DNA of 64,000 nt, taken from Salvelinus alpinus (lineage: Eukaryota; Chordata; Actinopteri; Salmoniformes; Salmonidae). Numbering within the stretch: position 1 is the first letter of the stretch; every line of letters begins with the position of its first letter. The notes beneath the pieces were generated by a model that was not told the DNA's origin, did not search any database, and saw only the letters and a program-made list of their open reading frames with translations. The position numbers were made by a program, and so were the translations under genes. Below are positions 1-64,000 of this stretch, piece after piece. Location of the stretch: NCBI RefSeq assembly GCF_045679555.1, contig NC_092096.1, positions 17,861,612 to 17,925,611 of the forward strand, in the 5' to 3' direction.

Positions 1-303
1 TTACATTTACATTTTAGTCATTTAGCAGACACTCTTATCCAGAGCGACTTACAGTAGAGTGCATACATTTTTTATTACATTTTTACATACTGAGACAAGG
101 ATATCCCCTACCGGCCAAACCCTCCCTAACCCGGACGACGCTATGCCAATTGTGCGTCGCCCCACGGACCTCCCGGTTGCGGCCGGCTGCGACAGAGCCT
201 GGGCGCGAACCCAGCCCAGCCTGGGCGCGAACCCAGAGACTCTGGTGGCGCAGCTAGCACTGCGATGCAGTGCCCTAGACCACTGCGCCACCCGGGAGGC
301 CCA
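1..303 (-). mobile_element. tRNA-derived salmonid SINE, joined to a V-SINE-type core
   Basis: Positions 1-70 carry the teleost motif ending CCAGAGCGACTTACAG, which resembles the conserved core shared by V-SINEs. From about 103 to 300 the minus strand reads as the head and body of the large tRNA-derived salmonid SINE: GGCCTCCCGGGTGGCGCAGTGG at the end near 300, a tRNA-like B-box region, then the conserved body with GCCAATTGTGCG (plus strand, about 147). A short segment, CAGCCTGGGCGCGAACC, is duplicated near 195-235. The SINE head directly abuts the 23 bp tandem array that starts near 304. The family name (SmaI/FokI-like) is from memory and uncertain. Confidence 0.75.
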
Positions 304-1869
304 CTGTTAGACCACTGTGATGCAGTTCCTTAGACCACTGTGATGCAGTTCCTTAAACTACTGTGATGCAGTTCCTTAGACCACTGCGATGCAGTTCCTT
401 AGACCACGGTGATGCAGTTCCTTAGACCACTGTGATACAGTTCCTTAGATCACCTCATTGCAGTTCCTTATACCACCTCATTGCAGTTCCTTATACCACC
501 TCGATGCAGTTCCTTAGACCACTGTGATGCAGTTCCTTAGACCACTGTGATGCAGTTCCTTAGACCACTGGGATGCAGTTCCTTAGACCACCTCGATGCA
601 GTTCCTTAGACCACTGTGATGCAGTTCCTTAGACCACTGCGATGCAGTTCCTTAGACCACTGCGATGCAGTTCCTTAGACCACCGTGATGCAGTTCCTTA
701 GACCACTGTGATGCAGTTCCTTAGACCACTGCGATGCAGTTCCTTAGACCACCTCATTGCAGTTCCTTAGACCACTGTGATGCAGTTCCTTAGACCACTG
801 TGATGCAGTTCATTAAACCACTGCGATGCAGTTCCTTAGACCACTGTGATGCAGTTCCTTAGACCACTGTGATGCAGTTCCTTAGACCACCTCATTGCAG
901 TTCCTTAGACCACTGTGATGCAGTTCCTTAGACCACCTCATTGCAGTTCCTTAGACCACCGTGATGCAGTTCCTTAGACCACCTCATTGCAGTTCCTTAG
1001 ACCACTGTGATGCAGTTCCTTAGACCACTGCGATGCAGTTCCTTAGACCACCGTGATGCAGTTCCTTAGACCACCTCATTGCAGTTCCTTAGACCACTGT
1101 GATGCAGTTCCTTAGACCACTGCGATGCAGTTCCTTAGACCACTGTGATGCAGTTCCTTAGACCACCTCATTGCAGTTCCTTAGACCACTGTGATGCAGT
1201 TCCTTAGACCACCTCATTGCAGTTCCTTAGACCACTGTGATGCAGTTCCTTAGACCACTGCGATGCAGTTCCTTAGACCACTGCGATGCAGTTCCTTAGA
1301 CCACCGTGATGCAGTTCCTTAGACCACCTCATTGCAGTTCCTTAGACCACTGTGATGCAGGTCCTTAGACCACTGTGGTGCAGTTCCTTAGACCACTGCG
1401 ATGCAGTTCCTTAGACCACTGTGATGCAGTTCCTTAGACCACTGTGATGCAGGTCCTTAGACCACTGTGGTGCAGTTCCTTAGACCACTGCGATGCAGTT
1501 CATTAGACCACTGCGATGCAGTTCATTAAACCACTGCGATGCAGTTCCTTAGACCACTGTGATGCAGTTCCTTAGACCACTGCGATGCAGTTCCTTAGAC
1601 CACTGCGATGCAGTTCCTTAGACCACCGTGATGCAGTTCCTTAGACCACCTCATTGCAGTTCCTTAGACCACTGTGATGCAGGTCCTTAGACCACTGTGA
1701 TGCAGTTCCTTAGACCACTGCGATGCAGTTCATTAGACCACTGCGATGCAGTTCCTTAGACCACTGTGATGCAGTTCCTTAGACCACTGTGATGCAGGTC
1801 CTTAGACCACTGTGGTGCAGTTCCTTAGACCACTGCGATGCAGTTCATTAGACCACTGCGATGCAGTTC
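304..1869. repeat. 23-bp minisatellite derived from a SINE head
   Basis: About 68 tandem copies of a 23 bp unit containing GATGCAGTTCCTTAGACCAC. Variants alternate at one trinucleotide block (TGTGATG, TGCGATG, CTCATTG). The unit matches the adjoining SINE head, where GATGCAGTGCCCTAGACCAC occurs at about 263-282, so the array appears to have grown from the SINE. One more copy and a half appears beyond the LINE at 5362-5398, showing that the LINE was inserted inside the array. Confidence 0.95.
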
Positions 1870-4800
1870 ATTAAATCAAATCAAATCAAAATTTATTAGT
1901 CACATACACATGGTTAGCAGATGTTAATGCGAGTGTAGCGAAATGCTTGTGCTTCTAGTTCCGACAATGCAGTAATAACCAACAGTAATCTAACCTAACA
2001 ATTCCACACTACTACCTTACACACACACACAAGTGTAAGGGATAAAGAATATGTACATAAAGATATATGGATGAGTGGTGGTACAGAACGGCATGGCAGA
2101 TGCAGTAGATGGTATAGAGTACGGTATATACATATGAGATGAGTACTGTAGGGTATGTAAACATAAAGTGGCATAGTTTAAAGTGGCTAGTGGTACATGT
2201 ATTGCATAAAGATGGCAAGATGCAGTAGATGATATAGAGTACAGTATATATACATATGAGATGGGTAATGTAGGGTATGTAAACATTGTATTAAGTGGCA
2301 TTGCTTAAAGTGGCTAGTGGTACATTTTTACATAATTTCCATCAATTCCCATTTTTAAAGTGGCTGGAGTTGAGTCAGTATGTTGGCAGCGGCCGCTAAA
2401 TGTTAGTGGTGGCTGTTTAACAGTCTGATGGCCTTGAGATAGAAGCTGTTTTTCAGTCTCTCGGTCCCTGCTTTGATGCACCTGTACTGACCTCGCCTTC
2501 TGGATGATAGCGGGGTGAACAGGCAGTGGCTTGGGTGGTTGTTGTCCTTGATGATCTTTATGGCCTTCCTGTGACATCGGGTGGTGTAGGTGTCCTGGAG
2601 GGCAGGTAGTTTGCCCCTGGTGATGCGTTCTGCAGACCTCACTACCCTCTGGAGAGCCTTACGGTTGTGGGCGGAGCAGTTGCCGTACCAGGCGGTGATA
2701 CAGCCCGACAGGATGCTCTCGATTGTGCATCTGTAGAAGTTTGTGAGTGCTTTTGGTGACAAGCCGAATTTCTTCAGCCTCCTGAGGTTGAAGAGGCGCT
2801 GCTGCGCCTTCTTCACAACGCTGTCTGTGTGGGTGGACCAGTTCAGTTTGTCCGTGATGTGTACACCGAGGAACTTAAAACTTTCCACCTTCTCCACTAC
2901 TGACCCGTCGATGTGGATAGGGGGGTGCTCCCTCTGCTGTTTCCTGAAGTCCACAATCATCTCCTTTGTTTTGTTGACGTTGAGTATGAGGTTATTTTCC
3001 TGACACCACACTCCGAGGGCCCTCACCTCCTCCCTGTAGGCCGTCTCGTCGTTGTTGGTGATCAAGCCTACCACTGTAGTGTCATCCGCAAACTTGATGA
3101 TTGAGTTGGAGGCGTGCATGGCCACGCAGTCGTGGGTGAACAGGGAGTACAGGAGAGGGCTCAGAACGCACCCTTGTGGGGCCCCAGTGTTGAGGATCAG
3201 CGGGGTGGAGATGTTGTTACCTACCCTCACCACCTGGGGGCGGTCCGTCAGGAAGTCCAGGACCCAGTTGCACAGGGCGGGGTCGAGACCCAGGGTCTCG
3301 AGCTTGATGACGAGTTTGGAGGGTACTATGGTGTTAAATGCTGAGCTGTAATCGATGAACAGCATTCTCACATGGGTATTCCTCTTGTCCAGATGGGTTA
3401 GGGCAGTGTGCAGTGTGGTTGCGATTGCGTCGTCTGTGGACCTATTGGGTCGGTAAGCAAATTGGAGTGGGTCTAGGGTGTCCGGTAGGGTGGAGGTGAT
3501 ATGGTCCTTGACTAGTCTCTCAAAGCACTTCATGATGACGGAAGTGAGTGCTACGGGGCGGTAGTCGTTTAGCTCAGTTACCTTAGCTTTCTTGGGAACA
3601 GGAACAATGGTGGCCCTCTTGAAGCATGTGGGAACAGCAGACTGGGATAAGGATTGATTGAATATGTCCGTAAACACACCAGCCAGCTGGTCTGCGCATG
3701 CTCTGAGGACGCGGCTGGGAATGCCGTCTGGGCCTGCAGCCTTGCGAGGGTTAACACGTTTAAATGTTTTACTCACCTCGGCTGCAGTGAAGGAGAGCCC
3801 GCAGGTTTTGGTAGGGGGCCGTGTCAGTGGCACTGTATTGTCCTCAAAGCGGGCAAAAAAGTTGTTTAGCCTGTCTGGGAGCAAGACATCCTGGTCCTCG
3901 ACGGGGCTGGTTTTCTTTTTGTAATCCGTGATTGACTGTAGACCCTGCCACATACCTCTTGTGTCTGAGCTGTTGAATTTCGACTCGATTTTGTCTCTGT
4001 ACTGAGACTTGGCCTGTTTGATTGCCTTGCGGAGAGAATAGCTACACTGTTTGTATTCGGTCATGCTTCCGGTCACCTTGCCCTGGTTAAAAGCAGTGGT
4101 TCGCGCTTTCAGTTTCACGCGAATGCTGCCGTCAATCCACGGTTTCTGGTTTGGGAATGTTTTTATCGTTGCTGTGGGTACGACATCGTCAATGCACTTC
4201 CTAATGAACTCGCTCACCGAATCAGCATATTCGTCAATATTGTTGTTGGACGCGATGCGGAACATATTCCAATCTGCGTGATCGAAGCAGTCTTGAAGCG
4301 TGGATTCAGATTGGTCGGACCAGCGTTGAACAGACCTGAGCGCGGGAGCTTGTTGTTTGAGTTTTTGTTTGTAGGCTGGAATCAACAAAATGGAGTCGTG
4401 GTCAGCTTTTCCGAAAGGGGGGCGGGGGAGGGCCTTATAAGCGTCGCGGAAATTAGTGTAACAATGGTCTAGTGTTTTTCCAGCCCTGGTAGCACAATCG
4501 ATATGCTGATAGAATTTAGGGAGTTTTGTTTTTAGATTAGCCTTGTTAAAATCCCCAGCTACGATGAATGCAGCCTCAGGGTGTGTGGTTTCCAGTTTAC
4601 AAAGAGTCAGATAAAGTTCGTTCAGGGCCATCGATGTGTCTGCTTGGGGGGGAATGTATACGGCTGTGATTATGATTGACGAGAATTCCCTTGGTAGATA
4701 ATGCGGTCGACATTTGATTGTGAGGAGTTCTAGATCAGGTGAACAGAACGACTTGAGTTCTTGTGTGTTGTTATGATGATCACACCACTTCTCGTTAATC

Positions 4801-5361
4801 ATAAGGCATACCCCCCCGCCCCTCTTCTTACCGGAAAGATGTTTGTTTCTGTCGGCGCGATGCATGGAGAAACCAGCTGGCTGCACCGACTCCGTTAGCG
4901 TCCCTTGAGTTAGCCATGTTTCCGTGAAGCAGAGCACGTTGCAATCCCTGATGTCTCTCTGGAATGCTACCCGTGCTCGGATTTCATCAACCTTATTGTC
5001 AAGAGACTGGACATTGGCGAGTAGTATGCTAGGGAGTGGAGCGCGATGTGCCCGTCTCCGAAGCCTGACCACGAGACCGCCACGTTTTCCCCTTTTTCGG
5101 CGACGCACAGGGTCGCCGGCTGGGATCAGATCCATTGTATTGTGTGGAAGGCAAGACACTGGATCCGTTTCGGGAAAGTCATATTCCTGGTAGGAACGAT
5201 GATGAGTTGACGTTAATCGTATATTCAGTAGTTCCTCCCGACTGTATGTAATGAAACCTAAGATTACCCGGGGTACCGATGTAAGAAATAACACGTAAAA
5301 AAACAAAATACTGCATATTTTCCAAGGAACGCGAAGCGAGGCAGCCATCTCTTTCCGGCGC
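1870..5361 (-). mobile_element. Full-length non-LTR retrotransposon (L2/Rex1-like LINE)
   Basis: The minus-strand element begins GGCGCCGGAAAGAG directly before the ORF start at 5348, so its 5' UTR is only about 14 bases. The 3' UTR (2402 down to 1870) contains short duplicated A/T-rich blocks at about 2090-2320, the salmonid LINE end GCATTTCGCTACACTCGC and a terminal repeat of ATTTG/TTTGA type. It sits inside the 23 bp minisatellite. The sequence CTGCGATGCAGTTC occurs on both sides (1856-1869 and 5362-5375), consistent with a target-site duplication, although each array unit holds nearly the same sequence. The clade name is inferred from remembered fish elements and is not settled. Confidence 0.9.
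2403..5348 (-). CDS. LINE ORF2-type endonuclease/reverse transcriptase, 981 aa, intact
   Basis: The product nicks target DNA and reverse-transcribes the LINE RNA at the insertion site. Residues 8-32 are hydrophobic and 82-102 are strongly basic (RRRKRGKRGG). An AP-type endonuclease domain spans about 106-322: N112 in ANVQSLDNKV, the acidic E143 in FTETWL, D266/N268 in GDFNKA, and the ADHDSI motif at 315-320. The reverse transcriptase spans about 510-790: PRKAAGPDGIPSRVLR (534-549), FIDYSSAFNTI with catalytic D666, GAPQGCVLSPLLY (722-734) and the FADD box at 753-756. The C-terminal part is the usual RRLKKFG / LPALQDTY region. No internal stop or frameshift is seen, so the copy is young or still functional. 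The ATG is the first in the element. No separate ORF1 is visible, which is normal for Rex1-like elements. Confidence 0.93.
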   Translation of the reverse strand: MAASLRVPWKICSILFFYVLFLTSVPRVILGFITYSREELLNIRLTSTHHRSYQEYDFPETDPVSCLPHNTMDLIPAGDPVRRRKRGKRGGLVVRLRRRAHRAPLPSILLANVQSLDNKVDEIRARVAFQRDIRDCNVLCFTETWLTQGTLTESVQPAGFSMHRADRNKHLSGKKRGGGVCLMINEKWCDHHNNTQELKSFCSPDLELLTIKCRPHYLPREFSSIIITAVYIPPQADTSMALNELYLTLCKLETTHPEAAFIVAGDFNKANLKTKLPKFYQHIDCATRAGKTLDHCYTNFRDAYKALPRPPFGKADHDSILLIPAYKQKLKQQAPALRSVQRWSDQSESTLQDCFDHADWNMFRIASNNNIDEYADSVSEFIRKCIDDVVPTATIKTFPNQKPWIDGSIRVKLKARTTAFNQGKVTGSMTEYKQCSYSLRKAIKQAKSQYRDKIESKFNSSDTRGMWQGLQSITDYKKKTSPVEDQDVLLPDRLNNFFARFEDNTVPLTRPPTKTCGLSFTAAEVSKTFKRVNPRKAAGPDGIPSRVLRACADQLAGVFTDIFNQSLSQSAVPTCFKRATIVPVPKKAKVTELNDYRPVALTSVIMKCFERLVKDHITSTLPDTLDPLQFAYRPNRSTDDAIATTLHTALTHLDKRNTHVRMLFIDYSSAFNTIVPSKLVIKLETLGLDPALCNWVLDFLTDRPQVVRVGNNISTPLILNTGAPQGCVLSPLLYSLFTHDCVAMHASNSIIKFADDTTVVGLITNNDETAYREEVRALGVWCQENNLILNVNKTKEMIVDFRKQQREHPPIHIDGSVVEKVESFKFLGVHITDKLNWSTHTDSVVKKAQQRLFNLRRLKKFGLSPKALTNFYRCTIESILSGCITAWYGNCSAHNRKALQRVVRSAERITRGKLPALQDTYTTRCHRKAIKIIKDNNHPSHCLFTPLSSRRRGQYRCIKAGTERLKNSFYLKAIRLLNSHH

Positions 5362-5398
5362 CTGCGATGCAGTTCCTTAGACCACTGTGATGCAGTTC

Positions 5399-5924
5399 AG
5401 TCTTTGTCTGTGTGTGTTTTAGGTAAAGAATCCACTCTAGCTTGTGTCACTGTTACAAGAAAATCACGTTTGTTACCACGGCGGCGAGACATGAATGTTC
5501 CAAACCCGAAACAGACATAGAACGACGACACACAGTGTGGAAAAATATTACTGCCTTGCATTAATGATTCCTTTAGGTATCTCTTTCTGAATGCTTATTC
5601 TACTCCGTGGTGTTGACACAGCTGTGTGGGATTTGAGTGGTGCTCTCCAGGATGTTGATGAAGCAGTGTGACATGAGAAACCCTTTACCTCGACCCCTAT
5701 TTCACTACATTCCAAACCATTGACTGGTGGAGAGAGGTGGATGATGTGGATGTTCATGTTACATATTCTAACCCCCTTGTAGGAGAGAATGAGGATACCT
5801 GGTCAGTTGTACAGTTGAAATGTGTCTTCCTCATTTAACCCTCTGAATCAGAGGTGTCCTTAATGGTGTCCTTAACGTGGAGGTGTCCTTAACGTGGATG
5901 TCCTTAATAGACATCCACGTCATC
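5399..5924. other. No gene recognised; short tandem motif at the end
   Basis: Mostly unremarkable sequence. Near 5850-5915 GGTGTCCTTAA / ACGTGGA blocks are repeated three to four times, followed by an inverted copy of ATGTCCTTAATAGACAT. I see no coding exon. Confidence 0.5.
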
Positions 5925-6029
5925 GGCGCCCAGGGAGCAGAATGGTTGATTTTTCCACCTTGCCAGCTCGGGGATTCGACCTTCTGGTTACTAGCCCAAC
6001 GCTCTTAACCATTAGGCTAACTTGCTCCC
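5925..6029 (-). mobile_element. HpaI-type SINE, 3'-truncated fragment
   Basis: The minus strand reads as the HpaI SINE head: GTTAGAGCG-type A box region (the plus strand shows GCTCTTAACCATTAGGCTAA), then GGTTACTAGCCCAACG and CAGCTCGGGGATTCGA. The 3' half (the TGTTCTTAACTGACTTGCC part) is absent. The plus strand resembles a tRNA in reverse but lacks a foldable tRNA. Confidence 0.8.
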
Positions 6030-6782
6030 CTGTCTAGTACTACGGGTCAGGAAGACAATAATGTCCTAATTGAGCTTTGTGTAAATGCACCAAGGCAATG
6101 AGATGGGGCCATGCTTAAACAAAGACACACTCCTATTTTATCGGCTGTATCCTACAGCAGTAGGTCATTGTAACAACCATCATCATCAAGCCATAACGTT
6201 GTCATAACAACGGCATAATATATCCCATTACAACACGTTATGACAATCTGCTGACTGGCCATGCAAGGAGCAGTAGGAGTCTGATAGGTTTCTCCATGAT
6301 GAGGACATCTTGCCCTAATCCTGGTGAAAACCTGTTGAAAACGTCTCTGTCTCCTTCTGTGACAAGCTGAGTACTGTGTGAGTGGCGCTATTGATTCTCC
6401 TCCCTCCACAGCCCAGCCTAGACCCCCCGTGGTCCTCTCGACATCCATGTCCCTCCGTCTAGACCGGTTCCTCCAACATCACTTCCTATTGCTGGGCTTG
6501 TTTCCACATGTTGTAGCTGTAGGCAGCAGGATAATGGGTCGCAGTGTCACACTGAGACGCGCTAATTAAAGGAGCAATCTGGTTCCTATTACCGGCTTTC
6601 AAATAACGCTCTCTCTCTTAACGAGCCCCAGTCTGCCTGAATCTGATAACAACATGGCTGCTTAGTTTCTCTGGTGTTGAGGTGGCAGGGCACTGTGTGT
6701 GTATGTTATGGTGTGTCTGTGTCTGTGCACTGCAGTTTTACAGGCTCCTGGGAGAAAGTTGTTGTCCTCCTCAGAGGCATGG
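6030..6782. other. No gene recognised
   Basis: Unique-looking sequence with no conserved exon that I can identify. Open frames here (for example 6378-6569) lack family resemblance, good splice context and repeats. Confidence 0.4.
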
Positions 6783-7181
6783 TGTCACGCCCTGACCTTA
6801 GTTTTATATATTTTCTGTATTATTTTGGTCAGGGTGTGGCGAGGGTGGGTATGTGTGTTTTGTCTTGTCTAGGGTTTTTGTTTATCTACGGGGATTTCGT
6901 ATGTCTAGGTAATGTAGGTTTATGGTGGCCTGAATTGGTTCTCAATCAGAGGCAGCTGTTTATCGTTGTCTCTGATTGGGGATCCTATTTAGGTTGCCAT
7001 TTTCCATTTAGGTTTGGTGGGTTCTTGTCTATGTGGAGTTGCATGTCAGCACTCGATCTATTTAGCGTCACGGTCCTTTTTTTGTTACTTTGTTAGTTTG
7101 TTCAGTGTTCTTCCTTTATTAAAGAAAGAATGTATTCATATCACGCTGCGCCTTGGTCTCCTCAATGCGACGGACGTGACA
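6783..7181 (+). mobile_element. Solo LTR (399 bp), related to the LTR element at 52334
   Basis: It starts TGTCACGCCCTGACC and ends GGACGTGACA, so the ends form a short inverted repeat. Internal features shared with the LTRs at 52334 and 23672: CCCTGACC (6790-6797) complementary to GGTCAGGG (6827-6834); a second hairpin with arms 6941-6951 and 6970-6980; and an ATTAAAGA polyadenylation-like signal near 7120 followed by CACGCTGCGCC. Flanks are CATGG and CATTC, an imperfect match to a 5 bp duplication, so an old insertion is likely. A 140-codon open frame overlapping it is an accident of the LTR. Confidence 0.75.
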
Positions 7182-7436
7182 CATTCTTATGTCCTGACAA
7201 CATGAAAACATGAAAACAGTGAAGTCCCCACTGGATAGATCTGTTACCATTCAACGTGATTGAAACAGAAAGATGTAATGGGCCACTTCAGATGAACTTT
7301 ATTAGTTATCTGTCCATTGATAAAATATCCCAGATTTAATCTTGAATGACATACCTCTGTTGAATTAAAAGCTGAGCTCAAATGTCAACAATCTAAACCT
7401 ATTCATTCACTTTAATGTCAAAAGCATAAAAGACCA
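7182..7436. other. No gene recognised
   Basis: AT-rich unique sequence between a solo LTR and a minisatellite; nothing further identified. Confidence 0.4.
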
Positions 7437-8341
7437 ACTGTCAACACCTCCCCCTTGTCTATCATTGGTGAACGACCTCACTGTCAACACCTCCCCTGTG
7501 TCTATCATTGGTGAATGACCTCACTGTCAACACCTCCCCCTTGTCTATCATTGGTGAATGACCTCACTGTCAACACCTCCCCCTTGTCTATCATTGGTGA
7601 ACGACCTCACTGTCAACACCTCTCCCTTGTCTATCATTGGTGAACGACCTCACTGTCAACACCTCTCCCTTGTCTATCATTGGTGAACGACCTCACTGTC
7701 AACACCTCTCCCTTGTCTATCATTGGTGAATGACCTCACTGTCAACACCTCCCCCTTGTCTATCATTGGTGAATGACCTCACTGTCAACACCTCCCCCTT
7801 GTCTATCATTGGAGGGTGACCTCACTGTCAACACCTCCCCCTTGTCTATCATTGGAGGGTGATCTCACTGTCAACACCTCCCCCTTGTCTATCATTGGTG
7901 AATGACCTCACTGTCAACACCTCCCCCTTGTCTATCATTGGGGAATGACCGCACTGTCAACACCTCCCCCTTGTCTATCATTGGTGAATGACCTCACTGT
8001 CAACACCTCCCCCTTGTCTATCATTGGTGAATGACCTCACTGTCAACACCTCCCCCTTGTCTATCATTGGTGAATGACCTCACTGTCAACACCTCCCCCT
8101 TGTCTATCATTGGTGAATGATCTCACTGTCAACACCTCCCCCGTGTCTATCATTGGTGAATGACCTCACTGTCAACACCTCCCCCTTGTCTATCATTGGT
8201 GAATGACCTCACTGTCAACACCTCCCCCTTGTCTATCATTGGTGAATGACCTCACTGTCAACACCTCCCCCTTGTCTATCATTGGTGAATGACCTCACTG
8301 TCAACACCTCCCCCTTGTCTATCATTGGAGGGTGACCTCAC
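7437..8341. repeat. 43-bp minisatellite
   Basis: About 21 head-to-tail copies of a 43 bp unit containing CACTGTCAACACCTCCCCC and TTGTCTATCATTGG. The main variants are GGTGAATGACC, GGTGAACGACC and GGAGGGTGACC, with GGAGGGTG copies at about 7810, 7856 and at the last unit. Confidence 0.95.
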
Positions 8342-8561
8342 TGCCTGATGATTCGTTTTCAATGTTGCCATGACCCTGATGTTACAAGTCAATAAAGTTT
8401 TTACTATTTGTTTCTTTAATTGGATATTTTATGGAGTTTTAGCTCTTATTTAAAAATAAATGCTCAATAAAAATCAGAACAAATAAGTCTGTGGTGAATT
8501 ACAGTGTTGTAGCACTGTGCCACGTTGTACAGTGGCTTTATTAATGTTGTCAGCTGTGCAG

Positions 8562-8562
<1 letters not shown>

Positions 8563-8656
<94 letters not shown>
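8563..8656. repeat. (CA)n microsatellite, about 47 repeats
   Basis: An uninterrupted CA run. Alternating purine-pyrimidine tracts of this length can adopt Z-DNA and are highly polymorphic. All open frames through it (Thr-His or Cys-Val repeats) are artefacts. Confidence 0.98.
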
Positions 8657-8658
<2 letters not shown>

Positions 8659-8917
8659 CAAACTCACAGACAGTCAAACTCAGCAAGACACTCAAGAGAC
8701 ACTGTGAAAGAGTGTAGGAAGTGATTGTAGCCGTTCCTCCACACTTCACTGAGAGCTTTCTTTGCACAACCATGGAAAAAGACAGCCACTCTACTCCCAG
8801 AGAGAGAGAGAAAGCTCAAAGTAGAGGGATCAGTGTGGGAGAGTTGTTGTATTCGTGCTGTCACTGTAAATCAAACAGAAGCATTGTTTAACTCTAACTG
8901 TGTGGCTCAGTGTATAC

Positions 8918-9587
<670 letters not shown>

Positions 9588-10494
9588 GGGTTGACCTTAA
9601 CAGGGTTGACCTTAACAGGGTTGACCTTAACAGGGTTGACCGTAACAGGGTTGAGCGTAACAGGGTTGACCTTAACAGAGTTGACCTTAACAGGGTTGAG
9701 CGTAACAGGGTTGAGCGTAACAGGGTTGACCTTAACAGAGTTGACCTTAACAGGGTTGACCTTAACAGGGTTGACATTAACATGGTTGACCGTAACAGGG
9801 TTGACCTCAACAGGGTTGACCGTAACAGGGTTGACCTCAACAGGGTTGACCTTAACAGGGTTGACCTTAACAGGGTTGAGCGTAACAGGGTTGACCTTAA
9901 CAGAGTTGACCTTAACAGGGTTGACCTCAACAGGGTTGACCGTAACAGGGTTGACCTCAACAGGGTTGACCTTAACAGGGTTGAGCGTAACAGGGTTGAC
10001 CGTAACAGGGTTGAGCGTAACAGGGTTGACCTCAACAGGGTTGACCGTAACAGGGTTGACCTCAACAGGGTTGACCTTAACAGGGTTGGGCGTAACAGGG
10101 TTGACCTTAACAGGGTTGACCTCAACAGGGTTGACCTTAACAGGGTTGACCTTAACAGGGTTGACCTCAACAGGGTTGACCGTAACAGGGTTGACCGTAA
10201 CAGGGTTGATCGTAACAGGGTTGATCGTAACAGGGTTGACCGTAACAGGGTTGACCTTAACAGGGTTGACCTTAACAGGGTTGACCTTAACAGGGTTGAC
10301 CGTAACAGGGTTGACCTTAACAGGGTTGACCTTAACAGGGTTGACCTTAACAGGGTTGACCTTAACAGGGTTGACCGTAACAGGGTTGACCTTAACAGGG
10401 TTGACCTTAACAGGGTTGACCGTAACAGGGTTGACCGTAACAGGGTTGACCGTAACAGGGTTGACCGTAACGGGGTTGACCGTAACAGGGTTGA
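9588..10494. repeat. 15-bp minisatellite open in several frames on both strands
   Basis: About 60 copies of a 15 bp unit, CAGGGTTGACCTTAA, with variants GACCGTAA, GAGCGTAA, GACCTCAA and GATCGTAA. Because 15 is a multiple of three, long stop-free frames arise: about 312 codons (TLTGL-type) and 245 codons ([10 protein letters not shown]-type) on plus, and 317 codons (TLLRS-type) on minus. Coding on both strands simultaneously is implausible. One isolated half unit, AACAGGGTTGACGTG, lies at about 10627. Confidence 0.95.
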
Positions 10495-10744
10495 TGATTT
10501 CATCTTAAATCAGCCATAAATCCCCTTGTGACAGAGGGACTTGAAGCTTGTTGTGTACAACAGGGAGTGGCAATTGAATGCTTCACATTTCTAATAAAAA
10601 CATTTCTAGCCTGTCTATCTATGGCTAACAGGGTTGACGTGTTCTGCTCGACCCGCTCAGTTCACAAAACAGGGAGACAGATATTTCATGTGATTAGATG
10701 AATCATTGATCATATGACATGAATAATAATCTTCAGAATTATTA

Positions 10745-10927
10745 TTATTTAACCAGGCAGGTCAGTTCAGAACAAATTCTTATTTACAATGACGGCTTAG
10801 GAACAGTGGGTTAACTGCCTTGTTCAGGGGCAGAACGACAGATTTTTATCTTGTCAGCTCGGGGATCCAATCTAGCAACCTTTTGGTTACTGGCCCAATG
10901 CTCGAACCACCAGGCTACCTGTTGCCC
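10745..10927 (-). mobile_element. HpaI-type SINE, near full length
   Basis: The minus strand reads as the HpaI SINE head (GGTAGCCTGGTGGTTCGAGC), body (GGGGCAGAACGACAG on plus) and 3' end reading toward ...AACTGACCTGCCTGGTTAAATAA. The 3' tail is followed by ATT repeats on the minus side. This family is tRNA-derived and shares its 3' tail with a salmonid LINE that mobilises it. Confidence 0.9.
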
Positions 10928-11239
10928 CAAAATGACTTTGTCAAAGCAACAAAATAACTAGGGCATTACAATGATGATGAGAACTTGGAGAAATGCGGGG
11001 TTTAAATGGGTTAAAATCCTCCTAGAAGTCACAGAGGCACATGTCAATATCAAGAATTTGGGCACTTTAGCAAGTCTTTATTCATAATACAAATCTAATT
11101 TAGTCATTTTATACTACAGGCTTTTATAATTAAATATTGATGCACAACTTCTACTGAAAATATCGAAGGTATGCAAAAGGCCCTCTTTTCCTGACATTAC
11201 CCGGCACAACTGAATTAAATATTGTCTACCTTTATTTCC
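10928..11239. other. No gene recognised
   Basis: Short AT-rich stretch between two SINEs without recognisable content. Confidence 0.4.
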
Positions 11240-11793
11240 CAAACACAGTGTTTCGGAGGAAACACTGTACAGCTGGCGACCGAGGTCAGCGAGCATGCAC
11301 CCGGCACAAGGAGTTGCTAGAGCACGATAGGACAAGGACATCCAGGCAGGACAAACCCTCCCCTAACCCGTACGACGCTGGGCCAAACCCTCCCCTAACC
11401 CGTATGACGCTGGGCCAAACCCTCCCATAACCCGTACGACGCTGGGCCAAACCCTCCCCTAACCCGTACGACGCTGGGCCAAACCCTCCCCTAACCCGTA
11501 CGACGCTGGGCCAAACCCTCCCCTAACCCATACGACGCTGGGCCAAACCCTCCCCTAACCCGTACGACGCTGGGCCAAACCCTCCCCTAACCCGTACGAC
11601 GCTGGGCCAAACCCTCCCCTAACCCGTACGACGCTGGGCCAAACCCTCCCCTAACCCATACGACACTGGGCCAATTGTGCGGTGCCTCATGGGTCTCCCG
11701 GTCGCGACACACCCCGGGATCAAACCCAGATCTGTAGTGATGCCTCTAGCACTGCGATGCAGAGCCTTAGACCACTGCACCTCTCGGGAGGCC
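11240..11793 (-). mobile_element. tRNA-derived salmonid SINE expanded by an internal tandem array
   Basis: The right end (about 11690-11793) is the SINE head in minus orientation (CTGCACCTCTCGGGAGGCC on plus). The left part (11240-11350) is the distal SINE body, with TTTCGGAGGAAACACTGTACAG and GAGTTGCTAGAGC. Between them the body segment ACCCTCCCCTAACCCGTACG is repeated about ten times, so one SINE segment was amplified in place. Confidence 0.85.
11350..11671. repeat. 32-bp minisatellite inside a SINE
   Basis: About ten copies with a strict 32 bp spacing (for example GGGCC at 11380, 11412 and 11444). The unit contains AAACCCTCCCCTAACCCGTA and CGACGCTGGGCC. A single copy of the same segment occurs in the SINEs at 1-303 (near 115) and 24380-24783 (near 24640), so the single-copy state is ancestral. 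Confidence 0.93.
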
Positions 11794-12009
11794 TATTTTA
11801 AGCATCTTTCAACACAGGCTTAACACCTAACAAACACATTGTACTTTTTTTAAACATTTCTAACACAGGCCAGGCCTTGTTTTTACCTCATATCCTAGAG
11901 ATAATGCCTTGCATTATGCCTGGGAAGAAAACACTTGCTCAACTTGCCATTGGCTCAACCATTGACACAACTTACCCCAAGGCAAACATTTTACCTATAT
12001 TAGTCCACA

Positions 12010-12312
12010 CTTGAGGTGTCACTACAGACCCGGGTTCGATCCCAGGCTGTGTCACAACCAGCCGTGACCTGGAGTCCCATAGGGCGGCGCACAATTGGCG
12101 CAGCGTCCTCCGGGTTAGAGGAGGGTTTGGTCAGGGGGGCTTTACTTGGCTCATCGCACTCTAGCGACCCCTTGTGGCTGGCCGGGCGCCTGCAGGCTGA
12201 ACTCGGTCTGGCGGAGGACTCATGACTTCACCTCATGACTCTCCCGAGCCTGTTGCAGCGATGAGACAAGATCACAATTGGATATAACGAAAAAGGGGTG
12301 AAAATACAACCA
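12010..12312 (+). mobile_element. tRNA-derived salmonid SINE (plus orientation), 5' head missing
   Basis: It begins inside the tRNA-like part at GAGGTGTCACTACAGACCC. GGGTTCGATCCCAGGCTGTG is the B-box region, followed by GCGGCGCACAATTGGCGCAG, CTGGCCGGGCGCCTGCAGG and the A/G-rich 3' end GATATAACGAAAAAGGGG. An open frame of 69 codons across it has no coding value. Confidence 0.85.
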
Positions 12313-12815
12313 AAAATATAAATATATATTTCCTAAATATTTGTTCAAATTATTAATTTTGTCTATGGTTTCCTAGAAACAAGGGTGGCTCAACTTACCC
12401 CTTTGGCTCATTCTACCCTACTCTCCCCTAGAAGATTCCGGAACTAATGAATTCCCTCTTTCCAGCCCCCCATACGGAATACATTCCATTCTCTCCTCTC
12501 CACAGCCTGGACCAGAAGGCTAGTTATCCCTGTGTTATTCCCTGTCACTCACAATGTACTTTCTGTCTCCAGCAGGAATGTAGGGCCGTCTGTGTGTCTG
12601 TCAGTGAGTGGCTGTGTCTGTGTGGGCCTGGGTCGTCATGGAGATACAACACACCTGTCTCTTTCTCTTCACCAGTCAACAGGAGAGATTATCATGAGCT
12701 ATTTAAGACTCACAGGGCTTAAACCCCTTCTGTTACCGAGCCTGACAGTCTGATTCAGAGGGGTTGGGTTAAATCCGGAAGACACATTTTGATTGAATGC
12801 ATTCAGTTGTGCAAC
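12313..12815. other. No gene recognised
   Basis: Unique-looking sequence. Open frames at 12447-12753 show no conserved domain. Confidence 0.4.
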
Positions 12816-13008
12816 TGACTAGGTAGCGTAGCCTAGTGGTTAGAGCGTTGGACTAGTAACCGGAAGCTTGCAAGATCAAATCCCTGCGCTGACAAGGTAC
12901 AAATCTGTCGTTCTGCCCCTGAACAAGGCAGTTAACCCACTAGGCCGTCATTGAAAATAAAAATGTGTTCTTAACTGACTTGCCTAGTTAAATAAAGATG
13001 AAATAAAA
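12816..13008 (+). mobile_element. HpaI-type SINE, full length
   Basis: The plus strand shows the head GCCTAGTGGTTAGAGCGTTGG with ACTAGTAACCGGAAGCTTGC, then TCTGTCGTTCTGCCCCTGAA, the conserved GGCCGTCATTGAAAAT, and the 3' tail TTCTTAACTGACTTGCCTAG leading into TTAAATAAAGATGAAATAAA. It has the diagnostic order and length of the HpaI family. Confidence 0.93.
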
Positions 13009-13203
13009 ATACTGCTTTCCCTCTTTGGCAGAGAACCAGGGTTTAGACAAGGGGAATGGGATCTCAGAGTGTTAGAAGGATTATGTGGCATCTTAATTAT
13101 TATTTTAGAACATCTGTCTTATCCCATGAGCACCTTGGTGTCCTCACTCCATAAATAAATATCCTGTCCCATCGTTCAAAACACCTCTAAAGAACACACA
13201 GAC

Positions 13204-13589
13204 AGCCCCCCCCCCCTCTTTCGACCCACCCCTCTCTCTCTCTGTCCTCTCTCGCTCTCTCTCCCCCTCTCTCTCTCTCTCTCTCTCCCCCTCTCTCTCT
13301 CCCTTTCTCTCTCTCGATCCACCCCTCTATCTCTCTCCCCCCTCTCTCTCTGTCCTCTCCCACCCCCCCTCCCTTTCTCTCTCTCGATCCACCCCTCTAT
13401 CTCTCTCCCCCTCTCTCTCTCTCTCCCCCTCTCTCTCTCCCTTTCTCTCTCTCGATCCACCCCTCTATCTCTCTCCCCCCTCTCTCTCTGTCCTCTCCCA
13501 CCCCCCCCTCTCTCTCTCTCTCTCTCGATCCACCCCTCTATCTCTCTCCCCCCTCTCTCACTCCCCCCCCCCCCCTCTCTCTCTCAATT
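13204..13589. repeat. CT-rich compound minisatellite, left part
   Basis: Runs of CTCTCT and CCCCCC are organised around a recurring block, CGATCCACCCCTCTATCTCT, in about 60 bp periods. The tract resumes at 14806, so the two halves flank a LINE insertion. The polypurine/polypyrimidine mirror character makes triplex formation possible. Confidence 0.93.
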
Positions 13590-14805
13590 CAATTCAATTC
13601 AAGGGGCTTTATTGGCATGGGAAACATGTGTTAACATTGCCAAAGCAAGTGAGGTAGATATTATACAAAAGTGAAATAAACAATACAAATTAACAGTAAA
13701 CATTACACATACAGAAGTTTCAAAACAATAAAGACATTACAAATGTTATATTATATATATACAGTGTTGTAACAATGTACAAATGGTTAAAGCACACAAG
13801 TTAAAATAAATAAGCATAAATATGGGTTGTATTTACAATGGTGTTTGTTCTTCACTGGTTGCCCTTTTCTTGTGGCAACAGGTCACAAATCTTGCTGCTG
13901 TGATGGCACACTGTGGAATTTCTCCCAGTAGATATGGGAGTTTATCAAAATTGGATTTGTTTTCAAATTCTTTGTGGATCTGTGTAATCTGAGGGAAATA
14001 TGTCTCTCTAATATGGTCATACATTGGGCAGGAGGTTAGGAAGTGCAGCTCAGTTTCCACCTCATTTTGTGGGCAGTGTGCACATAGCCTGTCTTCTCTT
14101 GAGAGCCATGTCTGCCTACGGCGGCCTTTCTCAATAGCAAGGCTATGCTCACTGAGTCTGTACATAGTCAAAGCTTTCCTTAAGTTTGGGTCAGTCACAG
14201 TGGTCAGGTATTCTGCCACTGTGTACTCTCTGTTTAGGGCCAAATAGCATTCTAGTTTGCTCTGTTTTTTTGTTAATTCTTTCCAATGTGTCAAGTAATT
14301 ATCTTTTTGTTTTCTCATGATTTGGTTGGGTCTAATTGTGCTGTTGTCCTGGGGCTCTGTGGGGTGTGTTTGTGTTTGTGAACAGAGCCCTAGGACCAGC
14401 TTGCTTAGGGGACTCTTCTCCAGGTTCATCTCTCTGTAGGTGATGGCTTTGTTATGGAAGGTTTGGGAATCGCTTCCTTTTAGGTGGTTGTAGAATTTAA
14501 CGGCTCTTTTCTGGATTTTGATAATTAGTGGGTATCGGCCTAATTCTGCTCTGCATGCATTATTTGGTGTTCTACGTTGTACACGGAGGATGTTGTTGCA
14601 GAATTCTGCATGCAGAGTCTCAATTTGGTGTTTGTCCCATTTTGTGAAATCTTGGTTGGTGAGCGGACCCCAGACCTCACAACCATAAAGGGCAATGGGC
14701 TCTATGACTGATTCAAGTATTTTTAGCCAGATCCTAATTGGTATGTTGAAATTGATGTTCCTTTTGATGGCATAGAAGGCCCTTCTTGCCTTGTCTCTCA
14801 GATCG
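13590..14805 (-). mobile_element. 5'-truncated LINE inserted in the CT-rich array
   Basis: The minus-strand element ends with an ATTGAATTGAATTGAATTGA-type tail (13590-13605 on plus), a typical LINE 3' microsatellite tail. The 3' UTR covers 13606-13832. The coding remnant runs from 14805 to 13833. The CT-rich array continues at both borders, giving a clean insertion. The 5' truncation is typical of incomplete reverse transcription. It differs in sequence from the LINE at 1870-5361. Confidence 0.85.
13833..14805 (-). pseudogene. C-terminal part of a LINE reverse transcriptase ORF
   Basis: About 320 codons are open in one frame, starting within NDLRDKARRAFYAIK. They include LYGCEVWGPL, a typical segment after the RT domain, and a zinc-knuckle-like CAHCPQ...ELHFLTSC pattern (C-x2-C...H...C). 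The catalytic RT motifs are absent because the copy is 5'-truncated. The apparent upstream extension into Arg-Glu repeats is the CT-rich array read on the minus strand and is not protein. The clade may be Tx1/L1-like or Nimb-like; I cannot settle this. Confidence 0.8.
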
Positions 14806-15143
14806 TTCTCTCTCTCTCTCTCGATCCACCCCTCTATCTCTCTCCCCCCTCTCTCTCTCCCCCCTCTCACTCCCCCCCCCTCTCTCTCTCTCTCTCTCCC
14901 CCTCTCTCTCTCTCTCTCTCGATCCACCCCTGTATCTCTCTCCCCCCTCTCTCTCTGTCCTCTCTCACTCTCCCACCCCCCCTCTCTCGCTCTCTCTCCC
15001 TCTCTATCTCTCTCCCCCCTCTCTCTCTGTCCTCTCTCACTCTCCCACCCCCCCCTCTCTCTCTCTCGATCCACCCCTCTATCTCTCTCCCCCTCTCTCT
15101 CTGTCCTCTCTCACCCCCCCCCCCCCCCCTCTCTCTCTGATCC
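14806..15143. repeat. CT-rich compound minisatellite, right part
   Basis: Continuation of the array at 13204-13589 with the same CGATCCACCCCTCTATCTCT blocks plus GTCCTCTCTCACTCTCCCAC and poly-C runs up to 13 bases near 15114-15128. Confidence 0.93.
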
Positions 15144-15739
15144 AGCTATTAACAAACCCCAGGATAGTTATGAAAGATTCTCCACAAAAACATGGAGGTT
15201 CTAATCTAACACCCATTCATCCTCTCTTTGTTTCATGCTGGCTAAAAGACAACGTTCCGCTTTGTCTCTTTGCCAACCCTTTTTCTGGTTGGATGTCTGT
15301 TAGATGTACAAAGGATGGTACATTTTGTGTTTTTTCTGGTTGGATGTCTGTTAGATGTACAAAGGATGGTACATGTATGAAGGATGGATGGTACATTTTG
15401 TATGTAGCGTAAACACAGACTGAAGAATGGAAAAGGATTGCTGTGTGACTCCAGGCAGTTCACCATGGAGTATAAACCATTCAATCTGCTCTCCAGTGCA
15501 GACCAGCGGTTCCTCTGTGGTGCGGACAGGGTACTGTGTGTGTGTGTGTTTGTCTGTCTGTGTGTAACCCTCCCCTCTCTAGCCTCTCTGCTCTGTACTG
15601 ATGTGGCGCCAGTGGTGTGGTTCTCTGTCTGTTCTAAAATATGATTGACTGACACACCAGGCTCTCAGCTTACACCCCTACACCCCAATCCAGACCTCTT
15701 CACTCTGCTGCTTATCACTGGAATGTCATCTTCTGTTGA
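15144..15739. other. No gene recognised; contains a 2-copy duplication
   Basis: GGTTGGATGTCTGTTAGATG and the following CAAAGGATGGTACAT occur twice (about 15287 and 15337). TGTGTG and TCTGTCTG runs occur near 15535. No reliable exon is seen. Confidence 0.45.
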
Positions 15740-16980
15740 GAGGAGGAAGAGAGGGGGGAAGAGCAGGATGGGGGAGAGAGGAGGAAGAGAGGGGGGAAGA
15801 GCAGGATGGGGGAGAGAGGAGGAAGAGAGGGGGGAAGAGCAGGATGGGGGAGAGAGGAGGAAGAGAGGGGGAAGAGCAGGATGGAGGAGAGAGGAGGAAG
15901 AGAGGGGGGGAAGAGCAGGATGGAGGAGAGAGGAGGAAGAGAGGGGGGAAGAGCAGGATGGAGGAGAGAGGAGGAAGAGAGGGGGGGAAGAGCAGGATGG
16001 GGGAGAGAGGAGGAAGAGAGGGGGGAAGAGCAGGATGGAGGAGAGAGGAGGAAGAGAGGGGGGGAAGAGCAGGATGGAGGAGAGAGGAGGAAGAGAGGGG
16101 GGGAAGAGCAGGATGGGGGAGAGAGGAGGAAGAGAGGGGGGAAGAGCAGGATGGGGGAGAGAGGAGGAAGAGAGGGGGGAAGAGCAGGATGGGGGAGAGA
16201 GGAGGAAGAGAGGGGGGAAGAGCAGGATGGGGGAGAGAGGAGGAAGAGAGGGGGAAGAGCAGGATGGGGGAGAGAGGAGGAAGAGAGGGGGAAGAGCAGG
16301 ATGGGGGAGAGAGGAGGAAGAGAGGGGGAAGAGCAGGATGGGGGAGAGAGGAGGAAGAGAGGGGGAAGAGCAGGATGGGGGCGAGAGGAGGAAGAGAGGG
16401 GGGGAAGAGCAGGGTGGGGGAGAGAGGAGGAAGAGAGGGGGGGATGAGCAGGATGGGGGAGAGAGGAGGAAGAGAGGGGGGGAAGAGCAGGATGGGGGAG
16501 AGAGGAGGAAGCGAGGGGGGGAAGAGCAGGGTGGGGGAGAGAGGAGGAAGAGAGGGGGGAAGAGCAGGGTGGGGAGAGAGGAGGAAGAGAGGGGGAAGAG
16601 CAGGATGGGGGAGAGAGGAGGAAGAGAGGGGGAAGAGCAGGATGGAGGAGAGAGGAGGAAGAGAGGGGGGAAGAGCAGGGTGGGGGAGAGAGGAGGAAGA
16701 GAGGGGGGAAGAGCAGGGTGGGGAGAGAGGAGGAAGAGAGGGGGGGAAGAGCAGGGTGGGGAGAGAGGAGGAAGAGAGGGTGGAAGAGTAGGGTGGGGGA
16801 GAGAGGAGGAAGAGAGGGGGGAAGAGCAGGGTGGGGGAGAGAGGAGGAAGAGAGGGGGGAAGAGCAGGATGGGGGAGAGAGGAGGAAGAGAGGGGGGAAG
16901 AGCAGGGTGGGGGAGAGAGGAGGAAGAGAGGGGGAAGAGCAGGGTGGGGGAGAGAGGGGGGAAGAGCAGGATGGGGGAGA
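15740..16980. repeat. 38-bp purine-rich minisatellite
   Basis: About 33 copies of a nearly all-purine 38 bp unit containing AGGAGGAAGAGAGGGGGGAA and GAGCAGGATGGGGGAGAG. Unit length varies by one or two G in two G-runs (4 to 7 G), which rotates the reading frame. The many long frames on both strands therefore carry no coding signal. The strand asymmetry favours G-quadruplex or triplex structures. Confidence 0.95.
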
Positions 16981-17404
16981 ATTGTGTTGGTAGGGGATGT
17001 TGGTGGGGGAGAAAGATGGAGGTAGGGAGGGATAGGGAGAGACGGGGGAGAGGTATGGTCAATGACCATGAGGTATTTGGGTCATCATAACTCCTCTCTT
17101 TCAGAGGTCCTAAAGTCAGTGAGGATAATATATGAATGTATCTCACTCACTTTTTCTCAAATACCAGGCTTTCTAACTACATTCAACATCTGTTTTCTTT
17201 AAATGGAGCATTAAGCCCAAACAACTTCTCAGTAACGTTAAGAAAGGTGACATGGAAAGCAGGTTGATAACAGAACTAACCAGGTCACGTCTTGGTTTTG
17301 TACATTTCCTGAGATTTACAAAAGGAAAGGGGCCTTGAGGTCAGTGAGAAAACCCCACAAAGTTCTATTGGCCATAGCTTCATTCCGCTTCACCTCCACT
17401 TGTG
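16981..17404. other. No gene recognised
   Basis: Unique sequence between two arrays; nothing identifiable. Confidence 0.4.
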
Positions 17405-17720
17405 TTTGAGCTGCAGCGATGAGCTGTACCGATGAGCTGCAGCGATGAGCTGTACCGATGAGCTGCAGCGATGAGCTGCGCCGATGAGCTGCACCGATGA
17501 GCGGTACCGATGAGCTGCACCGATGAGCTGTACCGATGAGCTGCACCGATGAGCTGTACCGATGAGCTGCACCGATGAGCTGTACCGATGAGCTGTACCG
17601 ATGAGCGGTACCGATGAGCTGTACCGATGAGCTGTACCGATGAGCTGCACCGATGAGCTGTACCGATGAGCTGCACCGATGAGCTGTACCGATGAGCTGC
17701 ACCGATGAGCTGTACTGATG
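17405..17720. repeat. 13-bp minisatellite
   Basis: About 24 copies of CGATGAGCTGTAC with variants CTGCAC, CTGCAG, CGGTAC and CTGCGC. The period of 13 keeps all three minus frames open as SSVQLIGTAHRC-like products, which is an artefact. Confidence 0.95.
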
Positions 17721-18015
17721 TTACTACAGGAGGTCTGCTGATCAGTCAAAGGTCGCCATGACACACCGGTTTCCATGACGACCGATAGTGTCGATAGAGA
17801 GATGGCGAATGAAAATAAATACTTCCATCGCCATGTCACTGGAAAGACTTAATGAATGTCCAGTCTGCTGGAGGGATGTGAAGGAGTACACATTAGTTCA
17901 TTTTCCAACCATAGACGGGTGGTAGAACAACACAGTGCCTGACACTGTATCTGTGAAAACTGGGCTCCAAATGGTTATGTACTGTGCTGTGGGTGTACCT
18001 CATCTATGGTCTGTG
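17721..18015. other. No gene recognised
   Basis: Short unique stretch between arrays. Confidence 0.4.
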
Positions 18016-19027
18016 TGCTGTCAGAACAGATGCCTTCTCATCCATGTCCCTAGACGGGATTAAATATCTGTCAGAATAGATGTGTTCTCATCCATGTCCC
18101 TAGACTGGATCAAATATCTGTCAGAATAGATGTGTTCTCATCCATGTCCCTAGACTGGATTAAATATCTGTCAGAATAGATGTGTTCTCATCCATGTCCC
18201 TAGACTGGATCAAATATCTGTCAGAATAGATGTGTTCTCATCCATGTCCCTAGACTGGATTAAATATCTGTCAGAATAGATGTGTTCTCATCCATGTCCC
18301 TAGACTGGATTAAATATCTGTCAGAATAGATGTATTCTCATCCATGTCCCTAGACTGGATTAAATATCTGTCAGAATAGATGTGTTCTCATCAATGTCCC
18401 TAGACTGGATTAAATATCTGTCAGAATAGATGTATTCTCATCAATGTCCCTAGACTGGATTAAATATCTGTCAGAATAGATGTGTTCTCATCAATGTCCC
18501 TAGACTGGATTAAATATCTGTCAGAATAGATGTGTTCTCATCAATGTCCCTAGACTGGATTAAATATCTGTCAGAATAGATGTGTTCTCATCAATGTCCC
18601 TAGACTGGATTAAATATCTGTCAGAATAGATGTATTCTCATCAATATCCCTAGACTGGATCAAATATCTGTCAGAACAGATGTATTCTCATCAATGTCCC
18701 TAGACTGGATCAAATATCTGTCAGAATAGATGTATTCTCATCAATGTCCCTAGACTGGATTAAATATCTGTCAGAATAGATGTGTTCTCATCAATGTCCC
18801 TAGACTGGATTAAATATCTGTCAGAATAGATGTGTTCTCATCAATGTCCCTAGACTGGATCAAATATCTGTCAGAATAGATGTGTTCTCATCAATGTCCC
18901 TAGACTGGATCAAATATCTGTCAGAATAGATGTGTTCTCATCAATGTCCCTAGACTGGATCAAATATCTGTCAGAATAGATGTATTCTCATCAATGTCCC
19001 TAGACTGGATCAAATATCTGTCAGAAG
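18016..19027. repeat. 50-bp minisatellite
   Basis: About 20 copies of a 50 bp unit containing ATCTGTCAGAATAGATGTGT and CCCTAGACTGGATTAAAT. An exchange TCATCCATGTCC to TCATCAATGTCC divides the array into a left block (to about 18390) and a right block. CAAAT versus TAAAT and GTG versus GTA variants mark sub-blocks. Confidence 0.95.
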
Positions 19028-19198
19028 AAGGTGGTCATGGTTCTGACCTCTAGTTGATATCTGCTGTACTTATCTACTGCACCAATATGGCTGCACTCAT
19101 TCTAGTGGGGTTAGACACTGTACAATGTCATGCGCTTTGAGCACCCGGAAAATATATCAAGTCAATCCATTAGTGTGACTATATTACCCCTGGCATTA

Positions 19199-20160
19199 TG
19201 ACTACTGAGATACCCCAGGACATGGGTGGGCCAACATGTTACTACTGAGATACCCCAGGACATGGGTGGGCCAACATGTTACTACTGAGATACCCCAGGA
19301 CATGGGTGGGACAACATGTTACTACTGAGATACCCCAGGACATGGGTGGGCCAACATGTTACTACTGAGATACCCCAGGACATAGGTGGGCCAACATGTC
19401 ACTACTGAGATACCCCAGGACATGGGTGGGCCAACATGTTACTACTGAGATACCCCAGGACATGGGTGGGCCAACATGTTACTACTGAGATACCCCAGGA
19501 CATGGGTGGGCCAACATGTTACTACTGAGATACCCCAGGACATGGGTGGGCCAACATGTTACTACTGAGATACCCCAGGACATGGGTGGGCCAACATGTT
19601 ACTACTGAGATACCCCAGGACATGGGTGGGCCAACATGTTACTACTGAGATACCCCAGGACATGGGTGGGCCAACATGTTACTACTGAGATACCCCAGGA
19701 CATGGGTGGGCCAACATGTTACTACTGAGATACCCCAGGACATGGGTGGGCCAACATGTTACTACTGAGATACCCCAGGACATGGGTGGGCCAACATGTT
19801 ACTACTGAGATACCCCAGAACATGGGTGGGCCAACATGTTACTACTGAGATACCCCAGAACATGGGTGGGCCAACATGTTACTACTGAGATACCCCAGGA
19901 CATGGGTGGGCCAACATGTTACGACTGAGATACCCCAGAACATGGGTGGGCCAACATGTTACTACTGAGATACCCCAGGACATGGGTGGGCCAACATGTT
20001 ACGACTGAGATACCCCAGGACATGGGTGGGCCAACATGTTACTACTGAGATACCCCAGGACATGGGTGGGCCAACATGTTACTACTGAGATACCCCAGGA
20101 CATGGGTGGGCCAACATGTTACGACTGAGATACCCCAGGACATAGGTGGGCCAACATATT
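19199..20160. repeat. 40-bp minisatellite, highly homogeneous
   Basis: 24 copies of a 40 bp unit containing ACTACTGAGATACCCCAGGA and CATGGGTGGGCCAACATGTT. Only scattered single-base variants are seen: GGAC to GAAC near 19818, 19858 and 19938; ACTACT to ACGACT near 19920, 20000 and 20120; CATAGG near 19381 and 20142. Confidence 0.96.
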
Positions 20161-20697
20161 CTGTGCCCCACCAACATGGTACTCCGTTTGATCCTGACCT
20201 GTTTGTGCTCTTTCCAACTCCACTGCTGTCATTGTCAAGGCAGCAGCAACAGACTGGCACCCACACGCTGCTCCTCTATATCACTTAGTCTGTCTGTGTC
20301 CTAAATTACACCCTTTTCCCAACATAGAGCATTGCTTTTGACCAGGGCCCACCGGGGTCTATGTTAGGCAGTAGGGTACCATTTGAGCCTCTGTGTAACA
20401 CAGACAGAATCACTAACAGCAGGACACCGTCAGGAGACCAATCAGAAACAGAGTGGCTGTTAAACCTTAAACCTTAACACTTTGGCGTCAAGACTCTTAA
20501 CTCTAGGAACTGATCTCAAAGTGACTGCATGAGTGCTGTTTCGTTTAGTCCAACTGTCCTTTCCATTTTACTGTGCTATTCATCTTACAGGCTCCAAAAC
20601 CCACAAAGTACAGCTGGTAATAATTGTTCCAGAATTAGCCAGCATGGCAGCCCAAGATCTCCAGTGGTTATGTTTTGGGCTGACACATGTGGGAAAG
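20161..20697. other. No gene recognised; decayed fold-back MITE fragments
   Basis: Around 20190-20262 the sequence resembles the palindromic element seen at 55919 (GACCTGTTTGTGCTC, TGCTGTCATTGTCAAGGCAG, CAACAGACTGGCA). Around 20325-20395 it resembles the one at 27615 (CTTTTGACCAGGGCCC, GGCAGTAGGGTACCATTTGA). Both are degraded. No exon is recognised. Confidence 0.45.
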
Positions 20698-23040
20698 CAA
20701 AATGGTAGTCCCTCCTCGGAGTACAGCAGAATGGTAGTGTCCCTCCTCGGAGTACAGCAGAATGGTAGTGTCCCTCCTCGGAGTACAGCAGAATGGTAGT
20801 GTCCCCCCCTCAGAGTACAGCAGAATGGTAGTGTCCCCCTCAGAGTACAGCAGAATGGTAGTGTCCCTCCCAGAGTACAGCAGAATGGTAGTGTCCCCCT
20901 CAGAGTACAGCAGAATGGTAGTGTCCCCCTCAGAGTACAGCAGAATGGTAGTGTCCCTCCCAGAGTACAGCAGAATGGTAGTGTCCCTCCTCGGAGTACA
21001 GCAGAACGGTAGTGTCCCCCCCTCAGAGTACAGCAGAATGGTTGTGTCCCTCTCAGAGTACAGCAGAATGGTAGTGTTCCCCCTCAGAGTACAGCAGAAT
21101 GGTAGTGTCCCTCCCAGAGTACAGCAGAATGGTAGTGTCCCCCTCAGAGTAGAGCAGAATGGTAGTGTTCCCCCCCAGAGTACAGCAGAATGGTAGTGTC
21201 CCCCCCCCCCCCCCAGAGTACAGCGGAATGGTAGTGTCCCCCTCAGAGTAGAGCAGAATGGTAGTGTCCCCCTCAGAGTAGAGCAGAATGGTAGTGTTCC
21301 CCCTCAGAGTACAGTGGAATGGTAGTGTCCCCCCTCAGAGTACAGCAGAATGGAAGTGTCCCCCTCAGAGTAGAGCAGAATAGTAGTGTCCCCCTCGGAG
21401 TACAGCAGAATGGTAGTGTCCCTCCCAGAGTACAGCAGAATGGTAGTGTCCCTCCCAGAGTACAGCAGAATGGTAGTGTCCCCCTCAGAGTACAGCAGAA
21501 TGGTAGTGTCCCCCTCAGAGTACAGCAGAATGGTAGTGTCCCCCTCAGAGTACAGCAGAATGGTAGTGTCCCCCCCAGAGTACAGCGGAATGTCAGTGTC
21601 CCCCTCAGAGTACAGCAGAATAGTAGTGTCCCCCTCAGAGTACAGCAGAATGGTAGTGTCCCCCCCAGAGTACAGCAGAATGGTAGTGTCCCTCCTCGGA
21701 GTACAGCAGAATGGTAGTGTCCCCCTCAGAGTACAGCAGAATGGTAGTGTCCCCCTCAGAGTACAGCAGAATGGTAGTGTCCCCCTCAGAGTACAGCAGA
21801 ATGGTAGTGTCCCCCTCAGAGTACAGCAGAATGGTAGTGTCCCCCTCAGAGTACAGCAGAATGGTAGTGTCCCCCTCAGAGTAGAGCAGAATGGTAGTTC
21901 CCCCCTCAGAGTACAGCAGAATGGTAGTGTCCCCCTCAGAGTACAGCAGAATGGTAGTGTCCCCCTCAGAGTACAGCAGAATGGTAGTCTCCCCCTCAGA
22001 GTACAGCAGAATGGTAGTGTCCCCCTCAGAGTACAGCAGAATGGTAGTGTCCCCCTCAGAGCACAGCAGAATGGTAGTGTCCCCCTCAGAGTACAGCAGA
22101 ATGGTAGTGTCCCCCTCAGAGTACAGCAGAATGGTAGTGTCCCCCTCAGAGTACAGCAGAATGGTAGTGTCCCCCTCAGAGTACAGCAGAATGGTAGTCT
22201 CCCCCTCAGAGTACAGCAGAATGGTAGTCTCCCCCTCAGAGTACAGCAGAATGGTAGTGTCCCCCTCAGAGTACAGCAGAATGGTAGTGTCCCTCTCAGA
22301 GTACAGAAGAATGGTAGTCTCCCCCTCAGAGTACAGCAGAATGGTAGTGTCCCCCTCAGAGTACAGCAGAATGGTAGTGTCCCCCTCAGAGTACAGCAGA
22401 ATGGTAGTGTCCCCCTCAGAGTACAGCAGAATGGTAGTGTCCCCCTCAGAGTACAGTAGAATGGTAGTGTCCCCCTCAGAGTACAGCAGAATGGTAGTGT
22501 CCCCCTCAGAGTACAGCAGAATGGTAGTCTCCCCCTCAGAGTACAGCAGAATGGTAGTCTCCCCCTCAGAGTACAGCAGAATGGTAGTGTCCCCCTCAGA
22601 GTACAGCAGAATGGTAGTGTCCCTCTCAGAGTACAGAAGAATGGTAGTCTCCCCCTCAGAGTACAGCAGAATGGTAGTGTCCCCCTCAGAGTACAGCAGA
22701 ATGGTAGTGTCCCTCTCAGAGTACAGAAGAATGGTAGTCTCCCCCTCAGAGTACAGCAGAATGGTAGTGTCCCTCTCAGAGTACAGAAGAATGGTAGTGT
22801 CCCCCTCAGAGTACAGCAGAATGGTAGTGTCCCCCTCAGAGTACAGCAGAATGGTAGTGTCCCCCTCAGAGTACAGCAGAATGGTAGTGTCCCCCTCAGA
22901 GTACAGCAGAATGGTAGTGTCCCCCTCAGAGTACAGCAGAATGGTAGTCTCCCCCTCAGAGTACAGCAGAATGGTAGTGTCCCCCTCAGAGTACAGCAGA
23001 ATGGTAGTGTCCCTCTCAGAGTACAGCAGAATGGTAGAAT
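20698..23040. repeat. 30-bp minisatellite, about 78 copies
   Basis: The unit contains CCCCCTCAGAGTACAGCAGA and ATGGTAGTGT. The left part (20698-21700) is heterogeneous in length (CCTCCC, CCTCCTCGG, poly-C runs up to 14). The right part (21720-23035) is in strict 30 bp register with a few substitutions. Because 30 is a multiple of three, frames of up to 444 codons (VVSPSEYSRM repeats) occur. No splice or codon evidence supports a gene. Confidence 0.95.
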
Positions 23041-23460
23041 GGTACAGTATTAATATTATACCTTCTGTTGGTACATTTTTATTAAGCTGTGTGGGTTTTC
23101 ACAATTATTTCCAGACACATATCTCTGCCAGTTCATTGATCCTGAACTCTGAGGGGGTCCTGTCTGGGCTGTCCTGTCTGGGTCCTGTCTGGGCTGTGCA
23201 TGAAAACCATCCAATTAAAATCTGAGGTGAAGGCACAAACAAAAGTCATTGGAAGGCTAAGTGTTACTAAGCATGAAAGTTTTGAGTTTCCAACCACTGC
23301 TCTCCTCCTGTTTTATAACAGGAGATCTAGACAATAAAGAAGCAAATTTTTATACAAGTTTTTGTTGGTTTTGTCATCAGAAAACATCTGGTAAAATCCA
23401 TCCAAATCTCACATCCACTTAAACATTTGAAAAGCTTCCACAAAACGGATTAAATTAAAC
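23041..23460. other. No gene recognised
   Basis: Unique sequence with a small CTGTCTGGG duplication near 23160-23190. Confidence 0.4.
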
Positions 23461-23472
23461 AGTCTATTAAAC

Positions 23473-23502
23473 ACTCTGTACCTCCTCCAGGAGGTACAGA
23501 GT
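23473..23502. repeat. Perfect 14-bp inverted repeat
   Basis: ACTCTGTACCTCCT and AGGAGGTACAGAGT are exact reverse complements separated by CC. It lies at the left border of the older repeat interrupted by the solo LTR at 23672. Confidence 0.85.
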
Positions 23503-24218
23503 GGCAGACAGGCTCGAGGTCAAGTCAGGCAGAATGGTCAGGCAGGCGGGTACAGAGTCCAGAACAGGCAAGAGTCAAAACCGGGAGGACTAGAAAAAGG
23601 AGAAAAGGCAAAGCAGGAAAATGGGAAAAACTGCTGGTAGACTTGGACATACAAGACGAACTGGCACAGAGTGTCACGATCGTCTATGGGTGAGAGAGAG
23701 GACCAAGGCGCAGCGTGTGCAAAATACATTCTCCTTTAATTTGAGAAAGGAAAAAACACGAAACGAACACTGATAACAAACTAAACAAAAACAACAAACG
23801 ACCGTGAAGCTAACGACGTAGGTGCATACACAAGCAACAAACGTTCAACATAGACAATTACCCACAAAAACATGATGCCTATGGCTGCCTTAAATATGGC
23901 TCCCAATCAGAGACAAATGAAAGACATCTGTCTCTGATTGAGAACCACTCAGGCAACCATAGACTTACATAGACAACTACACTAGACACTACAAAAACAC
24001 ATACATACCCCATGTCACACCCTGACCTAACTAAAATAATAATGAAAACAAAGATAACTAAGGCCAGGGTGTGACACAGAGAGACAGGAAACACAGGGAT
24101 AAATACACTGGCACAGAGAGACAGGAAACACAGGGATAAATACACTGGGGAAAATAAGCGACACCTGGAGGGGGTGGAGACAATAACGAGGACAGGTGAA
24201 ACAGATCAGGGTGTGACA
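23503..24218 (-). mobile_element. Older LTR-related repeat interrupted by a solo LTR
   Basis: Sequence 23503-23671 (GGCAGGCGGGTACAGAGTCC, GAACTGGCACAGAG) continues after the solo LTR at 24077 with CAGAGAGACAGGAAACACAG and ends near 24218 with CAGATCAGGGTGTGACAC. Its end resembles the LTR terminus GGTGTGACA. A GGCACAGAGAGACAGGAAAC block is duplicated in tandem (about 24072-24148). I recognise it as a recurring salmonid repeat but cannot name the family. Confidence 0.55.
23672..24076 (-). mobile_element. Solo LTR (405 bp) with 5-bp target duplication
   Basis: The plus strand begins TGTCACGATCG and ends CCAGGGTGTGACA. The 5 bp CAGAG is present on both sides (23667-23671 and 24077-24081), which proves an insertion. 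In the sense (minus) strand the ends read TGTCACACCCTGGCC...CGTGACA. Two hairpins match those of the LTRs at 6783 and 52334: arms 24013-24027/24062-24076 and arms 23898-23913/23931-23946. The polyadenylation-like region lies near 23730-23745 on minus (ATTAAAGGAG). Confidence 0.88.
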
Positions 24219-24379
24219 CAGTCTCACTCTTAGTTCAATAAGTCAGGTTAGAACACAGACAGTAAAACTATTCACGATTGTTTCTGCAGTTTCTCTCTCA
24301 GATCGCACAATGGCTAACAATACTAATTATGACCTCATACATGAAGTAGAAAAATTATACAACTGACTTGAGCATCCGT

Positions 24380-24783
24380 TTTATTTTTCGTGATTACGAT
24401 CTCGTCTCTTTGCTGCAACTCCCCGCTCGGGAGAGGCGAAGGTCGAGTCATGCATCCCCCGAAACATGACCCGCCAAACCACGCTTCATAACACCCGCTC
24501 GCTTAACCCGGAAGCCAGCTGCACCAACGTGTCAGAGGAAACACCGTTCAACTGACTACCGAAGTCAGCCTGCAGGCGCCCGGCCCGCCACAAGGAGTCG
24601 CTAGAGCGATGAGCCAAGTATAGCCCCCCCAGCCAACCCCTCCCCTAACCCGGACGACGCTGGGCCAATTGTGCGCCACCCTATGGGACCCCCAGTCACG
24701 GCCGGTAATGATCGAACCCCAGGCTGTAGTGACGCCACAACACTGCGATGCAGTGCCTTAGACCTCTGCGCCACTCGGGAGGC
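24380..24783 (-). mobile_element. tRNA-derived salmonid SINE, full length
   Basis: In minus orientation it reads GGCCTCCCGAGTGGCGCAGA, the B-box region GGGGTTCGATCATTACCGGC, then GTGGCGCACAATTGGCCCAG, CTTGTGGCGGGCCGGGCGCC, and ends near GCAGCAAAGAGACGAGATCG. This is the best-preserved full-length copy in the window and serves as the reference for the expanded copies at 1 and 11240. Confidence 0.9.
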
Positions 24784-25023
24784 CGAGCTGCATGTGTTAT
24801 AGGACTCAAACAACATGATGTTTATGACTAACATCTGTTATAGGAATCAAACATGATGTTTATGACTAACATAGTGTAATCATATGGGCATATAGACTTC
24901 AGACAGATACTGTATTGTGCTTCATGTTGGATTTTCCACACTACACCATCCATGGACATCCAGAAAGACACTTGATATCTCTGTCCCACCATGTTTGTCA
25001 CGTTTGTGCATGTGTGTTTGTGT
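24784..25023. other. Short tandem duplication, no gene
   Basis: A block of about 40 bp, with AACATGATGTTTATGACTAA, is repeated at about 24809 and 24848. No exon is recognised. Confidence 0.45.
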
Positions 25024-25257
25024 GTGTAAGAGATAGACAGAGAGAGAAAGAGAGATAAATATAAAGAAAGAGAGAGAGAAAAAAGAGAGACAGAGAGAGA
25101 GAAGGAAAGAGAGACAGAGAGAGAGACAGAAAACAGAGCGAGACAGAGACAGAGAGAGACAGAGAGAGACAGAAAACAGAGAGAGAGAGAGACAGAGAGA
25201 GACAGAAAACAGAGAGACAGAGACAGAGAGAGACAGAGAGAGACAGAAAACAGAGAG
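25024..25257. repeat. GA-rich compound repeat
   Basis: GAGA runs contain a recurring GACAGAAAACAGAGAGA block at about 18 to 40 bp spacing. It is a purine tract on plus. Cys/Leu/Ser frames on minus are artefacts. Confidence 0.9.
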
Positions 25258-25496
25258 ATGGCACCCACACACTTCAGCTGTGGTTCCTCTCTCCCTCTCT
25301 CTCTTTCTCTCTCCCTCTTTGGGCTTCTCTCCACTGCTTTCCCTCCCTCAGCTTTTCCAGTCAAACCAGAGACAACCCAACAACTCCTACTATCACAGTC
25401 TATTCCACCATATGATCTCATCTGTCTGAGTTCCCGTCTGTCACTCTCTGATTGCTTCCCCATAGTGCTAATTCATCTGGGATATCCCTCCAACAC

Positions 25497-26075
25497 TAGG
25501 CCAGACTCCATGCTCTCACCTGGCCAGACTCCCTGCTCTCCCCTGGCCAGACCCCCTGCTCTCCCCTGGCCAGACTTCCTGCTCTCCCCTGCCCAGACCC
25601 CCTGCTCTCCCCTGGCCAGACTCCCTGCTCTCCCCTGGCCAGACTCCCTGCTCTCCCCTGGCCAGACTTCCTGCTTTCCCCTGGCCAGACTCCCTGCTCT
25701 CCCCTGGCCAGACTCCCTGCTCTCCCCTGGCCAGACTTCCTGCTTTCCCCTGGCCAGACTCCCTGATCTCTCCTGGCCAGACTCCCTGCTCTCCCCTGGC
25801 CAGACTCCCTGCTTTCCCCTGGCCAGACTCCCTGCTCTCCCAGGCCAGACTCCCGTTCTCCCCTGGCCAGACTCCCTGCTCTCCCCTGGCCAGACTCCCT
25901 GCTCTCCCAGGCCAGATTCCCTGCTCTCCCCTGGCCAGACTCCCTGCTCTCCCCTGGCCAGACTCCCTGCTCTCCCAGGCCAGACTCCCGTTCTCCCCTG
26001 GCCAGACTCCCGTTCTCCCCTGGCCAGACTCTCTGCTCTCCCCTGGACAGACTCCTCTGCTCTTCCCTGGCCAGG
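25497..26075. repeat. 23-bp minisatellite
   Basis: About 25 copies of a 23 bp unit, CCAGACTCCCTGCTCTCCCC followed by TGG, with CTTTCC, CAGGCC and GATCTC variants and occasional 3 bp deletions. Confidence 0.95.
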
Positions 26076-26326
26076 CGGATGCTGCAGCCTGCCTTTGATA
26101 GGTCTGCTTGGTAAATGGAGGAAACAGAGCTGGAGGTTCTGAGGTATCAACTATCCAGAGTCTCTGCTGTGTCCAGATCCTGGATGTGGGAGGCTTCTCT
26201 ACTACCAGCCCACTGTGATGCTCCGTTATGCTTCTTCAGTCAAACACCTGATGCATGAGATCAGTACAGAACAGTAGGCATGACTCCATCTTCTGTTGTC
26301 GTTACTGACATCATCTACATTCATAT

Positions 26327-27066
26327 CAAATCAAATCAAATTTATTTATATAGCCCTTCTTACATCAGCTGATATCTCAAAGTGCTGTACAGAAACCCAG
26401 CCTAAAACCCCAAACAGCAAGCAATGCAGGTGTAGAAGCACGGTGGCTAGGAAAAACTCCCTAGAAAGGCCAAAACCTAGGAAGAAACCTAGAGAGGAAC
26501 CAGGCTATGAGGGGTGGCCAGTCCTCTTCTGGCTGTGCCAGCATGGTGAAATAATAATAATCACAGTAGTTGTCGAGGGTGCAGCAAGTCAGCACCTCAG
26601 GAGTAAATGTCAGTTAGCTTTTCATAGACGATCATTCAGAGTATCTCTACCGCTCCTGCTCTCTAGAGAGTTGAAAACAGCAGGTCTGGGACAGGTAGCA
26701 CGTACGGTGAACAGGTCAGGGTTCCATAGCCGCAGGCAGAACAGTTGAAACTGGAGCAGCAGCACGGCCAGGTGGACTGGGGACAGCAAGGAGTCATCAT
26801 GCCAGGTAGTCCTGAGGCATGGTCCTAGGGCTCATGTCCTCCGAGAGAGAGAAAGAAAGAGAGAAAGAGAGAATTAGAGAGAGAGCATACTTAAATTCAC
26901 ACAGGACACCGGATAAGACAGGAGAAATACTCCAGATATAACCAACTGACCCTAGCCCCCCCCAACACATAAACTACTACAGCATAAATACTGGAGGCTG
27001 AGACAGGAGGGGTCAGGAGACACTGTGGCCCCATCTGATGATGATATCCCTGCAGGCCCTGTATCC
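26327..27066 (-). mobile_element. Common salmonid interspersed repeat (LINE 3'-end type)
   Basis: It begins with TCAAATCAAATCAAATTTAT, a LINE-type 3' tail in minus orientation, then GCCCTTCTTACATCAGCTGA, CTAGGAAAAACTCCCTAGAA, GAAGAAACCTAGAGAGGAAC, GGACAGCAAGGAGTCATCAT and, after a GA-rich stretch, ACAGGACACCGGATAAGACA. I recognise this long block as a frequent salmonid repeat. It carries no coding domain here. Confidence 0.7.
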
Positions 27067-27614
27067 ACAAATCACTCCCTCTGACTTTCAATAAGCTAGA
27101 GCATATTTGACCTTTAAACTCTCTGTCTGTTCCACAAGCCCACATACCCATCTACAAACACATACGCATCACCAAAAGTTACATCCAGAATGTGTTACAT
27201 AACATTGCAATTTCAGACTTTGGTGTCTGTCCGGAGAAGTCTAGAGTTTCACACAGCTGGCTGGGGTCAAAGGTCAATAGAACAGCCCATAGGTGACCGC
27301 AGTGGGTTGTCTCATGCTCCATCTGCTCCATTACTTCCACCTTGCTGACTGTGCAGCTCCTCTCCACCGTCCCCCTTCAATGTCTCCTTAGAGACACTGA
27401 ATCCCCTGCATGGCCATTCAAGCTGCATGTTGTCTGCACAAGTAATCAGTAGTAGACTAGGCCCATTAAAACTCCAGCAGCAGTTCATATGGCAGCAGCC
27501 TCACTGACTGTGTTAACAGGGAGCCCCAGTGACATTCATAACGTATTTTACTGAGAAGAGCTTTTAAGATCTTGCTAAATTGGCCTTCAAAAGCATGGCA
27601 TCTTGAGGTTGCGA
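27067..27614. other. No gene recognised
   Basis: Unique-looking sequence without identifiable exons. Confidence 0.4.
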
Positions 27615-27740
27615 TCCCAAATGGCACCCTATTCCCTACATAGTGCACTACTTTTGACCGGAGCCCTATGGGAGAGTCTATTTGCTGTGTGCCCTGGTCA
27701 AAAGTAGTGCACTACATAGGGAATAGGGGGCCATTTGGGA
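27615..27740. mobile_element. Fold-back MITE (126 bp)
   Basis: Arms TCCCAAATGGCACCCTATTC... and ...GAATAGGGGGCCATTTGGGA are inverted copies of about 46 bases each, including CATAGTGCACTACTTTTGACC. A short spacer separates them. It is a non-autonomous DNA-transposon-like element repeated in salmonids; a second copy is at 46848. Confidence 0.85.
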
Positions 27741-27974
27741 CACAGCGCTGAAGTCTGATTGGACAGTGGGGGGTCCTGGGCATTTACAACTGGAGCTGGC
27801 CTTGTATCTGAGCTGGGAACCATGATGGGTTCTCTGGGATCGTATTCTAACCTAGCAGAGACCAGAGAAGAAGAGAATAACTGCAACCAAGCGCTCTACA
27901 AGCTCTGCACACAACACAATGCCTGCTTTCTGCTGGGAAGGAAATACCTTCACACACACTGACACACAGTTGTC

Positions 27975-30505
27975 TTTCTCAGCAGACCGTGTCTCTGTAA
28001 AGTCTCAGCAGACCGTGTCTCTGTAAAGTCTCAGCAGACCGTGTCACTGTAAAGTCTCAGCAGACGTGTCTCTGTAAAGTGTCAGCAGACCGTGTCTCTG
28101 TAAAGTCTCAGCAGACGTGTCTCTGTAAAGTCTCAGCAGACCGTGTCTCTGTAAAGTCTCAGCAGACCGTGTCACTGTAAAGTCTCAGCAGACGTGTCTC
28201 TGTAAAGTCTCAGCAGACCGTGTCTCTGTAAAGTCTCAGCAGACCGTGTCTCTGTAAAGTCTCAGCAGACCGTGTCACTGTAAAGTCTCAGCAGACCGTG
28301 TCTCTGTAAAGTCTCAGCAGACCATGTCTCTGTAAAGTCTCAGCAGACCGTGTCACTGTAAAGTCTCAGCAGACTGTGTCACTGTAAAGTCTCAGCAGAC
28401 TGTGTCACTGTAAAGTCTCAGCAGACCGTGTCTCTGTAAAGTCTCAGCAGACCGTGTCTCTGTAAAGTCTCAGCAGACCGTGTCTCTGTAAAGTCTCAGC
28501 AGACCGTGTCTCTGTAAAGTCTCAGCAGACCGTGTCTCTGTAAAGTCTCAGCAGACCGTGTCACTGTAAAGTCTCAGCAGACCGTGTCTCTGTAAAGTCT
28601 CAGCAGACCATGTCATTGTAAAGTCTCAGCAGACCGTGTCTCTGTAAAGTCTCAGCACACCGTGTCTCTGTAAAGTCTCAGCAGACCGTGTCACTGTAAA
28701 GTCTCAGCAGACCGTGTCATTGTAAAGTCTCAGCAGACCGTGTCACTGTAAAGTCTCAGCAGACCGTGTCTCTGTAAAGTCTCAGCAGACCGTGTCTCTG
28801 TAAAGTCTCAGCAGACCGTGTCATTGTAAAGTCTCAGCAGACCGTGTCTCTGTAAAGTCTCAGCAGACCGTGTCTCTGTAAAGTCTTAGCAGACCGTGTC
28901 ACTGTAAAGTCTTAGCAGACCGTGTCTCTGTAAAGTCTCAGCAGACCGTGTCACTGTAAAGTCTTAGCAGACCGTGTCACTGTAAAGTCTTAGCAGACCG
29001 TGTCTCTGTAAAGTCTCAGCAGACCGTGTCACTGTAAAGTCTCAGCAGACCGTGTCTCTGTAAAGTCTCAGCAGACCGTGTCACTGTAAAGTCTCAGCAG
29101 ACCGTGTCACTGTAAAGTCTCAGCAGACCGTGTCACTGTAAAGTCTCAGCAGACCGTGTCTCTGTAAAGTCTCAGCAGACCGTGTCTCTGTAAAGTCTCA
29201 GCAGACCGTGTCTCTGTAAAGTCTCAGCAGACCGTGTCACTGTAAAGTCTCAGCAGACCGTGTCACTGTAAAGTCTCAGCAGACCGTGTCACTGTAAAGT
29301 CTCAGCAGACCGTGTCACTGTAAAGTCTCAGCAGACCGTGTCTCTGTAAAGTCTCAGCAGACCGTGTCACTGTAAAGTCTCAGCAGACCGTGTCACTGTA
29401 AAGTCTCAGCAGACCGTGTCACTGTAAAGTCTCAGCACACCGTGTCTCTGTAAAGTCTCAGCAGACTGTGTCACTGTAAAGTCTCAGCAGACCGTGTCAT
29501 TGTAGTCTCAGCAGACCGTGTCACTGTAAAGTCTCAGCAGACCGTGTCTCTGTAAAGTCTTAGCAGACCGTGTCACTGTAAAGTCTTAGCAGACCGTGTC
29601 TCTGTAAAGTCTCAGCAGACCGTGTCACTGTAAAGTCTCAGCAGACCGTGTCTCTGTAAAGTCTCAGCAGACCGTGTCACTGTAAAGTCTCAGCAGACCG
29701 TGTCACTGTAAAGTCTCAGCAGACCGTGTCTCTGTAAAGTCTCAGCAGACCGTGTCACTGTAAAGTCTTAGCAGACCGTGTCACTGTAAAGTCTCAGCAG
29801 ACCGTGTCTCTGTAAAGTCTCAGCAGACCGTGTCTCTGTAAAGTCTCAGCAGACCGTGTCATTGTAAAGTCTTAGCAGACCGTGTCATTGTAAAGTCTTA
29901 GCAGACTGTGTCACTGTAAAGTCTCAGCAGACCGTGTCATTGTAAAGTCTTAGCAGACTGTGTCACTGTAAAGTCTCAGCAGACCGTGTCATTGTAAAGT
30001 CTTAGCAGACTGTGTCTCTGTAAAGTCTCAGCAGACCGTGTCATTGTAAAGTCTTAGCAGACCGTGTCATTGTAAAGTCTTAGCAGACTGTGTCACTGTA
30101 AAGTCTCAGCAGACCGTGTCATTGTAAAGTCTTAGCAGACTGTGTCACTGTAAAGTCTCAGCAGACCGTGTCTCTGTAAAGTCTCAGCAGACCGTGTCTC
30201 TGTAAAGTCTTAGCAGACCGTGTCACTGTAAAGTCTTAGCAGACTGTGTCACTGTAAAGTCTCAGCAGACCGTGTCACTGTAAAGTCTTAGCAGACCGTG
30301 TCTCTGTAAAGTCTCAGCAGACCGTGTCACTGTAAAGTCTCAGCAGACCGTGTCTCTGTAAAGTCTCAGCAGACCGTGTCATTGTAAAGTCTCAGCAGAC
30401 CGTGTCTCTGTAAAGTCTCAGCAGACCGTGTCTCTGTAAAGTCTCAGCAGACCGTGTCATTGTAAAGTCTCAGCAGACCGTGTCACTGTAAAGTCTCAGC
30501 AGACA
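27975..30505. repeat. 26-bp minisatellite, about 97 copies
   Basis: The unit contains GTCTCAGCAGACCGTGTCTC and TGTAAA. Variants TCTCTG/TCACTG/TCATTG and CTCAGC/CTTAGC mix along the array, with CTTAGC confined to after about 28880. One unit near 29505 has lost AAAG. Confidence 0.96.
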
Positions 30506-30534
30506 CATACTGTACCAGCTCAAGTGAGGGCCAG

Positions 30535-31193
30535 CTTGTTTCTCTAGAGCTCTCCTGTTGGGCTGCTAGTAAACACTAGTTTCTCTAGAGCTCTCCTGTT
30601 GGGCTGCTAGTAAACACTAGTTTCTCTAGAGCTCTCCTGTTGGGCTGCTAGTAAACACTAGTTTCTCTAGAGCTCTCCTGTTGGGCTGCTAGTAAACACT
30701 AGTTTCTCTAGAGCTCTCCTGTTGGGCTGCTAGTAAACACTAGTTTCTCTAGAGCTCTCCTGTTGGGCTGCTAGTAAACACTTGTTTCTCTAGAGCTCTC
30801 CTGTTGGGCTGCTAGTAAACACTAGTTTCTCTAGAGCTCTCCTGTTGGGCTGCTAGTAAACACTAGTTTCTCTAGAGCTCTCCTGTTGGGCTGCTAGTAA
30901 ACAATTGTTTCTCTAGAGCTCTCCTGTTGGGCTGCTAGTAAACACTAGTTTCTCTAGAGCTCTCCTGTTGGGCTGCTAGTAAACACTTGTTTCTCTAGAG
31001 CTCTCCTGTTGGGCTGCTAGTAAACACTTGTTTCTCTAGAGCTCTCCTGTTGGGCTGCTAGTAAACACTTGTTTCTCTAGAGCTCTCCTGTTGGGCTGCT
31101 AGTAAACACTTGTTTCTCTAGAGCTCTCCTGTTGGGCTGCTAGTAAACACTTGTTTCTCTAGAGCTCTCCTGTTGGGCTGCTAGTAAACACCT
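30535..31193. repeat. 41-bp minisatellite
   Basis: 16 copies of a 41 bp unit with TTTCTCTAGAGCTCTCCTGT and GGGCTGCTAGTAAACA. The terminal variant CTAG versus TTG forms a left block and a right block. Each unit contains TCTAGAGCTC (XbaI and SacI-like sites). Confidence 0.96.
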
Positions 31194-31776
31194 CTCTTGA
31201 TTCGGGTGATGAGAGCTCTGGATGTTTCCATTGAGTGTCATTGTTGTCTGTGGGTCTGTTTCCATAGTTTGAGTTCTGGGCTGGGCTATTCCGCAACATG
31301 TCCTTCCAAGATCTGCGTGTTCAGAAGCTGTAATTTTGGTTTTGGAATAATCACAGGGTATCTCAGAAAAAAGCTCCTATATATATATATATAAACAGTG
31401 TGTTCCAGTGTGTTTGTGACCAAAGTGGGAGGAAAACATGGTGGAATATGTTGTGAATGCTCACATTAAAACAGAATGAGACTATTCAAGATGCCGTTAT
31501 TGTCCACGAAGGAAACAACACTAACTGCTTTTCAGCAATTCATACGACTAAAGTCTCACTGGTTGAAAATAAAACAAAAACATGCCACTTTGTCTTATTA
31601 TTATTATTTTAAAGTATTTTTACCATCTACAGTCTCAATATTATTTGGTCTTTTAAACCCATGAGGGTACCACTTCACATCATATTTAATGCCAGTCTAC
31701 ATTTATAGAGTGACAGTGTGTTTAGCACCAAAATACACATAGTAACGACACTATCATTAACCGCAGAGCCATGACA
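31194..31776. other. No gene recognised
   Basis: AT-rich unique sequence with a TATATATATATATA run near 31379. Confidence 0.4.
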
Positions 31777-32824
31777 TACACTGTATATACAACAGTATGT
31801 GGACACCCCTTCAAATGAGTGGGTTTGGCTGTTTCAACCACACCCGTTGCTGACAGGTGTATAAAATCGAGCACACAGATATGCAATCTGCATAGACAAA
31901 CATTGGCAGTAGAATGGCCTTACTGAAGAGCTCAGTGACTTTCAACGTGGCAGCATCATAGGATGCCACCCTTCCAACAAGTCAGTTCATCAAATTGCTG
32001 CCCTGCTAGAGCTGCCCCGTCAACTGTAAGTGCTGTAATTGTGGAGTGGAAACGTCTAGGAGCAACAACAATTCAGCCGCGAAGTGGTAGACCACTCAAG
32101 CGTAACGCTTAAAAATCGTCTGTCCTCAGTTGCAAATCTCACTACTGAGTTCCAAACTGTCTCTGGAAGCAACGTCAGCACAATAACTGTTCGTCGGGAG
32201 CTTCATGAAATGGGTTTTCATCGCTGAACATCTGGCAATCCGACAGACGAATCTGCGTTTGGTGGATGCCAGGTAAACGCAACCTGCCCCAATACATAGT
32301 GCTAACTGTAAAGTTTGGTGGAGGAGGAATTGGGCTAGGCCCATTAGTTCCAGTGTAGTGAAATCTTAATGCTACAGCATACAATGACATTCCAGACAGT
32401 TCTGTGCTTCCAACTTTGTGGCAACAGTTTGGGGAAGGCCCTTTCCTGTTTCAGCATGACAATGCCCCCATGCACAAAGTGAGGTTCATACAGAAATGAT
32501 TTGTTGAGATCGGTGTGAAAGAACTTGACTGACCTGCACAGAGCCCTGACCTCAACCTCATCAAGCACCTTTGGAAAAAATTGGTACGCCGACTTGCGAA
32601 CCAGGCCTAATTGCTCAACATCAGTGCCCGACCTCACTAATGCTCTTGTGGCTGAATGGAAGCAAGTCCCGGCAGCAATGTTCTAACATCTAGTGGAAAG
32701 CCTTCCCAGAAGAGTGGAGGCTGTTATAGCAGCAAAGGTGGGACAAACTCAATATTAATGCGCTTGATTTTGGAATGAGATGTTTGACGAGCAGGTGTCC
32801 ACATACTTTTGGTCATGTAGTGTA
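31777..32824 (+). mobile_element. Tc1/mariner-like transposon, internally deleted
   Basis: Terminal inverted repeats are present at both ends: CAGTATGTGGACACC near 31793 and its complement GGTGTCCACATACT at 32794-32807, each running to a terminal TACACT.../...GTGTA with TA at the border. The body is that of a salmonid Tc1 family of about 1.6 kb, shortened to about 1.05 kb. Confidence 0.9.
31915..32760 (+). pseudogene. Broken Tc1-like transposase
   Basis: The plus strand begins ATGGCCTTACTGAAGAGCTC and contains recognisable transposase segments: the helix-turn-helix region near 31975-32045, GGTGGAGGAGGAATTGGG (near 32319), TTTCAGCATGACAATGCCCC (second catalytic Asp region, near 32451), and CTTGACTGACCTGCACAG (normally [11 protein letters not shown]). 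Deletions near 32085-32110, 32222-32230 and 32330-32340, together with several stops (for example TGA for TGG near 32497), destroy the frame. The first catalytic Asp segment is missing. It is not functional. Confidence 0.88.
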
Positions 32825-34082
32825 TGTGGTTTCTCAAAAATGTCCTAATAGAACTTCTCAAAGGAATATAAAGCGACTTTCCTCATCGAGGTTTGGTACA
32901 CTCATCTATTAGATGTGAAGCGTGGCTCTTCTATAGGTTTAGACGTTGTGTGTGTAGCTAGAGAGGAAATGGCTTATGTCTTGGAAGCTCCACACCCACG
33001 GGGAGCGTCCTGGAGGAAGTGGCTGCTTTGGCATGACTTTGGCTGGGATGAAACCAGAGGTAACACTGGGGCCCCCGGAGGAGGAATGCTTTCTTATATA
33101 TCCTTGTAAACGTCAGCCTCTTTTTCTGTTTCGTCAGCCTCTCTGTAGGGATCGAGCCTCTCTGTAGGGATCCAGACTCTGGTTCCTGGGCTTCTGGCAA
33201 ACAGACTGTGGTAATTGCTTCCATCCGTCTTCAGCAGACATGGTATCCAGCAATGGGACAATTATTCTACACGGATCACCCCACTGAAAGCTTTTCCTTC
33301 TATCTGTAGTGATCGCTCTCTCGCTCTTCCTTTGTTTGTTTGTTTTTTCTCTCTCGCTCTCTCTCTCTCTAGTGTTCTCCCTCTCTTTCCTCTCTCCTTT
33401 TTCCCCGTAAAAAAATCCCTCTGTGGTCTATCTGTCAACTCCATTCACACACGTCTCAGTCTTCTACCATTAACTGTGTCGGTGCTGAAAGTTGTTATTG
33501 CCTGACTGACTCAACATGGTGGACATTCCATCCACCTAACAAAACACTCTTCCTCCTGCCTTATTCTCATTGAATGGACAGGAGAGTTTAGCTACAGATG
33601 TTTCAGAAGAGATTTCCCCACTCCAGAGGGTTGTGTGTTGCCAGAAAAGAGATGTCTGTTTAGTTTGCTAGATTGTTTGTTTCGATGTCGTACAGTTCTC
33701 AGTAGGACAAGTTATTTTGTTACTTCACTAGGCCCCCTAATGCTTGAACAGACGTCCATGAAATCCATACGGGAACCAACCAAGGCGTCAGATAACAGTA
33801 ATGCCCCTGTTATGTGGAGCTGGGAACAGGAAAGCTGGAATAGCTTTAGGCTTAATACTGCTGGACATTCATAGGGTGTCCCTGGATGTGCTTCTCATTA
33901 CAGGTCACAGGGGTTCACATACCTGGGTTCAGTTGTGTTGCTTTTCAACGCATCGGAAAACTATCAATTGAAACCGTGTCTGTTTCAGTCGGTGCCTCAT
34001 AAAATTATATTTAGACCCATTGTAAAAAACTGCATGCATGAACGCCTGTCATGGTCATGTTGATTTGATTGTTGTTATGATA
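32825..34082. other. No gene recognised; CT-rich stretch
   Basis: It contains a CTCTCGCTCTCTCTCTCTCT stretch at about 33350 and a small duplication of CTCTCTGTAGGGAT near 33140-33170. Short open frames (for example 32915-33109 and 33635-33874) lack recognisable domains or convincing splice sites. Confidence 0.4.
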
Positions 34083-35012
34083 GTAATAACACTGAAAGCA
34101 GTAGTCATGGTAGTAGTTAGTAATACCACTGAAAGCAGTAGTAATGGTAGTGTTTAGTAATAACACTGAAAGCAGTAGTAATGGTAGTAGTTAGTAATAA
34201 CACTGAAAGCAGTAGTAATGGTAGTAGTTAGTAATAACACTGAAAGCAGTAGTAATGGTAGTGGTTAGTAATAACACTGAAAGCAGTAGTAATGGTAGTA
34301 GTTAGTAATAACACTGAAAGCAGTAGTAATGGTAGTGGTTAGTAATAACACTGAAAGCAGTAGTCATGGTAGTGGTTAGTAATAACACTGAAAGCAGTAG
34401 TAATGGTAGTAGTTAGTAATAACACTGAAAGCAGTAGTAATGGTAGTGGTTAGTAATAACACTGAAAGCAGTAGTAATGGTAGTGGTTAGTAATAACATT
34501 GAAAGCAGTAGTAATTGTAGTAGTTAGTAGTAACACTGAAAGCAGTAGTCATGGTAGTGGTTAGTAATAACACTGAAAGCAGTAGTAATGGTAGTAGTTA
34601 GTAATAACACTGAAAGCAGTAGTAATTGTAGTAGTTAGTAATAACACTGAAAGCAGTAGTCATGGTAGTGGTTAGTAATAACACTGAAAGCAGTAGTAAT
34701 TGTAGTAGTTAGTAATAACACTGAAATCAGTAGTAATGGTAGTAGTTAGTAATAACACTGAAAGCAGTAGTAATTGTAGTAGTTAGTAATAACACTGAAA
34801 GCAGTAGTCATGGTAGTGGTTAGTAATAACACTGAAAGCAGTAGTAATTGTAGTAGTTAGTAATAACACTGAAAGCAGTAGTAATGGTAGTGGTTAGTAA
34901 TAGCACTGAAAGCAGTAGTAATGGTAGTAGTTAGTAATAACACTGAAAGCAGTAGTAATGGTAGTAGTTAGTAATAGCACTGAAAGCAGTAGTAATGGTA
35001 GTAGTTAGTAGT
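34083..35012. repeat. 37-bp minisatellite
   Basis: About 25 copies of a 37 bp unit with TAATAACACTGAAAGCAGTA and GTAATGGTAGTAGTTAG. Variants are GTCATGG, GTAATTG and GTGGTTAG. Confidence 0.95.
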
Positions 35013-35079
35013 ACTTTATTCATCCCACCAAGGGACATTGCAGTATACATTGGTAAGGCTGAAAGTAGTATCACATGAT

Positions 35080-35172
35080 ATCAAATCAAAGTTTATTTTT
35101 CGAATACACAGATTTGCAAATGTTATCGCAGGTGCAGCGAAATGCTTGTGTTTCTAGCAGTAATAATACCTA
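35080..35172 (-). mobile_element. LINE 3'-end fragment
   Basis: ATCAAATCAAAGTTTATTTT followed by GGTGCAGCGAAATGCTTGTG is the same 3' terminus as the LINE at 1870-5361, read on minus. Only about 90 bases are left. Confidence 0.8.
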
Positions 35173-35287
35173 TTTACTAATTGATCAAAGCCTTCAGGAA
35201 GTAGATCATCTTAGCTAGAAGCAACAGTGATTCAAACCAACCCCTACGCAGGTAATGTGTGGAAATGTTCTCATGTGGGTATGCTAC

Positions 35288-36842
35288 AATGTCATACCTG
35301 CTGCAGAATCAAAGGCTCTCTCCTGGTACTGTCATACCTGCTGCAGAATCAAAGGATCTCTCCTGGTACTGTCATACCTGCTGCAGAATCAAAGGATCTC
35401 TCCTGGTACTGTCATACCTGCTGCAGAATCAAAGGCTCTCTCCTGGTACTGTCATACCTGCTGCAGAATCAAAGGATCTCTCCTGGTACTGTCATACCTG
35501 CTGCAGAATCAAAGGCTCTCTCCTGGTACTGTCATACCTGCTGCAGAATCAAAGGATCTCTTCTGGTACTGTCATACCTGCTGCAGAATCAAAGGCTCTC
35601 TCCTGGTACTGTCATACCTGCTGCAGAATCAAAGGATCTCTCCTGGTACTAACAGTCATACCTGCTGCAGAATCAAAGGATCTCTCCTGGTACTAACAGT
35701 CATACCTGCTGCAGAATCAAAGGCTCTCTCCTGGTACTGTCATACCTGCTGCAGAATCAAAGGCTCTCTCCTGGTACTGTCATACCTGCTGCAGAATCAA
35801 AGGCTCTCTCCTGGTACTAACAGTCATACCTGCTGCAGAATCAAAGGCTCTCTCCTGGTACTAACAGTCATACCTGCTGCAGAATCAAAGGCTCTCTCCT
35901 GGTACTAACAGTCATACCTGCTGCAGAATCAAAGGATCTCTTCTGGTACTGTCATACCTGCTGCAGAATCAAAGGCTCTCTCCTGGTACTAACAGTCATA
36001 CCTGCTGCAGAATCAAAGGCTCTCTCCTGGTACTGTCATACCTGCTGCAGAATCAAAGGATCTCTCCTGGTACTAACAGTCATACCTGCTGCAGAATCAA
36101 AGGCTCTCTCCTGGTACTAACAGTCATACCTGCTGCAGAATCAAAGGATCTCTCCTGGTACAGTCATACCTGCTGCAGAATCAAAGGCTCTCTCCTGGTA
36201 CAGTCATACCTGCTGCAGAATCAAAGGCTCTCTCCTGGTACAGTCATACCTGCTGCAGAATCAAAGGATCTCTCCTGGTACTAACAGTCATACCTGCTGC
36301 AGAATCAAAGGATCTCTCCAGGTACTAACTGTCATACCTGCTGCAGAATCAAAGGATCTCTCCTGGTACTAACTGTCATACCTGCTGCAGAATCAAAGGA
36401 TCTCTCCTGGTACTAACAGTCATACCTGCTGCAGAATCAAAGGCTCTCTCCTGGTACTAACAGTCATACCTGCTGCAGAATCAAAGGTTCTCTCCTGGTA
36501 CAGTCATACCTGCTGCAGAATCAAAGGCTCTCTCCTGGTACTAACTATCATACCTGCTGCAGAATCAAAGGCTCTCTCCTGGTACTAACAGTCATACCTG
36601 CTGAAGAATCAAAGGCTCTCTCCTGGTACTAACTGTCATACCTGCTGCAGAATCAAAGGCTCTCTCCTGGTACTAACAGTCATACCTGCTGCAGAATCAA
36701 AGGATCTCTCCAAGTACTAACAGTCATACCTGCTGCAGAATCAAAGGATCTCTCCTGGTACTGTCATACCTGCTGCAGAATCAAAGGCTCTCTCCAGGTA
36801 CTAACTATCATACCTGCTGCAGAATCAAAGGCTCTCTCCTGG
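35288..36842. repeat. 40/44-bp minisatellite with two length classes
   Basis: About 37 copies with GTCATACCTGCTGCAGAATC and AAAGGCTCTCTCCTGGTACT. Units end in TACT (40 bp), TACTAACA (44 bp) or TACA. GGCTCT and GGATCT variants alternate. The 4 bp length difference shifts frames, so the open frames near the left end do not persist. Confidence 0.95.
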
Positions 36843-37825
36843 TATTCAGTGCCAAGCTATGTGCATTCTCCAAACTCACATTTGGTCCAGATGCTGCCGA
36901 GTTCTTTGTCGAGAGTAGTATTATGTCATAAAAGCAGGATGGTTTGGCAGGCCATACACATTTCAGCAGAATTTCCGTATTTGGATAAATGAGTCTATAC
37001 TTTTTTAGCAACAAGAGACCCTGTGATGTTAGGTCATAGCAGGTCTAGGAGTTACAATATCCAGGCAGAAATACTGTGGCTGTTGTCAATGATGCTTCAC
37101 TGACTCATAATAATGGAGCTGCTTCGTTCTCTCTTCTTCTGATGCACCGAAGTGGATAAGTGAATGTAGGCCTACTACGCCCTCTAGTGGTAGCCAGAGA
37201 GTTACAACGTTTGTCAGTGTCTTTTACCAAAGTGTACGCATGTCCTTATTCTCCTTACTGACACACAGGTATCGTACTTTTCCAAAGGCCCGACTTGAAA
37301 AGCCCGTCGTGCAGCACTTAGGTCCAACTGAAACTCAACCTTTTTCCTCGACGAATAACCACAATCATCTTTTACAATCCATGTATTCTTTTGTTGTTGA
37401 TTTTATTTGATCTTTGAGAAAAAATACAAAAGATACAAAATCCATCATACAAACATCAACTACATCACACCTTCCCAGACCCACTAGCTTCCCTTATCAC
37501 TTTCTTCCACATGGCCTCAAATTAAAATATAACTGAATGTCTATAACAATAGTATAACGAATGACCATGGACCAATGACTGTCACATATGAGGCAACATC
37601 GTACATAAATCATCACAAATGAAAATGTCTCTCGAGACGTCAGTAGTACGTCACTGATGTACATGTTTGTTCTACATACCACAGCTGGCTCTGTGTGAGT
37701 AAGTGGCTGGGAGTCACACTACAGGCAATGTGCAGGTTCTGTACAGGCACTGTGGGCTTTCAGCAACAACATGGATAGCAGCAGGTGCCACAGTAATGTA
37801 GTGTTTCATCCACCGGTCCAGTCCA
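36843..37825. other. No gene recognised
   Basis: Unique sequence. Open frames under 70 codons at 36808-37014 and 37497-37682 have no recognisable content. Confidence 0.4.
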
Positions 37826-38193
37826 CTCCCCCCCTGGGACACTCACTAGGTCACACTCCCCCCCTGGGACACTCACTAGGTCACACTCCCCCCCGGGACA
37901 CTCACAAGGTCACACTCTCCCCCCGGGACACTCACAAGGTCACACTCTCCCCCCGGGACACTCACAAGGTCACACTCCCCCCCCGGGACACTCACAAGGT
38001 CACACTCCCCCCCCGGGACACTCACAAGGTCACACTCCCCCCCCGGGACACTCACAAGGTCACACTCCCCCCCCCCCCCGGGACACTCACAAGGTCACAC
38101 TCCCCCCCCCGGGACACTCACAAGGTCACACTCCCCCCCCCTCCTGGGACACTCACAAGGTCACACTCCCCCCCCGGGACACTCACTAGGTCA
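37826..38193. repeat. C-rich minisatellite of about 28 bp
   Basis: About 13 copies of a unit containing GGGACACTCACAAGGTCACA and a C run of 4 to 12. Length changes are confined to the C run. The minus strand has regularly spaced G runs. Confidence 0.93.
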
Positions 38194-38989
38194 CAGTGTT
38201 ATAGATCCACTGGCATAGCACACACACCCACAATATTAGTTTTTTCCCCCAAATCTTCTAAATACTTTCAATATTATTCATTTCCATGTCGGCTCTATGC
38301 CTGGAAATGCCCTGTCCTGAGAAAGGATCCCAATTTCAAACTCCCAAAAATTATAGAAAAACCCCACCAATAATGGATATTAACTGAAACATGATCTTAT
38401 GTAGTTTTATACAATAGCCCTCTGTGACTTAAATGTAACATATTTTAACCAAAATTCATATTCTATCGTAATCTAACGAGGAGATGGACAAGGGGTCCTT
38501 ATGGCATAGCTGACCCTACTCAAGCCTGATTATTTTGAGATTTTAGACTAATCTGACAGAGTTCACCAAATCTCAGGTTTGAGAGAAATTGTCCACTCTG
38601 TTAAGCATCAACTCTGAAATTAATCATTTTCCATATTTTACAAATGTTTGTATTGAACTTGTATTTTTAGAGGCAGTGTCAGTATCCGTTGCCAACTACA
38701 TCAGTGGCTTGTCAACTCCGTCACTGATGGCTAACCTCCTTAAGATTTTGTTGTTGTCAATATTCAGACAAAATATTTGAATTGTTCTGCAACAGATGCT
38801 TAAACAATTCTAATATTTGCTATGTTAGACCTAGGGGTGATGTTTGTTTTATAAATGTTGTTTTATGTCCTAAATCTAGAAAACTAAACAAAAATAAGTT
38901 TGGAGATTTGTATTACATATTTGAATAATCTAATGTTAGAGTGAAACAATCCAAGGCCGTTTTAAACACTTAATAATTGTAAATGAAAA
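38194..38989. other. No gene recognised
   Basis: AT-rich sequence. GTCAACTCCGTCA at about 38711 is an inverted single copy of the core of the neighbouring 33 bp unit (TGACGGAGTTGAC), a possible seed of that array. Confidence 0.45.
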
Positions 38990-39423
38990 TGCCTTTTATG
39001 TTGTCTGACGGAGTTGACATAAATCCTTTTATGGTGTCTGACGGAGTTGACATAAATCCTTTTATGGAGTCTGACGGAGTTGACATAAATCCTTTTATGG
39101 AGTCTGACGGAGTTGACATAAATCCTTTTATGGTGTCTGACGGAGTTGACACAAATCCTTTTATGTTGTCTGACGGAGTCGACACAAATCCTTTTATGGT
39201 GTTTGACGGAGTCGACATAAATCCTTTTATGGAGTCTGACGGAGTCGACATAAATCCTTTTATGGAGTCTGACGGAGTTGACATAAATCCTTTTATGGAG
39301 TCTGACGGAGTTGACATAAATCCTTTTAATGTTGTCTGACGGAGTTGACATAAATCCTTTTATGTTGTCTGACGGAGTTGACATAAATCCTTTTATGTTG
39401 TCTGACGGAGTTGACATAAATCC
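38990..39423. repeat. 33-bp minisatellite
   Basis: 13 copies of a 33 bp unit containing CTGACGGAGTTGACATAAAT and CCTTTTATG. The 33 bp period keeps three frames open (DGVDINPFM on plus; STPSDSIKGFM and YVNSVRLHKRI on minus), which is an artefact. Confidence 0.95.
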
Positions 39424-39429
39424 AGTTAG

Positions 39430-39542
39430 TTGCATTGGATGATATATTAAGCATGTCATTAGGAAGTTATTCATTTACATGGCGTGATAGCTGATAAGAA
39501 TGTCATTAGGAAGTTATTCATTTACATGGTGTGATAGCTGAT
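39430..39542. repeat. Two-copy 55-bp duplication
   Basis: AATGTCATTAGGAAGTTATT and the following CATTTACATGG(C/T)GTGATAGCTGATA occur twice in direct orientation. Confidence 0.75.
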
Positions 39543-39884
39543 ACTTTGGTTGATCAAAATATATATTTCACATTTTGTGATATTTGTGATATTAAGACCA
39601 ATATTCGTGGGGAAAAGTTGAGATTGTCCCGTCTTGTCCCGTCTTTGAAGAACCCCTGAACTCTGAAGCAGCAACCTGTTCTCTCAGCAGAACACGGAAA
39701 AGAGCTCAGCTATAAAAACGCTACAGAGCATTTTTAAATTAAATTGCTCGAACCTTGTGGGGGGGGGCGGGGGTTTGAGAAACTACGCTACACCACTGCA
39801 TAGGTCATAGGTCAATAGTACCTAAAGTCACCCACAATAAAGGAGTGTGTGTACTGCCTGTAACGGTCTCAGCTTCCCCTATTC

Positions 39885-40264
39885 CAGGGTTCCCCAGCTG
39901 GCGGCCCGCGGGGGGTTTTATTTGGCCCCCCAAGTAAAAAGAAAGAAGACATATATATATATATTTCTTTGTGTAATTTTCATTGTTGGACATTAAAGAC
40001 TGTAGAAGCAGCAGGAAATCAGCTCCAAGTGATTTTAATTTATGAAATCTGTTCCCAAGTATTCCCACGCATAATAGAGAGACACGTGAACGTGAACAAA
40101 TGTAAGCAAGGTTTGAAATTATTATGTTTTAGTCAAACTATATCTGTTTGGGCTTCTTGCGGTCAATTTGTGGTTTACAAATGAATTGTAATTGTGTTCC
40201 GGCCCCCCGACCATCCGTTCCAGAAACAAATCGTCCCGCGGCTGAATCTAGTTGATGATCCCTG
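39885..40264. mobile_element. hAT-type MITE with 8-bp target duplication
   Basis: Ends CAGGGTTCCCCAGCTGGCGG and ...GAATCTAGTTGATGATCCCTG match only at the extreme ends (CAGGG/CCCTG) and in the GCCCGCGG/CCGCGGC block. The 8 bp flanks CCCTATTC (39877-39884) and CCTTATTC (40265-40272) differ at one base, which fits a hAT target duplication. There is no transposase. It lies 92 bases past the stop codon of the Rab gene and supplies an AATAAA on the minus strand at 39922-39917. Confidence 0.8.
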
Positions 40265-40356
40265 CCTTATTCTGTCCTCTTGCAGGTAACACAGTGGCAC
40301 AGTCCCCCCAGGTATCCATTCTTAAACTCCCTCTGTTGTCCTTCCTCCTCTCTATG

Positions 40357-40640
40357 TCAGCAACACGTCTTCTTGTCTGTGATCACCGCTGGCCCGTTGA
40401 TTGGTCGTGAGTTGGCTCGGAGCAGGACGCGGGGCGAGTCATTGTTGCTAGGGGCCTGTTGCCGGACGGCCATGCCGTTGCGTGCCAGCAGCTCGCGGGC
40501 CATCATCATGAAGGCATCGTCCACATTCTGGGCCTCCTTAGCTGAGGTCTCTAACGCTGCCAGGAGGCCTCTCTCCTCAGCCATACAGCATGCCTCCTGG
40601 AACAACACCTGACGCTCAGACTCCAGGTCAGACTTGTTAC
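40357..40640 (-). CDS. rab19: rab19 coding exon 3
   Basis: Begins GTAACAAGTCTGACC after the acceptor CTCTCCTTCCCAG and completes the split Gly codon of GNKSDL. It encodes the G4 and G5 motifs, the variable tail and the CC prenylation motif, then stops at 40357. Confidence 0.93.
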
Positions 40641-43600
40641 CTGGGAAGGAGAGAAATAGGTGTTTCAAGTTTTGTTTTTAGAACTGACTGGTCAAAAACA
40701 CATTGATTTGACCTTTATTTGAACAGGAAGGGGTCAGGGGTTAAAGTATTTTAAAGGTTTGAACCTCTTTTCTGAGAGAGGCCCAGAAACGTTTTTATTT
40801 CAACTCTTTACATCTCAATTATAGAAATACAAATGATAGAACAAACATTTCAATTCAAAACAATGGCCCATGCCACATAGAGTTAGCACATATTTTTGCT
40901 CCCGCTCACCAATGAGACAGAGCACTACATTGGCCGCGCCGTACAGCTCCACCTCCCTGATCCAATTGGACACGGAGTCAAAGGTTCCGTGGCGTGTGAT
41001 GTCATAGGCGATCATGGCGCCGTGGGCGCTGCGGTAGTAACTATGGGTGATGGTCCGGAAACGCTCCTGTCCAGCCGTGTCCCATACCTGCATCTGTTTT
41101 ACACAGACACACACAGAATTAGATAAATATCTCACACACAAACACAATGATCTCACAGTCTAATATACTCCTGGAGGGCCCAATACAAAACAATGATCTC
41201 ACAGTCTAATATACTCCTGGAGGGAACAATACAAAACAATGATCTCACAGTCTAATATACTCCTGGAGGAGACAATACAAAACAATGATCTCACAGTCTA
41301 ATATACTCCTGGAGGGAACAATACAAAACAATGATCTCACAGTCTAATATACTCCTGGAGGGAACAATACAAAACAATGATCTCACAGTCTAATATACTC
41401 CTGGAGGGAACAATACAAAACAATGATCTCACAGTCTAATATACTCCTGGAGGAGACAATACAAAACAATGATCTCACAGTCTAATATACTCCTGGAGGG
41501 AACAATACAAAACAATGATCTTACAGTCTAATATACTCCTGGAGGGAACAATACAAAACAATGATCTCACAGTCTAATATACTCCTGGAGGAGACAATAC
41601 AAAACAATGATCTCACAGTCTAATATACTCCTGGAGAGAACAATACAAAACAATGATCTCACAGTCTAATATACTCCTGGAGGGAACAATACAAAACAAT
41701 GATCTCACAGTCTAATATACTCCTGGAGGGAACAATACAAAACAATGATCTTACAGTCTAATATACTCCTGGAGTGGCCAATACAAAACAATGATCTCAC
41801 AGTCTAATATACTCCTGGAGGGAACAATACAAAACAATGATCTCACAGTCTAATATACTCCTGGAGGGAACAATACAAAACAATGATCTCACAGTCTAAT
41901 ATACTCCTGGAGGAGACAATACAAAACAATGATCTTACAGTCTAATATACTCCTGGAGGAGACAATACAAAACAATGATCTCACAGTCTAATATACTCCT
42001 GGAGGGAACAATACAAAACAATGATCTCACAGTCTAATATACTCCTGGAGGAGACAATACAAAACAATGATCTCACAGTCTAATATACTCCTGGAGGGCC
42101 CAATACAAAACAATGATCTCACAGTCTAATATACTCCTGGAGGGAACAATACAAAACAATGATCTCACAGTCTAATATACTCCTGGAAGGAACAATACAA
42201 AACAATGATCTCACAGTCTAATATACTCCTGGAGGAGACAATACAAAACAATGATCTTACAGTCTAATATACTCCTGGAGTGGCCAATACAAAACAATGA
42301 TCTCACAGTCTAATATACTCCTGGAGGGTACAATACAAAACAATGATCTTACAGTCTAATATACTCCTGGAGGGAACAATACAAAACAATGATCTCACAG
42401 TCTAATATACTCCTGGAGGGAACAATACAAAACAATGACATCACAGTCTAATATACTCCTGGAGAGAACAATACAAAACAATGATCTTACAGTCTAATAT
42501 ACTCCTGGAGGGAACAATACAAAACAATGATCTCACAGTCTAATATACTCCTGGAGGGAACAATACAAAACAATGATCTCACAGTCTAATATACTCCTGG
42601 AGGGTACAATACAAAACAATGATCTTACAGTCTAATATACTCCTGGAGGGAACAATACAAAACAATGATCTCACAGTCTAATATACTCCTGGAGGGAACA
42701 ATACAAAACAATGACATCACAGTCTAATATACTCCTGGAGGGAACAATACAAAACAATGATCTTACAGTCTAATATACTCCTGGAGGGAACAATACAAAA
42801 CAATGATGATCTCACAGTCTAATATACTCCTGGAGGGAACAATACAAAACAATGATCTCACAGTCTAATATACTCCTGGAGGAGACAATACAAAACAATG
42901 ATCTCACAGTCTAATATACTCCTGGAAGGAACAATACAAAACAATGATCTCACAGTCTAATATACTCCTGGAGGAGACAATACAAAACAATGATCTTACA
43001 GTCTAATATACTCCTGGAGTGGCCAATACAAAACAATGATCTCACAGTCTAATATACTCCTGGAGGGTACAATACAAAACAATGATCTTACAGTCTAATA
43101 TACTCCTGGAGGGAACAATACAAAACAATGATCTCACAGTCTAATATACTCCTGGAGGGAACAATACAAAACAATGACATCACAGTCTAATATACTCCTG
43201 GAGAGAACAATACAAAACAATGATCTCACAGTCTAATATACTCCTGGAGGGAACAATACAAAACAATGATCTCACAGTCTAATATACTCCTGGAGGGAAC
43301 AATACAAAACAATGATCTCACAGTCTAATATACTCCTGGAGGGAACAATACAAAACAATGATCTCACAGTCTAATATACTCCTGGAGGGAACAATACAAA
43401 ACAATGATCTCACAGTCTAATATACTCCTGGAGGGAACAATACAAAACAATGACATCACAGTCTAATATACTCCTGGAGAGAACAATACAAAACAATGAT
43501 CTTACAGTCTAATATACTCCTGGAGGGAACAATACAAAACAATGATCTCACAGTCTAATATACTCCTGGAGGGAACAATACAAAACAATGATCTCACAGT

Positions 43601-46600
43601 CTAATATACTCCTGGAGGAGACAATACAAATCCTCTGACACCTTAACAAAATGATGATGTACTGTAAATGTTAAAAAAGGCTGCAATATGCCACTGTGTG
43701 TCTCAGGTATCTCCTTCAGCCTCCGCCTGATCTGCTCCTCTCTTCATGTTAGCATAGCAACAACTGCCATAGCAACCTGACACACCTGGCACCAGAGTTC
43801 CTAATCTCCCATGCTCACCTGGTCTTACCCTGCATTGGTTTCTTTATCACTCTCCTCACAGACTTTATCTTTGTCTTCCTCTAAAACCCCCGTTAACTCC
43901 TTTCATCTCTCTTTCTCCTAATCATCCACACAACATGTACACAAGCACAGGAGAACTTGTTGTTTTTTTATGCTTCCAAAAGCTACTGTAGGGATTTTCT
44001 CTGTTTTGATTCATATGTGCTGTAGTTCTAATGTAGTAAACATGTCTCTGCCACTGGCTTTGGGAGGGATAGCTTACATACAGTATGTGTGTAGTGATGC
44101 AAGGGGGATTTCCACTGGTTCCTGTTTTTAACAATGACACACCTCTATAGGACGGGAAGCAAAACACCTTGCAACACCATTTCTGCCTGGAGCAAGAGCA
44201 CTGCCTGGAGCAAGAGCACTGCCTGGAGCAAGAGCACTGCCTGGAGCAAGAGCACAGCCTGGAGCAAGAGCACTGCCTGGAGCAAGAGCACTGCCTGGAG
44301 CAAGAGCACTGCCTGGAGCAAGAGAACTGCCTGGAGCAAGAGCACTGCCTGGAGCAAGAGCACTGCTGTTGTCATGCAAAGTGACTAAAGAAATCATATC
44401 CATGTTCCTGTCAGTAAATAGAACTCTTTACAGCTGAATAATATCCATGTTCCTGCCAGTAAATAGAACTCTTTACAGCTGAATAATATCCATGTTCCTG
44501 TCAGTAAATAGAACTCTTTACAGCTGAATAATATCCATGTTCCTGTCAGTAAATAGAACTCTTTACAGATGAATAATATCCATGTTCCTGTCAGTAAATA
44601 GAACTCTTTACAGCTGAATAATATCCATGTTCCTGTCAGTAAATAGAACTCTTTACAGCAGAATAATATCCATGTTCCTGTCAGTAAATAGAACTCGTTA
44701 CAGCAGAATAATATCCATGTTCCTGTCAGTAAATAGAACTCGTTACAGCAGAATAATATCCATGTTCCTGTCAGTAAATAGAACTCTTTACAGCTGAATA
44801 ATATCCATGTTTCTGTCAGTAAATAGAACTCTTTACAGCGGAATAATGTCCATGTTCCTGTCAGTAAATAGAACTCTTTACAGCTGAATAATATCCATGT
44901 TCCTGTCAGTAAATAGAACTCTTTACAGCTGAATAATATCCATGTTCCTGTCAGTAAATAGAACTCTTTACAGCTGAATAATATCCATGTTCCTGTCAGT
45001 AAATAGAACTCTTTACAGCTGAATAATATCCATGTTCCTGTCAGTAAATAGAACTCTTTACAGCTGAATAATATCCATGTTCCTGTCAGTAAATAGAACT
45101 CTTTACAGCTGAATAATATCCATGTTCCTGTCAGTAAATAGAACTCTTTACAGCTGAATAATATCCATGTTCCTGTCAGTAAATAGAACTCTTTACAGCT
45201 GAATAATATCCATGTTCCTGTCAGTAAATAGAACTCTTTACAGCAGAATAATATCCATGTTCCTGTCAGTAAATATAACTCTTTATAGCAGAATAATATC
45301 CATGTTCCTGTCAGTAAATAGAACTCTTTACAGCTGAATAATATCCATGTTCCTGTCAGTAAATATAACTCTTTACAGCAGAATAATATCCATGTTCCTG
45401 TCAGTAAATAGAACTCTTTACAGCTGAATAATATCCATGTTCCTGTCAGTAAATAGAACTCTTTACAGCTGAATAATATCCATGTTCCTGTCAGTAAATA
45501 GAACTCTTTACAGCTGAATAATATCCATGTTCCTGTCAGTAAATAGAACTCTTTACAGCAGAATAATATCCATGTTCCTGTCAGTAAATAGAACTCGTTA
45601 CAGCAGAATAATATCCATGTTCCTGTCAGTAAATAGAACTCGTTACAGCAGAATAATATCCATGTTCCTGTCAGTAAATAGAACTCTTTACAGCTGAATA
45701 ATATCCATGTTCCTGTCAGTAAATAGAACTCTTTACAGCGGAATAATGTCCATGTTCCTGTCAGTAAATAGAACTCTTTACAGCTGAATAATATCCATGT
45801 TCCTGTCAGTAAATAGAACTCTTTACAGCTGAATAATATCCATGTTCCTGTCAGTAAATAGAACTCTTTACAGCTGAATAATATCCATGTTCCTGTCAGT
45901 AAATAGAACTCTTTACAGCTGAATAATATCCATGTTCCTGTCAGTAAATAGAACTCTTTACAGCTGAATAATATCCATGTTCCTGTCAGTAAATAGAACT
46001 CTTTACAGCAGAATAATATCCATGTTCCTGTCAGTAAATATAACTCTTTATAGCAGAATAATATCCATGTTCCTGTCAGTAAATAGAACTCTTTACAGCT
46101 GAATAATATCCATGTTCCTGTCAGTAAATAGAACTCTTTACAGCAGAATAATATCCATGTTCCTGTCAGTAAATAGAACTCTTTATAGCAGAATAATATC
46201 CATGTTCCTGTCAGTAAATAGAACTCTTTACAGCTGAATAATATCCATGTTCCTGTCAGTAAATAGAACTCTTTACAGCTGAATAATATCCATGTTCCTG
46301 TCAGTAAATAGAACTCTTTACAGCTGAATAATATCCATGTTCCTGTCAGTAAATAGAACTCTTTAACGCTGAATAATGTCCATGTTCCTGTCAGTAAATA
46401 GAACTCTTTACAGCTGAATAATGTCCATGTTCCTGTCAGTAAATATAACTCTTTACAGCTGAATAATATCCATGTTCCTGTCAGTAAATAGAACTCTTTA
46501 CAGCTGAATAATATCCATGTTCCTGTCAGTAAATAGAACTCTTTACAGCTGAATAATATCCATGTTCCTGTCAGTAAATAGAACTCTTTACAGCTGAATA

Positions 46601-48421
46601 ATGTCCATGTTCCTGTCAGTAAATAGTACAAGCAGTCTCAATAAATGCTGTTTACATTGATCTCTGTCTGTGTGGTTACAGTTGTCACAGGGAGTTGTGT
46701 GTGTGGTTACAGTTGTCACAGGGAGTTATGTGTGTGGTACAGGGAGAGCAACAATGGTCTAGTGTTGTCATCATGCATGATTTGCATACGTTCTGATGTG
46801 CGCTCAGTTGAGGCAACAAGGCCCTATTCACACAGAGTGGCCATAAACCAAATGGCACTCTATTCCCTATATAGTGCATTACTTTCGACCAGAGACATGG
46901 GCCCTGGTCAAAAGTAGTGCACTAGATAAGGAATAGGGTGCGCTCTGGGACAGAGCCCCAGACTGAGATACATTCTGAAGCCATCCACTTGTCTGCTCTT
47001 CCTTCCTTCCTGTGTCAAAGGTCAGTTGGTTGAGGATACGGCCAGTAACACAGAATGAAATAGAAGCCATTCTAGAATGAAGGAGGTATATGACACACAG
47101 TCGGCCCCTCTAGTAATAATGTACAGATACCACTCTTAAACAAAAAGGTGCTATCTACAACCCAACATGGTTATTTGGCTGTCCCCATAGAACCCTTTTT
47201 GCTTCTTTCCACAGAGGGTTCTACATGGAACCAAAAAGGGTTCTCCTACGGGGACAGTGGAAGAATACTTTTGTGACCCTTTATTCTAAGAGTGTTTCTC
47301 TGTGGTTGGTAAGAGGAAGAGAGCGCACCATAAATACCTTCCTGTCACCTCTCTTGTCTGGCAGGTTTGGGGAACAATACACTTAGCAGGTGTAGGTAGA
47401 GGAGGGAGGGAGGTGCCCTCCAGCTACACAATCATTTAAACCTAAAGTATCTCTAAAGTGTTTAAACCTACACTCTTACAAAAAAGGGTTCCAAAAGAGT
47501 TCTTCGGCTGACCCATAGGAGAACCCTTTTTGATTCCAGTTAGAACTGTTTTTGGCTCCAGGTAGAACCATCTGTAGAAAGGGTTCTACATGGAACACAA
47601 AAGCATTCTACATGCAACCAAAAAGCCTTTAAGGTTCTAGATAGCAAAACAAATGATAAGAGTGTAGCCAGCCCCTCATAGAGGTTTCCTATTCAAGCAT
47701 ACAGTAGTTTGACCTCAATAGGTACTTAAGGCTTACTCTCACTTTTCTCACTGAAGTTTTAAAAAAATACTGGTGTTTTTGGTCAGGGAAGAGAAAGAGG
47801 AATGACTGATGTGTTGTAGGAGAACCAGAAAGGCGAGTCCCTCATGAAATGCTGGTCCAACTTGTATTAAGTGTCAACTTAATTAAGGCCTGCAAAGCCT
47901 TCTTGGCAGTATCACAAGACAACAGCTGTATTTTACACCTACCACTCAAATGGTCTGGAAACTGAAGTATTCAGACAGCAACTAATCTGATCAGGAGGCA
48001 ACACTTTGACATTTCAGTTATACGTTATGTGTATAGTCAACAACAGAAGACGTGTTGTAGATGTTCAAACTATCAACAAATCACCAACTGCAACTCTGTT
48101 GCTATGCAACAGCTTGCTGGAGTGACAGTAGGGTTATGTTTAAGGCTGGCTTTCATTGAACCTTTTTACTTCTATAAGGCACCATCTCTTCTAAACGTTT
48201 GAGGCTGAATTCCTCACCTTAATTCTCTTGCCGTCGATGTCCACTGTCCGCACGGTGAAGTCCACTCCTATGGTGTTCTGTTGCCTCTCTGAAAACTGTC
48301 CTGACTTGAAGCTCTGGACCACGCAGGTCTTGCCCACATTAGAATCTCCAATCAGGATGATCTTGAACAGGAAATCAAAGGATTCGTCCTGCAGCTCTAC
48401 TCCTCCAGTTGGCTGCTGCAT
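40357..48421 (-). CDS. rab19: Rab GTPase, RAB19/RAB43-like, three coding exons (223 aa)
   Basis: A small GTPase that cycles between GTP- and GDP-bound forms and marks a vesicle-trafficking compartment. Coding exons: 48421-48218, 41093-40910 and 40640-40357. All junctions are GT/AG, and the phases (0 and 1) join into 223 residues. Motifs: P-loop GDSNVGKTC (25-33), switch I NTIGVDF with T50, [11 protein letters not shown] (72-82), NKSD (131-134) and ETSAK (160-164). The C-terminus KKTCC carries two cysteines for geranylgeranylation. The stretches [18 protein letters not shown] and LETSAKE favour RAB19 over RAB43; this is a judgement from memory. The length is normal for a Rab and no key residue is missing. 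The ATG at 48421 is the first in frame after a likely 5' UTR splice acceptor. Intron 1 (41094-48217) is mostly minisatellite; intron 2 is 269 bp. Confidence 0.92.
40910..41093 (-). CDS. rab19: rab19 coding exon 2
   Basis: 184 bases: 61 codons from MQVWDTAGQ to NVVLCLI plus the first base of a Gly codon. The acceptor is TGTAAAACAG and the donor GTGAGC. It encodes switch II and the central helices. Confidence 0.93.
41146..43629. repeat. 46-bp minisatellite in rab19 intron 1
   Basis: About 54 copies of a 46 bp unit with AATGATCTCACAGTCTAATA and TACTCCTGGAGGGAACAATA. The junction hexamer varies (GGGAAC, GGAGAC, GTGGCC, GGGTAC, GAGAAC, GGGCCC), as do CTCACAG/CTTACAG/CATCACAG. The order of variants repeats over about 16 units. 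The array starts about 50 bases upstream of the exon 2 acceptor. Confidence 0.96.
43630..44182. other. Rab intron 1, unique part
   Basis: Unique intronic sequence without repeats or exons that I recognise. Confidence 0.5.
44183..44367. repeat. 18-bp minisatellite in rab19 intron 1
   Basis: About ten copies of CTGCCTGGAGCAAGAGCA. The 18 bp period keeps all frames open on both strands (for example LEQEHC on plus, LAPGSA on minus). This is not coding. Confidence 0.95.
44396..46627. repeat. 45-bp minisatellite in rab19 intron 1
   Basis: About 49 copies of a 45 bp unit with CCATGTTCCTGTCAGTAAAT and AGAACTCTTTACAGCTGAAT. The minus strand, which is the sense strand of the Rab gene, is open for 745 codons with a 15-residue period (YLLTGTW, FSCKEF). 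This follows from a stop-free 45 bp unit and is not taken as a gene. Confidence 0.95.
46848..46950. mobile_element. Fold-back MITE, second copy
   Basis: CCAAATGGCACTCTATTCCC and GGAATAGGGTGCGCTCTGGGA form inverted arms around GACCAGAGACATGGGCCCTGG. It is the same family as 27615-27740 but more diverged. Confidence 0.8.
47131..47294. mobile_element. Fold-back MITE with CACTCTTA ends, copy 1
   Basis: Ends CACTCTTAAAC and TCTAAGAGTG. Internal inverted blocks GGTTCTACATGGAACC, CTGTCCCCATAGAACCC and GGGTTCTCCTACGGGGACAG allow a long hairpin. Confidence 0.8.
47470..47665. mobile_element. Fold-back MITE with CACTCTTA ends, copy 2
   Basis: Ends ACACTCTTACAAA and ATAAGAGTGT. It holds AGGGTTCCAAAAGAGTTCTT, GACCCATAGGAGAACCC and AGGGTTCTACATGGAA blocks like copy 1, 175 bases away in the same intron. 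Confidence 0.8.
47666..48217. other. Rab intron 1, 5' part
   Basis: Unique intronic sequence up to the donor at 48217; nothing else recognised. Confidence 0.5.
48218..48421 (-). CDS. rab19: rab19 coding exon 1
   Basis: 68 codons from [11 protein letters not shown] to DIDGKRIK, followed by the donor GTGAGG. It encodes the N-terminus, the P-loop and switch I. Upstream on minus, GGCTCCCAG and GGACAG are possible acceptors for a noncoding first exon. A longer reading from TTG at 48463 has no ATG and is not used. Confidence 0.92.
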
Positions 48422-49220
48422 CGTGAAGAGGAGTGGGCTGTCCGGGCCTGGGAGCCACACCAAGACAGTGACTTAGTGTCACGTCACAATGCTATGACTA
48501 TGTTATAACTGTGTTATAAGCAAGTGCGTGATGTCTGCCTTACAATGCTATCCCCTGATGGTTGTGGCTAGGTTATAATCACAGATGACCTAGGGTCTCT
48601 TGTTGACTTGTACCTGTCGCTTAGTGACTTCTAAATCCTCCTAGGCCAGAGAAGGCTCTTCCATATACAGTAGCTTCAGTCCTGTAGTAGGTCACAGCAA
48701 AGGTGTGGAAAATAGCATTCTTTTGTTGATCAGGTGATACAGAATTTCCTTCTGGCCATATAACCACCTCAGAGCTGAGAATGGAGCACAGGTGTTTCAG
48801 TCAAGCCCAGAATGTTCCCTCCAATCAGGCCTCTCTCCCTCTCCCCCCCTTACATCCACCAGGTGAGGATAACAGCGGCTCAATTCTCCAGAAAGAAAGC
48901 ATTCCCTTTCTGCTCCCGAACAGCCTCCTTCTCAGGTGTTGCACCACTTCATTTCCAACGGCAACAGAGTGCACTGAACAGCCAATAGTAAGCACTACTC
49001 TTCCACACAGAATAAGAAACAGATTGAGTCTCCTTTACACTGTCAAACGAGCTGCCATCTTTCTCCTCCACGTTGTCTTTGTTAGTGGATGTTACTTTCT
49101 CTTCCTCCATCCACCTGTTGCCTTCCCGCCCTCATTAGGTTTTTCCGTCTCTCTCTACCCGCCCACCCTTAACTGTCCAACTGCACCGCACAAACAATTT
49201 AATCCCGCCCTACCTGCTAA
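48422..49220. other. Rab 5' flank, noncoding
   Basis: Probably holds the 5' UTR and intron of the Rab gene. A plus-strand frame of 187 codons (48781-49344) has no recognisable domain, and its composition (Pro/Ser/Leu) looks accidental. Confidence 0.35.
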
Positions 49221-49265
49221 TCGTCACGTGAGTCCCCACCTGCGGTATTGTGGGAAATGTAGTGT
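49221..49265 (-). promoter_or_regulatory. Promoter-like motif pair: E-box CACGTG and ACTACATTTCCCA
   Basis: CACGTG at 49225-49230 lies within GTCACGTGAG, a USF/TFE-type E-box. It is followed by GCGGTATTGTGGGAAATGTAGT (49242-49263), whose minus strand contains ACTACATTTCCCACAAT, resembling the ACTACAATTCCC/ZNF143-associated promoter motif. The site is about 800 bases upstream of the Rab start codon in the right orientation. A noncoding first exon would be needed between them. Assignment to this gene is inferred. Confidence 0.4.
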
Positions 49266-49507
49266 TTCAGTTCTCATTGACATTGCTCTCAAAACCTGGA
49301 CACAATCTGTTAAAAATACTTTGTTAAAACACTTTCCAAATTAAATAGATAACAAAACAGATACAAAAACAGATAAACCGTTTTGATGTATTATAATTAT
49401 ATATTATGTTATTGTTATTGTCTTTAACTTTGAGAAAAACAACTTTCCGTATTTGTGGAAACTCTGCCTCACATTCTATTCAATGTTGGAACTCACAACT
49501 GTAAAGC

Positions 49508-49672
49508 AGTTGTTTTGAATTAAACATTCTGTTCAAATGACGAGCATCTTCCAGAACACTTCAATCAAAACATTCTGTTCAAATGACGAGCATCTTCCAG
49601 AACACTTCAATCAAAACATTCTGTTCAAATGACGAGCATCTTCCAGAACACTTCAATCAAAACATTATCCAC
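49508..49672. repeat. 46-bp tandem repeat, about 3 copies
   Basis: Three near-perfect copies of a unit containing CATTCTGTTCAAATGACGAG and CATCTTCCAGAACACTTCAA. Confidence 0.9.
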
Positions 49673-49854
49673 CACAACATAACGCCGGCTTGTGGATTGG
49701 TGGAGGAATGGCTTGGCTACCTTTGCAGAGTCTTGGGGACAGTGACAGAGCGTACGAGATGACGAGTGAGGATCTCCAGGGGGGAAAAAGGAAAGAGTTT
49801 TGAGGAAAAAGAAAACATAAAAAGAAAAAGAAAACTTAAAAGTAGAAGAAAATG

Positions 49855-50869
49855 ACTTTCAGAAGAAGAGGGAACAGATGGATGAAGAGGAGAAGAAATA
49901 GGGGGAACTGGATGAGAAAGAAAGGCTGGAGCTTGCAGTAGACCGGGCAATACAAGCAGCGGGGGATCCATTAAGATCTGTGATACAGAAAGAGAAAAGG
50001 AAGAATAGAGTGCAGAGATAAAGCAGTCAGAGACGAAGAGACAGAGAGAAGAAGGTACACCTGAAGCAAGATGGGGAGTTGGAATGGCATCTAATTAAGG
50101 TGGAGAGAGAGAAGGTTGTTAGAGGCAGAGTTGAGGAGGACAAGAGAAGGGAAGGAAGAGATAGAGCTGGAGAAGGAGAGAGAGAAATGGTGCACGTGGA
50201 GATGGAGAGAGCAGAAGGGAAGGAAGAGATAGAGCTGGAGAAGGAGAGAGAGAAATGGTGCACAGTGGCGATGGAGAGAGCAGAAGGGAAGGAAGAGATA
50301 GAGCTGGAGAAGGAGAGAGAGAAACGGTGCACAGAGTTAACCAGAAGAAGGAAAAGGAGATGATAGATTCAGAGGATAACAGAGTTAACCAGAAGAAGCT
50401 TTGGTTTGAGTCGAACAGCTAGATAGAGAGATACGCTGGAGTACCAGCTATAGCTGGAGGACCGTCAGGAAGTATGTTGGGGGCAATGGTGAGGTTTAGG
50501 AGCGTGAGAAAGATGATAAAAGAATTGTAAAAGAAAGAGATAGAGGACAGAGAGTAGATAAAAGAGGAGAGCAAGGCAGCGCAGGAGATCAGGTCACTCA
50601 GCAAACTCCTGGATCTAGAGATGGAGAGAGCGAGAGAACTGGAGAAGATGGAGAAGAACAAGAAGAGAGAGGAGTGGGTCAGGGACCTGGAGGAGCAGAG
50701 AGTGGGACAGGAGGAAGAGGAGGAGAGAGAGGGGGTGGGGGACTGAGAGAAATGCAATGGAGGAAGAGAACATGCATCTGAGGGAGACTATTGACGTGCT
50801 TAATACCATCATTGACTTGCAGGACATGAAAAGCAATGGAAACATGGCGAGAACCATGCACCAGTAGTA
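49855..50869 (+). pseudogene. Decayed coiled-coil coding region
   Basis: Separate stretches on plus read as Glu/Lys-rich coiled coil. 49855-50023: DFQKKREQMDEEEKK, a stop, then GELDEKERLELAVDRAIQAA and DPLRSVIQKEKRKNRVQR. 50079-50363: a 23-residue (69 bp) block, ERAEGKEEIELEKEREK, repeated about 2.5 times. 50503-50746: KEIEDRE, a stop, AAQEIRSLSKLLDLEMERAR, REEWVRDLEEQRVGQ. After a frameshift, 50746-50868 reads MEEENMHLRETIDVLNTIID and ends MHQ-stop. In-frame TAG/TAA codons and frame changes argue for a pseudogene, perhaps a relic of the salmonid genome duplication. I do not recognise the family. Simple GA-rich sequence alone could mimic part of this, but the last segment looks genuinely protein-like. 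Confidence 0.45.
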
Positions 50870-51326
50870 AAGACCCCTCTTAATCTAGGTTATTTGGATA
50901 GTCCATCTGTAGATGCTCTTCAGATCTTCATACAGATGACGGATCTTAATTTGATCATCCTGTTGTTGATGAGAATTTTCCTGCACATCAGAAAATGCAA
51001 ACTTGTAGTGTATTCAAGGTTTAAAAAAGGCTTCTAAAGTTTGTAATTTCCACCTAAAAAATGTCAGACTGATTTGCCCTAATGAAAAATGTATCAACCC
51101 CTACAAAAAATGTCCATTAATTATAATCCACATAATAATTCAAATGTTTTCCTGCTGTGAAAAATGGGGGATAATAAACAAACAAACAATCTGTTCATAA
51201 GCAACTGCTTGCTAAAGTTACGGTTAGGGTAAGGTTTAAAATAAGGATGAGGGTTAAGGTTAGAGTTAGGGTTTGTAGACAGATGAAATGCTACTGATAG
51301 TCTGTAGAAGTATCAGGGGCCCTTCC

Positions 51327-51416
51327 TAGCCTGGGAACCAGTCTGTTTGTGCCATCATGCCTCTGCTTGTCATGCCAAACACATGATAACACAAACAGAT
51401 CTGGGAACAGGCTAGG
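51327..51416. mobile_element. Short palindromic MITE fragment
   Basis: AGCCTGGGAACCAGTCTGTT and AACAGATCTGGGAACAGGCTA form the inverted ends. The centre TTGTCATGCCAAACACATGA resembles the element at 55919. Confidence 0.7.
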
Positions 51417-51495
51417 CCCCTCTCTCTCTCTCTAGGATGTGTGCATCTAACTAACTTGATGAGTTAATATCTACTGCCCTCCTGTGATTTTACAG

Positions 51496-51576
51496 TGCAA
51501 TGCAGGTCATTTGGGGAGCCATGACGATGGACCCACAGCAGCGCAGCACGTTGCCAAGGAAACTTCTGCCACACAG
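51496..51576 (+). CDS. Possible coding exon (27 codons, phase 0-0)
   Basis: Acceptor TGTGATTTTACAG and donor CAG|GTAAATAG bracket 81 bases that are open in one frame (CNAGHLGSHDDGPTAAQHVA...TQ). It joins in phase to the exon at 51839. Without transcript data this is a prediction. It could be part of the same coiled-coil gene as the fragments upstream. Confidence 0.35.
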
Positions 51577-51634
51577 GTAAATAGAACAAAGTAGTTTATT
51601 GAATTAAGGTAAAATTATATGAGTAGGTATCACA

Positions 51635-51758
51635 GTAGCCTGGGTACCAGTCTGTTAACATCCCACCCCTTGTACTCCGTGTCACATGCCAAATGTTTAG
51701 CATGACAAGGAGTGGCAAGGAGTGGAATGATAGCTAAATAGACTGGTAACCAGACTAC
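51635..51758. mobile_element. Short palindromic MITE, second type
   Basis: GTAGCCTGGGTACCAGTCTG and AGACTGGTAACCAGACTAC are inverted ends around CACATGCCAAATGTTTAGCATG. It lies in the intron between the two predicted exons. Confidence 0.7.
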
Positions 51759-51838
51759 AACCACTGGTCTAATATCATACAGTTTAGAGTCCTTCATTAC
51801 GTCTTCATTGTTTTAATCAACTTTTCCTCCTGAGTCAG

Positions 51839-52108
51839 ACTGTATTCAGTTGGAATAAAGAGAAAGATAAGTTGAAGAAACAAGAGGAGGAGAGGAAGAG
51901 AAAAGAAGCAGAGACAAAGACAGAGAAGGTAGAACAGAAGAGGAGAGAGAAAGGGCTGAGGGAGTGTGAAAGACAGGAGGAGAAGAGGGTGAAACGGGGA
52001 AAGAAGATGAGAGGAAGAGAGAGGAGGATGAGAGGAGAGAGGAAGAGAGAGGAGGATGAGAGGAGAGAGGAGAGAGTAGTAGGAAAAGAGGAAGAGAGAG
52101 GAGGATGA
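51839..52108 (+). CDS. Possible coding exon of a Glu/Lys/Arg-rich coiled-coil protein
   Basis: The acceptor CTTTTCCTCCTGAGTCAG is strong. In the frame continued from 51576 the sequence reads TVFSWNKEKDKLKKQEEERK followed by about 65 further charged residues (VEQKRREKGLRECERQEEKR) and stops at 52106-52108. Alternatively it could splice out at AAGAGG|GTGAAAC (near 51989) to the open segment at 55668. The predicted product is a single long charged helix. I do not recognise the protein. Part of the open frame is GA-rich low-complexity sequence, which lowers confidence. Confidence 0.4.
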   Translation, partial: TVFSWNKEKDKLKKQEEERKRKEAETKTEKVEQKRREKGLRECERQEEKRVKRGKKMRGRERRMRGERKREEDERREERVVGKEEERGG

Positions 52109-52333
52109 GAGGAGAGAGCAGACGGAAAAAACAAAGGCAGAAAATTAAATGAGGATGGGGAGAGGACAAAGGTCATTGGAGGAAATGCCATTTTTGTCCA
52201 AGTCTGATTGTGACTTCCTGTGATAATGGCAAAGTAATTTTGGTAATACAGTTGGGTTAAGTAAACAAAATATATATTTTTAAGAGATGTTGGTTGTCGA
52301 ATAAAGGAATATAATCTTAAAAGACGCTTCTCC

Positions 52334-52826
52334 TGTAACAGTCCTGACCTGTTTTATGTTGTTTTTATGTGTTTATGGTCAGGGCATGTGTTTTGGGTGG
52401 GCAGTCTATGTTATTCGTTTCTATGTTGGTTTTGGTTTGCCTGGTATGGCTCTTGATTAGAGGCAGGTGGTTTGCGTTTTTCTCTAATCAAGAGTCATAT
52501 TTAGGTAGGGCATTCTCACTGTTTGTTTGTGGGTGATTGTCTCCTGTGTCGTCGAATGTATGTACCATACGGGACTGTTTGGCTGTTCGTTTATTTCGAT
52601 GTCGTCCGTCTCCTGTACGTAAGTTTATGTTTAGTTATGTAAGTTTATGTTCAGGTTTCGTTCAACGTCGTTTTCTTGTTTTGTAGTTTGAAAGTGTTTT
52701 GTTTCGTTTCGTGTTGCCATCATCGTTATTAAATAAAGATGGCTTATTTCCCAAAGCCTGCGTTTTGGTCTGAGGATCCTTCTCTCCTCACCTCATCCGA
52801 GGATGAGGAGAGCGACAGCCGTTACA
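52334..52826 (+). repeat. 5' LTR
   Basis: Contains hairpin 1 (CCTGACC 52343-52349 / GGTCAGG 52377-52383), hairpin 2 (arms 52446-52462 and 52482-52498, 17 pairs including one G-U), a duplicated GTAAGTTTATGTT block (near 52618 and 52639), the polyadenylation signal AATAAA at 52732-52737 and, one base later, the ATG of the long ORF. The last 88 bases encode the ORF's N-terminus. Confidence 0.92.
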
Positions 52827-55150
52827 GAATCACCCACCAACACGCTAAGACCAAGCGGCAAGGGAAAACGAAACGGAGTAAGGGACAGGAGAGAAAGGAG
52901 CAATGGACATGGGACGATGTTTTGGATGGAAAGGGTTGCTACACTTGGGAGGAGATCCTGGCTGGGAGGGATCGCCTCCCATGGGAACAGGTGGAGGCAT
53001 TGAGGAGAGCAGAGGCTACCTGGGAGAGGAACCGGAGCTATGAGGGAACGCGTCTGGCACGGAAGCCGAAAAAGCCCGTAAGTAATTCCCAAAAATTTCT
53101 TGGGGGGGGGCTAGGAGATAGTGGGCCAAGGGCAGGTAGGAGACCTGCGCCCACTTCCCAGGCTTACCGTGGAGAGCGGGAGTACGGGCAGGCGCCGTGT
53201 TACGCAATAGAGCGCACGGTGTCTCCTGTACGAGTGCATAGCCCGGTGCGGGTTATTCCACCTCCCCGCACTGGGAGGGCTAGATTGGGTATTGAGCCAG
53301 GTGTCATGAGGCCGGCTCAACGCGTCTGGTCTCCAGTGCGTCTCCTCGGGCCGGCATACATGGCACCGGCCTTACGCATGGTTTCTCCGGTTCGCCTACA
53401 TAGGCCGGTGCGGGTTATTCCACCTCCCCGCACTGGTCGGGCAACCGGGAGCATTCAACCAGGTAAGGTTGGGCAAGCTCAATGCTCAAGAGTGCCAGTA
53501 CGCCTCCACGGTCCGGTATTTCCGGCACCACCTCCCCGCCCCAGCCTAGTACCTACAGTGTCTACACTACGCACTAGGCTACCAGTGCGTATCCTGAGCC
53601 CTGTTCCTCCTCCACGCACTCTCCCTGTAGTGCGTGTATCTAGCCCGGTGCCGCCAGTTCCGGGTCCACGCACTAAGCTACCTGTGCGTCTCCAGAGCCC
53701 TGAACCCACTGTATCTTCTCCCCCTACTAATCCTGATGTGCTTGTCCTCAGCCCGGCGTCACCAGTGCCGGTACCACGCATCAGGGATAGAGTAGGCTTT
53801 GAGAATACAGTGTGCCCTGTCCCTGCTCCCCGCACTAGTAGGGAGGTGCTTATCATTAGCACGGTGCCTCCAGTTCCGGCACCACGCACCAGGTCTACAG
53901 TGCGCCGTATCCGGCTAGAGCCATCCGTCTCCCCAGCGCCATCTGAGCCATCCGTCTCCCCAGCGCCATCTGAGCCATCCGTCTCCCCAGCGCCGTCTGA
54001 GCCATCCGTCTGCCATGAGCCTGCAAAGCCGCCCGTCTGCCATGAGCCTACAGAGCCGTCAGCCAGACAGGAGCCGCTAGAGCCATCAGCCAGACAGGAG
54101 CCGCTAGAGCCGTCAGCCAGACAGGATCTGCCAGAGCCGCCAACCAGACAGGATCTGCCAGAGCCGCCAACCAGACAGGATCTGCCAGAGCCGCCAACCA
54201 GACAGGATCTGCCAGAGCCGCCAACCAGACAGGATCTGCCAGAGCCGCCAACCAGACAGGATCTGCCAGAGCCGCCAACCAGACAGGATCTGCCAGAGCC
54301 GCCAACCAGACAGGATCTGCCAGAGCCGCCAACCAGACAGGATCTGCCAGAGCCGCCAACCAGACAGGATCTGCCAGAGCCGCCAGCGAGCCATGAGCAG
54401 CCAGAGCCGTCAGAGCGCCATGAGCAGCCAGAGCCGTCAGAGCGCCATGAGCAGCCAGAGCCGTCAGAGCGCCATGAGCAGCCAGAGCCGTCAGAGCGCC
54501 ATGAGCGTCGAGAGCCGTCAGCCTGCCATGAGCGTCGAGAGCCGTCAGCCTGCCATGAGCGTCGAGAGCCGTCAGCCTGCCATGAGCGTCGAGAGCCGTC
54601 AGCCTGCCATGAGCGTCGAGAGCCGTCAGCCTGCCATGAGCGTCGAGAGCCGTCAGCCTGCCATGAGCGTCGAGAGCCGTCAGCCTGCCATGAGCGTCGA
54701 GAGCCGTCAGCCTGCCATGAGCGTCGAGAGCCGTCAGCCTGCCATGAGCGTCGAGAGTCGTCAGTCAGCCATGAGCTGCCCTTCAGCCTGAAAAGGCTAG
54801 ATACCCAGAACTGCCCATCAGTCCAGAGCTGTCTCTCTGTCCGGAGCTGCCTTTCAGTCCGGAGTTGCCCCTCTATCCTGATCTCCCTCTCTATCTTTAT
54901 CTACTTCTATATTCTTATCTATCCCTCTGTCTTGATTTATCTCTCTGTCCCGGTGTTGTCCTTATTAGATATGTTGTTAAGGGGATTTTGTGGGGGTCAA
55001 AAGAGGGTGGACATTCTTGGAGGGAGGAAGTTAGGATGGACTATGGTGGTATGGGGACAGCGTCCTGAGCCGGAACCACCACCGTGGTCAACTGCCCACC
55101 CGGACCCTCCCCTGGACTTTGTGCTTGTGCGCCCGGCGTGCGCATCTTGA
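52739..55150 (+). CDS. 803-aa proline-rich repeat protein of the LTR element
   Basis: The only ORF of the element, from an ATG inside the 5' LTR to a TGA touching the purine tract. Residues 1-29 are acidic (SSEDEESDS). 30-60 are basic (KTKRQGKTKRSKGQ). About 57-105 is Trp-rich and predicted helical (WTWDDVL, YTWEEILAGR, LPWEQVEALRRAEATWERN). About 150-400 is Pro/Arg/Val-rich with SPVRV, PPPRTGRA and VPAPRT motifs. About 400-665 holds 9-residue repeats: EPSVSPAPS (3), EPPTRQDLP (about 9), EPSERHEQP (4), EPSACHERR (9). A Leu/Ile/Ser-rich stretch (ILISLSIFIYFYILIY) could span a membrane. The last 30 residues are Pro-rich. No zinc knuckle or enzyme motif is visible. A gag-like role is conceivable but unproven; I recognise no characterised homologue. 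Confidence 0.65.
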   Translation: MAYFPKPAFWSEDPSLLTSSEDEESDSRYRITHQHAKTKRQGKTKRSKGQERKEQWTWDDVLDGKGCYTWEEILAGRDRLPWEQVEALRRAEATWERNRSYEGTRLARKPKKPVSNSQKFLGGGLGDSGPRAGRRPAPTSQAYRGEREYGQAPCYAIERTVSPVRVHSPVRVIPPPRTGRARLGIEPGVMRPAQRVWSPVRLLGPAYMAPALRMVSPVRLHRPVRVIPPPRTGRATGSIQPGKVGQAQCSRVPVRLHGPVFPAPPPRPSLVPTVSTLRTRLPVRILSPVPPPRTLPVVRVSSPVPPVPGPRTKLPVRLQSPEPTVSSPPTNPDVLVLSPASPVPVPRIRDRVGFENTVCPVPAPRTSREVLIISTVPPVPAPRTRSTVRRIRLEPSVSPAPSEPSVSPAPSEPSVSPAPSEPSVCHEPAKPPVCHEPTEPSARQEPLEPSARQEPLEPSARQDLPEPPTRQDLPEPPTRQDLPEPPTRQDLPEPPTRQDLPEPPTRQDLPEPPTRQDLPEPPTRQDLPEPPTRQDLPEPPTRQDLPEPPASHEQPEPSERHEQPEPSERHEQPEPSERHEQPEPSERHERREPSACHERREPSACHERREPSACHERREPSACHERREPSACHERREPSACHERREPSACHERREPSACHERREPSACHERRESSVSHELPFSLKRLDTQNCPSVQSCLSVRSCLSVRSCPSILISLSIFIYFYILIYPSVLIYLSVPVLSLLDMLLRGFCGGQKRVDILGGRKLGWTMVVWGQRPEPEPPPWSTAHPDPPLDFVLVRPACAS
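54115..54770 (+). repeat. 27-bp tandem repeats inside the LTR-element ORF
   Basis: Three successive 27 bp families: AGACAGGATCTGCCAGAGCC type (54115-54385), CATGAGCAGCCAGAGCCGTC type (54392-54500) and CATGAGCGTCGAGAGCCGTC type (54500-54760). All lengths are multiples of three, so the frame is kept through expansion. The minus strand is also open across the first family. Confidence 0.93.
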
Positions 55151-55161
55151 GGGGGGGGTAC

Positions 55162-55654
55162 TGTAACAGTCCTGACCTGTTTTATGTTGTTTTTATGTGT
55201 TTATGGTCAGGGCATGTGTTTTGGGTGGGCAGTCTATGTTATTCGTTTCTATGTTGGTTTTGGTTTGCCTGGTATGGCTCTTGATTAGAGGCAGGTGGTT
55301 TGCGTTTTTCTCTAATCAAGAGTCATATTTAGGTAGGGCATTCTCACTGTTTGTTTGTGGGTGATTGTCTCCTGTGTCGTCGAATGTATGTACCATACGG
55401 GACTGTTTGGCTGTTCGTTTATTTCGATGTCGTCCGTCTCCTGTACGTAAGTTTATGTTTAGTTATGTAAGTTTATGTTCAGGTTTCGTTCAACGTCGTT
55501 TTCTTGTTTTGTAGTTTGAAAGTGTTTTGTTTCGTTTCGTGTTGCCATCATCGTTATTAAATAAAGATGGCTTATTTCCCAAAGCCTGCGTTTTGGTCTG
55601 AGGATCCTTCTCTCCTCACCTCATCCGAGGATGAGGAGAGCGACAGCCGTTACA
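55162..55654 (+). repeat. 3' LTR
   Basis: Reads the same as the 5' LTR throughout in my comparison, including AATAAA at 55560-55565. Transcripts of the element would end after this signal. The LTR-encoded reading frame here runs without a stop past the LTR end into the host open segment (55655-55855). Confidence 0.92.
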
Positions 55655-55667
55655 TCTCCCTTTATTC

Positions 55668-55855
55668 AAGACACTGTAACCAACACTGAGGCACTTCAAC
55701 GGTTAAATGGTTACCAATTATTTACAACAGAAAAACAAACCACAGGTTTTACAGAACCCTTGACAGCCAATAAGAAGACTCTTGCTGGCAGTCAGATGGA
55801 TAATCAGTTGAACAGTAATACTTTGGACAACACAGTAGAGATGTCTAATGTCTAA
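55668..55855 (+). CDS. Possible 3' coding exon next to the LTR insertion
   Basis: Directly after the target duplication lies CTTTATTCAAG, a plausible splice acceptor, and then an open segment reading DTVTNTEALQRLNGYQLFTT...NTVEMSNV before TAA at 55853-55855. Its composition (no repeats, balanced polar residues) looks like real protein. It may be the last exon of the coiled-coil gene upstream, with the LTR element inserted into its polypyrimidine tract. The exact start is uncertain. It could also be a chance frame of about 60 codons. Confidence 0.3.
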
Positions 55856-55918
55856 TAATGTCCCGAGTTGTCATTTCAAGTGTGTTATGAGTATGTACAT
55901 AATATGGATGCATTGCTA

Positions 55919-56070
55919 ACCTGATCCCAGATCTGTTTGTGGTCTGGCCAATGACAACTCCATTGCTGTCATTACCAAGCCAACTCTTTGTCACCCATTG
56001 TCATGTTTGGCTTGACACAAATGAGTGACAGCAGTTGTCATGATGGCACAAACAGACTGGCACTCAGACT
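55919..56070. mobile_element. Palindromic MITE
   Basis: CTGATCCCAGATCTGTTTGTG and CACAAACAGACTGGCACTCAG are inverted ends. Inner arms GACAACTCCATTGCTGTCAT / ATGAGTGACAGCAGTTGTCA and the centre CATTGTCATGTTTGGC make a long hairpin. It is a recurring salmonid element. Confidence 0.75.
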
Positions 56071-56937
56071 AGTGCATTGAGTATCCTTCATTAGAGGACC
56101 ATTTCATTTCAGACACTCTCTGCTGTGTCACACAGCTCTCTGTACTGAGGTGGTTGAGAGGTGAAGATCACAGGTGGCACATCAACCTTTCTTCTCATCT
56201 GGCAGAGTATTGTGATGGCCAGGGCAACTCCAATATCCTGAGGACCAGACACACAGTAACGGTTCAGTCAGGATTGACGGAGCAGGTGACCAGATGCTGA
56301 GTGTGATAGATCATGGTTAAATCAAATAGACCTACACTCAAAACCTATGGTAAAAAAAAAGTATGGAACAGAGTTTGGTTCAATTAAGTTTTAAATTCAG
56401 GTATAGTCAATTGAAATTCACTTCCTGAATTGAAAAATCCACATAAAAAACTACGGACAATTTTAAATTTGTGCATTGAATTTCAATTGACTGAATTGAA
56501 AAAAACTGAATTGACTGCAACCCTGGAAAGGTTAAATACATGGCCGGTCTGCTGATTGACGAGGGCAGCATTTTCTGAGCTAAACTGCCAAGACCCACCT
56601 CTAACAACAACACATAGAACCTCACATAATTCTGCCCCAAAACTATTTCTCTCAACCAGTGGCATATGGGCTTTTTATGTGAGCGCTGATGCCGCCCTTT
56701 GATAAGCAGTGCCCCACATTGTCAATGGCGCAAAATTATTTGCTTGTCCATTCCCAGGGTGCTGTTGGAGAGACACATCTCTGAAGCACTCAACCAACAT
56801 ACCGGCCAAAAAATGATCTAACATAAATAATGTAGTAGATTTAGGATATGGAAGAAAGAGTATGGGACCTTTTCTGCAGCCTTCAGGCTGGAAATTAAAT
56901 GTAATGAGACAGACACTTTTCACATCATGCAGCTTTC
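56071..56937. other. No gene recognised
   Basis: Unique-looking AT-rich sequence. Near 56395-56515 AATTGAAATTCA and its inverted form TGAATTTCAATTGA suggest a decayed palindromic element. Confidence 0.4.
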
Positions 56938-57730
56938 TCCAATCAAACAGCCTGACCTAAAGGGCGCTCAATCAAACAGCCTAACCTAAAGGGCGCTCAA
57001 TCAAACAGCCTAACCTAAAGGGCGCTCAATCAAACAGCCTAACCTAAAGGGCGCTCAATCAAACAGCCTAACCTAAAGGGCGCTCAATCAAACAGCCTGA
57101 CCTAAAGGGCGCTCAATCAAACAGCCTAACCTAAAGGGCGCTCAATCAAACAGCCTAACCTAAAGGGCGCTCAATCAAACAGCCTGACCTAAAGGGCGCT
57201 CAATCAAACAGCCTGACCTAAAGGGCGCTCAATCAAACAGCCTAACCTAAAGGGCGCTCAATCAAACAGCCTAACCTAAAGGGCGCTCAATCAAACAGCC
57301 TAACCTAAAGGACGCTCAATCAAACAGCCTAACCTAAAGGGCGCTCAATCGAACAGCCTAACCTAAAGGGCGCTCAATCAAACAGCCTGACCTAAAGGGC
57401 GCTCAATCAAACAGCCTAACCTAAAGGGTGCTCAATCAAACAGCCTGGCCTAAAGGGCGCTCAATCAAACAGCCTGACCTAAAGGGCGCTCAATCAAACA
57501 GCCTGACCTAAAGGGCGCTCAATCAAACAGCCTGACCTAAAGGGCGCTCAATCAAACAGCCTAACCTAAAGGGCGCTCAATCAAACAGCCTAACCTAAAG
57601 GGCGCTCAATCAAACAGCCTAACCTAAAGGGCGCTCAATCAAACAGCCTAACCTAAAGGGAGCTCAATCAAACAGCCTAACCTAAAGGGCGCTCAATCAA
57701 ACAGCCTGACCTAAAGGGCGCTCAATCAAA
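56938..57730. repeat. 29-bp minisatellite
   Basis: 27 copies of a 29 bp unit: AATCAAACAGCCTAACCTAA plus AGGGCGCTC. The main variant is CCTGACC versus CCTAACC, arranged in runs. Confidence 0.96.
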
Positions 57731-57841
57731 TAGAAAATGTGCTGTCATGTTAACAAACAATATATCCTAAAAACAGCACAGGTCAAAGTAAAATGGACAA
57801 TATGGAATGGACAATCACAGCTGTTGTCTGAACTGAATTAA

Positions 57842-58960
57842 TACATTTACATAAGTATCCAGACCCTTTACTCAGTACTTTGTTGAAGCACCTTTGGCAG
57901 TAATTACAGTCTCGAGTCTTCTTGGGTATAACGCTACATTATTGGTACACCTGTATTTGATGAGTTTCTCCCATTCTTCTCTGCAGATTCTCTCAAACTC
58001 TGTCAGGTTGGATAGCGCTGCACAGCTATTTTCAGGTCTCTCCAGAGATGTTAGATCGGGTTCAAGTCTGGGCTCTGGCTGGGCCACTCGAGGACATTCA
58101 GAGACTTGTCCCAAAACCACTCCTGAGTTGTCTTGGCTGTGTGCTTAGGCTCGTTGTCCTGTTGGAAGGTGAACCTTCAGCTCAGTCTGAGGTCCTGAGC
58201 GCTCTGGAGCAGATTTTCATCAAGGATCCCTCTGTACTTTGCTCCGTTCATCTTTCCCTCGATCCTGACTAGTCTCTCAGTCTTTGCCACTGAAAAACAT
58301 CCCCAAGGCATGATGCTGCCACCACCATGCTTCACCGTAGGGATTGTGCCAGGTTTCCTCCAGACGTGATGCTTGGCATTCAGGCCATAGAGTTCAATCT
58401 TGATTTCATCAGACCAGATCATCTTGTTTCTCATGATCAGAGAGTCCTTTAGGTGCCTTTGGGCAAACTCCAAGCGGGCTGTCATGTGCTTTTTACTGAG
58501 GAGTGGCTTCTGTCTGGCCACTCTACCATAAAGGCCTGATTGGTGGAGTGCTGCAGAGATGGTTGTCCTTCTGGAAGGTTTTCCCATCTCCACAGAGGAA
58601 CTCTGGAGCTCTGTCAGAGAGACCATTGGGTTCTTGGTCACTTTCCTGACCTAGGCCCTTTTCCCCCGATTACTCAGTTTGGCCGGGCGGCCAGCTCTAG
58701 GAAGAGTCTTTGTGGTTCCACACTTCTTCCACTTAAGAATGATGGACACCACTGTGTTCTTGGGGACCTTGAATGCTGCAGAAATATTTTGATACCTTTC
58801 CCCATATCTGTGCATCGACATTATATAGACAGGTCTGTGCCTTTCTTAATCATGTCCAATTGAATTTACCACAGATGGACTCCAATCAAGTTTTAGAAAC
58901 ATATCAAGGATGATCAATGGAAACAGGATGCACCTGAGCTCAATTCTAGCCCAAACAGAT
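57842..58960 (-). mobile_element. Tc1-like transposon, second family, truncated
   Basis: The left end ACATTTACATAAGTATCCAG is the terminal repeat region of a salmonid Tc1 family read on minus. The opposite terminal repeat is not found at about 58950, where GAGCTCAATTCTAG is followed by unrelated sequence. The remaining body is mostly transposase. Confidence 0.85.
57872..58850 (-). pseudogene. Broken Tc1-like transposase
   Basis: The best-preserved part (58641-58177, minus) reads VSLTELQSSSVEMGKPSRRT, TISAALHQSGLYGRVARQKP, MIWSDEIKIELYG (first catalytic Asp region), KHGGGSIMPWGCFS and KYRGILDENLLQSAQDLRLS. A frameshift follows. The third region (58120-57872) retains NLTEFERICREEWEKL and the C-terminal AKGASTKY. 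The N-terminal DNA-binding part (58640-58850) is shortened by a deletion near 58806. The first Asp context is present, but the frame is broken and residues are altered. Confidence 0.85.
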
Positions 58961-59371
58961 GTCTATAAATTACATATTTTCAAATTTCATTCAGAACCAA
59001 AAATGTCCCCGATTTCAACATACGGAAAATACACATTTTCAACATCTGTAAAATACGTATTTTAAACTTTCATTCACTCGTCTTTTAGACGTCATTTTGC
59101 TTACTGGGTCTATTCTAGTTTTGCGGGGGTGGCATTTTTTGGTCTTGAATATGGCGGCAGAGCCCTAGTTAAATAGTAGAGAAATACATACCCATAATGC
59201 TGCATGGGCTACTAATATTCCTATTTCCAGGCTGATGACATAGCTCTCAACAGAGATCAGAATGAGAAGACATGGCTGGAAAGGAACAATTAAGAGTTTG
59301 TCATTTTGTGTGAAAGACAAGAGTTTACAGCTCTGTATTACATCAGAACTGGAACATATAGCTGTTTATTG
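58961..59371. other. No gene recognised
   Basis: AT-rich. AACATACGGAAAATACACAT and AACATCTGTAAAATACGTAT form an imperfect duplication near 59015-59055. Confidence 0.4.
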
Positions 59372-61217
59372 TATCAATGAGTCCTGTACAAGTCATCTCT
59401 GTGGACCCAACTAGAATTATGACACAGTATCAATGAGTCCTGTACAAGTCATCTCTGTGGACCCAACTAGAATTATGACACAGTATCAATGAGTCCTGTA
59501 CAAGTCATCTCTGTGGACCCAACTAGAATTATGACACAGTATCAATGAGTCCTGTACAAGTCATCTCTGTGGACCCAACTAGAATTATGACACAGTATCA
59601 ATGAGTCCTGTACAAGTCATCTCTGTGGACCCAACTAGAATTATGACACAGTATCAATGAGTCCTGTACAAGTCATCTCTGTGGACCCAACTAGAATTAT
59701 GACACAGTATCAATGAGTCCTGTACAAGTCATCTCTGTGGACCCAACTAGAATTATGACACAGTATCAATGAGTCCTGTACAAGTCATCTCTGTGGACCC
59801 AACTAGAATTATGACACAGTATCAATGAGTCCTGTACAAGTCATCTCTGTGGACCCAACTAGAATTATGACACAGTATCAATGAGTCCTGTACAAGTCAT
59901 CTCTGTGGACCCAACTAGAATTATGACACAGTATCAATGAGTCCTGTACAAGTCATCTCTGTGGACCCAACTAGAATTATGACACAGTATCAATGAGTCC
60001 TGTACAAGTCATCTCTGTGGACCCAACTAGAATTATGACACAGTATCAATGAGTCCTGTACAAGTCATCTCTGTGGACCCAACTAGAATTATGACACAGT
60101 ATCAATGAGTCCTGTACAAGTCATCTCTGTGGACCCAACTAGAATTATGACACAGTATCAATGAGTCCTGTACAAGTCATCTCTGTGGACCCAACTAGAA
60201 TTATGACACAGTATCAATGAGTCCTGTACAAGTCATCTCTGTGGACCCAACTAGAATTATGACACAGTATCAATGAGTCCTGTACAAGTCATCTCTGTGG
60301 ACCCAACTAGAATTATGACACAGTATCAATGAGTCCTGTACAAGTCATCTCTGTGGACCCAACTAGAATTATGACACAGTATCAATGAGTCCTGTACAAG
60401 TCATCTCTGTGGACCCAACTAGAATTATGACACAGTATCAATGAGTCCTGTACAAGTCATCTCTGTGGACCCAACTAGAATTATGACACAGTATCAATGA
60501 GTCCTGTACAAGTCATCTCTGTGGACCCAACTAGAATTATGACACAGTATCAATGAGTCCTGTACAAGTCATCTCTGTGGACCCAACTAGAATTATGACA
60601 CAGTATCAATGAGTCCTGTACAAGTCATCTCTGTGGACCCAACTAGAATTATGACACAGTATCAATGAGTCCTGTACAAGTCATCTCTGTGGACCCAACT
60701 AGAATTATGACACAGTATCAATGAGTCCTGTACAAGTCATCTCTGTGGACCCAACTAGAATTATGACACAGTATCAATGAGTCCTGTACAAGTCATCTCT
60801 GTGGACCCAACTAGAATTATGACACAGTATCAATGAGTCCTGTACAAGTCATCTCTGTGGACCCAACTAGAATTATGACACAGTATCAATGAGTCCTGTA
60901 CAAGTCATCGCTGTGGACCCAACTAGAATTATGACACAGTATCAATGAGTCCTGTACAAGTCATCGCTGTGGACCCAACTAGAATTATGACACAGTATCA
61001 ATGAGTCCTGTACAAGTCATCGCTGTGGACCCAACTAGAATTATGACACAGTATCAATGAGTCCTGTACAAGTCATCTCTGTGGACCCAACTAGAATTAT
61101 GACACAGTATCAATGAGTCCTGTACAAGTCATCTCTGTGGACCCAACTAGAATTATGACACAGTATCAATGAGTCCTGTACAAGTCATCTCTGTGGACCC
61201 AACTAGAATTATGACAT
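59372..61217. repeat. 56-bp minisatellite, almost perfectly homogeneous
   Basis: 33 copies of a 56 bp unit containing ATCAATGAGTCCTGTACAAG and TCATCTCTGTGGACCCAACT. I see only one substitution type: CATCTCTG becomes CATCGCTG in three successive copies near 60908, 60964 and 61020. Confidence 0.97.
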
Positions 61218-61679
61218 TCTGGTTGATATACAGCTGCCAGCAAAACATTTTGAGCAAAATTACGAGCAAAACAGTTTAGTTGCTCCCTCTTGACAGCAGA
61301 GAATTTTTTATTTTTTTATTTTGTGTAATTCTACACATTTTAACATGGGGGTGTAGAGAAAATGTTGACGTTTTAAAGCAAGTTTGCTGCAATTCTACAC
61401 ATTTTGCCATAGGGTGGTGAGAAATGTATGCAGTTTTTAATATGACATGAGAGTGAGACTGACTAACAACATCAATGGGGGCCCCATGGGTGGTAATTCG
61501 ACCATGATAACAGGTTTAGATAGCTGGCAGGTAAACAAATTTAGCAATCAAAAAAATATTATCTGACATGGGCTAATTGATCCGAGGGCCTTCAAAATGG
61601 CCGCCAGTTACTCATCCCTGGTGTAGTGGAATGACATGTTTTACCTCTTATTCTCCCTCAGGAAATGAAAAAGATTTGT
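61218..61679. mobile_element. Unclassified salmonid repeat
   Basis: AATTCTACACATTTT occurs twice (about 61326 and 61391), followed by GCCATAGGGTGGTGAGAAAT and, near the end, GGCCGCCAGTTACTCATCCC. I recognise this block as recurrent in salmonid DNA but cannot name it or mark its ends. Confidence 0.4.
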
Positions 61680-62496
61680 CATGGGTCCTCAGATCCTCAA
61701 AAGGTTCTACAGCTGCAACATCGAGAGCATCCTGACTGGTTGCATCACTGCCTGATACGGCAATTGCAAGGCACTACAGAGGGTAGTGCGTACGGCCCAG
61801 TACATCACTGGGGCTAATCTGCCTGCCATCCAGGACCTCTACACCAGGCGGTGTCAGAGGAAGGCCCTAAAAATTGTCAAGAACCCCAGCCACCCCAGTT
61901 CTCTCTACTACCGCATGGCAAGCGGTACCGGAGCGCCAAGTGTAGGACAAAAAGGCTTCTCAACAGTTTTTACCCCCAAGCCATAAGACTCCTGAACATG
62001 TAATCAAATGGCTACCCGGACTATTTGCATTGTGTGCCCCCGAGACCCTCTTCTTACGCTGCTGCTACTCTCTGTTTATTATATATGCATAGTCACTTTA
62101 ACTATACAGTCATGTACATACTACCTCAATTGGGCTGACCAACTGCACATTAGCTAACCGGGCTTTCTGCATTGTGTCCCGCCACCCACCACCCTTTTAC
62201 ACTACTGCTACTCTCTGTTCATCATATATGCATAATCACTTTAACCATATCTACATGTACATACTACCTCAATCAGCCTGACTAACCGGTGTCTGTATGT
62301 AGCCTCGCTACTTTTATAGCCTCTCTACTGTATATATACTGTCTTTTCACTGTTGTTTTTATTTCTTTACCTACCTATTGTTCACCTAACACCTTTTGTT
62401 GCACTATTGGTTAGAGCCTGTAAGTAAGCATTTCACTGTAAGGTCTACTACACCTGTTGTATTCGGCGCACGTGACAAATAAACGTTGATTTGATC
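61680..62496 (+). mobile_element. LINE 3' fragment (L2-like)
   Basis: The plus strand retains the last part of an RT ORF (about 61700-61990) and a 3' UTR with duplicated GCATAGTCACTTTAACTATA / GCATAATCACTTTAACCATA blocks, ending GTGACAAATAAACGTTGATTTGAT. The terminal TGATTTGAT is the LINE-type tail. It is a different family or subfamily from the LINE at 1870. Confidence 0.85.
61700..61986 (+). pseudogene. C-terminal LINE RT fragment
   Basis: It reads ...YSCNIESILTGCITA, a stop at TGA (TGG in intact relatives), YGNCKALQRVVRTAQYITGA, IQDLYTRRCQRKALKIVKNP and SHPSSLYYRM, then drifts out of frame. It corresponds to the region near residues 880-960 of the ORF at 2403-5348. Confidence 0.85.
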
Positions 62497-62512
62497 CTTG
62501 ACTAGTCTGGGG

Positions 62513-62866
62513 GTTGATTCCTGCGCTACCGAAATGACGCATTGGCCTCGAACGATAGCAGTGAACATTTTGCAGAAACGGAACGTTTCTTCATGGAAAA
62601 TCACGATATAGTTTATAGCACTTGTAATTTGTATTTGCTAATATATATTTATTTTTTATAATATTGACACCATATTCCATTGGTTAACTGACCACAATCC
62701 ATTGAATCAATATGAAGAAGTGTTGATTCTTTGACGTCAGGAGAGCACAGCACATGAAAGAAAGCGGTGAGATACGCAGCACAGCGTTATGTTTCTGCAA
62801 AGTGTTCACTGCTGGCGTGTGAGGCCAAGAGTGCGGGGCGCTTCATTTCGGTCGCGCTGGGATCAA
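62513..62866. repeat. Long imperfect inverted repeat (fold-back element)
   Basis: Arm 1 (62513-62580) contains ACCGAAATGACGCATTGGCC and GCAGTGAACATTTTGCAGAA. Arm 2 (62790-62866) contains the inverted TTTCTGCAAAGTGTTCACTG, GAGGCCAAGAGTGCG and CTTCATTTCGGTCGCGC. The spacer is about 210 bases. The arms match over most of their length with a 9-10 base indel. Confidence 0.7.
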
Positions 62867-63332
62867 AACGTTAACAGTTCTGCGCTGCTCCGCAAAGCGT
62901 AAGAAGTAGAGACCCTATCACCATAAATGCTGCAGGGCCAATGCAGACAGCAGATTGACCATGTAGTTCCTTTTAGCCTGCCTGATCTCTAGCCATCGTG
63001 CACTGGCCAACATAACATGGGAGGTTGCGTTCACGTGGGCTAGTCCCTCCCATGTAACAAAACACCATTCAGCAGTATGTCAACATCAAACTCCTTGCTC
63101 CGGCAAAACGATACGCCACGCCCATGGACCTTAGTTTATTCTCCCAAGTATGTAGCGAACATAGAGCAGCGGAATAATTCAGTTTGAGTCGTCAGGCTAT
63201 GTCAACACACTCACGCTGAGAAGAAGAACCGGTTAAAGAAATCGGACGATCCATTTTCTGGATTTAAGTTAGCACCTCCCTCTAGTGAACCACTTATCCA
63301 AGCTGTTGTTTTTATCATAACCAAATATTAAA
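62867..63332 (+). promoter_or_regulatory. Likely promoter and 5' UTR of the gene at 63333
   Basis: Relatively GC-balanced, non-repetitive sequence between the fold-back element and the signal-peptide exon. No clear TATA box or initiator was identified; a CACGCCCATGG segment lies near 63117. Assigned by position only. Confidence 0.3.
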
Positions 63333-63392
63333 ATGGGAAGAATGAATATCTGGGTAAAACGGGCGTTCATTTGTGTGTGTGTCTTGATCGGG
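63333..63392 (+). CDS. First coding exon of a secreted or membrane protein (partial gene)
   Basis: ATG at 63333 opens 20 codons, MGRMNIWVKRAFICVCVLIG, ending exactly at a consensus donor GGG|GTAAGTGA (63393). A basic start followed by AFICVCVLIG is a typical signal-peptide n- and h-region. The ATG context AAAATGG is acceptable. Upstream 5' UTR sequence (about 63150-63332) contains no other ATG in a long frame. The rest of the gene lies beyond the window or in later exons I cannot see before 64000. Identity unknown. Confidence 0.5.
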
Positions 63393-64000
63393 GTAAGTGA
63401 TCTTCCAGTCTATTGGCCTTATTTTATTCGAGTTGATGAACTCGTTTTTTTTATCGGTCACTTATGACAGTTTAGACAAGTTTTGTTACATGACTTCCAT
63501 TCTTACATTTATTACAGCGCTGTTTGTTGTTGTTACGCGCTCGGTGGGGTGCCCAAGCAGTGAAAGGTGCTGCTTACATAAAAAAAAATTGGCCGATTGT
63601 TCTCATCTAGTGTAGTACTGAACAAAGAACTAAAACAAAGTAGATGTTGTAGCCTACGTAGTTACCCTTTGATATCAGCTGTCATGTTTAAACTTTCACT
63701 GGAATCAGTTTTTTTAGGTGTGGCTTGTGGGAATGTGTTCAACATATTTATTTAATGTCTCAGCATATTCTACTTAAGCTGCAGCATGTTATAAAGTTAT
63801 GTCATGTTTATTAACTCAGACACACGGCATACCACAAAGGGGTTGTAAGTATATTTGATTAGTAAACAGCCAACTGAATTAACATTTCAGCTATTCATCT
63901 CATCATTTATAGGATATTTATAAATGATACATATGATATATTGTAAACTCATGAACCCTCTGCTCACAAACCCTGTAAATAATTCCATCCCTCATGCCTC
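63393..64000 (+). other. Intron 1 of the signal-peptide gene (start only)
   Basis: Begins with GTAAGTGATC. No second exon is recognised before the window ends. A 72-codon open frame inside it (63397-63615) has no recognisable content. Confidence 0.4.

What the first reader, a model, noticed from the sequence alone, without database searches (positions are those of the whole stretch)
52334..55654. Young LTR element whose only ORF fills the whole internal region
Seen directly: two 493 bp LTRs without a visible difference, a TCTCC target duplication, a purine tract, and an 803-codon ORF that starts in the 5' LTR and whose stop codon touches the purine tract. No protease, RT, RNase H or integrase is present. 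Known non-autonomous LTR elements (TRIM, LARD) usually lack a long conserved ORF, and gag-only types normally start after the LTR. An element that keeps one long frame, partly written in its own LTR, suggests the protein is under selection and useful to the element, perhaps as a particle or RNA-binding protein used with a helper.
Basis: partly seen in the sequence, partly recalled or inferred. Interest (0 to 1): 0.85.

Follow-up and report, generated by a model that had tools for sequence, protein, structure and literature searches.

The report
Short retrotransposon keeping one unknown protein
A recently inserted jumping element without copying enzymes belongs to a long-lived family in this genome that has kept one unfamiliar proline-rich protein readable from inside its own end repeat, which suggests a parasite that borrows enzymes but brings a protein of its own.

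Summary
The host genome was searchable. Of 20 LTR-to-LTR intervals chosen by LTR similarity, 15 carry the ORF from the LTR start codon to a stop 11 nt before the 3' LTR (674-860 aa). The frame recurs in a relative family whose LTR is only about 69% alike. Deep comparisons give dN/dS 0.38-0.56 against 0.82-0.85 for simulated neutral change; shallow ones are mostly near neutral. Indels shared between copies are multiples of three in the ORF (4 of 4), not in the LTR (1 of 11). The primer site is complementary to, and covaries with, a segment inside the LTR, as in self-primed Tf1/sushi elements; sushi elements in the same genome share this, the purine tract and the LTR ends. No enzyme-bearing element with this LTR was found (capped searches), and the ORF resembles neither Gag nor any Pfam family. 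Best reading: an old lineage of sushi-dependent satellite retrotransposons encoding a selected, disordered proline-rich protein. Protein function and helper are inferred.

The parts
52329..52333 (+). left target-site duplication TCTCC
52334..52826 (+). 5' LTR, 493 nt, TGTAAC...GTTACA
   Evidence: identical to the 3' LTR
52498..52503 (+). TATTTA box 31 nt upstream of the self-primer segment (promoter role inferred)
   Evidence: similar place in the two relative solo LTRs, by eye
52529..52538 (+). self-primer segment GTGGGTGATT, predicted 5' end of the RNA (start of R)
   Evidence: 10 of 10 pairs with the primer site; covaries in a relative family
52732..52737 (+). AATAAA, poly(A) signal (used in the 3' LTR copy, inferred)
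52739..55150 (+). 803-codon ORF from an ATG in the LTR to a TGA at the purine tract
   Evidence: complete in 15 of 20 intervals
52739..52826 (+). LTR-encoded first 29 codons (acidic)
   Evidence: similar open peptide at the end of two relative solo LTRs, read by eye
52828..52837 (+). primer-binding site AATCACCCAC, 1 nt after the LTR
52827..53200 (+). N part: basic, with W-rich motif; exists as alternative modules in different copies
53201..53917 (+). middle part: Pro/Arg/Val-rich, pI 12; the part best conserved with the relative family
   Evidence: 90% aa identity over 108 aa with L064
53918..54779 (+). 27-nt (9-codon) tandem array, acidic; differs between copies
54780..55038 (+). hydrophobic repeat tail; replaced by a different hydrophobic repeat tail in the same frame in other copies
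55039..55161 (+). strongly conserved 3' end of the internal region including the stop and purine tract
   Evidence: with 60 nt of LTR, at least 40 places listed at 100% over 183-184 nt (the best 40 of 2000 candidates were scored); 97.6-100% over 126 nt in 8 copies
55149..55158 (+). purine tract GAGGGGGGGG, then TAC
   Evidence: same form and TAC in sushi elements
55162..55654 (+). 3' LTR, 493 nt
55655..55659 (+). right target-site duplication TCTCC
23672..24074 (-). solo LTR of a relative family (flanks CTCTG on both sides), with GTGGGTAATT and an open LTR peptide
   Evidence: (ends and flanks by eye)
6783..7181 (+). second, older relative solo LTR with an open LTR peptide (flanks differ)
   Evidence: (by eye)

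Best explanation
This is a young member of an old, abundant lineage of non-autonomous LTR retrotransposons that replicate by the Tf1/sushi self-priming route. SHOWN from sequence: the primer site next to the 5' LTR is complementary to a segment inside the LTR and covaries with it; the LTR ends, 5-bp duplication and purine tract have the same form as in sushi elements of the same genome; no enzyme domain was found in the copies scanned, and internal regions are only 1964-2544 nt; one long frame starting in the LTR is kept by selection across diverged families. INFERRED: the RNA starts at that LTR segment, reads through the first poly(A) signal, is translated from the LTR ATG, is packaged, reverse-transcribed and integrated by Gag-Pol of co-resident sushi elements, and its own protein (basic proline/arginine-rich front half, acidic repeat array, hydrophobic end, disordered) helps its own RNA into or through that process, most likely as an RNA-binding assembly partner. 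Self-priming and selection on the frame are the firmest steps (about 0.9 each), the sushi helper about 0.75, the RNA-binding role about 0.35.
For: Structure: identical LTRs, TSD; 19 of 20 intervals have TTGAGGGGGGGGTAC before the 3' LTR; 18 of 18 single elements have matching 5-bp flanks, and the triple-LTR L029 has them at its outer ends; internal lengths 1964-2544. Self-priming: 10-nt complement in the window and in 19 of 19 fetched intervals; at least 10 nt occurs by chance at 48 of 8514 control places; one relative element (C17) has GTGGGTAATT in its LTR and AATTATCCAC as primer site (9 Watson-Crick pairs plus one G-U), a second (C13) has AATTACCCAC, the exact complement of GTGGGTAATT, although its own LTR segment was not read; 9 of 9 sushi elements examined, of 24 loci fetched, have an 11-nt match next to the LTR. 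Sushi element L042 carries Gag, protease, RT, RNase H, integrase zinc domain, SH3_Tf2-1 and chromodomain; the integrase core match in the piece given is just under its cut-off. Selection: dN/dS 0.38-0.56 in six deep pairs against neutral medians of 0.82-0.85; 0, 0, 0, 13, 1 and 0 of 500 simulations reach the observed value. Inherited indels: multiples of three in 4 of 4 (ORF) against 1 of 11 (LTR), Fisher p 0.004. Frame: 15 of 20 intervals complete. Composition: middle part pI 12.0, array pI 5.0, tail hydrophobic.
Against: Shallow pairs are mostly near neutral: of six three are 0.75-0.79, and L026-L028 is 1.27. Five of 20 intervals are damaged. L063, a more distant relative, has two stops. Six upstream ATGs lie between the predicted RNA start and the ORF ATG. 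The N part predicts as disordered (mean pLDDT 53.6), so no fold supports a function. No helper sharing this LTR was found, so use of sushi machinery rests on shared signals only. No transcript or peptide evidence was available. Recombination between lineages complicates pairwise dN/dS.
Confidence: 0.65

Rival explanations
1. The frame is kept for the RNA, not for the protein: an uninterrupted frame running from the LTR to just before the 3' LTR leaves only a short 3' untranslated end, protecting the RNA from decay of prematurely stopped messages, and in-frame repeats expand harmlessly. The protein itself does nothing.
For: Stop codon 11 nt before the 3' LTR in 15 of 15 complete copies; the tail is replaced by an unrelated but open repeat in some copies; shallow dN/dS mostly near neutral; no recognised domain in the N and middle parts.
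Against: Deep dN/dS clearly below neutral, and 90% amino-acid identity over 108 residues of the middle part with a relative family, point to constraint on amino acids.
Confidence: 0.2
2. It is a deletion product of an autonomous element and the ORF is a worn Gag, i.e. an animal counterpart of the plant TR-GAG type.
For: Position, basic charge and single ORF fit Gag; TR-GAGs exist and move in plants (PMC8704663, passages). Two same-strand pairs of relative LTRs 6.6 kb (C17) and 7.4 kb (C19) apart were not read and could be longer elements.
Confidence: 0.1
3. A neutral accident: the element is young, so copies are simply not yet broken, and the repeats make a long frame likely.
For: Fifteen of 20 intervals have LTR pairs without any difference and one more has only a gap; the array stays open by its period.
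Against: The frame is shared with lineages differing at 22-35% of aligned nucleotides, where simulated neutral change leaves no stop in at most 27 of 500 runs (the stop columns of L063 were left out beforehand); inherited indels are all multiples of three.
Confidence: 0.05

Closest known systems
Tf1/sushi group of Ty3/gypsy LTR retrotransposons (self-primed chromoviruses)
   Same: Primer site complementary to a segment in the LTR, 5-bp duplication, TGTNAC...GTNACA ends and GAGGGGGGG(G)TAC before the 3' LTR as in sushi elements of this genome. Tf1: first 11 bases of the RNA complementary to the primer site (PMC7175516, passages).
   Different: No Gag, protease, RT, RNase H, integrase or chromodomain match; complement is 10 nt, not 11; the LTR has no match inside the sushi elements of 24 loci.
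TR-GAG (terminal-repeat retrotransposons with Gag domain, plants)
   Same: Two LTRs, a single ORF, no enzymes, recent copies (PMC8704663, passages).
   Different: The ORF has no detectable Gag similarity, begins in the LTR, and is partly tandem repeat; not a plant.
LARD and TRIM
   Same: Non-autonomous LTR elements mobilised in trans (definitions recalled).
   Different: These lack a conserved long ORF (recalled); here an ORF is kept by selection.
BARE-2 / BARE-1 and similar parasite-helper pairs
   Same: Non-autonomous element thought to use a relative's proteins (mentioned in PMC8704663, passage).
   Different: Here no helper with the same LTR was found, and the protein kept is not similar to the sushi Gag.

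Membership tests
LTR retrotransposon | paired LTRs, TG...CA ends, target duplication, purine tract | tested here: met
Tf1/sushi self-primed group | primer site complementary to the RNA 5' end (in the LTR) | tested here: met
   sequence complement in 20 of 20 intervals and covariation in a relative family; the RNA 5' end itself was not mapped
Tf1/sushi self-primed group | RT/integrase of the sushi clade | tested here: not met
   no enzyme domain in the window ORF or in L015; sushi-type in mechanism only, not a clade member by RT
TR-GAG | single ORF encoding a Gag domain | tested here: not met
TRIM | very short element without coding capacity (recalled) | tested here: not met
   3321 nt with an 803-codon ORF
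LARD | large internal region without a conserved ORF (recalled) | tested here: not met
   selected ORF
Endogenous retrovirus | gag-pol-env with tRNA primer site (recalled) | tested here: not met
   no such genes matched; the sequence after the LTR does not begin with TGG

The most novel reading that the evidence does not exclude
A satellite retrotransposon: a lineage that gave up, or never had, its own enzymes and Gag but evolved or captured a different structural/RNA-binding protein, encoded from within its own LTR across the primer site, which lets its RNA compete for sushi particles, much as satellite viruses carry a coat protein but borrow a polymerase. The protein's modules and C-terminal repeats are exchanged between lineages while the LTR start, frame and 3' end are kept.
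Probability: 0.3. Interest if true: 0.8.

Novelty: new variant of a known kind. Interest (0 to 1): 0.6.

Why it matters
Non-autonomous LTR elements are usually treated as passive RNAs. Here a large family in one genome (first-look candidates 3568 for the LTR and 15727 for the N-terminal protein, of which 40 and 150 were scored) carries an unknown protein with signs of purifying selection. That makes a question testable: can a parasite of a retrotransposon succeed by encoding a protein of its own? The self-priming signals also persist, and covary, in elements without RT. It might explain some proline-rich predicted proteins in such genomes as transposon products (that such predictions exist in salmonids is recalled, not checked).

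Tried and rejected
Viral, bacterial, phage and plasmid collections gave no relative: LTR pattern 0 matches in viral contigs; 6 matches of a 17-mer in genome contigs, taken as chance and not read; no match in phages or plasmids; 4 short-pattern matches in viral contigs not followed up; protein query without a confirmed relative. Canonical tRNA primer site: rejected, no TGG at the LTR edge. Autonomous partner with the same LTR: not found among the best 40 LTR places, the best places of the two relative LTR families, 24 loci found by sushi Gag (0 of 24 contain either primer segment or primer site) or 8 found by SH3_Tf2-1 (0 of 8 contain GTGGGTGATT). Structure search: dropped because the model is poor. 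Frameshift in the window's tail: considered because the 18-nt repeats read well in another frame; two unrelated tails end in the same frame and C-terminus, so not upheld. The Cornifin match of L015 is taken as a low-complexity repeat match. Papers: no hit for salmonid with 'non-autonomous LTR retrotransposon' or with proline-rich/ORF/LTR terms; sequence strings gave two unrelated papers (listing).

Rows dropped: L016 and L017 (no complete LTR pair) from all counts of 20; L013, L015, L018 (ambiguous alignment) and both L029 intervals (near-duplicates of L028) from the shared-indel count; L029 from the counts of variable columns; alignment columns with a stop from the dN/dS of L063.
Full report
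Observation. The reported anatomy is exact. The LTRs at 52334-52826 and 55162-55654 are 493 nt and identical, with TCTCC on both outer sides. The ORF runs from 52739 to the TGA at 55148-55150, eleven nucleotides before the 3' LTR. No Pfam family matches the ORF or its N and middle parts. Zero differences in 493 nt bound the divergence of the LTR pair at about 0.006 per site (0.003 per lineage); with a rate of the order of 1e-8 per site and year (recalled) the insertion is younger than roughly 0.3 million years. Part of the ORF length is cheap: 53918-54779 is a 27-nt tandem array, open in its frame because of its period.

Family. The host genome (2.37 Gb, 928 contigs, unnamed) could be searched. 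The LTR has 3568 first-look candidates; the 40 scored ones include 19 neighbouring same-strand pairs whose starts lie 2.46-3.05 kb apart. I fetched 20 loci chosen by LTR similarity, not by ORF. Two (L016, L017) have no complete LTR pair; 18 loci give 19 intervals (L029 is a triple-LTR tandem), and with the window 20. Fifteen of 20 keep the whole frame from an ATG near the LTR end to a stop 11 nt before the 3' LTR, with 674 to 860 codons. In 14 of the 15 the ATG is 88 nt before the LTR end; in L015 it lies elsewhere and the first codons read differently. Five are damaged: L013, L018 and L027 have 10, 8 and 8 G in a run that has 9 in the window and in 11 of 11 complete copies checked; L025 has a one-base deletion near base 100 of the ORF; L014 has one extra A in its 5' LTR only, which puts the start ATG out of frame, while the rest of its frame is open over 804 codons. 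Homopolymer errors of the assembly cannot be excluded. The N-terminal protein search gave 15727 candidates; of the 150 scored, 132 lie in frames of at least 680 codons and 3 have a stop inside the match. That list favours intact copies.

Mosaic history. Among eight copies compared with the window, LTRs are 95.7-98.0% alike without gaps, the first 460 internal nucleotides 80.8-97.6%, and the last 126 internal nucleotides 97.6-100%. The last 123 internal nucleotides plus 60 of the LTR are listed at 100% at 40 places; only the best 40 of 2000 candidates were scored, so this says that at least 40 copies are identical there. The N part occurs as different modules, and the hydrophobic tail in two unrelated repeat forms that end in the same frame and C-terminus. 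I read this as exchange between lineages, presumably by template switching, with the two ends held constant; constraint on the 3' end as a cis signal is also possible.

Selection on the frame. In deep comparisons (182-315 codons, dS 0.40-0.74) dN/dS is 0.50 (window-L063), 0.38 (L015-L063), 0.43 (window-L064), 0.56 (L021-L064), 0.42 (L063-L064) and 0.42 (window-L015). Simulations that place the same substitutions at random give medians of 0.82-0.85, and 0, 0, 0, 13, 1 and 0 of 500 reach the observed values; the other two forward frames give 1.04-1.59. An earlier alignment gave 0.49 for window-L015 and 0.50 for L012-L015, 0 of 500 each. One antisense frame is also low there (0.59 and 0.64), as expected when third positions coincide. 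Of six shallow pairs with the window, L021, L026 and L028 are 0.75-0.79 (181, 182 and 120 of 500 simulations as low), L012 0.62 (69), L019 0.56 (28) and L011 0.36 (2); between L026 and L028 the value is 1.27 and between L021 and L028 0.91. So selection shows at depth, not between close copies. Indels shared by at least two copies are multiples of three in 4 of 4 cases in the ORF and 1 of 11 in the non-coding LTR (Fisher p 0.004), leaving out L013, L015, L018 and L029.

Depth of the lineage. The window holds two solo LTRs about 68-69% identical to this LTR over some 120 nt. Both end in an open peptide from an ATG at the corresponding place (read by eye). The family of one of them includes 4 pairs 1.6-2.7 kb apart, and one same-strand pair 7.4 kb apart that was not read. 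The start of the internal region of one such element (L064) carries the same frame, open over its 186 codons, in phase across the LTR end and primer site, with 90% identity over 108 residues of the middle part. A third form (L063) has it at 60% identity over 324 residues with two stops. A fourth lies beside a sushi copy in L049 (53% over 101 residues).

Priming. The primer site 1 nt after the LTR (AATCACCCAC) is the exact complement of GTGGGTGATT at LTR position 196, 31 nt after a TATTTA box. At least 10 nt of complement occurs at 48 of 8514 control places. All 19 fetched intervals agree. In a relative element on C17 the LTR has GTGGGTAATT (L065) and the primer site is AATTATCCAC (L064), ten pairs with one G-U; another on C13 has AATTACCCAC (L066), the exact complement of GTGGGTAATT, but its own LTR segment was not read because L067 stops short. 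Against the window this is a two-sided change. Nine of nine sushi elements examined, of 24 loci fetched, show an 11-nt match at the same offset (for L051 the LTR end was set one base off). [quoted passage not shown] The RNA start here is therefore predicted at 52529; it was not measured.

Helper. The genome holds many sushi elements: 3997 first-look Gag candidates (150 scored) and 6194 SH3_Tf2-1 candidates (150 scored). L042 matches Gag, protease, RT, RNase H, integrase zinc-binding, SH3 and chromodomain families by pieces, the integrase core just under its cut-off. Sushi ends are TGTCAC...GTGACA with GAGGGGGGG(G)TAC before the 3' LTR where both were resolved, the same plan as here. None of 24 Gag loci contains this primer pair, and the only LTR similarity among them lies outside the sushi element, in L049; 0 of 8 SH3 loci contain GTGGGTGATT. 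So sushi Gag-Pol is the likely helper by mechanism, not by demonstrated pairing.

Protein. The front is acidic where the LTR encodes it, then basic (pI 10.2), then Pro/Arg-rich (pI 12.0, charge +30), then an acidic array (pI 5.0), then a hydrophobic tail. The next methionine after the start is residue 190, so the N part depends on the LTR ATG unless a non-AUG start is used. The N part predicts as disordered with one weak helix; N plus middle part has no profile similarity to the sushi Gag, from thin alignments. An RNA-binding assembly partner is my preferred role (about 0.35); protection of the RNA by translation is the main rival.

Novelty. Plant TR-GAGs are the nearest described type (PMC8704663, passages), but their ORF is Gag. 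I found no description of this lineage in the searches (listings; passages of PMC9025612); repeat databases could not be consulted, and the family may well be catalogued there without its ORF being discussed.

Noticed in passing
window 20696-23037, 27977-30504, 35291-36844, 41138-43630, 44392-46626, 59371-61216: The window is crowded with long minisatellite arrays (units of 26-56 nt in those named, up to about 97 copies); the array at 59371-61216 has 99% matching copies.
   Followed up: no
L029 (C2:58025564-58032060); also C1:105337367-105342599: Tandem multimers: L029 is LTR-internal-LTR-internal-LTR with identical LTRs and matching outer flanks; on C1 three LTR-end/primer sites lie 2.6 kb apart (not read).
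   Followed up: partly
window 55039-55221 and 40 places in G000: The 3' end of the internal region plus the first 60 nt of the LTR is identical at at least 40 places although the rest of the element differs by several percent.
   Followed up: partly
window 52619-52644 and 52686: Two GTAAGT splice-donor-like sites in the LTR after the predicted RNA start, followed by a pyrimidine-rich stretch ending in TTTGTAG; splicing here would remove some of the six upstream ATGs (seen by eye).
   Followed up: no
G000 C17:27941463-27948518 and C19:25045917-25053817: Pairs of relative LTRs 6.6 and 7.4 kb apart in the same orientation, possible longer elements of this lineage.
   Followed up: no
L042 1931-6622: The sushi element's single frame extends back into its own LTR (first ATG 331 nt before the LTR end), with a second in-frame ATG 18 nt after the LTR.
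   Followed up: partly
L049 1610-1678 and 7280-9041: A sushi copy is flanked by pieces of a relative of this element, with primer-site-like GAACTACCCACC and the same ORF frame (53% over 101 aa); it looks like a sushi insertion into that relative.
   Followed up: partly
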